Shown here: positions 1-64,000 of the stretch, in pieces
Layout of the letters: every line of letters begins with the position of its first letter
Numbering within the stretch: position 1 is the stretch's first letter
Origin: Hymenopellis radicata
Lineage: Eukaryota; Basidiomycota; Agaricomycetes; Agaricales; Physalacriaceae
Assembly (NCBI GenBank): GCA_015501595.1
Contig: JADNRX010000083.1
Coordinates: forward strand, 62,001 to 126,000
Length of the DNA stretch: 64,000 nucleotides
Direction: 5' to 3'
Notes under the pieces: generated by a model
What the model saw: only the letters and a program-made list of their open reading frames with translations
The model's database searches: none
What the model was told of the DNA's origin: nothing
Translations under genes and position numbers: made by a program

Positions 1-1822
1 ACCCGCGCCAATCGATGGAGCACATGCTGTATCTGGTGCCAAAGTTCCACCTTCCGGCGCATATTCCCTTCTGTCGCTTCTTATATTCCTTCAATTGGAC
101 TCCCAAAGTCGGGCGCACAGAGGGCGAAGCTCCAGAACGAAGTTGGTCAGCTAATAATGGCTCGGCGACAAGCACTCGAGAGATGGGACCAGGTTCGCGG
201 CGTGATACTTTGGACGATCACTTTGGTGATCAAAACTGGCGGAAAGTGTGCCTTATGAGTCAGTGGGATATACATTTCCTGGCGACTTATCTGATTGACA
301 CTTCACAGTGCCTGCGCTTGTGGAAAAATTGGAAGAAGCCGTGAAGGAACGGGCGACTCATGTTGTTGCCTTTCTGGGATATGAGGCGTCTCTCGCCGAC
401 GCGAACATTATTCCCATCTGGCGAGAGGCCGTCCTGAAGTGGGAAGCTGATCCACGTGCGAAGGGCGTTTTCAATCCTTTCACTCCTACTTTTCGCGGTA
501 AGTTTTTAGCTCTGCTTATTTCTTTATCAATGATAACGAACATAATCTAGAGCTCCGTGATAACTCGGTTCGCTTGAAACTTGCCGAGGCCGATGCGAAA
601 TACAACGACGATACATTTCCTCGGCACAGTGTTGGTCCCGGGGATTTCATTATTCAGGGTCTTCAACTCGAGGACTGGCAGTACGTATATGCCATTGTCG
701 ATTTCCTCTGCAACTAATACGATATTCAGAATTCGCCTCAAACGAGATGCATCTAAACTGGGCCAACATGCGACCGACAACCAAAAAGCGAACTTACTGG
801 AAAAGGTCAATCGCTTGAAACGTCGAATCGAGGCCTGGAGAGAGGTTCAATCCGTTTATATGCCTGCGGCAACGGTGATCCGACATATCTGGGATGTACA
901 AGCTGCTCCAGGTCATGAGACCGCATATGATATGAAGCTCCTCCTTCCGTCGGCGATTGGACGGGTTCGCTGTACCCTTGACCAGGCGCTGTTTAGTGCC
1001 GAGAAGAAGCTTCGGATCGCGCGTGCAGAGGACGCATTAGGCCAACTACGCGAGCTCATCATCCTGAAATCAAGCATGTACAGGGTCAAGGAGCGACAGA
1101 TTCGTGGACAGAAGCGCAGTGGACGAGCAAACACCCAGTTGAAACAGGTCGAGGACAGGATTCGCGAGTGTCGCGACCGCTATAATCGACACTATGACAA
1201 ATTATGTCTCCTCGACAAGCTGTTCCTCAACCACGATTGGAAGAAGAGCATGAAACCCCTCACCGAAGCTGATTGCGTGGCCCCTGGCGATAGTGATGGG
1301 TCTGAAGGCCATCGGACGTTTAGCTGGATCTGGCTTGCCGATATCCATGTTTCTGATGATGCACGAGTTCAAGAAGGTGAGCCTTCAAGATATTTCTCTT
1401 CGTCGTCGCTAACAGCCTCGTCAGCCTTGAGGATCGAATGGTGTAAGTCCCGCGCTCGCGCGAAACGTTGGCAGGAAGAATGCAACATACTCAGAGTCGA
1501 GATGCGCCGGGTACTCGCAACATTCGAGGCACAAGCCGCGGTGTGGATAGAACTTTCTAAAGGTGATGGCGCCCTTGGAAGTCGGGGACTTGATGGATTC
1601 TCGGCGGGTGCTCGAGCGTATGCTTGCAGACAGGCGGCGATTCGAATTGCCATGCTGGAGCATGCGCAAGTGATATTAGCAACTGCTCCAGCGGACGAGT
1701 TGGTGATCGTGGCAGAGACCGGGGACTCTGCGAAGGATGTTATAGACCCTATGCAGGATCTCGACGCTGCTAGCACTGAGGCATCTCCTTCCGAAATGGA
1801 GATGGATACTGGACATACGTAG
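1..1822 (+). CDS. KDZ transposase, 3' part (gene starts before the window)
   Basis: This is the C-terminal part of a KDZ (Kyakuja-Dileera-Zisupton) transposase, the nuclear enzyme that moves KDZ DNA transposons. The first exon contains the family's conserved segment with KFHLPAH, then GRTEGEAPERSW, whose glutamate fits the third catalytic acid, then MGPGSRRDTLDDHFGDQNW. The last exon has the typical tail ALRIEWCKSRARAKRW followed by a coiled-coil-like region and a short acidic end. Visible introns are about 498-550, 681-729 and 1377-1424; a first intron at roughly 246-306 has slightly ambiguous borders. The stop is at 1820-1822. The two catalytic aspartates and the CxC N-terminus lie outside the window. 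It heads a cluster of KDZ-associated genes extending to about 16 kb. Confidence 0.9.
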
Positions 1823-1849
1823 TATACGTCCTGTTGAGCGCCGGTTAGA

Positions 1850-2163
1850 TTTCAATGTATCTACTAGTGAAGAAATGTATATCCCGTATAGGGAATGTAT
1901 TTCCATTAGCATTTTAGCCTTGGCAGAAGAAAAGGTGCGTGTTGCAAGGGTATGTCTCAAAAAAATTAAAGTACACGATGCCAATTAAAGATTTTCGCCC
2001 CAGATCCGCGGATCATATCCATCACATGATGCGCAATTTACCGGATTGAGTGTGATGATGTCATGGATAAACCCCTGTCAAAACATGTGACCTCTCGACA
2101 GGGATCTATCCAGGCACACTCTGGTCAGGACTACAACTCGCGCCTTCCCCGACATGGACCGCT
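1850..2163. other. 3' flank of the KDZ gene
   Basis: No gene is visible here. The stretch contains two copies of a GGAAATGTAT-type motif near 1870-1912, the same motif that is amplified at 15.7-16.1 kb and also occurs near 2950-2995 and 16675-16755. It may be part of the non-coding ends of the KDZ-associated cluster. Confidence 0.4.
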
Positions 2164-2290
2164 GACATGAAGGATCATAATCTCGACGACTGGGACTCTC
2201 GTTGTCTTGGCACCGGCTGCACCTCCTCCGACGTGGACCACTGACACGAAGGATCATAACTAGTTTTCTCTCGACCGCTGGAACTCCCCA
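2151..2290. repeat. Imperfect 78-bp direct duplication
   Basis: The string around TGACATGAAGGATCATAA at about 2164 recurs as TGACACGAAGGATCATAA at about 2242, with similar flanks (ATGGACCGC versus GTGGACCAC). The spacing is 78 bases. The duplication overlaps the 3' end of the small minus-strand gene. Confidence 0.6.
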
Positions 2291-2748
2291 CTTTATTGTT
2301 CTCTTGGTACCTGCCGAACATCAATATCCCACTCCATGCTGAAAGACACGACTCACCTTTCACCAGTAATTTCTGAGGCGTCAACATCGCTATCACCGGC
2401 ATCCGAATCCGACACTTCCTCAAGTCGGGTGGATCATCGTCAGTGGCAAGACGCCAATACCCATCGCAGCCGAGCACCTCGAGTGGCGGTGGCCCGTTGT
2501 GACTGTCAGACTCGTTACCCTCGGCGGTAGAGTCAGTCTGAGTCTGTTGAATGAAGTGTAAACTTGCTGTACATGTAAACCAGCGGTATACAACGTACCT
2601 TCACCGACGCGTACCTAAGGCTAAGACGCCAATTTCCATCGCAGTAGAGCGGCAGTTGACTCGATGCAGCATACTCGCAGCTGTCACAGCCTTGCTCCTC
2701 AGGGTACAATAGGCGGTCAATGTCGTACGAATCAGAGAACGTTGACAT
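2164..2748 (-). pseudogene. Small two-to-three-exon hypothetical gene, probably frame-broken
   Basis: A minus-strand reading starts with MSTFSDSYDIDRLLYPEEQG at 2748 and continues with CDSCEYAASSQ to a clean donor near 2599. A second exon follows near 2545 with a similar tryptophan-containing segment (LGCDGYWRLATDDDPPDL). The best continuation (EEVSDSDAGDSDVDASE, then an exon ending SQSSRL near 2175) needs a one-base frame change near 2420. No domain is recognised. Position and size suggest a KDZ-cluster satellite gene, convergent with the transposase. Its 3' end overlaps a 78-bp imperfect direct repeat. Confidence 0.35.
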
Positions 2749-2759
2749 TTGAGGTGAGG

Positions 2760-3111
2760 GAATAGGAAGAGAGACGCGAATCGGAGGACTTTTGAGGCAA
2801 GGAAATGGAATGGATGCAAGGAGCTGGGAATCGGAAGAGAATGCTGAGAGACGGCGTCTTATTGTACACGTCGTTCCACGTTCCTCTACTCCTTCTTTGT
2901 TTGATCCTCACTCGATCTGTTCCCGTCCTGTAATCTCAATTCATTGCCTGTGGAAATGCATTGCCATCCGCCAGTGTAAATACATTTCCATCTCCTCTAC
3001 ATACACGCCCGTTAACAGAAAATCATACTGGATTGGCCGAACACACAAGAATACATGAGATCACAATATATTACAGATTACACGAGATGTTCTTTTCATC
3101 TATGAATGGCC
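2760..3111. other. Intergenic spacer
   Basis: No supported gene is visible between the two minus-strand genes. It contains GGAAATGCATTGCC- and AAATACATTTCC-type motifs at about 2950-2995 like those near 1.9 kb and 15.7-16.1 kb. Confidence 0.4.
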
Positions 3112-4339
3112 TCACGCGATGCGACGTTTCTTGGAGGCCTGGCCATCATCCTCGCGTGGACCCTGTAGAATACGTCAATAAAATGAAGGGAAACCGAGAG
3201 CTCGCTGTACATACCGCTGCAACCCGTTTACGGCTAGAGCTGGCCTGTTGCAGTATGGCCATTCGGTCGGTGAGACGGGCCGCCGCTGCTTTTGCCGTCA
3301 AAACAGGTATCTGGAGATTCATGTGAGTTTACAAGTAAATCAGTGACATCCTTGTACCTCATACCTTTGCGTTCAAATCGATTGTGGGAGGAACCGGCGT
3401 CTTGTTCCGGAGATGTCCTCGAGGGCTGCGGCGAGGGGTTGGAGTCTGAGTCGGAGACCCATGAGAAAGTCCGAGTTCACTGGTGACGGTATCCTTCCAG
3501 AGGGTCGACTTCGCCACTAGATCATGTGTCTCATCGCAAAGCATAGAAGCACTGAGCCCCAAATCGAAAATAATTTTCTCGTACTCGGGGGTGGTAAGGC
3601 GAGGAACATCGTCACTGTCAAAACCCTGAAAGATTCCATGAGTATTCAATCATGGACAACTCGAAGCACTTACATCATCGGATGTCTTGGACGCGTTCTT
3701 TTTGACGGCTCGGGCATTTCTTGCAGCATTGCGCGTGTTCCGTGAGACGGGCTTGTTTCGAGTAGGGGTCGAGTCCACCGACGACAATTCAGTCCCATCT
3801 GCGATACCGGCTTGGATCTCGCGAACATACATGCTGTGGCACGTGCGGTGAACGACATGCCGAACATACTGAGAAAAGATGAGCGGTAGGAAAGGATGGT
3901 TGATGATGCAACTTACTAGAATCTCGTATGCACGCCATTCCATTAGTCCAACCAAATCGGCCGGGTCAAACGGTTGCGGCCGCTTGAATTCCTGATTGAA
4001 ACGGGGCATAATGCGCTCCAGAAATGTCAGGACCTTGTCTGGACCGTGAGCCAGCGCGTCGCAAAACTCGACGTAGTATAGTTTTGCCCAGGCAGCCTCC
4101 TTCTCGGGGATCTAGACGCGACATTGTCAGTTGATGATGCTCGGATTTATCGTGAACTGGCTTACTGGGAGTGATCGCAAGTTCATCTCAGTTTCATGGA
4201 GGCACTGCAAAGGGGAGTCTTCGGGCTGTACAATTTAAAATTAGGTTCAACGACGAGCCTAAGTTAAGAATGACAGTGCGCGTACCACGTTGCGCAGGGC
4301 AGGGAATAGGAGTTTTGTTGATTTGACGTGTTGAGACAT
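3112..4339 (-). CDS. KDZ-cluster hypothetical protein A1 (about 303 residues)
   Basis: Seven exons join in frame on the minus strand (about 4286-4339, 4166-4225, 3917-4111, 3674-3868, 3365-3625, 3215-3310, 3112-3162), 912 nt with ATG and TGA. All introns are GT..AG and 45-60 bp. The N-terminal half is a helical, unrecognised domain with the segment LVGLMEWRAYEIL and a conserved-looking VVHRTCHSMYVREI. The C-terminal half is basic and disordered (RNTRNAARNARAVKK, and KKRRIA at the very end), which suggests a nuclear location. A gene at 58.4-60 kb has the same order (helical WRAYGM region, low-complexity middle, KR-rich end) and the same divergent neighbour arrangement, but similarity is weak. 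No function can be assigned. Confidence 0.7.
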
Positions 4340-5206
4340 CTTGAGGTTTGGTATGAGCAGAATGGGAAGAGGCGTGAAAATGAGAGAGGCGTGAAAATAA
4401 GATATTATAGGAATCTGGTGGCTGAACACGGTGGTTGACAGCGACTGTACAGTTTCGAATGAATCTCCGCTAGGACTTTGCCGCTCGGCATTATCGTTCC
4501 TTCGGACCGAGCGCCAATCATGACGCGTTTTAATTAGCATACGCGTGCCACCACAGACCTGACCTACCTACAGACTTGACCTCACGCTCCGCTTCGTCTG
4601 CCTCTACCTCGTATCATCTATCTGTGTTAATGTCGTCAAGTGCACATGGGCTTCATCTGGAATGAAGAGGTAATGATCCCACGCGTGCATGATCCCACGA
4701 CGCCCGCACCACCCCACTTAGCACATCCCCAGACAGTTAACGCCCTTCGAAGTCCTCCTAGACTGTTGTATGAGTGGTCTTAGACTTGTACATTGCCCTA
4801 TAGATAGAGTCGACATTCTATGATAGCCCCCCGAAGTAGTTCATCTGAGATGGACTCGAAGACTGGAGGTATCTGTATGCGTCAGTCGAACTAACTTGCG
4901 CGTTTTGAAACACCATTTTTCGATCTGGTATATAAGAGGATACAGGCCTTCAAAAAATAGAAATAAAATTGCTTTGAGGTCGTCTTGATGTATTTAATGA
5001 TATTCAATATTGTCTGGGAATAGCTACGAGGCATAGTGCAAGATGGGTAATTCTGAATATTTCGTTGTCGTGAACTGGCCACACTATATTTGGTCTCCGG
5101 CACACCGGTGCGATGCCTCTCGTGAACAGGCTACAGATGGATGCTATGTCACATCAGCCTATTCACCGGTCACATCACCCATTCCATCGCTCAAACCATC
5201 CAAGAT
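4340..5206. other. Divergent intergenic region
   Basis: It lies between the minus-strand gene A1 and the plus-strand gene B1 and should hold both promoters. No long coding frame, RNA gene or repeat is convincing. AT-rich stretches occur at 4940-5010. Confidence 0.5.
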
Positions 5207-5784
5207 ATGGCAGAGAAAGACAAGGCAGAGCTCGCACGCTATGCGCGCCGTGCCTATGAACTACGGTGCGTCTTTTATTTTAGCTTTCCTTTCTGTTATA
5301 ACCTGTTACCAGGAATGTTAAAGAGCGACGAGAAAAAGCAAAATTGCGACGCCGAGCCGAGCGAGCCGCCAAACGTTTACTTCCCGAAGCAGAGAGGCTG
5401 GCTCTGGATGAGAAGCGTCGAGGATACGAGGATATATATCGTGGAAAGAATCGTTACATGCTACAGGCTAAAAGTCGCTCCCGTCGCGAAAGGTGTGTCA
5501 TTGTCGTTTTGTCTTGATTCTTCCCTGATCCACCTCCCAGTCTCAAGTTCAACCATTGGTCTGACAACTATGACGTGGTCAAGACTAACCCCCCCCCTTA
5601 TATACCGCGCGTTGCCAAGCTCAAACGCCCTGAGGATTATTCAGAGCGCGACCTAGCACGTCACTCCGAGCAACTAGAGCGGCGCAAGAAGGAACAGGTT
5701 GAGGCGGTTGTCTATGGTAAAAGGTTTGGCTATGCTGGCTACAAGCCGAAGGGACAGAAGAGCAAGCAGGGTGCAGGGAAGTAG
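5207..5784 (+). CDS. Small very basic protein B1 (160 residues)
   Basis: Three exons (5207-5265, 5313-5492, 5541-5784) join in frame from ATG to TAG, 483 nt. The first half is a strongly basic helix (ELARYARRAYELRNVKERRE, then KLRRRAERAAKR) like the basic N-termini of many small basidiomycete transposon-linked proteins, so nucleic-acid binding is a reasonable guess. The second half (LKFNHWSDNYDVVKTNPPPY, then a KKEQVEAVVYGKRFGY segment and a GQKSKQGAGK tail) is not recognised. It is transcribed away from A1. Intron borders are canonical. The function is unknown. Confidence 0.65.
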
Positions 5785-6099
5785 ATGGACCGTGTTTCTG
5801 TATTTCTTCGAATATCGCGGTGTAGACATCGAGTAGCTACTTTATCTACGAGTTGGTCCCTAGCCCCATAGCCCCAAATGCATGAGTTAGTCCATCAGTC
5901 TTGGTGAGGCGCGAGTCGGTCCGTAGGCCCCGAATTCAGATGACTCGAGCCCGAGTGGAGCATCGCTCGCTTGCGCAAGTGGCAAGTGAATCGTTTGGTC
6001 TGTGTAAAACGGGTATTTTATATGTAGTACATACTTTTTGAAATACACAATTTTTTTACTACGACGGAGGTATGAAACTCGAAAGCGACACGCAATTCA

Positions 6100-6195
6100 A
6101 AGTGGCAGGATGAAAAAAGTGGCAGGATAAAAAAAGTGGCAGGATAAAAAAATGAAAGCAAACGATGAGATAAGAGTTGAGATAAGAGTTCGAGG
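6100..6195. repeat. Short tandem repeats
   Basis: Three copies of a 16-17 bp unit (AAAGTGGCAGGAT plus an A run) lie at about 6100-6155. They are followed by two copies of GAGATAAGAGTT at 6165-6190. The repeats lie just beyond the stop codon of the viroplasmin-type gene C1. Confidence 0.7.
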
Positions 6196-6213
6196 AAGAC
6201 GGCAAACACGGCT

Positions 6214-9200
6214 TCAAACAAGACGGCAAACACCCTGATCGCGCGCACGCAGGAACCGCGAGCGAGCCTCCATCCACGAGTCCTCGCGGCGATAGGCAGC
6301 CCTCGAGACACCGCTGACATGGAAAGAGACGAAAGACCTGCGACGATGGATTAGAGGTGGACGGATTGCTGCACATGAAGTAGACACGTACCAATCGTCC
6401 GAGATCCCAATCCAGGTACCAACCGTGACTGTGTACCAACTCATGTTTGGGTTGGATGGGACGGTATCGAGGTCCAATGCGCCCAAAGCCTCGATGGTTG
6501 CCGCTGTCATGAATTGAAGGGCAGACGGGGGGATGGGACCGGCCGGAGTAATATTCGACAACGTATCAGTGACAGCGGTGACTGGAGGGGCGTATACTTG
6601 AGGTGGTACCGCGGAAGTAACTGGAGGCGCCGCGGAAGTAACTGGAGGCGCGACCGCGGAAGTAACGGGAGGCGCGACCGCGGAGCCGGATGGCTGAGCA
6701 GCGACTGGTGGAGCCAAGAGCTTCGCGAGCACGACATGGGAGACATCGAAGGACTCATCGTCCTTCATAGTCAGGAAGCACGAAGCACATACTAGAGTAA
6801 GAGAAACATCAGCTACGAGAGTGAATGATCAAGGCTAGAGACCTCAACGACTCAGATCCGAGTCAGATCCGCGATCCATGGCACGAGTACTCGTGGCTGA
6901 GAGGGCCGATCCGCGATCCTTATCTGATCCGACCCGCCACGGATTACGGATCAAGACGAGTCGGATCGCCGAGATCGCCGAGCGGGTCGAGTACTCGAGT
7001 AAACTCGAGTATTCCGCACACCCAAATCTATTCATGCACGACGAGTATCCCCGGGCAATGGCACGGGGACACTCAGTCATGCATGATGGGATCAGAGGCC
7101 CTTTCCCGCTGTGAACATATACGGACATGCTTCTATCTGTTATCCTGACAGACGCCGCCGCCCGCACGTCGTCATGTAAATCATTGTATAGTAATGAGAT
7201 ACCGAAGATTTGAGTAATGAAAGACCGTCGCCGAGCAGGACGTCACGTTGGCCGACGCGCCTTCGTTGATTACAACGTCAACTTCAACACGAATCCCGTT
7301 CCGCCTCTGTCCCATCCTCCAGCCCATCGAAAATGCCCACCACATATTCTACCCTTCGATTCGCACCAGTATCCCTTTCCGAGGCCGCCAATGGCCATGC
7401 CAAGCATGCTGATCGAGTCGAAAAGACCGGGTCCGGTCTGTCCTCAAAGCAGCGTGCATCCGAAATTGTTCATAAAAGCCTGAAGCTCAATGAAGCCCAG
7501 CGCAAGGCTGTAGACACCCTCTACACATCTGGAGAAATAACAGAATCAGTCTTTGTAGCACATGGAGATGGGACGGAAGACTCACAGCGAGAGGCGGTGG
7601 CAATGATGGCAAGCCATCGCCTCGACACATGCGACGAGCCAGAAAGTAAATGGAGTATGCGACGAGAGCATTTCTCAAGCAAGAAGGAGAGTGATAGTCG
7701 AACCAAGCGCACGCTATATCAATGGTAGGCGATACATGAATTGTTTTAGCTATGATTACTCACGATGAACCATAGCGCCTGCGGATACGACCACGTTGAT
7801 GCTCAAAGCAAAACTCGTCATGTTCCATCGCCCTTCACTGGTTGTCTTGCGCATGTTGAAGTGACGGTATTAGTTGCGACGCAACAGATTCTACGCATAC
7901 GAGGTTATCTCAACCACAACGACGCGTGTAAAACGGCTCACTTCACCCGAATTCCCCCAATTCCTGTCCATCCATCCGTCTACAGTCTTGCTCTGAAGCA
8001 TCTTGCAGCCGGTGCTACCCTTGCTGATGTCCACAAGCAGAACCGCGCCATGTTCCAGTCATACGGCTATGCTGAAATGCCGCGCGATTCCGCTCAGTGG
8101 AAACATCGCTGGCTACTCCTTCCAAAAGATTCACGCTCCCTATATCGTCAGTTCAGTCGATGGAAGGGTGTACGGACTAAGGAGAAGGCACACATCAATG
8201 TCGACGAGTGGTTGGATCCTGCGTCGCCACGCTTCAACAAGACCCTTGCAGATGCCGTCTTCCACTATTCCGCTCGCGCCTCGAAAGGCGAACGATTTGA
8301 AGCATGCATTGCAACGAAAGACATGAAGGAGGCGGCATGGAAGTATTGTCACCAGTCGCAGATAATGGTGGATGGAACGTTTGGGATATGCGAGAAGAAG
8401 GTGCTGCTGTTTGTCGTGATGGGCATTGATCAGGAAGGACACGGAATTCCGGTTGCATTTCTGTTGTTTTCGGCTCCCACGGGCAACAGCCATACTGCCG
8501 CCGGCTATGATACCGCAATTCTGGCCAAACTTCTCCAGAAATGGAAGCAATCACTTGAAGACTTCGCTGGAAAACCCTTCTCTCCCTCTGTTGCAATTAC
8601 AGACACGGATCTCAAAGAGCGGGGGGCACTCTTACGCGTCTTTCCCCATATTTTCCTGCTTATATGTCGTGTGCACCTTCGCCGGTCATGGAAGAATCAC
8701 CGAAACCGCCTTCTAAAAGGGAATTCCCCTTATATCGCAACATTTCAAGAGCGGTTGAAGGCCTTAGAGGGAAAGTTGGTCGAAACGACTGTCTACGACG
8801 TGGCGAAGCAGCTCATAGCCAGCGAAGTGGCCGCTTTGGAAGCAGAGCAGACGGCTGAGGATGAAAGTGACACAGTGTTCGAGCGCGCGCTTGCACATCT
8901 GCAGTATCTTGATGGTTACTGGATGTCGAAGGAGCTATGGGCCAGTTGGTCTGACTTTGCGCGACTTGGTGCCGCCAGGCTTATGAATCGCTCGCCTGAA
9001 TCCATATTCATGACGACTAATCATCTCGAATCGTTCAACAATGTCTTGAAAAACAACCGTCTGGCTCACCAGCAACGCGGTGGTCGTCGTCTGCGGCTTG
9101 ATGTCTTAATTCACTTCCTAATTCTTGATATGCTTCCCTCTATCTTCGAGACTCGGCGTCTTCAGCGAGACGAGGATAACCGCATGAAGCGTTGGATCTT

Positions 9201-11741
9201 GACATTACCAGGTGGTCAGCAATTATTAAACAGCACATCGTTGGGAAAGGCTTCCAAGCAGATCCAGGTGGCTTTTCTGACCTTCGACCCAATACGCGAC
9301 GCTGGCGCGGCCAGCCTGTTGGAAAGCCGTCAACTCGGTGCTCCGGAATTTGATGCTGCGACGGGGGTATTCACATTCGTATGTTACTCCTCCCTGGCCA
9401 CCGAAAACGACACAGCTCCAACATCCTACACGATCACCATCTCAGTTCAAGGAACTGCAGACTGCACATGTCCTGATTTTCGCAAACGCGGAGGTGCATG
9501 TAAGCACTTACGTGCCGCAGTAATGCGCCTTGATCAACTTCGCTCCCCGCAGTGTCCTATTCCCACAATCCCTATCCCTACATCAGCAACAGCAGCCCAG
9601 GAATTGATGTCTCGCCTTTCGAAGTCCTCCTTTGATTCCTCGTCAAATCCAGTTGTTCAAGCCACCGAAATCCTGACGGAGTATCTTTCCAAGGACTGTG
9701 ATGCAAGTGTGCCAGCAGACGATGAACTGTTGCACCCAGACAATCTGGCCGAGTCGGAGACAGGAACATGTCCTCCTTCAAGCACTGCTGGTGTTGTTGA
9801 TGGTGAGGACCGCGGGGAGTTTGATTTGGTGCGTTTTCATTCATCATCGTGCCATCTGGCATGCTAATAGGTACATACAGACTATCCTGCACCACTCATC
9901 ACGCCGTGCTCTTGATTACCAGACTCTCGCATGTGCGATGAAGGAACTCAACCCCGCCTCGGCAACAATAGCTAAAATCGCGTCGGTTCTAAGCGAGTCC
10001 GCCTCGGCAATGTCCACCGACTTTTTGCCTGACATGGATGTTGTCGAGGGCCACCTTCACTTACTTCTCGACCAGTTTGAACGTCTTCGGCGCGCCGTTA
10101 CCGACAAGCAACATCCGCCAGCAGTCTCCAATAATGTACCGTTCCACACTAGTCCGACTGCCGCCGCCAATAGCGTATTAGGCAAACGTCGACGGGCTGA
10201 TGACAAGGTGGCACATAAAGTTATACTTGCACCATCCCCCGAGAAAAAGCAGAAGCGGCATGATTCTTATTCTATACATTGATATGTCTATGCTAGTGAA
10301 GTTAAATGAATTCCGTCGTGTTCTGCTTACTATTTACCACTTAGTCCGACTCTTCCTGAGGAATAAGAAGACCAACCACGTCACCGACGAAGCCTCCGCC
10401 ATCTTCGCAAGAAGTTGAGATAAGCAAAAGAAGCATGTCCATATATGTAGCAAGCGGGAAAGGGCTTCTCGTCCTGCATGATGCAGACTGGGTAGTAGGG
10501 AGAGTGGTGGTGGTGAGAGTGGAGGAGGAGGATGTGGTGGTGGAGATGGATTGGTGGTGGTGGAGATGGTGGTGGTGGTGGAGATGGAGATGGTGGGTGG
10601 TGTGAGTCGTCGGTGGCGGCTGCATCAGCGCGCTTACCGTGTCATCGTGTCCATCCGTCGTCGGTTCATCCTCCTCATCAGTCCATCATCGTCATCGTCC
10701 TATCCCCATCGTCACCCTTTCCCGGTCGTTGCCCCATCCCCGTCGTCGTCGTCATCCGGGAGTCGTCCAAAGTCGGCGCCGTTGTTGAAGTCGTCCATTG
10801 CTGCTGTCACAGAGACAGCAGCATGCCCAGCACACAGCCAGAGCTCAACAAAGCACCCCAGAGGCCTCCTGACAATCGTCAGAGAGGCAGCGGTGACGAT
10901 CGTCACTCGCTGGGTGGTGGTGGTGGTGGCAGAAGAGAGAGTTGAGAGAGATCGAGTCACCGATCAGACGCTTACGCGTCCTCTCGGGACTCGGCCCGAA
11001 GCGCCGGATCGCGAGATATTCTCATGCACGTCTGTTCTGGGCGACGCATGGGCCCGTTTGACTTCGCAAAAAATTTGTAAATTAAGATTAAATATATAGC
11101 TAAATATTCACGAGTCAACACGAGTACTCGCGACGAGTACTCACGCCTCCAGAGCCTGATCCGCGATCCATTACTGATCCGACCCGCCACGGGTCTACGG
11201 ATCAAACGGATCGGATCTCCGAGATGCCCGAGCGGATCGAGTATGGGTAAACCCGTGTGATCCGCTGACTCGTTGAGGTCTCTAATCAAGGCAGAATGAC
11301 TCACTTTTGAAGGTGGTGGTGGTGGTGTTAGTAGTGACTGATTGAAGGTCGGATACCGAGTCAGACAGACTAGATCCTACGAAGATTGAGTACCGCTTAG
11401 AAGAAAAAAAGGAAAGCACTGACCCCAGTCTTCGAGATCACTGGGAGCCTGGGGGTCAACCTGAGGCTCGGGGTCAACCCGAGCCTCATCGAGGGCGTTG
11501 ACACTGGCACTGGCAGGAGGCGAATCGGTGGATGTTTTTGCAGATGCTTCTAGATCAGATATGAGAAGATCGTCAAGGGAAAATAAGGGCCGTTTCACCT
11601 CCTTCTGTCAAAAGGAGATATCAGACAGGCACAATGCGACAGTTCTAAAAAAAACAAACCTTGCCCCCCTGGCAGAGCCAAGCCCAACTCCATGAGGCGA
11701 ACGATAACTGCGTCAAGAGTTTCGCGATCCAGAGCAGGCAT
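6214..11741 (-). CDS. C1: viroplasmin-type (RNase H1 N-terminal-like) domain protein, intron carrying a MULE
   Basis: Five exons on the minus strand (11660-11741, 11424-11604, 11305-11376, 6392-6791, 6214-6337) give about 285 residues. The start is MPALDRETLDAVIVRLMELG. The middle is proline/valine rich with repeats of APPVTSA. Near the C-terminus MSWYTVTVGTWIGISDDW and, after an intron, SFVSFHVSGVSRAAYRRE match the pattern of the RNase H1 N-terminal/caulimovirus viroplasmin fold (YYVV.kGr..GiY.sW...V.G..gA.yK.f). That fold binds RNA-DNA hybrids in RNase H1; no catalytic RNase H domain follows. Intron 3 spans 6792-11304 because a 4.45-kb MULE was inserted in it; without the insert it would be about 55 bp. 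Exon lengths sum to one base too many, traceable to a run of six Gs at about 11665-11671, so exon 1 may carry a one-base insertion or a sequencing error. Confidence 0.7.
7031..7086. repeat. H1 hairpin module, copy in the MULE
   Basis: Imperfect inverted repeat: TTCATGCACGACGAGTATCC pairs with GGACACTCAGTCATGCATGA around a CGGGCAATGGCACGG centre. The same module recurs in five other elements with different termini. Confidence 0.8.
7333..10282 (+). CDS. MULE (Mutator-like) transposase with SWIM zinc finger
   Basis: Three exons (7333-7724, 7776-9828, 9881-10282) join in frame to about 948 residues, ATG to TGA, with no internal stop. After a variable N-terminus there is a Cys/His-rich segment (YQCACGYDHVDAQSKTRH). 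The catalytic core has MVDGTFGICEKK (first D), AITDTDLKERGAL (second D), CRVHLRRSWKNH (the C..H motif after the second D) and TTNHLESFNNVLKNN (the likely catalytic E). A SWIM zinc finger (CTCPDFRKRGGACKHLRA) follows, then a Ser/Pro-rich tail ending in a basic KRRRADDK region. The protein would act in the nucleus on the TAGAGACCTC termini and is a candidate trans-source for the related non-autonomous elements at 37, 50-57 and 61-64 kb. Confidence 0.92.
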
Positions 11742-13319
11742 CATAGGTTAAGTGAGCGGGGTAAGAAGGAGAAGTAAGCGCTCATACCGCGGAGGAGAGC
11801 TATTTATCAGCTATTTTAGGCGGAGCTTCAACAACGCGTGGCTGAAGCTAACTGTACAGTCCCCGGAAATCACCGAGGCCATGGAAATGTAATGCTTCGC
11901 GCTACTTAATTGAAAAATTCTGAACACGTTCTAATGGCTCGAAAGTCGAAGAAAGGAAATTCCGACCAAGCCGACGATGATGACAAAAGGCGCTGGACGA
12001 CCAACGATCAGCTAGCCCTGTTGGCAGGGTTGAAGGGTCAGTTCAGAGCCGCCCGGCGAGAAAACAAATTGGTTCAGTTTTGGCCGATGATGGAAGCAAC
12101 ATTCATAGCCCAATACGCGTCTCCCTCCCTCTGCGTCCAATTCGGTCTCCCAGTAGATGACTCTATCACAGGCTCGAAGAAGGAAAAGAATATCAAGTAT
12201 CCCGTAACCTCCCTCGGCAAAATTAAAAGGGTACGCGTGCTCGATCATAACTTTCTTTGAAATACTTACAAGGTTTTGATTAGAAACTACGCACATGGTT
12301 TTTCAACAACGATGACGAACGCCGACCCAAACTGCGCATCGCGAAGAAAAGTGATACTTTCAATTTCGGCAGTACCGCATCACGTTGTCTCAAGCCCAAG
12401 GAGATCTTCTCGCGAGACAAATACCACGAGCTCATCGAGCCCCACTTTGACCAGCTGCGTGCGGCTGAGCGCGCCGAGGAGCTCGCAAAGGCACGCCTAG
12501 AGGCTATCAATTCGGTGAAAGCCGAAAGGGGCCTGCCGGTCTACACGCACCTCGACCAGATCCAGGATGGAGATTTGGACTTGATTGACGACATCGACGC
12601 CGACGACCTCCCATGTCAAGAGGGAATGGCACTTTCCAACAAGGCCAGGGACATTGCCTGGGACTTGCTGTCAGACGATGAGCGAGAGGATTACGAACGG
12701 AGGGTGCGGGAAGCCAAGGCAGAGAAGGCGGAGTCCAAGAAGGCTGCAAAGGAGAGGCAGAAGAACAAATTGGATGCGCCCCCTCCGACTGCCGAGGAAT
12801 ACGCAGCGTATGCCTTCCTACCTTTCGCTCTATCATTTCGGCTTATACTTACGTACAGGAACCTTCGGACGCGCACTGTCTACATGAGCAAATTTTTCGA
12901 CGAATTGGTTGACAAAACGGGCCACATTTACATCGTTACGTGTGTTGGTCCCAATGAACACGGAAAGATACAAGCAGAAGCGTGAGTTCCTTCTGTGTAT
13001 TTCTCCTTACGGTCGTCGTCTTATATTTTCTTTAGGTTACCCTTCGGTCCCCAAAACGCCGTTGGCCACACATTTTTGGACGTTTACGATGACTTTGACA
13101 GCAGCATCCTGGGCCCTCTGCGCGAGTTTGGGAAATCTGTTTTTTGTCAGTTATTCATTTATCTAGACGATGAATATGTTCTTATTATATTGTTTATTAG
13201 CTCCGGACGAATGCAAGCGTCGTGACACCCGCATAGCTCTCGCTGAACGGCCAGGTCATGGGTCAGAAGTAGCGCCGAATCCCACTCCTTCCTCTGCGCC
13301 ACAGCCTACTGTAGCGAAT

Positions 13320-13705
13320 GGCACTCCTGCACCGAATCTCTCTGTGCCGAAGACCACTATGGTGGATAGCACCGCCGCCAATACCACTACTGCAGCGAAT
13401 CCCTTTGCGCCGCAGACCACTGTGGTGGATAGCACCGCCGCCAATACTACTACTGCAGCGAATCCTTTTGCGCCGCAGCCCACAGTGGCGCTTGACCAGA
13501 ATCTCTTTGCATCGAATCCATTTGCGCCGAAGCCCACGGTGGCGCTTGCCCAGAATCTCTTTGCATCGAATCCCTTTGCGCCGAAGCCTCTCTTTGCATC
13601 GAATCCCACTCCACCGAATTCCTTTGCGCCGAAGCCTCTCTTTGCATCGAATCCTACTCCACCGAATACTACTCCGCCGAATCCCACTCCACCGAATCCC
13701 GCAGT
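13320..13705 (+). repeat. In-frame minisatellite in D1 (NPFAPKP type)
   Basis: Degenerate tandem units encode variants of NPFAPQPTV, LFASNPFAPKP and NPTPPN. The frame is kept through the array, which points to a disordered protein segment that expands and contracts by whole codons. Confidence 0.8.
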
Positions 13706-14124
13706 GGCGACTACCGGTATCTCAAATGACCCGCCTCAGCCAGTTCCACTGGTAGTCGCGCCAGCATTTCCTCCACCTTTACCTGCTATCAATATGTATC
13801 CGACGGCAGATGGTCTGGATTTCGTCGTGCCTCCCTTAGGCTTTGATTTATCGTTGAATGACTTTCCTATGGGCTCAGAGGATACCGACGAAGACACAAC
13901 GAACGACGTCGATGTTCCTCCTCTTAACGAAAATCTTCCTCCTAACAGCAATTCTCTGTCACCGCCTCCTCTTCCCATACAGCAGACACACGAGTTCTTT
14001 GCGAATGCGTATTCTCAGACGCAAGCTCAACCCTTGCCAGCGTCAACTGCATTTACCCCAGCAACCTACCAACAACACGCTTCTATGGCATATCACCCAA
14101 GCGTACAATCGGTCTCCTACCCAG

Positions 14125-14440
14125 AAAATTCCCACCAATACCCTCAGAACATGCAGCCGTCGCTTTCCTACCCGCAGAATATGCAGCCGGCGCCTTCCTA
14201 TGCGCAGAATATGCAGCCGTCGCCTTCCTATGCGCAGAATACGCAGCCGTCGCCTTCCTACCTGCAGAATACACAGCCGTCGCAGGACATGCAGCCATCA
14301 CCTTCCTACCCGCAGAACATGCAGCCGTCGCAGAACATGCAGCCGTCGCAGAACATGCAGCCGTCGCAGAACATGCAGCCGTCGCAGAACATACAGCCGT
14401 CGCAGAACATGCAGCCATTACCTTCCTACCCGCAGATTTC
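14125..14440 (+). repeat. In-frame minisatellite in D1 (QNMQPS type)
   Basis: About a dozen units encode QNMQPSPSYP or QNMQPS. The shortest unit (CAGAACATGCAGCCGTCG) is repeated in a row at about 14318-14410. The encoded region is Q/N/S/P/Y rich and resembles prion-like low-complexity domains. Confidence 0.85.
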
Positions 14441-15719
14441 CCAACAGTACACTCAGAATTTGATGGGACCATTTGATCCGGCCACCTTGGAGTTTTTAAA
14501 CCAATTTCTGGCTGAAAATCCCGCTCATGATTTACCCATGGCCGATGCTGGATTAGGCGATCTTCCGTTACTCCTAGCACCAACGGGGCCCTTCCCACGG
14601 TGCCTGCTGGTTCTGGCGACAATACGGAGGAGTCGAATGACGAGGAGACGGAGAAGCTTCCAAAGCCGACGCCTGCTCCGAAGTCGAAAAAGTCGGTGCC
14701 GGCGAGAAAGAAAAATTTGGATAAGGCACCAGCGGATAAGGGACCTGCGAAAGCCCCCGTCAAGTCGACGAAGCGCAAGAGTGATAGTGGCACTGGCGCT
14801 AGCGATACTCCCCCTGCTGCCAAGAAGGCTCGTGTTGCTACTACGCAGCCGTTGAACCCGTTGACCTCTAATATCGATGGCGAGGGAGAGTCTGCACGAC
14901 GTGGTTCGGGCCGTGTTCGCAAAGGAACCACCAAGGCGCCAGTTATTCTTTCTGCAACCATTAACAAGGAAAACATCCCACCCTGGCTGGACGATACCGT
15001 CAAAGGACTCCGTTCTATTGCCATGGGCAACGATGCGGACGCCTGGGATCAGACTGTTCTGGAGTATCAGCAATGGGAGAAAAGGATGTTCTTGGAGGAT
15101 CCTCAGAGTGAGGTAGGCTTCGTGCTTTCCTGTGTAATGCATTCCTTTTTGCTAATGAAAATTTAGCGCAGCCTTACTATCAGCGCAAAGAGACCCGTCG
15201 AGCTCGTTAACTGGCTTCGCTCTGGACGCGACTTCTCCAAGGCGCCGTTAGTCAGCAAGAACGTAAAGAAGTTTAAAGAAAGCATGCTTGGATGGTGGGA
15301 TGGCGTGCAGCCTGCAGAGCGACGTCGGTCAGCGGGGAGTGCACTTCCCCCAGCTCACTATGATGCGAAGCGGCTGGGTACTTTGAGACGCGGCGGTCCC
15401 AACGGCTTGGTGACCGTACTTCTCGGGTTGTTTTGGTGGGGTTCTCTTGGGCTGGAAGTTCCCAGTTGGAGGGCGGCGGTGATGGACTTTCGTCAGTGCG
15501 TAGCCGCGATGATGACTGATGTCAACTAGCGGTTATCCTTCTTCCTCATATACCTTTAGTTTTTCTTGACCGAGGTCTGCGACGACTTTTCTTGATCGTG
15601 ATATGTGGCGTTCTGTACGAATTGATGTAGCGAAGTTCGATTGTTTCTTATAGTGGTACCGACTAAGTATGTATTATTCATGTCCCGTGAATGTAGTTAT
15701 TGTGAGCACAGGCCGAGTG

Positions 15720-16145
15720 AACTGAGGAAATGTAATTTGTTAGTGGGCACGAAGGATGCCACTGGCGGAAATACATCTCTCGTGCCCGGGAAATGCATCT
15801 CTCAGGTTGACAACTGAGGAGGGAATACATCTCGCGCTGAGGAGGAAATACATAAGGGAGCCATCTCTGGCGGAAATATATCTCTCGCGACCAGGAAATG
15901 CATCTCTCAGGTTGACAACTGAGGAGGGAATACATCTCGCGCTGAGGAGGAAATACATTCACACAGAGGAAATGCATTCCATGTTCACTCTGAAGAAATA
16001 CATCTCGCTCCAAGGAAATACATTCGCCCGGAGGAAATGCATTCCCTATTCTAATCAAGCATTGCCCTTAGGAAATGCATCTCTCGCGCCGAGGGCATGC
16101 ATCTTGTCAAAGAAGTACATTTTCTATACAATACATTTCCATTGA
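15720..16145. repeat. Array of GGAAATRCAT-type repeats
   Basis: At least fifteen copies of a degenerate GGAAATACATCTC / GGAAATGCATTCC word occur in about 420 bp. They include a 105-bp tandem duplication (units beginning CTGGCGGAAATA at 15762 and 15867, both containing CAGGTTGACAACTGAGGAGG). The same word occurs singly near 1870-1912, 2950-2995 and 16675-16755. It lies just 3' of D1 and looks like the non-coding end of a transposon or a subterminal binding-site array. Confidence 0.8.
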
Positions 16146-16179
16146 ATGCGGCAACCAAAAGGATTGGGAAAAGAATCTG

Positions 16180-16263
16180 TCACTGCCAGGTTCGAACGGG
16201 AGACGGCAAAAAGGCATTTGCATATTTCAAACATGAGACACACCGTAACCGCTAAGCCACATG
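16180..16263 (-). repeat. tRNA-like sequence (probable tRNA-derived retroposon or pseudogene)
   Basis: On the minus strand an A-box-like GTGGCTTAGCGGTTACGG and a B-box-like CCGTTCGAACCTGG are spaced as in a tRNA. The acceptor ends do not pair, so a functional tRNA is unlikely. Confidence 0.45.
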
Positions 16264-16674
16264 TGCTTACTTATAGCTACTATTTAATTCAACATCTTCT
16301 CTGGGGTCGACCACTTCGCTGTAAAAGAGGAAAACATAGGTTGCGTGGTAGAACCGTTGTGAGGTACTTGCAGGAGAGAAGGAGGAGAGAAGGCGACGAT
16401 GAGCAAATCGCGACATTCGAGGACCCTGGAATATGTTTTCCGTGAACTGATTGATTATCCTTATCTCGAAAGGTGGCAATAGGATGACGCACAGGTACAT
16501 GATAAACTCCCGCTTCTATCATGTCGGGGAGGAAGCTTATGGTACCTGATCAAAGGAATCATAGGTCCGAGATCTTAAATCGGCGATAGTAATCCCAAAT
16601 AGGCGGATTCGTGCCCCAGGAGGCCCCCAACGATATCCTACAGGCGCTACCAACGGGCGGTAGGAGCGGCGGCT

Positions 16675-16760
16675 AGGGATATGCATTGCCTGCGGACCAT
16701 ATGTATTGCCTGAGGACTGTCTGTATGGCCTTGAAAGGGATGTACATTTCCTCAAACGTC
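16675..16760. repeat. Isolated GCATTGCC/GTACATTTCC motif group
   Basis: Four ATGCATTGCC-, ATGTATTGCC- or GTACATTTCC-like words lie in 80 bp, matching the 15.7-16.1 kb array. Confidence 0.5.
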
Positions 16761-16903
16761 GGTTACGAACGAAGGAATCGTATACCCCACTGCCTGGCCG
16801 CCATCACGAGAGACTGTATTTCCACTACGCTATGCCCTGCGGATTCGTCGCATCCATTCCTCGTCCCAAGCAGTGAAGATTTCACGACCACGAACATACG
16901 GAG

Positions 16904-17419
16904 TTGGTTGTTTTCGATTGCAACCTCAACTCGCAATGGGTCGTTCCGCCTGTGAACAAGCCCGTGCCCAATCTGAAGGTGATGCGGGTGATGTACACTG
17001 GTACGGCTGACCATTATTCGAAAGAGTATACCGTTCCAAAGATGTTCGAGGTGTGTTTTATTTTACTTTCAGAATGTAACCCGAGCTTACAGATTTGCAG
17101 GAACTGGGTACGATGTGTGAGGCCAGGACCTTTGACGAGGCGTACTTTCCGCACGAAGTAGGGCGATCGAGACATGATTGCTCGTGGGTCGTGGACTTGG
17201 AGCAGCAGCTTGAGATGATCGAGGGCTTGGCGGATGGACTACCGCGGCTGATAAGGGTGTTATTCCATGGTGGGTTCGTGGCGTGGGTGAAAGATGAGGG
17301 TTATGGAAGCAAGTGGGGCCTCGGATGTTGAATGCGAAGACATTTAACGCGGTAACGAGGATTATGGCGGAGGTCGAGGTTGTTGATTACTTGGGATGTT
17401 TGGAGCCTTTTCTGTAGTG
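16904..17419 (+). pseudogene. Unrecognised gene relic
   Basis: A coding-like reading (MVVFDCNLNSQWVVPPVNKP, then LKVMRVMYTGTADHY) runs to a GT donor near 17051, then after an AG near 17100 continues ELGTMCEARTFDEAYFPHE. It reaches a stop at 17331 but resumes in another frame (MLNAKTFNAVTRIMAEVEVV) to a stop near 17419. A frame change and the lack of a start-proximal domain point to a decayed fragment. The style resembles the C-terminal part of F-box-type agaric proteins, but I do not recognise the family. Confidence 0.4.
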
Positions 17420-18880
17420 CGTGAGCGGGCGCTTGCTTTAACTTTATGATCTTATGCTGTCTTTATTTACGTTCTCTAATTATATATGATACATGCCCTT
17501 CTACTTGAGCATCTGACCGGTATTCTCGCTGTACTAACTCTTCGTGTCACGGTTTTAGATCAACAGTACGAAAATAGAGAACATGTCCTATTCGTAACAC
17601 CGCTCCACCGAGCAGCACTGACCTGGAGGCACAAATTAGCGCGTCGTCTACGTCTCCTACATCATACTCTTCCTCAAGGTCCTCCCATCTTTCGTGACGA
17701 AACAACTGTAACCGTAAGATAATGTTACGACCACTAATGGCTACATTTCTTTATCGCGGTACAAGCACTAGACGTAGATACGACGTCCTCAGTTCAACTT
17801 CATCAGTAAAACCGTCCACGACTAAGAGATCTTCGTTGATACATCGCGGATAAGTTGATTATTGCGCCTGACGAACGACGACGTACCCGCATTCTCAACG
17901 CCTACGCAATCGTTGAGCGTCATGTGTGTAAGAGGAACACTAGGGAAGCGGAATCGGGTTACGGTGCGACAGAGTCTGTGTTTGACACGGTCAGCACGAA
18001 ACTCGGATCCGGCACGAGAATCTCTGCAGAGACGTTAGAGTCGATGAAGAACTTGGATCTCGACCAAACGAGCCGTTGATGTAGAGTGCAATCTGGCCAT
18101 CGATGGCATACATACGTAGGCCAATGTCGCTGTCGTCCCGACGTGTTCGGCGATCTCGTGGTGGGTGGTAGGGCTCCGAAACTCGTCTTCGCTTTATACA
18201 TGACGGTGATGGCAGGATAGTGGTAATCATTTGTGCGTACTTATAGAACGCGTAAGTAGCACACTCCAGAGATGTGCAGAGCAATTACATTTGCTAGAAC
18301 AATCATGTCGGACGTGTCCGTCTCCAATGAGGCGAATGACTTGTGGAGGAGGCAAAAAGTTTAAATTCAATATTGTTGGGGCGTACGAGGAGAGCTGTTA
18401 CATTCAAAAACCTGCGCAGTGATGATCAGCCTGGCAAATGGAGCCGGTAACCCGATGAGAACGTACTGCCGCCGCTTCGCGATGCCATGAAAGAGGGGAA
18501 GAAGCACCGAGTGTATGCGGATCAGCGACACCAGATGCACCGGATTTACTAGCATGGCCGTCCGGGACGCTTACTTTTCTGGAGAGATTTTCGAGACGAC
18601 TCCGGGCTGAGTCCTTCTAGGCCTCTTCTCGTGTGAGGTGAAGGTTATAAGAATTAAGAAGTCCGGCGAAAATTGACATGCAAAGGGAGGCGATGCCGCA
18701 CAGAGGAAGCCTACAAGAGAATGATATGCCAGAAGATAGGTAGATCGGCGAGGATAATACTGACAAGTTACAGAGAGACCCAGAGAACAGGAGATCGCAG
18801 TCTGGCGTCGGCTCTTGGGGAATCGTCAAAGAGAATCGGACGGCGGCCCGCAGTTTAGTCATTCCACGTGCACACACGGT
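17420..18880. other. No recognisable gene
   Basis: Only short, unconvincing frames occur on both strands, and no repeat, RNA gene or transposon end is visible. The right part should include the promoter of the basic nuclear protein gene. Confidence 0.5.
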
Positions 18881-19085
18881 CCACGTGATGGGAAAAACGG
18901 TGTTTGTTGACTGTTTGGTCCCTATCGGGGGCGCGTCTGTTGATTGTTGGGTTAGCTTCGTCCCACCATCAGCACCCAAGCCTCGCGTCCTTTCTTGCCC
19001 ATCGCCCAGCCTTCCCTCCAGCACATCTACGCTCCTAGGCCATATCCACAACTACTACTGCCTTCGTATCAGCATATACCACAGG

Positions 19086-20038
19086 ATGCCCCGCAAAGCC
19101 GCCGCTAGCGTTACCACCGAAGCCCCACGACGCTCATCCCGCATCAAGGAGCAACCCAAGACCGAACTGCCGGCAGCTCCGGCCAAGAAGCCGCGCGCGC
19201 CGAAGAAGGAAAAGGCCGCCAAAGAGGGCGAGGATGGCGAAAAAGAGAAAAAGCCGCGCGGACGCAAGAGAAAAGCCGAGGAGGCGAACGGCGACGATGC
19301 AGAGGCGGCTGCAGAGAGCGAGCCGGAGAAGAAAAAGGTGCGTTAACCCTTCCGCGTTCTGTTTTTAGGTTTTGTATGCTGATGCCATCGACAGGCTAAG
19401 CCGGCATCTAAGGCTGCGTCGGTCAAGCCAGCATCCAAGGCTGCGTCCGTGAAGCCTGCGTCAAAGGCGGCGTCCGTTAAGCCCGCGTCGAGAGCCGCGT
19501 CTGTCAAGCCGTCTTCCAAGGCATCCAACAAGCCTGCATCCCGCGCTGCGTCGGCCAAGCCAGCATCCCGCGCGGCCAGCAAGAAGCCTGCGTCGCGCGC
19601 AGGGAGCAAGAAACCATCGTCCAAGGTGCGTTTCGTCTAGCTTTCATCCATGTCTTGCCGTACCATCCATCCATGCATACATGCCCATCCTGCCGCATAT
19701 ATGCGCCCATATATTCCATTTGGCCTTCGTTATCTGCGCCTTCCTTCCTGCAGTCGCTAATTCTTTTTTTCGTTTTGTCGTCTAGGTCGGAGTCGCGGAG
19801 CCAGCTGCTGCTCCTGCCCCCGTGGAGGAGACTATCGCCGAAGAGCCAGAAGAGGAGGCAGAGGCAGAGGCTGCTGCTGCTGAGGAAGAGTCCGAGGTAT
19901 GTCTAGCACGATGATTACTTTAAATTCTGTTCGCCTGGCGATCGCCGTATAGCACTCTTTGTTATCGCGCCTACCATGTCCAGCCTACCTGTCTGCTCTC
20001 TTACCACGGTGCTCACGATCCTCTAGAAAGCCGATTAG
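19086..20038 (+). CDS. Small basic nuclear protein with AT-hook-like motif and KPAS repeats (201 residues)
   Basis: Four exons (19086-19337, 19395-19625, 19786-19896, 20027-20038), all split at phase 0, give 606 nt. The last exon codes only KAD. The N-terminus MPRKAAASVTTEAPRRSSRI is basic. KKPRGRKRK resembles an AT-hook core and a nuclear localisation signal. Exon 2 is nine tandem repeats of KPASKAASV-type units, resembling the tails of linker histones and HMG-type proteins. Exon 3 is Glu/Ala rich and very acidic. A basic-repeat-acidic layout suggests chromatin association; this is inference. It is the most ordinary-looking host gene in the window: intact, phase-conserved introns, no repeats around it except at a distance. 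Confidence 0.85.
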
Positions 20039-20955
20039 ATTTAACCTGGAGCGTGGACTGTTATGGAGATACATTCTCCGTTCGTCGACTGGCATTGGGA
20101 GCAATTTGTCGCCCAACCGACTGTTACATATTCCTTCGTCCATCTATCTCTCTTGCTATCGCCACTTGCTTTCTGTCATCATTTATTATTCCGCCTATTC
20201 TATTGTAACCTCGATACATCCATTGATTCCCGACCCCTTCTTGTATCATTTGCGACTCCCATTCTCATTCTCGTCTTCTCTCCTCTTGTTTTCGTCCACG
20301 ACTGTTTGTTTTTTCTTCAGCGCGTGGCGCGTTTTTTCTTCCTCTTGTTATGATGTTTTGGTGATGTGATATGATATATATTCCCTGTGTATTTTGATCT
20401 CCAGACACGACGACGAAATATATTTAGGTATATGCTGTATGTCTCGTGTGCGCGAAGGCTAGTGAGCAGGCGATATGCTTTTGTGAAATTCAGGCTGTGT
20501 TTGCATCTACTCCTCTCACGGTGAGTGCTTTGTATATTCCATGCATGCGTCACGAAGCTGATGGAGGGCAGTTGAACTCACCGGCCCCTCGATGGCTAGT
20601 CGTGGACGATAAGCTTGCATTGGACGTGAATCACGACCACTCCCCGGGTACGTCCCGTTAATGCTTTGCGCGCGGGACGATATATACAGATGGTCTTCAA
20701 GGCGTGCGTCGTCAGGGCACATATTGTCTCGACGTTTATTCGACATGTCATACCAGCGCTTAGATTCCTGCAGATTCCATGTAAAGCCCATGTGAGTCGC
20801 GAGGCCAGGGAGAAACGACCGGCCGCATGATTCTGCTGGGTGGTTAGTTGGCCAGCGATGGCGGACCAAGTAGCTAATACTTGCTTTGGCTGGTATACAG
20901 CCCAGCGATTGCATGCCCGAACCACTGTATTCCCAGACCTAAACAAGAAAAACTT
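20039..20955. other. 3' flank and spacer
   Basis: A T/C-rich stretch (20150-20360) follows the nuclear protein gene and is probably its 3' untranslated region. No further gene is supported. Confidence 0.5.
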
Positions 20956-20959
20956 CGCT

Positions 20960-22560
20960 GAAACCAGAACATGAGGCGCCCATCCGATAGGACACGTCGC
21001 CTCTACAGTACAGCGACTCCATCGAATGTCGCACGGGACAGAACGACTGAGGATTCGGGAGAACCGACCTGAAAAATTAAAAACACTAATTCTGCACCAC
21101 GACGCATTGAGGCGCCATCCCGATAGGACAAGTGACCTCGGACTCAAAGCAGTAACTCTGAGTTACAGCCCACTCGTAAGTATCGTCTGGAAAGTTGTCA
21201 TGAAACAGCCGACCGTCTTGCTTCTAGAGAGCGGCAATCCGAGTCAACAAGAAAAACAAGGTGCCTGTCCGAAATAATGAAGGCGCCAGTCCGATAGGGC
21301 AAGTGGCCTCACACGAGAGGAAGGTAGTTCGGTACAGAGGGAGCTTGACGAACACGTTGAGACGATGCGCGCGGCACGACTTGGCTTGGGAGAGTATGCC
21401 GAGGTTTCATAAGAGCAGCCGCCAAAATTTTCGATCGGGATTCACACTCATACTCCCGTTGTTGACGAAAAGAACATTACCGAGCCAATACCGTGACCAT
21501 ATACCGCTAGGACAAGTGGCCTCGGAAAGGTACATCCCGGCGCGTCATTCTCAATCACTGAATCCTACAAGTGGACTCACTCGCTTGAGCCATAATCTCG
21601 TGTACAACTTGGTACATCGACCCCATAATAGAATATAAGAGCTTTGCGATGAGAAGATGCACAAGCATGACCCAAGGAACATCAGGCGTGTCTGACGAGC
21701 TGAACCACACAAAAAGATTCTTCGCGACTGGCAGGGCATTGTCGGATCGGACGGTTAAGCCAACCCGCCTGGTGTATGCACGAGTCGTCGTCTGATTGAC
21801 GGACAGAAATAAACACAATGGTGAAGGTCAAAACGTACACCGGGAAACTCGACTTGGTTCCGAATGAGATTGGAGATGGGGAACAAGCATTAAACGTATC
21901 TGACGTAGATAAAGCACGGACAGACGCGGATCACCACAACTTGTGCAACACGTTCTACAGGAGCGGCGTACCAGGTCGCGGATGGTTATATCCTCAACGA
22001 GAGCCCCCGAAGACTGGTAGCCACCATGCAAGGTTCGGACACAGCACACAATTCGGGCAGGTATACGGATGTGTTTTCCGTATGCATCCACAGCTGTAGT
22101 ACATCCTATCAATACAACATTGAGCACGAAAAGGAAAGAGAGTGTAAACAGCACCGTCGTTCATGAGTGTAACTTCCAACGCCGTAAAAATGGTTTACCG
22201 TTTCGATGTTAATTGACAGGTGCCATATCCATTAGGACAAGTGGTCACGGTCCGAAGAAATGAGTAAGTATGATTAGTATGCAAAATGAGAGCCAGCGCT
22301 CTACAGGAGCAGAGTATCACACGGCAGATAGGTATCTCCTCCCACTTCTAAGCGAGGGCACTGCAGACTGGCGGCTGGGATGGAAGATGCGGACACACCA
22401 CATAAATCGGGGAGGTATACCGGTATGTTTGCGGTATGCATCCAGAACTAGGCCCTATCAACACAATGTTAGGCGCAAAAAGGACGCAGTTCCGAACTGA
22501 AAGAAGCGCCAGATCCACTAGGACAAGCGGCCACGGTCCGAAGACACAAGTAAGGATGGT
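20960..22560. repeat. Degenerate dispersed repeat field (GGCGCCA..CCGATAGGACAAGTGG)
   Basis: Six copies of a 30-bp word (consensus GGCGCCA, two to four variable bases, TCCGATAGGACAAGTG, GCCTCGG) lie at about 20970, 21110, 21282, 21498, 22225 and 22505. The last two sit in longer units of about 290 bp that also share TGTTTNCNGTATGCATCCA and CTATCAACACAATGTTAGGC-like blocks. Several copies are followed by GTAAG-type donors. No coding frame persists, so this may be an old tandemly duplicated non-coding unit or a relic of duplicated exons. Confidence 0.65.
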
Positions 22561-23015
22561 TAGTCGCCTACGGTACAGACTTAGGAAACAGGAAACTTGC
22601 AAAGGCCGTGAATGTGAGGGAGAATGAACGAAAGACAGCCAGTCTCATCACACAAGCGCGCATAGATGAACTGAACAGAGATGTCTGTCTGACAGAAGGA
22701 GAAACCGTCGCGAAAAGTGAGAGCCAGTGTGTTCTCTAGCAGAGTGCTATTCTAATGTAAAATCTTGATGCCATTCCGCGTTGTAGAGTGCTAGTACAAG
22801 CAAGTCAGAATGCGATGAACGACAAGGCGCGGACGAGGAAGAAACACGGAGAACGGGAAGGCGTGTGCTGGCGTGTGCGAACATTCAATCGGCGATTGAA
22901 ATCTTGGACCCCTGTCATCTCTTGATCAACGACCGCGTTGTATAACATTTGAGAAGTGATTCCTTTATTTACAGCTCTTACAGCGTCTGAACCCCGTGGA
23001 TATTATAGGCCTGAA

Positions 23016-24249
23016 ATGGACACAATACCAAACGAGATCCTCTCAGAAATCTTCGGCGCGCTCGCCGACATCGCTTCGCCCCGCTGCATCATCTCCGCAC
23101 CCTCCTTCTCTGAATGCTTACTTTCTGTACGGAATGCCCATGACATCATGCTAGGCACCTCTTCTAGATGGCGCGCCCTTTCCTTGTCCAACTCCCATTT
23201 TACCCACTTCGAGCAAAGCTATATAGACGCGATGCGCACCCGCTGCGGCGTTCACCCTCTGACAATACTGTGCTGGGCGAACCATACGTCTATGCACTTT
23301 ATGATTGCCTTTGAAAATCGTTCAGTGTCGCTATGGTTGTTCGGGAAACCGACGTTTGATGCTCGGGACTTGCACGCCATGACGATCCGAGAGCTGCGGA
23401 TCGACGGGTCGTCGGTGAATTATTTCTTGGAGAAGATCATAGTACTCCACCACCTTCGCTTACTAGAGGGCTTGAGAGTCCATTATGCTACGGTGCCACA
23501 TCCTATTATCCGTGCCGAGGAGTTCTGCAACCTGCGGACGCTGGCCCTGCAGAGGATACTCCCAATCCCGAAGCTCGACGTGCTTGGGAAGAGGCTGGAG
23601 ACCCTCATCCTTCATGGAGTATACAAACTGATGTATACAGAGACTCGTGCGCTCTCCCCCATGTCTGTGCTTCCCCATGTCAGGAGCCTCGACATATCTC
23701 CTCCAGAGTCGGATGTGGAAGATGAGCGACCTTTGATGCCCTCGAGGTCTTGACGCTGCCTTCCCTCCAGAGTCTCGATCTCCATACTTTACAGGAGTGG
23801 CCTACCGCGTCGACGTCTGCATTCCTTACCCGCTCTGCTTGCAGGTTAACCGTCTACGTCTACCACATGTCACGCCGCATGTCCTTAGTGTGCTCATGCA
23901 GTGCGACGAGACCTTAGCGGATGTCAGTCTGATTGGATCACGGACGACACATCATGATCTCCCACGCACGATTTTGGAGTACATCGCTGGTGAACCCGGT
24001 AGTGCTGGGACGAACCAGCACCCGCCGCATCTCAGGCGTCTCGCTCTACAGACATCGTCGGCGCAAATCGAACTCTTGGAGCGGATGTTTTTCATTCGCG
24101 TTATGAAGTGGCGGGAGATGGGCGTTGCGATGTTGGAGAGTTGCAGGCTGTTTGTGGACGAAGAAAACGATTACATGGTACGTGTGTGGGATGGGATTCG
24201 GTCCTTTGAGGACGCGGGCTCTGTTGTACAGTTCGAATGCGACCGCTGA
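23016..24249 (+). pseudogene. F-box protein gene, frame-broken
   Basis: From ATG at 23016 the reading MDTIPNEILSEIFGALADIA is a typical agaric F-box start (the F-box supplies substrate-receptor subunits of SCF ubiquitin ligases). It is followed by leucine-rich, repeat-like sequence to 23753. The natural continuation (EVLTLPSLQSLDLHTLQEW) lies in the next frame from about 23735. A second shift near 23835 leads to LRLPHVTPHVLSVLMQCDET and on to the stop at 24247-24249. Two single-base shifts within 100 bp argue for a pseudogene, or for local sequence error. No intron can explain them. Confidence 0.75.
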
Positions 24250-24486
24250 GAAGGAAGGGTGGCAAGTGTACGGGTACGTAGTGCGCGGTTAACTTTCGTT
24301 TCCAGACACTAACGTCTCTTAATGTAGGACAATCTGTAACAAAGCTTTTTGTGCTCGATACTGCCCACGTCCTCCAAGTCATAGGGATGAGCTTTTGATT
24401 GAAACGGTGAGATCGTCCTTACAGTGCAGGTGTTTTAGACTGTAAGCCCGCCGGTATATACAGTTTACTTTTTCTGTTCAATACGT

Positions 24487-24997
24487 TGTCGAAGCGTGAG
24501 ATGATCCTCACGGAGACAAGATTGGGAGAGAGTCGTCGGATCCGTACAGGCACGCTAGTGGAGTGGCTGGGAGGTGGGTCGTTGGAAGATATGCGTTGAG
24601 TGGTAGAGTAAAATACCGGATGTCGTCGCAACAGGAGTCGTTACAACGACTGAACAGATAAGGGGCAGATAAAACTGTGAGATTGACCCGAGTGGTGGTA
24701 CAAAGGTGTGGAAAGAAACTAACTACAGAGCAGTTATAAGTCCGATCTAGTGATCCGGGCGCGTAGTAATGTCCGGGCTAGTCACGACGCGGGCTACCTA
24801 CGCTAAGCTAAGGTCATAATTTTCTTGGGTAGAGACTGAATGTAAAAATGTAATACGCGTGAAACCGAATACCGTTCCTGTGTCCGTTCGGGAAATATAA
24901 TAGGATTACTTTTCTTGCCCATCGGCTTAAGTCCGCTTAAGTCCGTTAAGTCCGATTGCGGCCGCGTTCGGTGTGTAAGACACGGCACCCTTCTACA
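24487..24997 (-). repeat. 3' LTR of the gypsy element
   Basis: 511 bp, near-identical to 32810-33320. Contains three short TTAAGTCCG repeats near one end. ORF3 stops only about 14 bp from this LTR. Confidence 0.95.
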
Positions 24998-25011
24998 GTG
25001 GCTGTTAGAAG

Positions 25012-25962
25012 TTAGAGGTCGTCCTCGGCCTCTCGCTTTACACGTCCGATGATCCGATCCTCTATCTCATCATCAACATCGCTGATTTCTGCAGGGTAGA
25101 TGTGTGTCAGCAATCTGTCTTTGGCTCTGTGTCGGTTGTGCTGGGGTGCGGGATGCAGTCCATTGTACAGGTGTTCGTGAAGTGCCAAAGCAAGGCCATC
25201 GATGTACCGCTTGTGCAGTTCCTTCTCCATTATCGCGAGCGCCTTGTCATAGGTGTTGTATGTGAAGACGTGTGGCCCGGCGTACAGTGGCAGAACTTCT
25301 CTTCGGTCCTGGTAGAAGTCCATCCCATCGTAATATCTGCCTGTTTCGCCATTGTCGTCCACCCAATGGAGCTTGCCTCTCTTCACTGTCATACTTCTCG
25401 CTATCTCATCCAGGTAATCCATGTTGAAGGGATAACATCTCCCGTCGCGATCTCTGCCGGTGTGTCTATACCTGTCCGGTTCAATTCCCTCTGTGCAATA
25501 GCACCAAATCTCAGTTTGCGTGAGAAATGGATCTCGCACCCATACAGTGATTCTGACATCGACACCTTCATGGTTGTAGACAATGATGGGTCGGGAAAAG
25601 GAGATTTTGACAAGTGAAAATGGTGGCACATCAGAGAGCATGAATGGGTGGATAGGATGGTCATGGTCATTAGCGAAAGGACGCATAAGACAGCCGTTGT
25701 CCAGAGACAGGGTGTCATCAAAGACCGTTGCCAGCTGAACGCCATTACGTGGTATCGAATTGGCGAAGTTGAAGTGGATAAGTTCTTTGCTGAACGACGG
25801 GCATGAGCGCGTGCACCAATAATACTCCCTAAGCGTGCTCGGTGTAAACCAGAGCTTAGGTTTCTCGTCTGGATAAAGTTCCCGTGTAAAAGCGGGCATG
25901 TCGTCATGCTCCTCGATGGTGATTTCGTTGGTATCAACGTTATGGATAACCTGAAGAGGCAT
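25012..25962 (-). CDS. ORF3 of the gypsy element (316 residues, unknown)
   Basis: A single open frame, ATG at 25962 to a stop at 25012-25014, lies between pol and the 3' LTR, where some retroelements carry an extra gene. The sequence is acidic at both ends (EEHDDMPAFTRELYPDEKP and EDRIIGRVKREAEDDL) with a globular middle (SLVKISFSRPIIVYNHEGVD, RITVWVRDPFLTQTEIWCYC). I see no signal peptide, no membrane segment, no chromodomain and no nuclease motif, so it does not look like an envelope gene. It may be a captured or accessory gene of this lineage. Confidence 0.8.
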   Translation of the reverse strand: MPLQVIHNVDTNEITIEEHDDMPAFTRELYPDEKPKLWFTPSTLREYYWCTRSCPSFSKELIHFNFANSIPRNGVQLATVFDDTLSLDNGCLMRPFANDHDHPIHPFMLSDVPPFSLVKISFSRPIIVYNHEGVDVRITVWVRDPFLTQTEIWCYCTEGIEPDRYRHTGRDRDGRCYPFNMDYLDEIARSMTVKRGKLHWVDDNGETGRYYDGMDFYQDRREVLPLYAGPHVFTYNTYDKALAIMEKELHKRYIDGLALALHEHLYNGLHPAPQHNRHRAKDRLLTHIYPAEISDVDDEIEDRIIGRVKREAEDDL

Positions 25963-26233
25963 GTCTGGTCGAACGAGGTTTGATAGGGGGCAAGTGGAGT
26001 GTGCGGGCGGGGAGTTGATGATACTTGAGAACGGTGTTGTCTTTTAAACGAATGGCGGCCGTTATTTTTGGCTAGGAAAGAAAGACAGAGATGGAATTGG
26101 TGATACAGTTTGAGCCAGATGAGATGAAACGTGGGTATTTGGGTCTTCTTCGCGTTCAGATCACCTGAGTCGTTTATGTCTCTGTGGCGCATCGATCAGA
26201 ACATTTCAAAGAGGTTGCGGGGCGCTCATCTTG

Positions 26234-29200
26234 TTAGTAGAGTCCGTGCTTCGCACGGTACTCGTAGACAAGATCCAGTCGGCTCATGAAGTTGGTGTCT
26301 GTGGCGATCTCGATGTTTGAGGACAGTTTTGACCGTAGTGTCTGGTTTTCTGGCCGGAAATAGAATAGCCTAAGGCGACGAATGTTAACGCAACCGCGCA
26401 TAACTGCGCCAGACAGTTCACGAAGAACAACTATGTCTCCACGACGCTTCTCGTGAATGACGTATGGCCCAGCGTAGGTCCATTCTCCTTTTCCGCCTTT
26501 GATCTCGTCAAGTCGCGATTCACGTAGCCACACGTACATCCCTTCTTCGTAGTCAGCGAAGTCAAATTTGAAGTGGTTCCGCTTAGCTAGGTCTTCAATA
26601 GCACGACGTCTGCTCTCTCTCAAGCTCTTCAAAGCCTCGATCATCTTCTCATTTCGCCTTGTGATCTGCCGCGCGCGAATCAGAATCAAATCCTCGAACG
26701 TCTCAACTTTGTCCCAGTCAAGCATTTGCCAAGTAACCTCTTCTAGGTCAAAGGAGAATACCGGCTGCTGGCCATAGAGGAGATAGTAGGGAGAGAAGCC
26801 TGAGGAGCGGCTGACTGTAACGCGAATGGCGAATAGAGCAGCGTAGAGGAAGAGAGGCCAATTGCCTTTCGCGTCTCCAGCAAGCTTAAAGAGTGCAGAT
26901 ACCAGTGGCTGATGTGCGCGTTCTATCGGTGCGTTCCCTTGTGGATGATATGGTGTCGAAATGATGACCGTGCATTTGTAGAGAGAGCGTAGCAGGAAGA
27001 TGACTTCGCCTTGAAACTCTGCGCCTCCATCCATCGTAATCACCGGCACACAGCTGTAGCGGCAGATGATGTCTTCGTATATGAACTTGGCGACCGTCTT
27101 TGCATTCGCAGCTTTGATAGCTCGTGCTTCCGGCCATAGGATATTCCGTTCGATAGCGTGAATGATGTATTCCACGCCGCCTGTCCCGGTTGGCATCTTG
27201 ATTGTATCAAGATCAAAATGGCGTAAAAGTGGAGCGGTAGTGGACTCGTTATAGGGCAGTACGGGTTGTTTGACCATCAATTTCTGGCATTCGATGCAGG
27301 AACGGACGAACCAAGAGACATCGTCATAGAGGTTAGGCCAGTAGAATCTGTCGACCAAAAGTTTGTAAGTGGCGTCCCTGCCACGATGACCACATTGGTT
27401 ATGTGCTTGTGCAATGAGAGGCTGGCGCTTCTTGAGATCAGTTATGACGACTCGTGGTGGACGTCCCGAGTTGGCTTTTGCTGCGCACCACATGCGTCCA
27501 TCTCGCATGAAGTAACGACGTGAGCGTCGTAGGTAGCGAAGACGTTCTGTATCGGTGGATAGTCGACTTGGATAACGCTGAGATTGCAGAAATTCACGTA
27601 ACTCGTTCCAAAATTCCCCATCATCCTTGTCCCTAGTGCCAAATTTATGACTCTTCTTGTCCGCATCGTCCTTCTTGTCAACTGGATGAACGTTCATCTC
27701 TACCGGCCATTCTGTGCATGGCTCTGAGGTCATCTTGGCGACTGTTGACATGTCCGCGCCATAGATATATGTCTCCAGAGTGACAGTTTCACCGTCGTAG
27801 AGGTATTCCAATGCTGTGCGCACAACTTTCGGAGGCGAGCGTGCTTCTGGACACTGTCTGTAGTTCCAGATTTGAACATTCCGAAGGGCGCAGTGTGTGA
27901 CAAGCGAATAGACATCGCCTGCTAAGATGGAACAGAACATATTGTAACCTGGTTTGCCATAGATCTTAAGAGCGTTTGATGTCCGATAGACTGGGATCAA
28001 GGAGCTGATACTGTCCCATTTGGCAAGGAATGGGTTAGAGTGCTTGATTTGCAATGCACGGAGAACGAAGTTTGTAAGCGTAGTGGGCGAGCGTTCAGAT
28101 GGAGAAATGAGGTGTCGTGAGCCATATGCAAGGTCGTATGCATCGAGGAATTCTTCAGCATCATCCGCTGAGTTCGGGTACTCTGTATCAATTCGCGTCC
28201 GAGAAAGCGCGTCTTCCATCCTTAATGATGTAGCGGGTACGTGGCGAGTCTCAAAGTCGAAGAGACCAATCCAATGTATCCAGCGTAGCATAGGCGCGTT
28301 TGGAACATCATCTGGATCACGGAGCATCTTAGCGAGCGATACTGCATCATGTTCAAGGCAAAAATGTACTCCCCAGATACGATGACGCCAATCTTTCAGA
28401 GCGCAGAAGACTCCGAAAACTTCTGACTTTGGTTGCCCATAGTTTTGCTGCGTGGAGTTGAACGTGCACGATCCGTACATTGCGGGCTTTTTGACTCCGT
28501 CTGTAATCTGATACAGAGCCCAACCAGCACCCATCCAACTCGAGTCAACGCCGAGGATAAGGAGTCCTTCATCGCTGTCTCTAGGAGGACGAACGAGGAG
28601 CCTCGCCTTGTCGTAGTTGACCCGAATCAAGATTGGCACTGTTGTCAAGCGTTTCTTCAAGTGCTCAATTGAGTTGATTACGTCATCAGTGATCTCGAAG
28701 GGGGTTTCGTTGCGTAAAAGGACTGAGAGTGGTTTGGTGATGATAGCATAGTTGCGAATCCAACGTCTTGCTCCACCAGCGAGTCCGAGAAACATCCGGA
28801 CTTCGCTAACGTCTATAGGTATAGGCCATTTTAGCACCTTGGAGATAAGGTCAGGCGGAACGATCCATCCTGCAAGTGCGACAAGGGATCCGGCTATGCT
28901 GAGCTCGAGTGTAGCTAGAATGGCTTTCGCAGCGGAGATCGTGATGCCAGCAGCAATCAAGGCGGCTAGAAACTTGTCGATGTTTTGGACGAATTCCCAC
29001 CAAAACCTTCGAATGCGCTCGTTGTCATCAATGGGCTCATCGTTATAGCGAGTCGGAGGTCCGCGAACACCACAATCATCGATGTAATTGTTAGCGATAT
29101 CTTCATCTCGACAAGGCTTGAGAGCATGCATTACTCGGCGGGAGAATTCTTGTATGGAGTTGGTAAAGCCTTGTACAAGGGTGGTCTGCTGAAGAGCGCC

Positions 29201-30103
29201 TTCAATACTTGAGAATGCTTGTAGTGGGCGTGAAGCTTCATCAACCATGCAGGCATCGAATCCGGAAAACAGATCTCCGAGAAAATAGACCGAGTATCCA
29301 GCGTATGATTCAGCGAAGTCATTTATGTTCGGAGGTAGAGAGGAATCTCTCACCGTGACAGCGTTGAGCTCTTCAACATTTAAGATCAAACGTATAGGTG
29401 GCTTGGAGCCAGGCTTCTTCGCCACGGTAAACATTGGAGAGCGGTAGCTGGAGACCGTAGGTTCGAACTTCCCAATCGCTATGCAGCGTCGGATTTCTTC
29501 GCGTACATCATTGAGAACAGCACGTGGCAGCTTCATAGGCGGTCGTTGCCATGGCGTATGTTCGATGGTTGGGATGACATAGTCGGGATAGTATGCGGGG
29601 TTAAAGAGGCCTTTTTCCGTGATGTCAAAGGCAAAGGCTTGTGATCGTGCTAGTATGACATGAACAAGTAGGTCGATTTCCTCTTTATGAAAGGGTGTTA
29701 AGTCGGATTTTGCCAGCATGGCGTTCATACGTTCCCGCGTGATGCGGGGATTGTATATTTGATGCTCGTAGGGGATAGGGTGAGTTGGTAGGATGGTTTG
29801 TGGAAGGATTGGGATAGGCTTGAAAACTTGAGCAGCCGGATCTGGCATGTACGACGGTACCGGTCGATAACGCTGGTGTTCGTTTTTGTACTTGCGGCCA
29901 GTCTTCTTTGGGCGTGCTCCAGTGGTGGAAAGTATGTTGGAGGAATAGGTAGATGTTGCGCGGTCTGTCCATGGCGTGGACGGGAGAGTATGTGGGTCGA
30001 GTGCGTTCACGCGGAGATAATCGTGAATAAGAGTGTCATATTGTTCAGGCGGAGACAGGTGAAGTAAGGAATCAAAGTCCGAGTATTCGTTATTTCCCAT
30101 CAA
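26234..30103 (-). CDS. pol: Pol polyprotein: reverse transcriptase, RNase H, integrase
   Basis: An uninterrupted 1289-residue frame. Reverse transcriptase occupies about residues 190-460, with FLGDLFSGFDA around 274-284 and the catalytic YIDD box at 340-343. RNase H follows at about 515-600 with acidic residues in GVDSSW (520), KSEVFGV (561) and EHDAVS (586). The integrase has an HHCC zinc finger (H901, H906, C936, C939) and a D-D-E core in LDTIKMP (966), ITMDGGAEF (1025) and NAPIERAHQ (1061). The tail (GPYVIHEKRRGDIVVLREL) is a GPY/F-type module without a chromodomain. The start ATG lies about 65 bp downstream of the protease frame, so pol may need its own initiation or a bypass event. Confidence 0.95.
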   Translation of the reverse strand: MMGNNEYSDFDSLLHLSPPEQYDTLIHDYLRVNALDPHTLPSTPWTDRATSTYSSNILSTTGARPKKTGRKYKNEHQRYRPVPSYMPDPAAQVFKPIPILPQTILPTHPIPYEHQIYNPRITRERMNAMLAKSDLTPFHKEEIDLLVHVILARSQAFAFDITEKGLFNPAYYPDYVIPTIEHTPWQRPPMKLPRAVLNDVREEIRRCIAIGKFEPTVSSYRSPMFTVAKKPGSKPPIRLILNVEELNAVTVRDSSLPPNINDFAESYAGYSVYFLGDLFSGFDACMVDEASRPLQAFSSIEGALQQTTLVQGFTNSIQEFSRRVMHALKPCRDEDIANNYIDDCGVRGPPTRYNDEPIDDNERIRRFWWEFVQNIDKFLAALIAAGITISAAKAILATLELSIAGSLVALAGWIVPPDLISKVLKWPIPIDVSEVRMFLGLAGGARRWIRNYAIITKPLSVLLRNETPFEITDDVINSIEHLKKRLTTVPILIRVNYDKARLLVRPPRDSDEGLLILGVDSSWMGAGWALYQITDGVKKPAMYGSCTFNSTQQNYGQPKSEVFGVFCALKDWRHRIWGVHFCLEHDAVSLAKMLRDPDDVPNAPMLRWIHWIGLFDFETRHVPATSLRMEDALSRTRIDTEYPNSADDAEEFLDAYDLAYGSRHLISPSERSPTTLTNFVLRALQIKHSNPFLAKWDSISSLIPVYRTSNALKIYGKPGYNMFCSILAGDVYSLVTHCALRNVQIWNYRQCPEARSPPKVVRTALEYLYDGETVTLETYIYGADMSTVAKMTSEPCTEWPVEMNVHPVDKKDDADKKSHKFGTRDKDDGEFWNELREFLQSQRYPSRLSTDTERLRYLRRSRRYFMRDGRMWCAAKANSGRPPRVVITDLKKRQPLIAQAHNQCGHRGRDATYKLLVDRFYWPNLYDDVSWFVRSCIECQKLMVKQPVLPYNESTTAPLLRHFDLDTIKMPTGTGGVEYIIHAIERNILWPEARAIKAANAKTVAKFIYEDIICRYSCVPVITMDGGAEFQGEVIFLLRSLYKCTVIISTPYHPQGNAPIERAHQPLVSALFKLAGDAKGNWPLFLYAALFAIRVTVSRSSGFSPYYLLYGQQPVFSFDLEEVTWQMLDWDKVETFEDLILIRARQITRRNEKMIEALKSLRESRRRAIEDLAKRNHFKFDFADYEEGMYVWLRESRLDEIKGGKGEWTYAGPYVIHEKRRGDIVVLRELSGAVMRGCVNIRRLRLFYFRPENQTLRSKLSSNIEIATDTNFMSRLDLVYEYRAKHGLY

Positions 30104-30168
30104 ACATTCGAAGGATCTTCCCAGTATAGCTGGATGGGAACGGAAGACCTTCGCGTTCCGCTCCCCAG

Positions 30169-32662
30169 CTAAAAATCCTCCTTATCCTCTTCATCACTGT
30201 CCGTAACCTCTTCAATCGTAGTGGAATGATTAGGATGGGTTGTCTGGATCTCTGTCTGATTTCTGGGATCATCGGCTGCGACGATGACTATCGAAAGCGT
30301 GGGCATTTTGTTACGTTCACCATCCTTCCGAAGGGTCAGGCGAACTTCTCCAGACCGATTATAGTCGATGGAAGAAGAGAACCAGTGGAGGAATGGCTGT
30401 CCTAGTATGATATCGAATGCTCCAATCTTCTCGTTCTGCGAGACGAACATTGAAATTGGGAATATGTGGCTTCCAATCTTGAAGTCACGTTCGAGCAGAG
30501 TCCGCCGAGTCTCTCTGGTCCACCATGAATACCGCGTAAAGACCAGTTCGAGCCCGTATAGTCGAGAGGTAATGTGCAACGGTTTGGGATAGATGCGTCG
30601 CAGACATTGAGCTCCGATCCAGTGTCAATCATGACACGGAACGGTACGTCGTTGATATGCACAGTAAATGCTCCAGTAATCATCGCTAGGAAAGGCTTGG
30701 ATGGCATGGGCATAGCGCTGGCGTTGCGACGAACAAAGTTGGTGGTCCATTCAATGTCTTGATTGTTGACTACGAGAGACGCGCCACGATAAGGTGACTC
30801 GACCTCAGTTCCATCCGCATAGATAACTTCCACAGCGTCATTGTCTGAGCCGTTGAGATAGATCTCCTCCATAGCCTCTAGGTCGTACTTAGCGCACAGT
30901 TCCGCAGCTTGAGCAGAAGAGTACTCAGCTTGGCGTGCGGAATACTCGCGTCTCGGACGAGTACTCTCGCTCATGATCTTTTGCAGTGCAGGTGAAATCC
31001 CAATCAATTCGCGAATCGGGACCTGAACTTCCTTGTCCATCATGCGGTCGAACACCTTCTTATAGTCGACATTTTCCTGAACGTCGGAAGTAATGCGGTA
31101 TTGTGGAGTGTTTTGTGGGGACTTATCTTTAGCCCCTTGCTTCGTACTATCCTTCATTTCGACGTCTTTTGACGGGACAGACTTCTTCCAACCATCCTGA
31201 CGATTGATCGGGTTCGTCGGTGGCGGGATATTCACGTTCTTCTGTGGCTGATTCAGCGGAGGCGTTGATGTAGAACCTGGTGCTTGTGCATCGTTCCTTG
31301 TTGCAGGAGGTGTACTGAGCGGAGCTGGCTTTTGAGCTGGAGCTTTGCCTTTCTCCTTAGACGTGTCTGGACGCTTCATAGGATTGAAGCGGACATTCGT
31401 ATCTTTGCCATCGCGTAGTGCAGGGTTTGCCTTGGTTGTACGATTGTTGCGGTCCAAGTTATGTCCGTCTTCGAAGATAACCGAAAGAGGCGCAGCATTG
31501 GTAGTGCGAGCGGTAGGAGGTGGTTCAGGAATCTGCTGGTCGAGATATGCGAGCAGACCTCCAGGCTGTCCGCGTGGAACGTACGGAAGCCTCTTGAGAT
31601 CAGGAAGTACAAGAAGTCCAGTATCTGGGTGATATCTGATCCTTCCCGCGGCTAGCAAGCGTTTGACTGCGCTGCAGTTCCGAATTCCTCTTACATGATC
31701 AGGGTGGTCTTCTCCGCAGCCAAAGCAATACTCTGGCTCTTCCTCAGTAGGCTGTGCGGCAGGCGCAGGTGTAGATGATGGAGTCGCGTTGGGTTGTTCT
31801 CGAGCAGCTCTTTCAAGACGGCTGATATGAATCCGCATATCCTCCATAGCACGTGTCAGCTCTTCAATTGAGCCAGGTGGAGTTGACGACTTAGCTGGAG
31901 GAATTTCATCCTGAACAGTCTCTATGACTGTCTCCTTGGTCTCTGTACGCGGCTTCTCTTGTACAACACGGTTTCCTTCCTCGTCAAACTGAACAGTCTT
32001 CAACGTCTTAACGTTCTTCCAGTCCTCGTACAAGAAACTGTCCTTGTCAAAGCGTTTGTCCAAGATTTCAATGCTTTGGGTAATAGTCGGTGGTGTTGCG
32101 CGCGAACGGTTTTTGGTGGTGAGCTTGTTGTTGAAGCCTTCCTTCATAGCCGAAGGTAAACCGTCAACAAAGTATGCATTGTGCTCCTCCGTTGTAAGAG
32201 CTTTGTTCTTCTTCAAAGGTGCTGCGATCTTCAGAAAGTCGCGGTAATACGCTTCTATCTGGATTTTGGAAGTGAAGGGAGGCTTATTGGCTGCTTGTTT
32301 AACAAACGCCTTCAGCTCGTCGACTGTAGTCTCGCGAGGACGGTTACGCGATGCGTAAAGCTGCGAAAGAACCTTGACGGCAGCATCCCACGTCTTGTTA
32401 GGTATGTCATCATCAAACTCCTCGAGAAGCTGAATGTTCTCGCGAACTTCATCTGAGGAGTATCTGACAATGTAGGGGATGAGGTCATCTTTGTCGGTGA
32501 TGTTGGCCGCACGGCCATGGAGAACGAGGGTGTCGAGGAACAGCTTTGTGTTGTAACCATTATATTTGGGTGCGCAGGCGTTCCAGGAATGGGCATGGGT
32601 GTGTAGATCTGTGCATACTGTGCACTGGCAGGAGTAGTCGTGGAAGTAGTTCCAGCAGGCAT
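30169..32662 (-). pseudogene. gag: Gag-protease region, two frame breaks
   Basis: A start MPAGTTSTTTPASAQYAQIY at 32662 leads into the capsid-type region only after a one-base shift near 32575. From there a long frame runs through capsid (agaric gypsy pattern KTWDAAVKVL, TTVDELKAFV, LTTEEHNAYFVDGLPSAMK). It continues through a degenerate zinc knuckle (CFGCGEDHPDHVRGIRNC) and a Pro/Thr-rich linker to the aspartic protease motif VMIDTGSELNVC. Near 30490 the frame shifts again to IGSHIFPISMFVSQNEKIGA, then DIILGQPFLHWFSSS, the second half of the protease. Both breaks would stop normal Gag-Pol production unless they are frameshift sites or sequence errors. Confidence 0.8.
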
Positions 32663-32790
32663 GGTGAAGATGTGTTGGGATTGGGTTCAGATAAAGCTAA
32701 GATAAAGGTACGGTTGGTGCTAGACGCTGGTAACGTCGATAAAGATATAGTCGATGCAGCACTCGGTTAGGGCTGTAAACGTCCGGCTAA

Positions 32791-32808
32791 CCCTCGCGGT
32801 GGGCTCCA
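32791..32808 (-). other. Candidate primer-binding site
   Basis: One base inside the 5' LTR the minus strand reads TGGAGCCCACCGCGAGGG. TGG directly after the LTR is what a tRNA 3' CCA end would pair with. I cannot assign the tRNA. Confidence 0.6.
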
Positions 32809-32809
32809 C

Positions 32810-33320
32810 TGTCGAAGCGTGAGATGATCCTCACGGAGACAAGATTGGGAGAGAGTCGTCGGATCCGTACAGGCACGCTAGTGGAGTGGCTGGGAGGTGT
32901 GTCGTGGGAAGATATGCGTTGAGTGGTAGAGTAAAATACCGGATGTCGTCGCAATGGGAATCGTTACAACGACAGAGCAGATATGTGGAAGATAAAACAG
33001 TGAGATTGACCCGAGTGGTGGTACGAAGGTCAGAGAAGAAACTAACTACAGAGCAGTTATAAGTCCGATCTAGTGATCCGGGCGCGTAGTAATGTCCGGG
33101 CTAGTCACGACGCGGGCTACCTACGCTAAGCTAAGGTCGTATTTTTCTTGGGTAGAGACTGAATGTAAAAATGTAATACGTGTGAAACCGAATACCGTTC
33201 CTGTGTCCGTTCGGGAAATATAATAGGATTACTTTTCTTGCCCATCGGCTTAAGTCCGCTTAAGTCCGTTAAGTCCGATTGCGGCCGCGTTCGGTGTGTA
33301 AGACACGGCACCCTTCTACA
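32810..33320 (-). repeat. 5' LTR of the gypsy element
   Basis: 511 bp. On the minus strand it begins TGTAGAAGGGTGCC and ends CGCTTCGACA. It is the promoter-side LTR for gag-pol. Confidence 0.95.
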
Positions 33321-33510
33321 ACGGCGTTACCGGCTTTATGTCTTGATGCCCGGCAATATATTGCCGCCGAGTCCTGACCGTGTTTCAGTCACATGGGCAC
33401 GTATTTAAACCCAGCTCTAGTTTTTTTACACCTTCGTCTTGACGCCCATGTCCGGGGTCAAGCAGCAGCTGCTAGCCGTCTTTCTTTTCCTTTTGTTCAC
33501 CCTCGTGACG

Positions 33511-35462
33511 ATGCCCAAGGGTGAGCCTCCTCCTCCATTGCTTCCTTCCCGCCCTCTTTTCCTCCCGCCCTCTTTTCCTCCGCTGTGCAGCCCTCTTCAG
33601 CACTGTGGTTTTGTCGATAGCGGGCCGACCTTGAGCCTACTTCCAAAGCCCGGTGCTGGAGGTGCCTTCTCAGCAGCTTTAATTATGCCTCTGCTTCTCT
33701 GTCGTCAAGTGCAGCCGTCCTGATTTTATTCGGTTTAGCACCAGGCCGTCACTTGGGCCGCTTCTTCGACCCGCCCGATTGTCCTGCGGGAAAAACACGT
33801 TCCGGTCTCCCCTTCTCTGCCGACCATGTCAAGAGCGGACCCGCTCTTCGAGGGCCGAAGCGCTTTGATGTGATGTCCGTCGTCGACTCTGTATGCAAAG
33901 GCCAGGACGCGTCGTGGATGCGGCGAGCTGTTGACGGGGCCACTTCATGGATGGCGCAGACTCTTTGGGGGGCGCATGACGAGCTCGATGACTCACCCGA
34001 CATCCCTGACCATGACATTGGCCTTCGTTCCGGCATTGAAGTCAAAGTGGAGCGGACGTCAGCTCCCGCCGGGCCGTCGTCGTCAGGTACCTCATCCATG
34101 CAGTCATCCCCCGCCGCCTCTGGTTCCTCACGCTCATCGCCCACTGCCTCTGGTTCCTCACGCCCCTCCGGTTCGTCGCACTCGAAGGAGCCTTATAATC
34201 ATCACCCCAAGCTGCCTTATCACCTTCGCCGGTCTCAACAGAAGTCCCTGAATAAGAAGAAGTCAAGATCGTCCTCGTCTCAGAAGGAAGTGGTGGGGAA
34301 GCGGGTCGCGGAGGCTAAGCAAGGTGTTATTCGACTCGAGGATTATCAGCTTGAGGATGCACCGGTAACACAACCTGGATGGATCGGACGAACACTGGAA
34401 CTGATGCGCATCCTGCCCACCTTGGAGGAGGTGCTCGCCATGCCCGACATGAGGTTGATTAAATGGGATGGAATGTACGTGACTTTTTTTCTGGGACGCA
34501 CTGCGCTTACTCATTCTTTCGAAGCGCTACTAGGCCGATCTTGGATGCCTCAAATCGTATTATTGCACTTTTAGGTGGTCAACCTCGCGAACAGCCTGGA
34601 AAGCAGACCGGCATGTCTTTCCGAGCTGCGCTGAAGATGGCGAAGAATACAATTATCCGCATTATGGATCGGCTTCCCTTTCATTCCCATCGTCGAGGCC
34701 CCTGTAAGGAACGGACTATGGGTGCCTCCTACGGCGGCGGCCAGACTCAGCCATCCATCCTGCGCCAAGCACCAAATGAGGCGCCTTTTTTGGAAGAGAT
34801 GTTGTCATGTGAAGGGATCTGTAGGATTGCGAAATGGGCAGACTGTACGTCTACTCTTTGGGTATGCTACGCTGGTGACTCATGATTTTTTCAGTCCTAT
34901 TCAAAACCTATCAACCTCAAATCCATGAGCGATGTATGCAAAGCCTTCGAAAACTGGCGGAAGTCCTGCCTGATGTCGCACATCCTTTCCCGGGCGGATT
35001 TCCTGACACCTTTTGGGCCGGTGCGACGACCAATAGAGGGACGGTGGCTCACCAAGGTACTACATGGCCACATACAGATCAAGGGAATTTAGCGTGGGCG
35101 TGGTGCGCGGTGACCGCCCTCGGGAAGTTCAATCCTGATAAGGGCGGTCATCTCATATTCTGGGACTTGGGTTTAGTGATTCGCTTTCCCCCGGCTCGAC
35201 CATCCTTCTCCCGTCAGCACTCCTGGTTCATTCCAATGTTGCCCTCATGGATGGCGAAGAGAGGATTTCTCTGGTTCATTTTACTGCTGGTGGGCTCTTT
35301 CGATATGTCGACAACGGTTGTAAGACCGATAAAGTGTTCATGGAGACTGACTATCGAAAGATGAGTGATGAAGAGCGGGGTGAATGGCATAAGGAGCGTG
35401 CTGAGAGATGGAAGGACGCACTTAAATTGATGACTGTATGGGATAATAATGAGCAGGAATAA
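33511..35462 (+). pseudogene. TET/JBP-like 2-oxoglutarate/Fe(II) dioxygenase, one-base deletion
   Basis: Exons about 33511-33520, 33739-34474, 34534-34844 and 34895-35462 (1625 nt, one short of a multiple of three). After a Ser/Pro-rich N-terminus the conserved agaric pattern appears: LDASNRIIALLGGQPREQP, a GASYGGGQTQP segment, then the oxygenase core WPHTDQGNLAWAWCAVTALG with the iron-binding H-x-D, KGGHLIFWDLGLVIRFPP, the second iron histidine in LLVHSN, the 2-oxoglutarate arginine in GEERIS, and FTAGGLFRYVDNG. In the TET/JBP family such enzymes oxidise 5-methylcytosine, and basidiomycete members are often linked to KDZ transposons. The frame breaks at about 35190 (CCCCCGGCTCG, one G short of the expected PPGS codons). 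The start exon is the least certain part. Confidence 0.8.
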
Positions 35463-35479
35463 ATTCAGGCATTGCCACA

Positions 35480-36790
35480 TTTGCCGTTGTGTTTGGCATC
35501 AACCTTCATAAGTGGGCCGAAGGTGGTTGGAGCGTGATGTCGCCTTCCAAAGAGAAGAAGGATGCAATCCTTGCAGTCGTCAGTGCCCTTCTCTAAAGGA
35601 TCACGGAGTCGTATCAGCTCAATCATTCCAGAATCTGTTCAAGAAACGGGGTCGTGACCCGCGATGAACATGTCAAAGCAACGCGACTCCATCCGGACTT
35701 GACAGAGATACAGATCTGGACAATTCCCATTGTAATTCCGCCTCGAATGGAATGAAGGTACGTCACCTTGTGGTTCAGCTTCGAAAGTTGAACATCCGCA
35801 TCAGGGAATTATCGCGAGAACGGCGAACGACAGCCCAGACAGTAGCGGGTGGCGAGAATTGAAGACTGTGGACTCCTCGTCTTGCTCAACGATAACCTCG
35901 GCGCCCCTTCCTCAACTATGCGTACGGGTCTTCGAAATGGAAGCAAGGGACGAGAGAAGGTAAAACATTGCATAACACATGGGAGCCCCGCTCAAAGACG
36001 CCCAGGTTCAAACATGAACGGCGCGAACTTGGACGCCACACATCAAAGTCGGAGCACATGTCAGGGAGTTCGCCCCATTTGAGCCTTGATTCCGATCTGG
36101 ATCTGAGGGAGTTAGTCACGACGGGGTCGCTATGCTTCTCCCTCTCAGGTATTTGTACTGTTTCCTTCGTTGGGTTGTTAATTACTAACTACTTTCAGCA
36201 TCAACCTTCATTGCTGACGCTCACCTACTCCGAAATCTTACTGAGGTCGCCTGTCTTCTTCACCCTATTGTTTCTCTACCGACGCTGGCCATCCCGGATA
36301 GACGTCGACCTTACCTATCTCTGATGGCTATGCTCTCATCGATGTCTTGTAAGTCGTCGTCACTTTCCTTGTCTTGAACATTGACTAACATGTTATCAGC
36401 ACGATGAACAGGGCCACCGTTGACGAAGATGCTCGTCAACGTTGCCTTGAACTTGTTACATTCTTCAACCTTCAGTATGTCACCGACTCACTTGTCAGTT
36501 CTGTTGACTACTAACCTTTCATTAGCCTGAACTTTAACAACGACTACTGCCCTCGTTGATTGAGGTCTTCATCAACGTTGTCTTCGGACTGGGGTCTAGA
36601 GGTATGTTTACCGACTCCTTCGCCTCCTTGTAATCATTCCTCGTTGACTGACACATTGTCAGGTCTTGATGGTTATCGCGCTTACTAGTACGTGCCCTTC
36701 TCTTTCTCGGATTGTCGACTGACTTGGTGTCAAGTCGAACATGTTAGCATTGGCTCATCGAATGTGGTCGTGTTCTTGAACCGATCGTGG
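35480..36790 (+). pseudogene. Relic of a multi-exon gene
   Basis: Several intron-like units with GT start, CTAAC/CTGAC branch site and AG end lie at about 36150-36198, 36350-36399, 36476-36525, 36600-36662 and 36689-36735. They separate short exons whose readings (DGYALIDV, NRATVDEDARQRCLELVTFF, INVVFGLGSR) do not stay open. I do not recognise the protein. It continues towards the region disrupted by the 37-38 kb element. Confidence 0.4.
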
Positions 36791-37022
36791 ATACTCCTCC
36801 GCCTCCATCCCACACAAGCGGACCTTCCGCCACGCCCATCCTGCAAGGAGCCCGCCCCGGAACCAGATGATGACCTGCCGCCTCGACCATCATTCAAAGA
36901 ACCTCCCCAGAGCCGGCAGATAAGGCGTCTCCACAACGACGGCACGACGAGCAGCCTTGTAAGCCGTACAGATGATGAGAGCAAAATATTTGGGACGCAA
37001 GAATGGCGGCACGGTCTCCGCC

Positions 37023-38276
37023 TAGAGGGAGGCACGAGTGGTAAGTACTTGCAGGTACTTACAAGTCTCGTCATCACCCGGGTGGTGCCGCACCCGGCAC
37101 CTGCACACCCGGCACTTGCCACCACCCGGGTGGTGCACGGGTGGCAAGTACGGGGTTAGCGTGGCAAGTATTTGCCGCAAGTACTTGCCTAGTACTTGCC
37201 ATAGTGCTGAAATATATTTTCTGGGATTTTATGGAATTTATTTGGGCTCAAACGAGCCCAACATTCGCGAGAATTTCTTGCCGAAGCCGAGATCGCCGAA
37301 GGTGCCGGCAATTGCCGGATAAGGATCGATCGTTCCAGATCTTTCCTCTTTACCTCCTGCCACCAGAGCACGACGTCGTAGTCGTGTTCGTCGGCCCCAG
37401 AAAATTTTCTGGGGCTCATACAACCTCATATCTTCGTTTTGCTTTGCTTTTCCCCAGCGGTTTGGCTTCGCGCCGGCCGCTGCGCCCTCGGATACGTTCC
37501 GGGGCGCATTCTGGTGCTCGTCTGCGCGACGGCACCAATCTGAGGACCCTCTGCGACACGTAAGCCCTCGGGATGAGGCCGCCCTACTCTGGAACAGCGT
37601 GCGCGGGTGCTTGGTCGTCAGATTTGCTCCGCCTCGCCGTATTTGCGCCAGCGGGCCCACGGAATGCGTAAGGACACGACAACGACAACGACGCACCTCT
37701 GCGACAACGACGGCACCTCCACGACAACACCGGTACCTTCACGACGACGAGGGGGTGCACATTGTTCTGCGGGGTGCATGGTGTCGCGGACACATGCAGC
37801 CCTAAAGGTGTGTATTTACATTTTCTTTCTTCCCTACCATCTTCCCGACGTCTCCTTACCCGCATCATTGTTACGGCGTCGTGGAGGTGCTCAGCCACCT
37901 TCTCTCTTTCCCATTTTATCCGCACTGTCCCCCAATCCTCTCCCCTTTCGCACCCGTCACGCGCACACCACGTCGTTCAGCCCCGCTTCTTGCTCACACA
38001 AGTTGCCGGGGTATGAGCAATGTTATCATGCTCGTCGATAGCCCCCGTGCAATTGCCCGGGGGTAGTCGGCGGACATGAAAAATGCGAATTCAATGCAAG
38101 TACTTTGGCAAGTACTTGCACACTCGTGAGGCAAGTACTTGCCAAGTACTTCACCCGCGGGTCAAGTACCCGCGGGTGGCAAGTATTTTCGCGGGTGGCA
38201 GGTATGGGTCTGGCGGCACGAGTATTTGCCGTGCGGGTGGCAGATGCACCCGGGTAGACACTCGTGCCTTGCTCTA
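37023..38276. mobile_element. Non-autonomous MULE-like element (1254 bp)
   Basis: Ends TAGAGGGAGGCACGAGTG and, inward from the right, TAGAGCAAGGCACGAGTG are inverted repeats. The 8-bp duplication TCTCCGCC flanks it (37015-37022, 38277-38284), and the debranching-enzyme frame is restored across the site. Subterminal zones (37037-37200 and 38095-38255) are packed with GCAAGTACTTGCC and CACCCGGGTGG palindromes. No transposase is encoded. It carries the H1 hairpin (38026-38079, inverted) and a CGTAAGCCCTCGGG motif near 37560, linking it to the other elements. Confidence 0.88.
38026..38079. repeat. H1 hairpin module, copy in the 37-38 kb element
   Basis: TCATGCTCGTCGATAGCCCC and the GGGGGTAGTCGGCGGACATGA-like right arm pair around TGCAATTGCC. 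Inverted relative to the MULE copy. Confidence 0.7.
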
Positions 38277-38850
38277 TCTCCGCCACTTTGTCGAATCGTT
38301 GCTTAAGCCATTGCGCGACTTTGGTAGGATTAGGAGATCTACTAGCTTGTCTGTAACGGAATAAGAAATTGTTGAATGTCAAAACCGAAGATGCGTACTT
38401 GTTGAAGTCGAGCATGAACATATGCTAGAGCCCATGGCCCATCGCGTAAGGGGCCACAAAGCGGATGTCCCAAGTCGTTGTAACGCACTGTAATGTGTCG
38501 CAGAGGATGCATCCAACCCTCTTGTGATTGTGGAGTTCGGTCTCGAAAGGCATGATGCTACCTGGAGGGAAGTACTCGGGGACACCGACTTCACAATATG
38601 GACCTTCGTGATAAACAACAGTAGGAATTTCAACCAATCTGCCCTCCAAGCCCTTCAAGATGTTCGGATCACTGGGAATATCGTAGTTGCTGATTTCGAG
38701 GCTGGTCCCGAAGATATAGTACTTGATTCCTCAGTTTTCTGCCAGCATATGTACAAACCTCTAAAACATGGTCTATAAAGGAGAGCTACACATATTTTAA
38801 ACAACTCGCTAACCCTACTTGTACGACTAGAAGATGACAATGAAAACATT

Positions 38851-39640
38851 TCTACTCGTAAACCGAAGAGGAGGACTCATTGTCAACAATAGGAGAGTCA
38901 TCACACTCGCGCCTTTGGAGGAGATGAGGATGCGCCGTACATGACTAGTGATATGCTCGTCATCTCCTCCTCACCACCAAAGCTTCGCCCACCACTGAAT
39001 GTGCGACCACTCCACAGGTGTCTGTGCATCACGCCCGCACGTACAGTGGATCCCGCGAAACCGACGAGTGAGCAAACGTTGAAGGCGAAATACACTGAAC
39101 ACACCTGGAGCGTGTCATTAACCCTCACTTGCCCCAAACTCGTATGCATCGCGCGCGCCAGCGCCGTGTGCATGTGCATCATGTGCGTGCCCAATCGGAG
39201 TCTGTGACTCGGTAAGCCGCATATAAATCCTACCGTTAGCACTCACCCTCTCAGCTCCAAGAAGAGCCAGATTGCATTAACAACAATCTCGTCCTTATAG
39301 TCCAGCATCACCTTGCCCGGTCCGTCTAACGAAGAGTAGGACCCGCGAACACACCTTTATCCTTCGTCCGCGCGGCCAGACACAATGCGAAGTCTAACTA
39401 GAAAGATTGAATTAGGCACGAGAACAGAGGACGAATGGAGATTTACGTTAGTCTCCTCAGTTCCTCTTCTACCAAGTCTTCTACCATCGTGGACCGCACC
39501 TGCCATCCCGCAACACGCGCTGCCAGCGCCGCCATTATGCATAATCGGCTTCAGATTCATTCGCATTCAGGCCTGTCGTCCAGGGCAGTAATTCACAATC
39601 AACAGAAGATTACCAAGTTGTATTGAAGGAAGACTCACCG
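38851..39640. other. No recognisable gene
   Basis: No persistent frame, repeat or element end is visible. It lies between the debranching-enzyme relic and the interrupted gene to its right. Confidence 0.45.
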
Positions 39641-39649
39641 TCTTGCCCT

Positions 39650-40781
39650 TGCACATCAAACCAAAACCAACCCCCCATGCTCCGCCGCGTCCACTCCCTT
39701 CTGCACACCCCGCTCACGAAGGCCAGTCTCGTCGCGCGAGGGCCCGTCATTCCATCTGAGACAACCTAACAAATATCAACTTGTGAGTTGATGTGTGATC
39801 CAGCAATCACCTACCTCCTCGAGAAACCGCTTATACTCCGTCGTCTCTCCGTTATCCATCAACGGTGTCTCTCCGATAACACCTGAAAAATATCAAATCA
39901 ATGCCGGGTGCCAAAGCAATCGATATGACTGACCCGACGTCAAATGGCTCAGCGCAAGCGGCGTCATCAGCCTCTGGCTTAAGTAAAAAAAGTCTTCGTC
40001 GAGCAGGCGCCCAGTAAAGATGAGATCCAGATCCGAAGGAATGTCGGCCGCCGTGCCAACGTGCGATGAGGCAGACGCAGACGAGGAAGGGTGAGTGCCT
40101 GGAAAATAGGTTGGTGAGATTCAATGGCATGAGGGCAGCGAGTCTCACCAGACAATGGAGGCAGCGGCGCCACGCTACCCTCGCTCCCGAACACTACACT
40201 GAAGCGCACCACGCTTCGCATCCGCCCAAAATTAGGAGGTGGACTGTCAGGTGCGGAAGAAGAAGCGTGAAGCACACTCACCATTTGGGATAACCTACTG
40301 TCTTGGTCGGTGGATGATCCTGGAATGCCAGGCCGCCCAGCCATTCTTGTAATACTTGACCATATCCACCATGGCTTTGAGCGCCTACTCGTGCGCCGTT
40401 GGCGGGAACGTTAGTGCACCTAGAGGGTGTGCGTCAGCGTACGAACTAACGACAGGAAAGAAAGGTAACATGAAAGCCCAGTTCAGGTCAGAATACAAAG
40501 CCAATATAATAAGAGAGAAAGATAGCATCAAAGGCGCATCCCAAAGGGAGCTCAGATGGAAGAACACGAACGAAAGCAGAGAAAAATGAAAAAGCGCGAT
40601 CCAAAGACCATATGAACAGGGAAATAAAGTACTCACCACCTGCCGGTCCAGGCGCCACGACTCATCCCTCTCCAAACCCAACAAGAACACCGATATCCAA
40701 AAAAATGTCCTCCCCGACACCCAAGTCTCCCAAGATGGCCGCCTTCCTTACATACGTGAACGTCAGGGTCGCCGCGGACAA
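39650..40781 (-). pseudogene. 3' part of an unrecognised multi-exon gene interrupted by the KDZ element
   Basis: Minus-strand exons with canonical introns read LSAATLTFTYVRKAAILGDL (next to the KDZ element), VLQEWLGGLAFQDHPPTK, RFSVVFGSEGSVAPLPPLSG, ADIPSDLDLIFTGRLLDEDF, ALSHLTSGVIGETPLMDNGE and VVSDGMTGPRATRLAFVSGV. One in-frame stop (about 40660) breaks the first exon. The upstream continuation lies at 49942-50080, beyond the 9.15-kb KDZ insertion: PFDKLIRSL joins directly to DLSAATLTF across the duplicated GTCGAGC site. I do not recognise the protein. Confidence 0.5.
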
Positions 40782-40788
40782 GTCGAGC

Positions 40789-41306
40789 CACCCTATGATG
40801 TACCCATTATACATTATATCCTCTAATAAGAGGGCACCGTTTTACATTACAGCCTCTAATAAGAGGCCTCTAACTATAGGCAGATAATGCATTACACATG
40901 CCCTCCCTATATAGCAGCACCCGCGGGCGGCCTGTAATGCATTATGATGCCCGCCCGCCCAGCTGGCAGTATGCCGCGTGAGCCGTGATGCCGTGTTGGG
41001 CCACTGGTGCCGGGTACTGGGTCCGGTATCGGTAATCCCCGATTCACCCGAAATACCCGCCCGCCTCGACTTTGCGCCACAGATACTGATATGAGGGTAC
41101 TCTTAGCTCAACAGGGTATGTCTACCCATTCATTCTAGTACCGGTAACCCGCCCGCTCATCATAATTACCATTTTTGGCATACCGATCCCGCCTCCAGCC
41201 CCCACCCGCTGCTCCTCGTCCCCTGCCACATAATCGCGGTACATTACACACTACGGCACATACCTAAAGCTTCTGTGCTTTTTCTAAAGCAGGACGTCGT
41301 GACGCT
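40789..41306 (+). repeat. Left terminal inverted repeat of the KDZ element
   Basis: About 518 bp. Contains short internal inverted repeats such as CTCTAATAAGAGG (twice) and TAATGCATTA (twice). The transposase stop codon lies about 100 bp inward. Confidence 0.95.
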
Positions 41307-41407
41307 TAGGTCGTGTGAGCAATGTCGATAGCAATCCGGAACTTGCCGGCTCCGAGAACTACAGAGAATGGTTCGAATTGACAGTAAAAGCTACAGTTGT
41401 TGTACAG

Positions 41408-44400
41408 TCACTCCTCATCCAAGTCAATATCATCCTCATTATCATCCTCAGCTTCCTCCTCCTCAATCACCACCTCCACAGGCTCCGCTGCGGTTGGGAG
41501 CCCATCCAACAGTTCCTGCCCAACCCTTCGGAGACCCTGCCAACGTGCCTCTAAGTCAGCCGCCACGTCCTCGTGAATACGTGCTTGTGATTCTGCGAAC
41601 GCCTGAAGACCCTCCTGATCCGCCGGTGATAACTCCGGATGGGCCTCGCGTTCACGCCACCAGCGCGCCTGCCATTGGCGAAACACAATTACGCGGCGCA
41701 TTTCCTCCAAAAGCAACGCGACTTCTTCCTCCCACCGCATTTTGCGGGCATGAGCCTTACACCATTCAATCTTTACGGCTTCAAAGATATGGCATCAGTT
41801 CCATCGAAAACTAGCATGTTAATCACATTACCTTCATGTATTACCGGGTCGTTGTTCCTTTCAGCAACATTGATGGCATCCACCACATCAGGATAGCTGT
41901 ACCAAATCCACGAGAGCAGGCGCCGCCCTTCCCCTCTTGCCACAACCGCATCAGAATTCTCTGGGACGACAATCAGTTCATCAATTATACCCCGTTCAGC
42001 AAGTGACTGCCGTTCTGCTGTTTCCTCTGCCGTTAGCAGCCGCTCGTTCATACCCCTGACATCGACTTCATTTAGGACCCGTAACTCGGCCTCCCAAGTG
42101 CCGTGGCCGCGCAAACGGAACAACACATTTCTTGACCAGCGGTATCGCAATTTGTTGAGGTAAATCGCGACCTGGAAGCGGCGCTGTACTCCTTCTGCGC
42201 GGGTTGTCGGATTCTGGCCAGTCACATTTCGAACTGTGAAGAGATGACCAGCGGATCGTGTCCGCAACCCTTGACGAAGTGACTCCAGGGCATCCCTGCA
42301 CTCTCCCTCGCGTAGCCGGGTCTCCCCATCAACTATCCCTGGCAGACATGCGCGAGGAAGGGCCCGATCAACGGCTCGCAGCTCTGATGGCATGAATAAT
42401 TTTGTCTCTTCGGGAAGAATGGCGGCAGGACTGTCGAGGACTTTGAGTTGGTCTGCAGTAAGATATTCGCGCAAGCTCGGCATGAACGTCTGTTGTAGGC
42501 GGCGGAATTTTTTGATGTCGCGTAGAATCACGTTACGATGGCGCTCGACGTTCAACTCCTGATACGTTGTCCCTGAACGTTGAACCTTGACTTCCCAGGC
42601 CAGAGAGCGTCTACCCATCGGAAGTCAGCATGTTGTCAAACTCACACGCATCAGAGGCACGTACTGTTTCTCCTCGATCTCGATCCCTAATGTTAAGAAC
42701 AAACTCATACTCGATTCATGGCTCACGGCGCCAGTCCGGAGACTCGCCTGCTCCTCGTGTGCTAGCTGCAGCTGAATATCCTTCAATGTTTCTTTGTTTT
42801 GAAGGTGCGGTTCGTAGGGGCAAGGCTTGGAATGATCCTGTTCCCACACCAACACCTCCCGCTGCCACGCTGTCACTGTGTCGGATCCTACGAATAATTT
42901 CATGCCGTTATTAAAATCTGTGAATTCAATCGCATGCGCGCGCGCCTCCTTGATCGCCTCGGCCAGACGCGTCGTAAAAACGCGACCTGACTCACGAATG
43001 AGTATTTTTCTAACCATAGATAGCGAGATCAACGTACCGAATGAGCGCACCACGCGATAGTTGTGTGCAGCAAAGATGTCATCAAGGGTATCCTTCCGAG
43101 CGCCCGGTCCCATCATTTTGGTCTGCGAGGCTGCTCGGTTACTGTTTGACCAGTTCTCTTCGATTGTTTCGCCGTGGGTTCGTCCGGCGCCAATGAGGAA
43201 GTTGAACGAATAGAGAACGTGACATTGAACCTTAAATAAAAATCTCTTAATTACATTTTGAGTCTTCCACAGTATGGACATACCCTATGAGCCCACAAGT
43301 GAAATTTGGGTACACAGAATCGAATCTTACTGGGATCAAAACTCGCGCGCCATTGCAAGGGCAGCTGGTTAAGCCGATCCGGAAAATGGACACCCCAAAT
43401 GCAGACAATATCGTACGATAGCACGACCCCCAGATCTCGGTTCGCCATCAATGATACAGCGACGAGAGGGTCAACGTTACAGAATCTGAGGTGTTATCAG
43501 CAGCTAATCTTGCCCCGCCAGATCAACACGTACCTCTCTCCTCGCTGGAGATCACCCATCCCGTTTGGGCGCCAGACCCCATGGCGGGCACAAGTGACAC
43601 CGGCAATTCCGGTTGTACGGAGGCCTTTCGTGTTCTTGATGTCCGCGAGAAACGTCGCCTGCAAAGGAATAGCAATGTTAATGTTATTACGATGCATCAA
43701 AACCCACAAGCATTTGAGTACCTTAAAGCCCGAACACGATGCCATGTCTTCTTGGCTGACAAAAGTTCGAATGTGGTCCTCGTATGGACCCTGTTCAATG
43801 AAGAACCCCCAGCCATCACCAAGCGGAGGGTCGCGTTCAGCTGTGGAAACAACAGCGTTACGCAACCTGAAGTTTGCATCAATGGCGAGAAAGAGTTGAT
43901 ACAAAAATCTATATCAAGTCAGCAAGAATTCAATGTATCAGTTGGGCCAAACACGAACCTTTTCTCAGCCGGCGTTGAACCCCAATCCCAGTCCGGCGGT
44001 AAGTTCCTCTTTGGATGGGGACACGCAGGGCATGCCACGGCTAGTTCACCGAGCGATGTCCCTGAGACGCCAGATACAGCATGTCCTCGCCCTGCGCGTT
44101 TCAAGAGTTTGATGTGCCGGAATTGCCGGATGCTGCGAAGGAGCACCTTGTACCGATACGGTACGAGAGCCTGTGCACGATGCTCGGACATGGTCTCGAG
44201 TGCCTTCCAGACGTCCCAAGCCGGGAGTTTGCCAAGTGAATTGAGATTGTGAAAGAGACGAAGGAGTGTGAAAGTCGACGCCGTACGCGGCTGCAATGGT
44301 GTTGACGGCCACCACGAAGCTCGGAGGAGTTGAATGTATGGCGCCGGTGCCGAAGTACAACCACAAAAGTAGAGATTAACGGAATGAATACCGTTCGTAT

Positions 44401-45180
44401 GGAGTACGGTAAAGGATGAAGTCGTTTGGTGACGAAAAGGGCATCGTGCACCAGCGGCATGTCCTAATTGTATCGGTAAATCGAGGGCTTTCAGAGAGCA
44501 CGGCTCGAAGAAGGTTCCATTCCATCTCTGGCAGAATTCGTTAAATTAAAACGGCAGTGTGAGTGATTTTCAGGGGACCTTACCTCGATCCAATGGAGGG
44601 GTTGATTCGCGTGAAGCGCGTAACAGCACGACTTACACACCAAACCCGTCAACATGCAGTCATTCTCCGTACATCGATATGTCGCCGGCGATGGGTCCTG
44701 AGAGCATAGTGGGCATAGATCCGGACCGTCTGAGCGACCCTCCAATCGCAGGAGTTCCCTCAGGTAAGAATCGTGATATTCGCGCCAGGTGTTCATTGGA
44801 TTGTCCTGGTTAACGATTAGTATTGCTCGTGCTGTGTGTATGTCTTGAGGAAACTCACACTGTTTTTTGTTGCGAGGCTTAACAACTACCACCACGCCAT
44901 GATTGTCCTCTTTCCGCGCGTTTACCTCATGACCATCCGTGTTCTCGCCAAACAGATAAGAAAACCCGTCGACAGTATCCGCCAGTACCGCTGATGTGAG
45001 ATCCTCCTGCGGTTCAAATGGCGGAGCCTCATACACAATGTCGAAATCTTCCAAGGGTCGCGACCTCCAGCTGGCACGTCGTCCATTGGCAGATATTGCC
45101 AGAGTAGATCCAATGGGCGCCTGGTTTGTGGACGAGGCAACGAACGTCGGGGCTTTAGCCTTCTTGCCACGAGACTGCAT
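41408..45180 (-). CDS. KDZ transposase with CxC2-type N-terminus, intact
   Basis: The gene starts MQSRGKKAKAPTF at 45180 and ends in an acidic tail EEEEAEDDNEDDIDLDEE. The N-terminal cysteine cluster (CPLCSQDPSPATYRC, then CKSCCYALHANQPLHWIE and RWNGTFFEPCSL after an intron) is the CxC2-type domain. The catalytic RNase H fold follows: LFLAIDANFRLRN (first D), VVLSYDIVCIWGVHFPDR (second D), KFHLWAH, and GRTHGETIEENWSNSN (third acid). MGPGARKDTLDDIFAAHNY and the C-terminal KIEWCKAHARKMRWEEEV coiled coil complete the family pattern. I followed about seven introns and all keep the frame. It lies divergent to C2 and D2, and its stop is about 100 bp from the left inverted repeat. Confidence 0.93.
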
Positions 45181-45552
45181 TCTTTGAGAGGTAACGAAGT
45201 GATAGAAAGCTCTGAAGCAGAAGCTCAGATGAGCAAGACCAAGCTTGGGGACAATGCATTCAAAGAAAGGTCGAAACTGCTTTTATACGTACATTGGTCG
45301 GAGACACTTGCATAAAAGAATGGTCACGAAAGAATGGTCAAACATGTCGATATCATAATTCTTGCACAAATTTTCCGAGATTTACAGTCAGGAGGAAGGT
45401 CGGGCGAACGAGTGAATGAGAACAAAATGGGAGGCAGATGACAGATGATCATTGATCAGATTGTCAATCCGCCTGATCGATGTCGACTACTTCTTTTCTC
45501 CACCATCACCGCCTCACACTGCTCTCGCAGTCCGTCGTACGCTCACAGAGAC

Positions 45553-46203
45553 ATGCTCTCTGTTCAATCCGCGGCTCTTCCTCGCGTTAACCCTGGCACA
45601 TCGCCGTGCCTCCCGCCTTTTCATCCGGACATTCGTGCAGAGAATTCTTCCGGCGATTCCAGCGAGAGATTTTTCTTAGTCCTGCGTGGAAAGGAAATTG
45701 GGGTTTGTACCAGTTGGTGAGTTGCATTTCGTTGCTTAGTGGCGTCCTGGATTGCACTGACATATGCCGTAGGGATACTTGTCGGCACCTCATCGGACGA
45801 GACGACTCCTTGTGGCAGACTTGCACCACTTGGAACGAGTGCATCACACGATGGCAGGAGAAATGCGACGCCGGCATCCTTGGACCTCACAACTGCCCCA
45901 AAATCACTCCACAACTTGTCGCTCGACCTCGCGCCAAAAAACCTTTCCCCAAGTTCCGGTCTCTGCAGCCAGAATCCAATGATCCTGCGTCGCCCACCCC
46001 GCAGATGCGGGTTTGGATAGGAGAAGAAGCCGTGGCAAGGCTGGCGCCATCCTGTGAATACCCGTAGGTTCCATCCTCCTTTCTTACGATGCCATTTGTT
46101 AAATCATCGCAGAGATGATATCACTGCAGATGATGCTAGCGCAGACGACGACGTCGTGGACGATGCTACTATTGACAACGAGAACGGTTATTCACTTCTT
46201 TGA
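45553..46203 (+). CDS. C2: small viroplasmin-type (RNase H1 N-terminal-like) protein in the KDZ element (181 residues)
   Basis: Exons 45553-45716, 45773-46063 and 46113-46203 join in frame, 546 nt, ATG to TGA. ERFFLVLRGKEIGVCTSW followed, after a phase-2 intron within that Trp codon, by DTCRHLIGRDDSLWQTC matches the viroplasmin/RNase H1 N-terminal pattern, with the intron in the same place as in C1. The rest is a helical segment (TWNECITRWQEKCDAGILG), a PRAKKPFPKFRSL stretch and a very acidic tail (DDITADDASADDDVVDDAT). It lies 372 bp downstream of the divergent KDZ transposase start and just before D2 on the same strand. The fold binds RNA-DNA hybrids in RNase H1; the role here is unknown. 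Confidence 0.8.
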
Positions 46204-46445
46204 AATCACCTATGCCCTTTACATTCGCCATATTCTTACTTTACCTGGAATATTATCGATCGATTTTATCTACCTCCGCCTGCATGATCGCCAAAATCCA
46301 TAACGGCAAATGCGGCGGTCACAACCGCACGTGGCTATTCCCCTCTGGTCCGTTTTCCCTATTTTCATTGTCTGCAGTAATTTGGTACGCACAGCTGGCG
46401 CTTACAGTGACTACAGACCTAACACCCCATCAGTCCCGTCTCATC

Positions 46446-49136
46446 ATGACCAAAGGGAAAGCCGATTCGAAGAAACGTGGCAAGAAATCCTGGATCTCTG
46501 GCACCAGGCTCGCCTTCTTCGCGAGCCAGAAATCCGAATGGGAGAAGTCGAGCAAAGCCCGAAACAACAAGCAATGGGGTCGTAAAATGGCAGTCCGATA
46601 TAACATTCGTTACGGCGATTTAGAACCCATGGTATGTCTCTAATATATATTGCTTGCTTTCGTGCTTATGCCCGTGGCAGGAGGACCTCGAAGAAGAGCC
46701 CGTGATGCCTACAGACAGCGAAGTAGAGGCCTGGGAGGCGGCCTTTACAACCAAAATTTCGGCTTCGAACAAGGATGAGGCCGACAAGAGTGAGGAAGAG
46801 TTGTTAACGTTGACTAAGGTGTGTTCCCTTTGCCCCGAGAGAAGTCATGGAATAACACGAAAGGCAGACAATTCTTTCGTGGTACCACTACACCTACAAG
46901 GCCTCGAAGGCCGAGGACGACAAGCTGTTGTCAGATATGGTCAGCCAGATCCACGGACGCAAGGAGAAGCCCCGCCGTGTGCAGCAGGTCCAAATGTATA
47001 CGAGCGTCAACTGGGATCTCGGACTGAAGGACGCTATCACCACCGAGCACAACCGTGTCGTCGCCGAAGTCGACGAGGCGCACAAGAAAGCTCTGGAAGC
47101 TGATCGCCATGCCGAACGCCCCGACACCGAGACCTTCCTTTCCGTCACCCGTCGCATCGTGCAGGCGAAATGGGACAAGGAGCCAGAGGACGTGAAGAAC
47201 AACATCAAGGCTATGGTCGAGCAGAAGCTCGTTGATGACACGGCTGCCTACAAGGCACTGAACGACATGACGCCGTCTCCGGAGCTCTACCAAAAGTGAG
47301 TTGTCAAGCCTTTCGATTTGTAACACTCTGACACTTCGATAGTGCTCTAGAACGAGGTGCTGCGTACCTCCAACGCATGGCGGATACAATGGCAAGCACG
47401 ATGGGCCTTGCTTGCACTATCTTGTTGTGCGGTCCGATGGCCGAAAAGGGCGGGCGCATCGAGGTCAGAAGGTACGTCTTCGTCACTCTTGGTTCTCCTT
47501 CACGATTTACCCTTCGTGCAGCGTTCACTCTGGTGTAACCCGCACTGCTGGACTCAAATGGAACGAAGATGATCCCGCCGGCTTTGGTGAGATTGAGAAG
47601 TGTATGACTCGCTTTGGAAGTAAAGTGTTTTGTAAGTCTTTTTTATTGCTTTCCGTACGCTTTATACTTATTAATTCATTCACAGCCGAGGCGCAGTGTG
47701 CTAGTCATGCGCTGCAGGGCGCCGTGCCTCAGAACAACGATCTCGATGAGAACGCCGCGGCGCCCATCAACACGACAACAAATGTGTCTGATCCCACTAC
47801 GATTGAATCATCCGCTACAGGAGTCGACACCACCAACGTTACGGCTCCCGTCAACGCCGCCAAGGACATCCCGGCTCCTGTGAAACCCGTCGAGGATATC
47901 CCACAGAACCCTCGCTGCACAACTCCACCACCATCACCTCCCCCAGTTCCAACGACACCCCCTCTTCGCGCGAATCAATTTCTGAATGAGGAACTCGCGG
48001 CACTCCTCCGGCTACTACCTGACACGGAGCGCCGTGCTTGTATGAAGGAGCTGCGACAGATGTCCGATTACCAGTTCAATCAGCAGAAGAGTATTGCCGT
48101 TGCGCATGCCGCACTCGTGAACATCGTCGCCGACTCCCCACTCAATCCGATTTCCATCGTTTCCCGGTATCTCCCTAAGAACCGGAAGGCGAATCCCTGG
48201 AAAGAGCTTCTCGAAGGCGGAAAGAAGGGTCAGGACAATGCAGCGGAGAAGGAGAAGGAGAACGATGAAGGGCAGGGGCAGGAGGTGGAGCAAGGTGGAG
48301 ATGATAGCGAGGATGGGGACGACAAGCGAGAGAAGGTTGCCACCCCCAACGCTAAAGTCGGGGAGGCAGTTCACGAGCTCATGGACGTCGACGAGGACCT
48401 CGTGGGTGACATCGGCGACCTCAGCTGGGATAATGCGGACTCGGCAAAATGGTGGCCCGAGTTACGCTCCGCCTTCGAGGCTTTCAAGCGAGGCAAGGGG
48501 TGGGGTACGCTGTGGAGGGCACTCATCGACTCCCTTCTCGTGTTCGAGGAGAAGGCGAGTTTCGTGGACGATCCGAAGATTACCCTTGGCACCAATCACC
48601 GTCCCAACATTGTCGCCGAGTTCATGAAGGACCGGCGGAACTACTCCAAGACGAGGCGGATCGACTCTCTCGAGGAGTTCAAATCGACGTTCTGGTGCTG
48701 GTGGAAGTCTTTTCAACCCTCGGCGAGGCTCTCGGGTGATAGCTTGACGAAGCCGGACTGCATCGAGTGGGAGAAACTACAAGACAAATCGGGAAGGAAT
48801 GGGATCATTTTGGTGATAGCGGTTTTGTTCTGGTGGGGTGAGGCTATTCATGGTGGGACTGACTCGGACAGACTTGCCCTCGAAGACTGGGCTCTCGCCG
48901 TGACGGACGTTACCTGGGTACTCGATAACATGATTCGGACCGCCACTTTTCGCCGGGTCAGCAAGGCGAAACCGGCCTCGGTTCGAGACGCGGATACACC
49001 GTCCACTCGCCAGACTCGGAAACGAGTACAGCCGGACGATGCGGATAAGGAAAATGCGCCACTTGTTAAGGTACTTTTTTTGTTCTTGTCGATTTCCTCA
49101 ATCTGATCTGGTTATTAGAAGCCCCGTCACAAATAG
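46446..49136 (+). CDS. D2: KDZ-element accessory protein, intact (797 residues)
   Basis: Seven exons (46446-46631, 46681-46818, 46868-47295, 47343-47471, 47522-47631, 47686-49070, 49119-49136) give 2394 nt, a multiple of three, ATG to TAG. The N-terminus is basic (MTKGKADSKKRGKKSW). Helical region VEQKLVDDTAAYKALNDM precedes a compact domain (YLQRMADTMASTMGLACTIL, LCGPMAEKGGRIEVRS, FGEIEKCMTRFGSKVFS). A Thr/Pro-rich linker, a helical acidic segment and the C-terminal domain with GRNGIILVIAVLFWWGEAIH follow, then a basic end. D1 at 12-15.5 kb has the same order and several identical intron phases. No known enzymatic motif is visible. Its place inside an intact KDZ element makes a helper or cargo role likely. 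Confidence 0.85.
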
Positions 49137-49424
49137 CTCATGTCTTTTACTCGATGCTTTCTTTAGTTTACTTTAGTTTAGTCTTGGTCTCTTTTTGTTT
49201 TGTGCTAATTTTCGTATTGCAAGTTTATCCGAGCGCATCCAGCGCATTTCTCCTTCAATAGTTACAGCTTTATGGACAGTATGCATAGAATAGACTACAT
49301 CTATGATATTTAAATGTGGGAGGCATTCCCGCTAGTGGATCCCGCGTGGGCGCGGTTGAAATGCGCAAGGTGTGTGGTGCTCTACGGCCGTGGGAATTTT
49401 GCATGTTGCAAGGTTATAAGTCCA
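49137..49424. other. 3' flank of D2
   Basis: T-rich just after the D2 stop (TTTAGTTTACTTTAGTTTAG near 49165). No gene is visible before the inverted repeat begins. Confidence 0.5.
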
Positions 49425-49941
49425 GCGTCACGACGTCCTGCTTTAGAAAAAGCACAGAAGCTTTAGGTATGTGCCGTAGTGTGTAATGTACCGCGATTAT
49501 GTGGCAGGGGACGAGGAGCAGCGGGTGGGGGCTGGAGGCGGGATCGGTATGCCAAAAATGGTAATTATGATGAGCGGGCGGGTTACCGGTACTAGAATGA
49601 ATGGGTAGACATACCCTGTTGAGCTAAGAGTACCCTCATATCAGTATCTGTGGCGCAAAGTCGAGGCGGGCGGGTATTTCGAGTGAATCGGGGATTACCG
49701 ATACCGGACCCAGTACCCGGCACCAGTGGCCCAACACGGCATCACGGCTCACGCGGCATACTGCCAGCTGGGCGGGCGGGCATCATAATGCATTACAGGC
49801 CGCCCGCGGGTGCTGCTATATAGGGAGGGCATGTGTAATGCATTATCTGCCTATAGTTAGAGGCCTCTTATTAGAGGCTGTAATGTAAAACGGTGCCCTC
49901 TTATTAGAGGATATAATGTATAATGGGTACATCATAGGGTG
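49425..49941 (-). repeat. Right terminal inverted repeat of the KDZ element
   Basis: About 517 bp, reverse complement of 40789-41306 with one clear difference (TTTCGAGTGAATCG against TTTCGGGTGAATCG). Confidence 0.95.
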
Positions 49942-50080
49942 GTCGAGCGACCTGATTAATTTATCGAAGGGGCTAAATGCACCTCAGTGAGAGAACAAGG
50001 CGAAAAGGAAAGACTCGATGTACCTATTCCTCAAACTAGCCTGGTTCGCCGCGGGGCCCTTCAAATGGCTCGGGTATAGC
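49942..50080 (-). pseudogene. Middle part of the interrupted unrecognised gene
   Basis: The minus strand reads VLLYPSHLKGPAANQASLRN, then a 51-bp GT..AG intron, then PFDKLIRSLDL, and runs into the KDZ target site. On its other side the gene is cut again by the 6-kb element starting at 50081, whose duplicated target GGTATAGC is part of the reading. Confidence 0.5.
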
Positions 50081-51327
50081 TAGGGTTTTCGGGTCAGGTC
50101 AAGCTTAACCGGTCAAATCGCTTGACCTGACCGGACCTGACCGAAAAATTGACCGGTAACACTTGACCGGTCACATAATTTGACCGGTCACGGTCAACGG
50201 TCAAGGCCTCAGCGAGAAATTTCCTTGACCGCGCATGACTGGTCATAACCAGTCATGACCGACTATATGTATAGTAAATAAACAGGCCACAACTTATAAG
50301 TAAATGATGCATCATATTTTCGGTAGGACAACACGCTGCACAAATGTGCAGCAGTTATATCCTGCACGAAAATAGACAGAGCGGCATCAAATTCCCAAGA
50401 TCCAGATCTTCGTGGTGTCTTGGTCGTTGCCGTGGTGACGTGTCGTGGTGGTCGCGCAGTTGTTGGGGTGAATAGTCGCTGTTGTCGCGGCGTCGTCGCT
50501 GCCGTGTCGGGGTCATGGTCCGAGTCGTGGCGTCATGCCACGGATGTCATCGTCGTCGCCGTGCTCTGGACGTGGTGGTGGGCTTGTCATCGTCGTGTGC
50601 ACGTTGTCGTCATCGTGGGGATACGCGCATAGTGGTGGTGGGCGATATGCAGCTGTAGAATCGAGCAGCAGTTAGTACCAAAGTACAATGAGAAAAAGAC
50701 ACGCACCTTGACGGCGCCGCCTGCAGCCCACAGCACGGCGTCAAGTTTATGAATTCTCTACCCCGCGGGGGTCACCATCATCATCGTTGAGAATTTGCAG
50801 CCTCATTCGAGGGCTTACGCGCCGTGCGGGGCCGTTGCCTTCTCCTCTAAATCCCGCTGTCTGCTGCTATGGTCGTTGCCGTCGTCATGGTGATGGGGTC
50901 GTAGTGGTCGTAGCCTCGTCGCTGTTCTTGTGTTGCAAAACTTCGGTGCTGACGGTGTGTCCTCGTTTTGCCGGGTTGTGCTGGCGTCGGCGCGGTGGAG
51001 GTGGTGGCGGCAGCGTAGTCGTCGTCGTCGTGGAGACGTGGTCGCGGTTCTCGTGGTGGGGTAGTCGTCCTGGAGGTGTAGTCCTAGCGTTTGAAAGTCA
51101 GGTCTCATAACCGCTAAAAGACCGCTGACCAGACCTGACCTAACCACACATAACCGCTATAGTAAGTGACCGTGGTTACAGTCACTGACCGGTCACGGTC
51201 AACGGTCTCACAAAAAGAAGAAATACAATAACTGCTAATAACCGAACACACTCCGGTCAAACCGGAGTCACGGTCAGACCGGTTATTGACTGCCCTAACC
51301 GGTGCTAACCGGTCATCCTGGACAAAA

Positions 51328-51404
51328 TGGACCCCATGGGAATTGAACCCGTGGAGTCCGACCGTTCATATGCAGGTATGTCAGCCAATTTTTCCGTTGT
51401 GCCA
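51328..51404 (-). repeat. tRNA-like segment at the left end of the middle element
   Basis: On the minus strand a T-arm-like ACGGGTTCAATTCCCATG precedes GGGTCCA. The 5' half is degenerate, so it is not a functional tRNA. It directly abuts the subterminal array and points outward. Confidence 0.5.
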
Positions 51405-51581
51405 AAAGGTCATATTCATTTTCAATTTTTACACTACATGACACCTTGCTCAAATAATATGGTCTCACAAAAATACTACTACGGTATACTCACTCCACAA
51501 TGTGTGGCGCAATATCAAGCGTTGCACTTCTCAAAACTCGCGTTCATACGAGTTCTGCGAACCGCGACCTCTGTGAATCCA

Positions 51582-51649
51582 TTCATGCCCGATGAGCATC
51601 CCCGGGCAATGGCACGGGGCCATTGCCGGGGACGCTCAGCCGTGCATGA
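51582..51649. repeat. H1 hairpin module, copy in the middle element
   Basis: TTCATGCCCGATGAGCATCC pairs with GGACGCTCAGCCGTGCATGA-like sequence. This copy has an extra GGGCCATTGCC in the centre. Confidence 0.8.
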
Positions 51650-52224
51650 TAGCGGACTGAGAGTAGGATGATGGTGGGAAGGTGATGGTGGTGGGGATGG
51701 TGATAGTGGGGGAAAAGGAGTGGTAGTGGAAAAGAAGAAAAACATACCTATTGCACGGCGTCGTCAGACGCGCCATGCACTCATATTCATAAATGCCGCC
51801 ATGCACGTAACGGTATTTCCACCTCCTCTGCTCCTGAAGTCGGCTCCGTGAACACAGTCGGAGTCGGCCGCGGGATGGTGGCCATCCGTTCTCGAGTCTC
51901 GAGTCGTCGTTATCCTATGCTGGAGTCGTGGTCCTCTGCCTGGTCGCGGAGACAGCAGCACCTTGTCGCGGAGACAGCAGCGATGCCCGGCACGAAGCCA
52001 AAGACAGAAGATGCACCCCACAGCCTGCCTGACAATCGTCAGCGCGGCAGAGCTGACAATCGTCGCGCGCTCTGGGTGGTCGTCGTGGTTGAAGAAGAGG
52101 ATTGGTCGACGGTCGTGCTGGGTGCGATAAGTCGATGTGAAAACAAAAGAAAAAAATATGCACCATGATGACGCTACCTGCAGCCGACAGCGCGACGTCG
52201 AGTTCACAAATACTCCAGCCCGCG

Positions 52225-52515
52225 GGGTCACCATTATCGTCGTTAAAGATTTGCAGCCTCATTCGAGGGCTTACGCGTCCTGCGGGGCCGCCGGGGCTCT
52301 TGAAGCCCGCATATCCACGAAAAAAGGGAGAAAAAGTGGTAGATTGCAGCGGAAGGACGCCTGGAAGACCCGCGTCCCATGGTCGAGTCGTCGGGGTCCA
52401 GGCGTCGCGGGTGGTGGTGGTTTGAGAGAGAGATCGAGCACGAAAAAGTGCCTCGATCACCCCTCGGATGATCGGACCGGGCTGTTTTTGGCACGTTCAT
52501 CGTGCTCCAGCACTG
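52225..52515 (+). repeat. Shared core module, copy 1
   Basis: About 290 bp, from AAGATTTGCAGCCTCATTCG through GAGGGCTTACGCGTCCTGCG to GGATGATCGGACCGG. It is about 80 percent identical by eye to 55160-55445 in the outer element and related to 62250-62330 and 62760-62930. Confidence 0.8.
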
Positions 52516-52746
52516 CAACGAAGACGATTCAAGCTCTAAAATATTGCGGGATGAGTTCCTGCAGTACTTTAGAGTCTTTAATTTTTTGGTTGATTTTTGG
52601 CCTACAGAGACACGATACACACACTGAGACTAAGAATTTGTCTCTGTGATATTGTACGGTAAGTCAAGTCTACATATATTTGTATCAGACATTGCCTTTA
52701 CTCATACAGATATCTCACCCATAGTTTATATGTGCCTCCTTGTCGC

Positions 52747-53860
52747 TAAGGAATAGCACAGGTTGCGTGGGTTGGCGCGGGTCGTGGGTACGGGTTGGCG
52801 CGGGCACGGGTGTGGGTTGAGAGCTAGACACCCGTGGGTAACCCACTGCACCCGCACCAACCCGTACTACAGGCAAGCACTGCAAGACATATCTAAAGTT
52901 AATTTACAATATTTTCTCTGAGTTAAACGGGCAAGCATTGAAGCAAGCAGTGCACGATAATTTCTCGCGATCCGGCCTTTCGGGCCGAGATCCGACGCGA
53001 CGCGTAAGCATTTGATCGAGTCGTTGCTGTCTCTCTCTCTCCAACCACTACGACTACCAGCGAGCGACAGCCGTCACCGCTGCCGCTCTGACAACTGTCA
53101 GACGGTCTCTGGGGTGTGTGCTTGTGGCCCTGGCTCTGCGCCGGGCTTACTGCCGAAGGACGACGACCGACTGAACGACGACGACGACTTCCGGAGCAGG
53201 ACAACGACTTCTGGAGCAAGACAACCAGGAGGACGTAGACGTCTGGAGGTGGAGAAGACGTGCAGCAGAGCAGCACGCGACGACGAGAATTCCGGACATG
53301 TTCCTTGGACTTGAACTTGCTCCCGATCGGCTGAGAGCCGTCCTGCTCGATTCCTCTCAGGAATTGGTGTAACATGGGTCGTTGAATTCGATGAATTTGA
53401 GTACGGGACCCGTGGGGGATGTACACGGTGAGATCAAATTTCATTTGATTCGTGCACGTTCTTGACCTTTGTTATTTTTCAGAATGGAACGTCTTCTTCT
53501 ACCGCGGACAGAATGTACAGTCAACTCTCCGACTCTTCTACCACCCCATCCTCTTCCCCACTCTCTACCATTCAGGCTATTTCTTCCGGTAGTCGCGAAG
53601 GCTGGACAACACCCACCACTCCCATCACCCTCAGTCCCTGCATCATGCACGGCTGAGTGTCCCCGTGCCATTGCCCGGGGATGCTCGTCGTGCACGAATA
53701 GATGTGGGTGATGGGAGAAGTAAGTCTGTGAGCCCATGGGCTGGCCATGGGTTGGCAAACCCGCGTAGCCCGTACCCATATGGTACGGGTGTTAACCCGC
53801 GACGGGCACGGGTGTGGGTGTCCCTCCCGACACCCGCGGATCCTCCCGTGCTATTCCTTA
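52747..53860. mobile_element. Innermost element of the nest (1114 bp)
   Basis: Ends TAAGGAATAGCACAGG and inward TAAGGAATAGCACGGG are inverted repeats, flanked by the 8-bp duplication CTTGTCGC (52739-52746, 53861-53868). Subterminal zones (52755-52870 and 53745-53845) are rich in CACCCGTGGG/GGGTACGGG words. It contains the H1 hairpin (53644-53700, inverted) and TGACA..TGTCAG motifs near 53060-53105. No transposase. Confidence 0.88.
53644..53700. repeat. H1 hairpin module, copy in the innermost element
   Basis: ATGCACGGCTGAGTGTCCCC pairs with GGGGATGCTCGTCGTGCACG across GTGCCATTGCCC. Confidence 0.8.
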
Positions 53861-54712
53861 CTTGTCGCTGTTCGACGTGCACAACACCTTCGACGATGCC
53901 CGGATTTTAGGTCCGGCGATCCGAACAGTGCTTGATCGCTGTTCGGAACCGTCATCTCTCTTCCACTAACCACCATCAGATCTTCGTCTCCCTCTTACCA
54001 CCGTCATGTACGCATAAGCCCTCATGTTGAGGCTGCTCTGTCTTGTATGCGGGCCTCAAGAAACGTTTACGACAACGTTCCCGCCGCCAGAGTCACGATT
54101 AACGGCCGCGTAAGCCTTTGACAACAGGCAGCATACTGGGCCCGCAGGTGCGTTGGCCATGATACAGTTTTCAGCCTACTAACCAACATCATCTAGCCTT
54201 ATTCTCTAAATGCGGAGTTTATGGACTGTGTTATCTGACGTCGTCCTGTCTGATGACAGGCGGCGTCGTGAAGGTGCGCTTGTTTTATGCCGTACTTTAG
54301 TACTAACTTGCTTTTAGTACCAGGACCACCGCTGCACAATGATGAGGACAAGGATACTCCCACGACGATGCCTACCCAACGACGCCGACAACTACTATAT
54401 TGGCCCGCAGGACGCGTAAGCCCTCGAATAAGGCCGCACGTATCCCACCACCACGAAATATCTTCTTCCCTTTACCCTGTCTCATCCTCATCCCTCACTA
54501 CCTCGCGGCCATGCAACATTGCTGACAATGTCATTGTATCGACGGGAGGTGTGGGGGGTGATCGTGCACTACGGCATGCAGCCTGTGCTATTTAGCACAG
54601 GTATGCGCCGAAGGCACGAACAAGCCAACTGTACCATCGACCTCCTGAGTATTTGGGCAGTACACTAACACAATCCACGGATTGAGTTGTCTATGAATTG
54701 TATACTGAGAAG

Positions 54713-54785
54713 CAAGGTTAGTTTAGTGGTATGCTCTATCCAGTAATGTGAGTATACCATCTGAGGTCTTGCGTCAAGCCTTTGT
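54713..54785 (+). repeat. tRNA-like segment at the right end of the middle element
   Basis: AAGGTTAGTTTAGTGGTATG has the look of a tRNA 5' half (A box). The 3' half (GAGGTCTTGCGTCAAGCC) is a weak B box. It directly precedes the subterminal array and points outward. Confidence 0.45.
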
Positions 54786-55159
54786 TACTGCTTTGGCTGT
54801 GGTTAACACCGGTCATAACCGGTTACGACCAGTTGCTGACCGGTCTGACCGGAGAGCAGTCAGACCGGTCATTAACCAGTCTAAAGACCGCAGTTAAGTG
54901 CCGGTTACGGTCAGACCGCGGTCACGGTCACCGGTTAGGCCTAAAAAAATTTTCCCCTGCGGGGCGCGGTCAACGGTCATGGTAGGTAAGGTCCAAAGAC
55001 CTAACCTAACCTGACTTTCAATCGCTATGTAGTCCTGTGAATGAGGATAAGGTCATATGGGAACTGTAAACGATACGCACCTTAACGACGCCGCCTGTCA
55101 GCAGACAGCGCGGCGTCGGGTCCCCAAGCCAATCTCCTGAGGTCTCTGACCCGTGGGGG

Positions 55160-55445
55160 CTCTCCATCATCGTTATCAAAGATTTGCAGCCTCGTTGGAG
55201 GGCTTACGCGTCCTGCGGGGCCGCCGGGGCTCTTCAAGCCCGCACATCAACGAAAAAAGTGAAAAAACAAGGTAGATGGAAGGAGAACGACGCCTGGAAG
55301 ACCCGCGTCCCAAGGTCGGGTCGTCGGCGTCCAGGCGTCGCGAGATGATGGTGGTAAGATGGTGAGATCGAGTACGAAAAGCATCCCGATCACCACTCGG
55401 ATGATCGGACCGGTGCATTTTTGCGACCTCGGGATGGCTCCAGAG
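55160..55445 (+). repeat. Shared core module, copy 2
   Basis: Same orientation and order as 52225-52515, in the right half of the outer element. Confidence 0.8.
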
Positions 55446-55825
55446 GTGCAACGAGAGCCGCGTTTGCATTCGGATAAGTCGGGATGCATTCCTACGATGA
55501 TTCTTGACATCTTTTAATTTTACCTATTTTTGGGTTACTGAGAGGATGGTACCGCACTACAGTGCGCGTTACCACCATGTCCTATTAATCTTGAAGTACT
55601 TGCAACGATATGGGCAATGTATCTCAATGGCAACATATGTATATATATAGTAATCATTATAGAACAATCCACAAAGGTCAGTAGTGCTATGTGGATTGAA
55701 TACAATGTTGAAACCATGAACACGAATGTGCTAACATGGTGAGTTAATAATAACCGTCGCATACTCACAGTTGTCTTTGCATCAGAGCCGCAAGCGAGTA
55801 TGACACCCGTAGATTCAAGTAAATC

Positions 55826-55910
55826 ATGTCCTAATGGCTGAGTGGAATTAGTGATGGTTAGTGCCCCAACCGTATGGTGAGGTCTTCTGTTCAAAACCTG
55901 CTTGTGTCAT
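55826..55910 (+). repeat. tRNA-like segment at the right end of the outer element
   Basis: GTCCTAATGGCTGAGTGG (A-box-like) and GGTCTTCTGTTCAAAACC (B-box-like) are spaced as in a tRNA with a long variable arm. It precedes the subterminal array and points outward. Confidence 0.45.
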
Positions 55911-56144
55911 TTTGTTCGGCTGCCTACCTGGTTATGACCGATCATGACCGGTCTTGACTCGGTTATGGTTATGACCGGTTGTGACCGCTTAACCGGGCTT
56001 GACTTGACCGGTTAAGCTACTTGACCGGTCACGGTTAACGGTCAGGCCAAAATGCTTGATTTGTGTAACCGGTCCGGTCACCGGTCAAGCCATCAAAAGG
56101 TCATTTGACCTGACCTGACCTGACCTTGAAACCCTAGGTATAGC

Positions 56145-56544
56145 AGCACCTCAGTTCGTCAAAAATAGCGTGAACATATGCCTTGAGATGCCGTTGGAGG
56201 TAGCTGTACAATTGTTAGCCTAGTGTGATGAGCCGACGAAAACACACACCTGCGCAACCGAAATACGGTGCAACCATAAACTCGCCATTCCTATGCCGGA
56301 AAATCCTAAGCACCATGCGCCATAGGTCCCACTACCGTTCGCCCGTAATGCTACCTGAGCCCAACGCATTTGTTAGCACGCACAACATGACACACGGAAG
56401 GGACTGATGGTCGGATACTCACCAAATCATAGCCTCTTCGCAAACAATCGAGTGGCTTCGTCCTCCCTTCCTGCCTCATACCGCAATCTGGCGGTCAACG
56501 CAGGCCTCTACCCATCCACCGTGCCCATGTCCGTATCCTTGTCC
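56145..56544 (-). pseudogene. 5'-ward remnants of the interrupted unrecognised gene
   Basis: Intron-like GT..AG units are visible on the minus strand at about 56203-56248 and 56358-56422, separating short readings such as YLQRHLKAYVHAIFDEL. This fits the same gene seen at 39.6-40.8 and 49.9-50.1 kb, but frames are not continuous. Confidence 0.3.
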
Positions 56545-57624
56545 TAGAGACCTCAACGAGTCAGATCCGGGTCTGACTCGCGATCCGAGTGGCGAGTACT
56601 CGAGGCCGGAAGAGGCTACTCGTGATCCGTGTTTGACTCGACCCGCGTTGACTCGCGAGTCAAACGAGTCGAGTACTCGCGATTCCGGCGAGTACTCGCA
56701 GGCGATCCGGATCACCGACGAGTAAAAAATACTTGCACATCACCTCGCATACACTCACCCAACCAAAGGTCCATTCATGCCCGGCGAGCATCCCCGGGCA
56801 ATTGCACGGGGACACTCAGCCGTGCATGAAGCAGGGACTGAGGGTGGAGGTGGTGGTGGAGGTGATGTGGTGGTGGAAGTGGTGGTGGTGGTGGTGGCGG
56901 GGTGGGAGTGAATGCAGAAAGGAAAAGAAACTCACCATGACACTGTTCTCGCCTCGCATCGCCGTCGCGCCGCCACCACCATCACCCCGTCATCTTGTCA
57001 TTGGTGTCGTCGTCGACGCGTCATCGTAGACGCGTTGTTGCGTTGGCGTTGTCCAGCGTCGTCGTAGTGTCGTCATCCATCGACCGCCGTCCAGTCGTCG
57101 TTGTCGTCCTCCTCTGCTGCTGTCATAAAGACAGCAGCAGCAGGCTCAGCACGGAGCGAAGGCCAAGATACACCACCCGGCATGCAGCCAAGGTGGAAGA
57201 ACACACCCCGATGGCCGCCTGACAGTCGTCAGAGCGGCAGAGGCGACAATCGTCGCACTCTGGGTGGCGGTAGTGATGGTAAGAGGCAAGTAAAACGACT
57301 CGATCGCACGCTTACGCGGCCAGTCGGCATTTGCCGGATCGTGAGAATTTGCAAGAAATTCACGCGAACGGCTCATTTGGGCCACGCAAGGGTCCGTTTA
57401 ACTTCTAAAAAATTTGTAAATTTAGTTAAAATATATATCTACATTATTGCGAGTCAGACCGAGTACTCGCGACGAGTACTCGTGCCTCCAAGGCTGTACT
57501 CGCTGATCCTTATATGATCCGACTCGTTATTGATCCGCGGATCAAACGAGTCGAGTAGCCGAGACCCCCGGCCGGATCGAGTACCCGAGTATCCGCGTGA
57601 CCCGCGAACTCGTTGAGGTCTCTA
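56545..57624. mobile_element. Non-autonomous derivative of the MULE at 6.8-11.3 kb (1080 bp)
   Basis: Left end TAGAGACCTCAACGAGTC and the inverted right end at 57624 match the MULE termini, as do the GAGTACTCG/GATCCG subterminal arrays. The inner flanks also match: H1 hairpin, GGT-rich tract, TGACAGTCGTCAG near 57220, CGCTTACGCGGCC near 57310, and an AT-rich AAAAAATTTGTAAATTTAG block. The transposase gene is missing. The 8 bp outside the ends (CCTTGTCC and GTACGGGA) do not match, so the flanks were rearranged or the ends come from two insertions. Confidence 0.85.
56774..56830. repeat. H1 hairpin module, copy in the MULE derivative
   Basis: TTCATGCCCGGCGAGCATCC pairs with GGACACTCAGCCGTGCATGAA-like sequence around GGGCAATTGCAC. 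Confidence 0.85.
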
Positions 57625-57823
57625 GTACGGGAAGGTCTTCATCGCCGGTGCCACCATTCTCGGTAGGAACAGCAACCACTGTGTTGAGCGTGCCGAAGGA
57701 GGAAACAGCATCTGCTGCATCAAAAGCGCGTACTGAAGACGCTGCATCGGTCGCGGGTTTGCTTGAGGGGACGGTCGTGTTCATGGTTGGTTGGAAAGAA
57801 GTTGACTGCATAGCCACCGTCAA
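57625..57823 (-). pseudogene. Fragment of an unrecognised gene cut by the MULE derivative
   Basis: The minus strand reads MTVAMQSTSFQPTMNTTVPS and then an Ala/Ser/Thr-rich stretch ending GDEDLPV at the element border. It could be the start of a low-complexity KDZ-cluster protein. The rest is not found. Confidence 0.35.
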
Positions 57824-57965
57824 TCTTGCGCTGATCGGAGCCCACGTGGATTTGATGCCGACGCGATATCAACATAGTTCACGCGAGCAGATCCACGAAT
57901 GCATCAAATAAAAAAAAAAGACTACGTAAACACTGTACAAATCAAATAAAAATACAAACAGAAAA

Positions 57966-57966
57966 G

Positions 57967-57996
<30 letters not shown>
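57966..57996 (+). repeat. Homopolymer A tract of about 30
   Basis: One nearly uninterrupted A run lies in an A-rich stretch at 57905-57997. It could mark the tail of a retroposed copy on the plus strand, but no body is recognised upstream. Confidence 0.8.
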
Positions 57997-57997
<1 letters not shown>

Positions 57998-57999
57998 AC

Positions 58000-58379
58000 A
58001 GTAGAACACTATACATCAACTATAAACTACAACAGATACAGATAACCCCAACCGCGTCATACAAAGCTCACTGCGACATACATGGAGGACAGAAGGAATA
58101 CAAGAAAGGACCAATCAGATCAAAAACGAGATGTGAGGCTACAGTAGGCTAGATTAATATCAGAGTAACATAAAACGGCCAAGAAATACAAGACGACAAG
58201 ATCTATATACAAACCGTTGTAGCGCACGTAGATGGATGGATGGAGATAGTATGCCGAAAGCGGGATAGGATAACGCAAGGGGAAGCACGACTGGATAGTG
58301 CATTATGAGAATCTCGCGCGCTTGCTGGCACCGTGCTAAGAGATCATGTAAGACTTGAGGAATGAAATAAGAGTAGAAA
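58000..58379. other. No recognisable gene
   Basis: Probably the 3' untranslated region of the minus-strand gene A2. No repeat or frame of note. Confidence 0.45.
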
Positions 58380-59985
58380 TCATACATCATCGGCCGGTGT
58401 TTTGCGCTTCGCTGCTTCTCGTGCTATCCGGTCCTTACTTGCAGCAGCTAGAATGGAAGCCCGAGTTGAACCAGCGCCAGAGGTCTTACCTCTGTGGCGG
58501 GTGACCATGATATGCCCGGAGGGAATAGGTGAGGACGACCGTGAGAGGGTAGAGTCGATGGTGGCAACTAGGTCGCGAGTATCCTCTATAAAGGTTGCAG
58601 CATTGTTAAGGAGAGTAGTCGCCTCGTTCAGCACGGTGGAGATGCCGGGCGACTGTGCGATAATGGGCGAAGAAAGCGGTGAGCTGACAGGCGACCTGTT
58701 GACAGGTGTGAACGTGGGTGATTTTTCCCTAATGGGTGAACCGAATGGCGAAACTAGGGGTGCCGGGGAGCTGTTAATCGGCGTGATTGGGTAACACTCA
58801 GGAAGGAGTATCCCGGTTTGCTTGAACTGAATGGGCGAGCCAAGATTGGCGATGGCGTGGTTGCGAGAGAGACGGGGACGCGAGGCATCGGGACGAGGAT
58901 GCGAGGCATCGGTACACGAGGTATCGGTCTCCAAGGCAGGTCCCAGCTTGCCAGCTTTTTGTGGTACGGAGGGTTTCCCCGCCATCAACGTTTCGTGGTA
59001 CTTTACCTGAAGAGTCTTTGAGAAGGATATGGAGGGTTAAAGGAAAGAACATACCATTGATGCTTTCTCAACTGCACGTGCCTCCGAACACGCTTTAGCA
59101 TGAGCGATAAAATCGTCTAACGGGGTTGGTGAAGATTGATCGGCAGTAGCGCAAGGAAGTGTCGATCGAGTTGATGATGTGGCGAAATTTGAAGATGGCA
59201 AAGACGCATCGTCAAACTGAGCCGGTCGCAACGTAGGCCGAGCCGAGGCAACGCTACTGGAGGGTGGGAAGAGTCTGGTGGATGGAGCTACCGGTCCACC
59301 ACTCGGGATGTGAATTCGGATCGGATGAAAAAGTTTCGGTCTGGCACGCTCTGGTAGGTAATGTGGACGCGCCAACGAGGAGGCGGACGTGGACGCTTTT
59401 GGTGCGGAGTCGGACGTAGACGCTTTTAGTGCGGAGGCGGTCGTGGACGCTTTTGGTGCGGAGGCGGTCGTGGACGCTTTTGGTGCGGAGGCGGTCGTGG
59501 ACGCTTTTGGTGCGGAGGCGGTCGTGGACACTTTTGCTGAGGAAGCAACCGGTGTTCCTTTCGGCACAACAAGAAAGTAGGAGATTAGCCGAGCTGCCTG
59601 CATGATGGTGTTCAACGTCTGCCACCACGTGTCAATATAGGGAAAATCAAGGTATGGTCTAGACTGTACGTACCCGCATTCCGTATGCGCGCCAAACAAT
59701 GTGACTGTTCAAATCAGTGGTGTCCGCCACCATCAGTTCATCAGCGAACTCTGCGTAGAAACGTTTCCATTCGGTCCAGAGAAAATCAACCAAGTGTTGA
59801 ACACCGGCTTTTCTGGCGGCATCGTAGGCTGGAAGCCGAGGAGCAGCCCATTCTAGGTGGTGACGTGGCGGCCCCATTCTAACAAACATTAAGAATAGAT
59901 CATACAAGCTCCAAGGCGAGCTTACCGGCGCACAACCCCTTTTAGCACTTCCGATAACCGCTAAGGGTAGGTTAGTAGGCACAAA
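58380..59985 (-). CDS. A2: KDZ-cluster-type low-complexity protein
   Basis: Minus-strand exons join in frame: RLSEVLKGVV up to a donor near 59925, then MGPPRHHLEWAAPRLPAYDA to WRAYGMR, then LNTIMQAARLISYFLVVPKG, an Ala/Ser/Thr/Lys repeat block, a Ser/Pro-rich linker and EKASM. After a further intron (about 58995-59053) comes VKYHETLMAGKPSVPQ through a Ser/Pro-rich segment with PFGSPIREKSPTF to the basic end EAAKRKTPADDV. The first exon and start codon are not resolved. The layout (helical WRAY domain, disordered middle, KR-rich end) and the divergent neighbour are as in A1, but similarity is weak. The function is unknown. Confidence 0.6.
59388..59565 (-). repeat. 27-bp in-frame minisatellite in A2
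   Basis: Six to seven copies of a 27-bp unit (GGACGCTTTTGGTGCGGAGG plus CGGTCGT) code KASTTASAP repeats on the minus strand. Central copies are nearly identical, so the array is recent. Confidence 0.9.
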
Positions 59986-59989
59986 GGAT

Positions 59990-60432
59990 CAAAGATAATG
60001 AAAGCCCCACAGAGATCAGGCACGAATACAGAAATGCGCGTAGTGAAGCACGAATACAGGAATGGGTGTATTGAAGAGTCAAGGAGGAGGCGAAGTATCA
60101 ACCGTAGATGAGAAAAAACCTTCAAGGCATAGCTATACAGTTGTATAGTAAGTCCGCAACTCCGCTCGGCACACTCGGCACTTGTGCGGCTAAGTCCGTA
60201 GAATCGGCATAGCTGCCGAGCCAGAGATCATCCAACCACCGGAACCTCAACCCTCTTCAGAATGCCCAGAAGACTGGGTTTGAGGGCTGGAATAGTGACT
60301 AGAGAGATAGTAAAGGGTATTCCGCTGTAACCGAGGGTTCCCTGGCCGCCGTGTAAGTGACTTGGAGTTTCTGTCCGACGAAAGCATAATCCTGATCGAA
60401 AGGCGCATAAGCACTCAGACACGAACGTCGAT
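59990..60432. other. Divergent intergenic region between A2 and B2
   Basis: It should hold both promoters and perhaps the unresolved first exon of A2. No other feature is supported. Confidence 0.4.
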
Positions 60433-61231
60433 GGTCAACCCTCGCAAGGGCGGTCGTCCCAAAATTTACTCGTCAAAAGAGGAGCGTCTAGCCGCTCATC
60501 GAGCTTCCAACCGTGCTAGCTGGCAAAGGTAAGATTTTGAAGCTTCTATTCATGTGTCCCAGCTCAAAAAGTGATTGCAGAACGCGCAAGATCAACAAAA
60601 TATATATTGCGAGACGTGAGTAAGTAGAGTATCGCGCACAACGACCAACGTGCGCATCTAAACCAATCTGCTGTATACGTGCTTACAAGGCTGCATAGAC
60701 TTGAGCAGATCATCTTTCGCAATGCGCCCGGAACGTATAATCCATTGGCAGCAGTGGCCACTGTGCCTAAGTACGTCGTCTTCTCTCTCATGTGGGTTCC
60801 TCTCACTCTAGGCTAGACTAAACAGATTCCAACCCTATCCTCAAGGAGTCCGAACGGAACGACTTAGCACGCATCGGCTTGGTTAGAGCGCGACAGATCG
60901 ACCAAGAGTTTTCCGCATATGTTGGAACGGACCCTCGATTATTCGTGGAGGCTCGACTCCAGGAATATCTCAGTCAAGTTTCCTCACATGACGAAGATCG
61001 GGTGCTATGGAAATAATCGACAGACCAGCTGAAATCATCGCACAGCTCCGCCAGAAATGCTACGACATTCGCGACCACATCTGGCAGCGCGTCGGATCCG
61101 GCAAGCACTACGACCGGATTACCGACATTATGGATGGTATGCGTAGGGTGGAAGGTTGGCTTCAGGATATCTCCTGTGAAGCTCTGGTTTCGTGGCAGTC
61201 TCTACGTGAAATGTATTCCAGGCGCGAGTAG
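60433..61231 (+). CDS. B2: basic-N-terminal hypothetical protein, C-terminus cut by an element
   Basis: Starts MVNPRKGGRPKIYSSKEERL then AAHRASNRASWQR, a GRP..Y..KEER..A.R pattern common at the N-termini of small basidiomycete transposon-linked proteins and suggestive of DNA binding. Later exons read LEQIIFRNAPGTYNPLAAVA, SNPILKESERNDLARIGLVR, EFSAYVGTDPRLFVEARLQE, and after a 44-bp intron LRQKCYDIRDHIWQRVGSGK and a helical end. One exon junction (about 60770-60829) does not keep the frame in my model. The stop TAG at 61229-61231 is the first three bases of an inserted element, so the original end is lost. It is divergent from A2, as B1 is from A1. Confidence 0.55.
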
Positions 61232-61500
61232 GGTTTGAAAGTTAGGTTAGTTAACCAGTTAGTAAGCGCTCATTAACCCTAACCTAACCACCTCTAACTG
61301 ATATAACGGTTAAGGATCTTAACCGGTTTCAGCAGTTAGAGGTGGTTATGGTTATAGGTTAAAAAATATTTCAGATATCCTATAACCGCTAGTTAGGGTT
61401 ATTGACCGGTTACAACTGCACTAACCGCTATATCGGTTAAACCGGTTATAACCGGTTAATAACCGGTTTAACTGACCAAATCTAGAAAATCGAAAAGAAG

Positions 61501-61580
61501 GTTGCCATGAGTGGGAATTGAACTCACATACTGCTGCTGAAACACAGCAGGAGCTCATCCATCTGAGCCACAGCCGCCGC
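61501..61580 (-). repeat. tRNA(Asn)-like segment at the left end
   Basis: On the minus strand the D arm (GCTCAGATGGATGAGC), a perfect 5-bp anticodon stem CTGCT/AGCAG with loop GTGTTTC (anticodon GTT), and a T arm (GTGAGTTCAATTCCCAC) are present. The acceptor ends barely pair, so this is tRNA-like, not a working tRNA. Confidence 0.65.
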
Positions 61581-61859
61581 AAGCTCTATCAATTTTTAGG
61601 TCTCATAGGCTCTCTTTGCTCACACCCGAACAAGTATGGTAACTGTGTGCATGTACCTCATAATGGTCATGCACGCCACTTACCAAGTCAAATGATTAAC
61701 TGACACACTACTCCTAACAAAAAATTATTGACAGACTTATTCTTATTAACAATTAAAGACATCATAGCTCCTCTCCAGTCATACTCTGATAGGTATAGCA
61801 AGTGCGTGAAGTACATGCATACTATTTAATGATTAACAGACGGATGCCCCATAAATCCA

Positions 61860-61915
61860 TTCATGCTCGATGAGCATCCCCGAGCAATGGCACAGGGATA
61901 CTCAACCGTGCATGA
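61860..61915. repeat. H1 hairpin module, copy in the 61-64 kb element
   Basis: TTCATGCTCGATGAGCATCC pairs with GGATACTCAACCGTGCATGA around GAGCAATGGCAC. Confidence 0.8.
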
Positions 61916-62039
61916 GCACTGACTGAGGGTGGGGTGGTGGGTGGTGGCAGCAGTGGAGGTGGTGGTGAAGCTGCTGGGAGTGGTGGTGGGAGTGCTAATG
62001 GTGGTGGATGAGATATAAACTACTACGATCTATAGGCCG

Positions 62040-63145
62040 CCTGACAATCGTCAGCACGGGAGAGGCGACAATTGTCGGGCTCTGAGTGGTCCCAGTGGTC
62101 GTTGATTCATCCTGTGGTGGTCAATGGCTCACTGCAGTAACAAAGAAAAAAAATACGCATCTTTATGACGCCGCCTGCCTGCAGACAGTGCAGTGTCTAG
62201 TTCCATAACCAATACTGGAGTCCTCTACCTAGCAAGGCTTCTCCGTCATTGTGGTTGAAGATTTGCAGCCTTGTTCAAGGGCTTACACGTCCTGCGAGGC
62301 CGCCGGGGCTCTTCAAGCCCGCAAACAGAGTCAGATTAAAGGAGATGACATAAAGTCAGTCTCCAAGACAGTAGGCGACAACACAAAGTTGATCACCGAG
62401 GAACTAGCTTGATAGTAGTGGTGGTTGAAGGGAGAGAATGAGCCTTTGATCACCATATGGATCCAATCTGTACACTAGTGATCAGATCGTCGAGTACCGG
62501 GGATTTGTCTGAAACTTTTTTTGGGACCTCTCCTTTTGATATTAAGCCCAATGCACACTATTTGAAAGTGAGAAAAAATATATTTCTATCTATAATGAAT
62601 ACTTGTTTGATTGAAAAGACAGTCGAACAACTGGTAGAGATATTATTGCTAGTGATTAAATGATCACATAAGTAATCAATGATTAACGGACTGATCATTC
62701 GAGTGGTGATCATGATGCATTTTAGCAAGTGATCTCTGTCTTCAACCACCACCACCTCAAGACGCCGCACACCCCGATGACTCGACCTTGGGACGCGGGT
62801 CTTCCGGGCGTCTTTCTTCTTTTATCTACCTCTTTTTTGCCCATTTTTTCCTGGATATGCGGGCTTGAAGAGCCCCGGCGGCCCCGCAGGACGCGTAAGC
62901 CCTTGAACAGGCTGCAAATCTTCAACCACAATGACGGAGAAGCCTTGCTAGGTAGAGGACTCCAGTATTGGTTATGGAACTAGACACTGCACTGTCTGCA
63001 GGCAAGGCAGCGTCATAAAGATGCGTTTTTTTTTCTTTGTTACTGCAGTGAGCCATTGACCACCACAGGATGAATCAACGACCACTGGGACCACTCAGAG
63101 CCTGACAATTGTCGCTCTGCCATGCTGATAATTGTCAGGCAGGCG
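62040..63145. repeat. Long inverted repeat, arms about 285 bp, spacer about 535 bp
   Basis: Left arm 62040-62323 and right arm 62858-63145 are inverted copies. They share TTTGCAGCCTTGTTCAAGGG, GAGTCCTCTACCTAGCAAGG and TCAATGGCTCACTGCAGTAA with few differences. A transcript through it could form a long hairpin RNA. Confidence 0.9.
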
Positions 63146-63731
63146 AGGCGGTCTATTAGTTGAGGTTTCGTGCTAGGCACCACTGCTGTCTTTGTGGCAG
63201 CGGCAGAGGACTACAATGACTCCGGGACACAACAACGACGATTTGCAACTCCAGGAGAGGATGATGAAGGAAGAGAGGTGATAATTTGGAAGTTGGGCTG
63301 AGTGGCGTTGCAGATGCGTACAGCCAAGAACAGTACGTGTTTTTATTTATCTTCTGCATGTTCATGGCCTCGATGGTGTAGAATGACGCCGTAGAGGTTT
63401 TTTGACCTTCATTACAGTAATATGGCATCTTCCGCGACGCTTAAGCCCCACCAATGTGGGCTGCATACATTCTGATTCTCTCTCACCCTCTACATATGAC
63501 GCACCATGCATCCACCATCTTGCTTACATTACTGGACTGTCGAGGTGCTTTTCGTATAGGATATAACTACTGCACATTTGTGCAGTGTGTTGTCTTACCG
63601 AAAAAATCTCTCGACTGTCCGTTAAACATTGTTGTTAGACTGTCCGTTAAACATTATTGTTGGATACACTTATACTAGTATTAATGGGAATGAGATTCAC
63701 CATAAAACCCATCTCAAGTATGATATTCTGC

Positions 63732-63812
63732 GGCGGCGGTGGCCCAGTTGGTAATGGGTCATACTTCTAACTAATATGTGCGGTATGCAGGCGTTCAAAC
63801 CCTCCTGCTGCC
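63732..63812 (+). repeat. tRNA-like segment at the right end
   Basis: GGCGGCG and CTGCTGCC form a 7-bp acceptor stem with G-U pairs. GCCCAGTTGGTAATGGGT is a good D arm. The B-box-like GCGTTCAAACCC is present, but the T stem does not pair. Confidence 0.55.
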
Positions 63813-63842
63813 CTTTTTGAGTGAAGTATGATCGGTTAAACC

Positions 63843-64000
63843 TAGGGTTTGAAAGTCAGGTCACGCTTGACCGGTCAAGCGGCTTAACTTGACCTGACCT
63901 GACCGAAAAATTGACCGAAGACACTTGACCGGTCACACAATTTGACCGGTCACGGTCAACGGTCAAGGTCGAAGCAAGATTTTTGTTTAACCGCAGGTAA
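63843..64000. mobile_element. Left end of a further GACCGG-type element (runs out of the window)
   Basis: TAGGGTTTGAAAGTCAGGTC is the same terminus type as 50081 and 51085. It is followed by GACCGGTCA words and CGGTCAACGGTCAAGG as at 50188-50203. The bases before it are GTTAAACC; the matching copy would be outside. Confidence 0.8.

Follow-up and report, generated by a model that had tools for sequence, protein, structure and literature searches.

A 9.15-kb KDZ transposon with long terminal inverted repeats and two additional genes in Hymenopellis radicata

The DNA analyzed here, referred to as the window, is a 64,000-nt stretch of the Hymenopellis radicata genome corresponding to C1218:62001-126000 in an assembly of 75.5 Mb and 1,405 contigs. 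A KDZ transposon spans window positions 40789-49941 and has a length of 9,153 bp. The preliminary description had proposed a unit of about 9.15 kb with near-identical 517-bp inverted repeats, and both points were borne out. The left terminal inverted repeat (40789-41305, + strand), delimited by sequence self-comparison, starts with CACCCTATGATGTACC and is 517 bp long, as is the right one (49425-49941, - strand), which differs from the left arm at 1 base, the two inverted copies being identical at 516 of 517 bases. An independent repeat search recovered the element ends as a 519-nt inverted pair. The termini read CACCC..GGGTG, i.e. CA..TG, and CACCCTATGATG had one match per strand in the window, both at the element ends. 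As previously noted, the element is flanked by the 7-bp target-site duplication GTCGAGC, located at 40782-40788 on the left and 49942-49948 on the right. Since this 7-mer was found 12 times on the two strands of the 64-kb window, the flanking copies prove little alone. A subterminal palindrome, CCTCTAATAAGAGG, lies at 40820-40833 with a second copy 33 bp further inward, and is a possible binding site. When pairing in the palindrome was analyzed in 12 sequences, 69.0% of cells were paired and the number of further pair types was reached by 1 of 500 shuffles; a hairpin is not claimed, the sequences numbering only 12 and the palindrome being shifted in the C1094 element.

Stronger proof of insertion than the GTCGAGC pair itself came from an empty site. 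A genome search with the 400 bases adjoining the element on its left gave a single additional match. It was located on contig C814, which was collinear with window positions 38277-40791 (95.5%) and 49942-50080 (97.1%). A single GTCGAGC was present at the junction, the element was absent and nothing lay between the flanks. The C814 locus is therefore an empty site of the kind that the preliminary description had suggested looking for, whether it is the other allele or a duplicate, and with the bounded ends it agrees with the claim of a complete unit. Two further window stretches were absent from C814: 37023-38276, and 50081-56136, which represents a distinct insertion bounded by an 8-bp duplication. 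In the C814 stretch examined no match to the window was found beyond 56544; C814 could thus represent the second allele of a dikaryon or else a duplicate. When the opening 151 bases of the element were searched against the genome, two full-length identical matches were obtained, both being the ends of the window element, together with 14 further partial matches of 76-91% identity. By its ends, the window element thus had a full-length copy number of one in the genome search, and for this reason the empty site is the one line of evidence for recent movement of the window copy.

The KDZ transposase gene is located on the - strand at 41408-45180. With predicted splice sites it consists of eight exons (45180-44584, 44527-43959 containing CxC2, 43908-43722, 43658-43534, 43485-43284, 43230-42646, 42585-41832 and 41778-41408), which encode 1,129 aa and are separated by predicted GT-AG introns of 48-63 bases. 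No stop interrupts the 1,129 codons, so the frame described earlier as intact is open over all 8 modelled exons. Pfam searches of the exons detected PF18758 (KDZ) above the cut-off on two exons (9.7e-15 and 9.5e-16), and PF18803 (CxC2, 5.2e-34) on a separate exon; PF18802 (CxC1, 3e-07) was also matched. KDZ was the sole transposase family above the Pfam cut-off in the exons scanned. The window transposase matched 255 database proteins at E <= 0.001, and an alignment was constructed from the window protein and 120 listed relatives of these 255. The closest among the 120 listed was from Mucidula mucida (70% identity over 89% of the query). Columns were taken as nearly invariant when the consensus made up at least 93% of the letters and more than 80% of the rows were filled; in the comparison with the 120 listed relatives, the window transposase agreed with the consensus in all 118 such columns. 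The nearly invariant residues included D399 (120/120), D518 (113/116) and E581 (118/118), which are the putative catalytic acids. A partial KDZ copy on contig C16 showed 71-89% protein identity to the window copy in five stretches, and the dN/dS ratios for the three stretches compared were 0.11, 0.29 and 0.08.

Two non-transposase genes, divergent to the transposase, had been reported as C2 and D2 with no coordinates given, and two such genes were found, modelled here as B and C. Gene B (45553-46205, + strand) was modelled by homology as a 181-aa protein with an RNase H1 N-terminal-like domain. Its exons are 45553-45716, 45773-46063 and about 46113-46205, the last intron being uncertain. B was recognized as a separate gene because a conserved stretch lies between KDZ and C: in the comparison of C685 and C1295, the KDZ-to-C gap was 84-96% alike in 14 of 15 100-base windows and 77% in the remaining one, and the aligned stretch including part of gene C was 81% alike, i.e. 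below the gap. A tblastn search of B against nine KDZ-C gaps identified homologues at C685, C1295, C544, C269, C1094, C167 and C592 in addition to the window, and a short tail match only at C427. Genome-wide, 19 matching stretches were grouped into 11 loci, of which eight lay between KDZ and C (C1295, C685, C544, C424, C269, C592 at 22.6 kb, C1218 and C1094). At C427, the B locus was situated upstream of C, the contig being 10 kb long and having no KDZ stretch among the matches listed, and the loci at 67.7 kb of C592 and 0.6 kb of C16 did not fit the KDZ-B-C order.

Homologues of gene B match PF01693, the N-terminal hybrid-binding domain of RNase H1; the C685 homologue scored 36.7 bits, and the window copy, with 14.3 bits, remained below the cut-off of 21 bits. 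The C1295 homologue matched the RNase H1 structures 3bsu (1.7e-5), 1qhk (6.4e-5) and 6vrd (1.2e-4) in PDB. Unlike RNase H1, the B models contained no RNase H catalytic domain detectable with Pfam. From the domain match, either an RNA-DNA hybrid or double-stranded RNA would be the probable ligand of B. A PF01693 profile search of the genome, for which controls gave matches in 2 of 14 genomes, produced ten further matches, each of them above the cut-off. Among the matches listed, only the one on C999 was flanked by KDZ on one side and C on the other and had the expected orientation. The dN/dS ratio of B between C685 and C1295 was 0.40 over 183 codons, one of these two copies (C685) containing a stop.

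Gene C (46446-49106, + strand) was modelled with six exons (46446-46631, 46681-46818, 46868-47295, 47343-47471, 47522-47631 and 47686-49070) and would encode about 792 aa with a conserved helical C-terminal domain. In an alternative model the last exon continues to a stop ending at 49106. The N- and C-terminal parts of C were collinear at C685, C269, C544, C1094 and C1295, and a mid-gene phase-2 intron had an identical position in the copies of the window, C685 and C269. The collinear parts and the shared place and phase of this intron indicate that C is one gene. That the two extra genes were halves of C was ruled out by the shared phase-2 intron together with the separate gene B. No match was found for the whole of gene C at E <= 0.001 among 8,000 scored candidates from the protein database, a set that low-complexity words may have crowded. 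Residues 572-766 matched two unnamed proteins (P0121 and P0122). Pfam searches of gene C pieces gave nothing over a cut-off, and a PDB sequence search with a 17-sequence C profile gave none at E <= 1. The predicted fold of the C-terminal 253 residues was all-helical, with only weak helical-bundle matches in 398 aligned chains.

Searching the genome with gene C gave 61 matching stretches in 36 loci, many of those far from KDZ matching only in the C-terminal part at low identity. Distances were calculated with the 150 listed of 166 KDZ matches in the genome. Among the matches listed, 13 of the 36 loci had KDZ within 6 kb (11 divergent, 1 convergent and 1 on the same strand), another 13 had it at 6-20 kb (6 on the same strand, 5 divergent and 2 convergent), and the remaining 10 had no KDZ stretch. 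The dN/dS ratios of the C-terminal domain were 0.13 (C685-C1295), 0.27 (C592-C427) and 0.18 (C593-C684). For a fourth close pair the ratio was 0.63, calculated from very few changes, and three pairs at greater distance were at or near saturation. Taken with the ratios given above for KDZ and B, these values show protein-level constraint on the transposase and on gene C, with a weaker signal for B.

The preliminary description had also proposed a search of the host assembly for other copies bounded by the same ends, and such copies were found. The 16-base end pattern CACCCTATGMTGTACC had 36 exact copies in the genome and its reversed control had none. Of 13 inverted pairs examined, 12 had both ends exact, and the right end of the C507 pair was 1 base off. 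An exact 7-bp duplication was present in 12 of the 13, the second C1053 pair being the one without it, and 11 of the 36 patterns were left unpaired. Four pairs were gene-bearing (C1218, 9.15 kb; C1094, 9.4 kb; C544, 10.1 kb; C424, 13.2 kb), and all four contained KDZ, B and C with order and strands unchanged, gene C of C424 being damaged by stops. The same order was also seen in further cassettes, so the KDZ-B-C set is not particular to the window copy. Candidate CACCCTA end sites of the C685 cassette had no matching duplication. The other nine pairs measured 1.5-3.2 kb; the three short elements read whole, with arms of about 1.15 kb separated by about 330 bases, contained no KDZ or C match. 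Within an element the arms were 94.1-99.8% identical over 406-1,155 bp (seven elements, those of C424 compared only as far as the sequence stretch examined), and the arms of other elements shared stretches of only 61-195 bases with the window arms at 67-80%. This suggests that the two arms of each element undergo homogenisation. Since arms were alike within and unlike between elements, repeat divergence was rejected as a measure of age.

Several other explanations of the locus were considered. It is possible, although we think it rather unlikely, that the window element is a relic that is no longer mobile. Its single copy by ends would fit such a relic, and its activity is putative, but the open 1,129-codon frame with every nearly invariant residue in place, the near-identical ends and the empty counterpart site argue against lost mobility. 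We hold it still less probable that B and C were captured from the host by chance and are carried as passengers without a role. The lack in C of a domain with a known role in transposition, the diverged window copy of B, and the 23 of 36 C loci without KDZ within 6 kb among the KDZ matches listed are consistent with passengers; however, the same three genes recur in order and strand in four bounded elements and further cassettes, the dN/dS ratios indicate constraint on C, and in many C loci remote from KDZ the similarity is low and confined to the C-terminal part. An assembly error, or two nested or fused elements, could be suspected behind the long repeats and the 7-bp duplication of an element with one full-length copy only, but it is already contradicted by the empty site with its single GTCGAGC and by three other gene-bearing pairs elsewhere that share its ends and likewise have long repeats and 7-bp duplications. 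Ends supplied by another superfamily with the KDZ gene as cargo can be practically dismissed, for although duplications of 7 bp are likewise made by hAT7 and the ends of PlavakaB are given as CATCA..TGATG (PMC12730594), no transposase family except KDZ exceeded the cut-off in the scanned exons, the same ends enclose KDZ in all four gene-bearing pairs, and the duplication described for Plavaka is 2-3 bp (PMC12730594), compared with 7 bp in 12 of 13 pairs here.

Judged by its 7-bp duplication and CA..TG ends, the element fits a Kyakuja-like assignment. It has the KDZ transposase domain and the associated cysteine cluster of the KDZ superfamily, which was reportedly named in a 2014 PNAS paper. 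It resembles the Kyakuja elements described from Laccaria bicolor and other Agaricomycotina in its KDZ transposase, 7-bp duplication, CA..TG termini and possession of a gene beyond the transposase (PMC12730594). Two Laccaria Kyakuja families are described with 7-bp duplications, CA..TG ends, TET/JBP and no inverted repeats (Kojima 2025, PMC12730594). The H. radicata element differs from them in its 517-bp inverted repeats, the absence of which is reported for those two families and not shown to define Kyakuja (PMC12730594), and in carrying B and C where they carry TET/JBP. No TET/JBP was found in a Pfam scan of nine exon pieces, and TET/JBP cargo was rejected after a genome search with PF12851 gave three matches, none over the cut-off. 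Zisupton and a Dileera are described with 8-bp duplications (Kojima 2025, PMC12730594), unlike the 7 bp found here, and the element differs from Plavaka in both its duplication length and its KDZ transposase.

KDZ1, KDZ2 and KDZ3 of Cryptococcus neoformans are described as about 9-11 kb long with inverted repeats of 139-241 bp and as inserting into a reporter gene (PMC12810828). They share with the H. radicata element the superfamily, a similar size, inverted repeats and one CxC-domain transposase. They differ in having CxC1 instead of CxC2, shorter repeats, and duplications of 8 bp (KDZ1) or 4-8 bp (KDZ2 and KDZ3) instead of 7 bp, and what is described of them makes no mention of B- or C-like genes (PMC12810828). 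In Pleurotus ostreatus, the long helpo1.3 Helitron contains a 10.7-kb extra segment with the genes capD, capE and capF, read as virus-derived and captured by the Helitron (Castanera 2014, PMC4289320). According to this description, PF01693, the domain also matched by the gene B homologues, occurs in capE; capF, with an RNase H-like fold, is called a putative transposase; and inverted repeats flank capD and capF. By the published description, the set looks like that of the H. radicata family, with capF as the candidate KDZ gene and capD as the candidate relative of gene C. Taken one by one, the size, the superfamily, the long repeats and the presence of an extra gene have all been described before; no element combining a 7-bp duplication, long repeats and the KDZ-B-C set was found in the open-licence literature. 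The element is a real, well-delimited and new variant of a known superfamily, in which the functions of B and C are putative.

We therefore interpret the window element, with high confidence, as a complete and probably autonomous cut-and-paste KDZ transposon, Kyakuja-like and belonging to a three-gene family. In the gene-bearing members of this family the transposase is encoded on one strand, with B and then C divergent on the other. The transposase would recognize the 16-base ends, perhaps together with the subterminal palindromes, excise the element and reinsert it with a 7-bp stagger. Short relatives with the same ends may be mobilised in trans. The conserved gene order together with the constraint argues that B and C serve the element, and our guess is that B, with C, may aid transposition or counter silencing.

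The TAV protein of caulimoviruses carries an RNase H1 N-terminal domain. TAV is said to suppress RNA silencing (PMC5734791). By analogy, a broader scenario can be offered, one that we consider doubtful: the H. radicata elements would represent a lineage of KDZ transposons in which B replaces TET/JBP, a dioxygenase proposed to counter DNA methylation, B would mask double-stranded RNA or RNA-DNA hybrids and so counter RNA-based silencing, much as TAV suppresses it, C would be the partner of B or form a second subunit in the complex that carries out transposition, and the "virus-derived" genes of helpo1.3 would belong to a transposon of this type lodged within a Helitron. Helitron genes earlier described as viral captures would thereby receive another reading. 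The base-exact reference element, its empty site and its short relatives make the ends, target and gene content of fungal KDZ transposons directly testable, and the family points to two accessory proteins that were retained while the elements diverged in the H. radicata genome. Should B prove to counter silencing, the KDZ superfamily would possess a second means to this end beside TET/JBP.

Comparison of the window with C814, the contig of the same assembly that carries the empty site of the KDZ element, revealed further stretches missing from C814. A second insertion, which lies beside the KDZ element at 50081-56136, is also absent from this contig; its ends are TAGGGTTT..AAACCCTA and it is flanked by an 8-bp duplication, GGTATAGC. 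The third missing stretch is 37023-38276. Elsewhere in the window, the region 24487-33329 is bounded by direct repeats of approximately 520 bp each with 95.8% identity. Since these repeats enclose minus-strand frames with matches to integrase zinc-binding, RNase H and reverse-transcriptase domains and to DUF4100, the region is an LTR retrotransposon. An open frame of 703 codons with MULE transposase and SWIM domains was located at 7756-9864.

Three short members of the KDZ-element family (L041, L042 and L043) were foldback-like elements of approximately 2.63 kb with arms of approximately 1.15 kb. All three had the 16-base end core in common with the KDZ element, and their 7-bp duplications were exact.

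A genome search with gene C identified a distant gene C-like stretch in the window (15188-15490, plus strand), and a KDZ stretch was found that begins shortly before the window start and runs across it (C1218:61505-62236 in genome coordinates, plus strand). Contig C1307 gave an equal-score match for each of the two. Distant gene C relatives were also present on contigs C593, C641, C463 and C999 of the H. radicata assembly, and in each case a KDZ stretch in divergent orientation lay at a distance of 10-13 kb; on C999, a PF01693 match was located between the two. These four loci are possibly larger elements with the same plan as the KDZ element.

According to the literature on Pleurotus ostreatus helpo1.3 (PMC4289320), the long copy of this Helitron contains capD, capE (PF01693) and capF together with inverted repeats. 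Instead of being viral genes that the Helitron captured, capD, capE and capF may make up a KDZ transposon with three genes.
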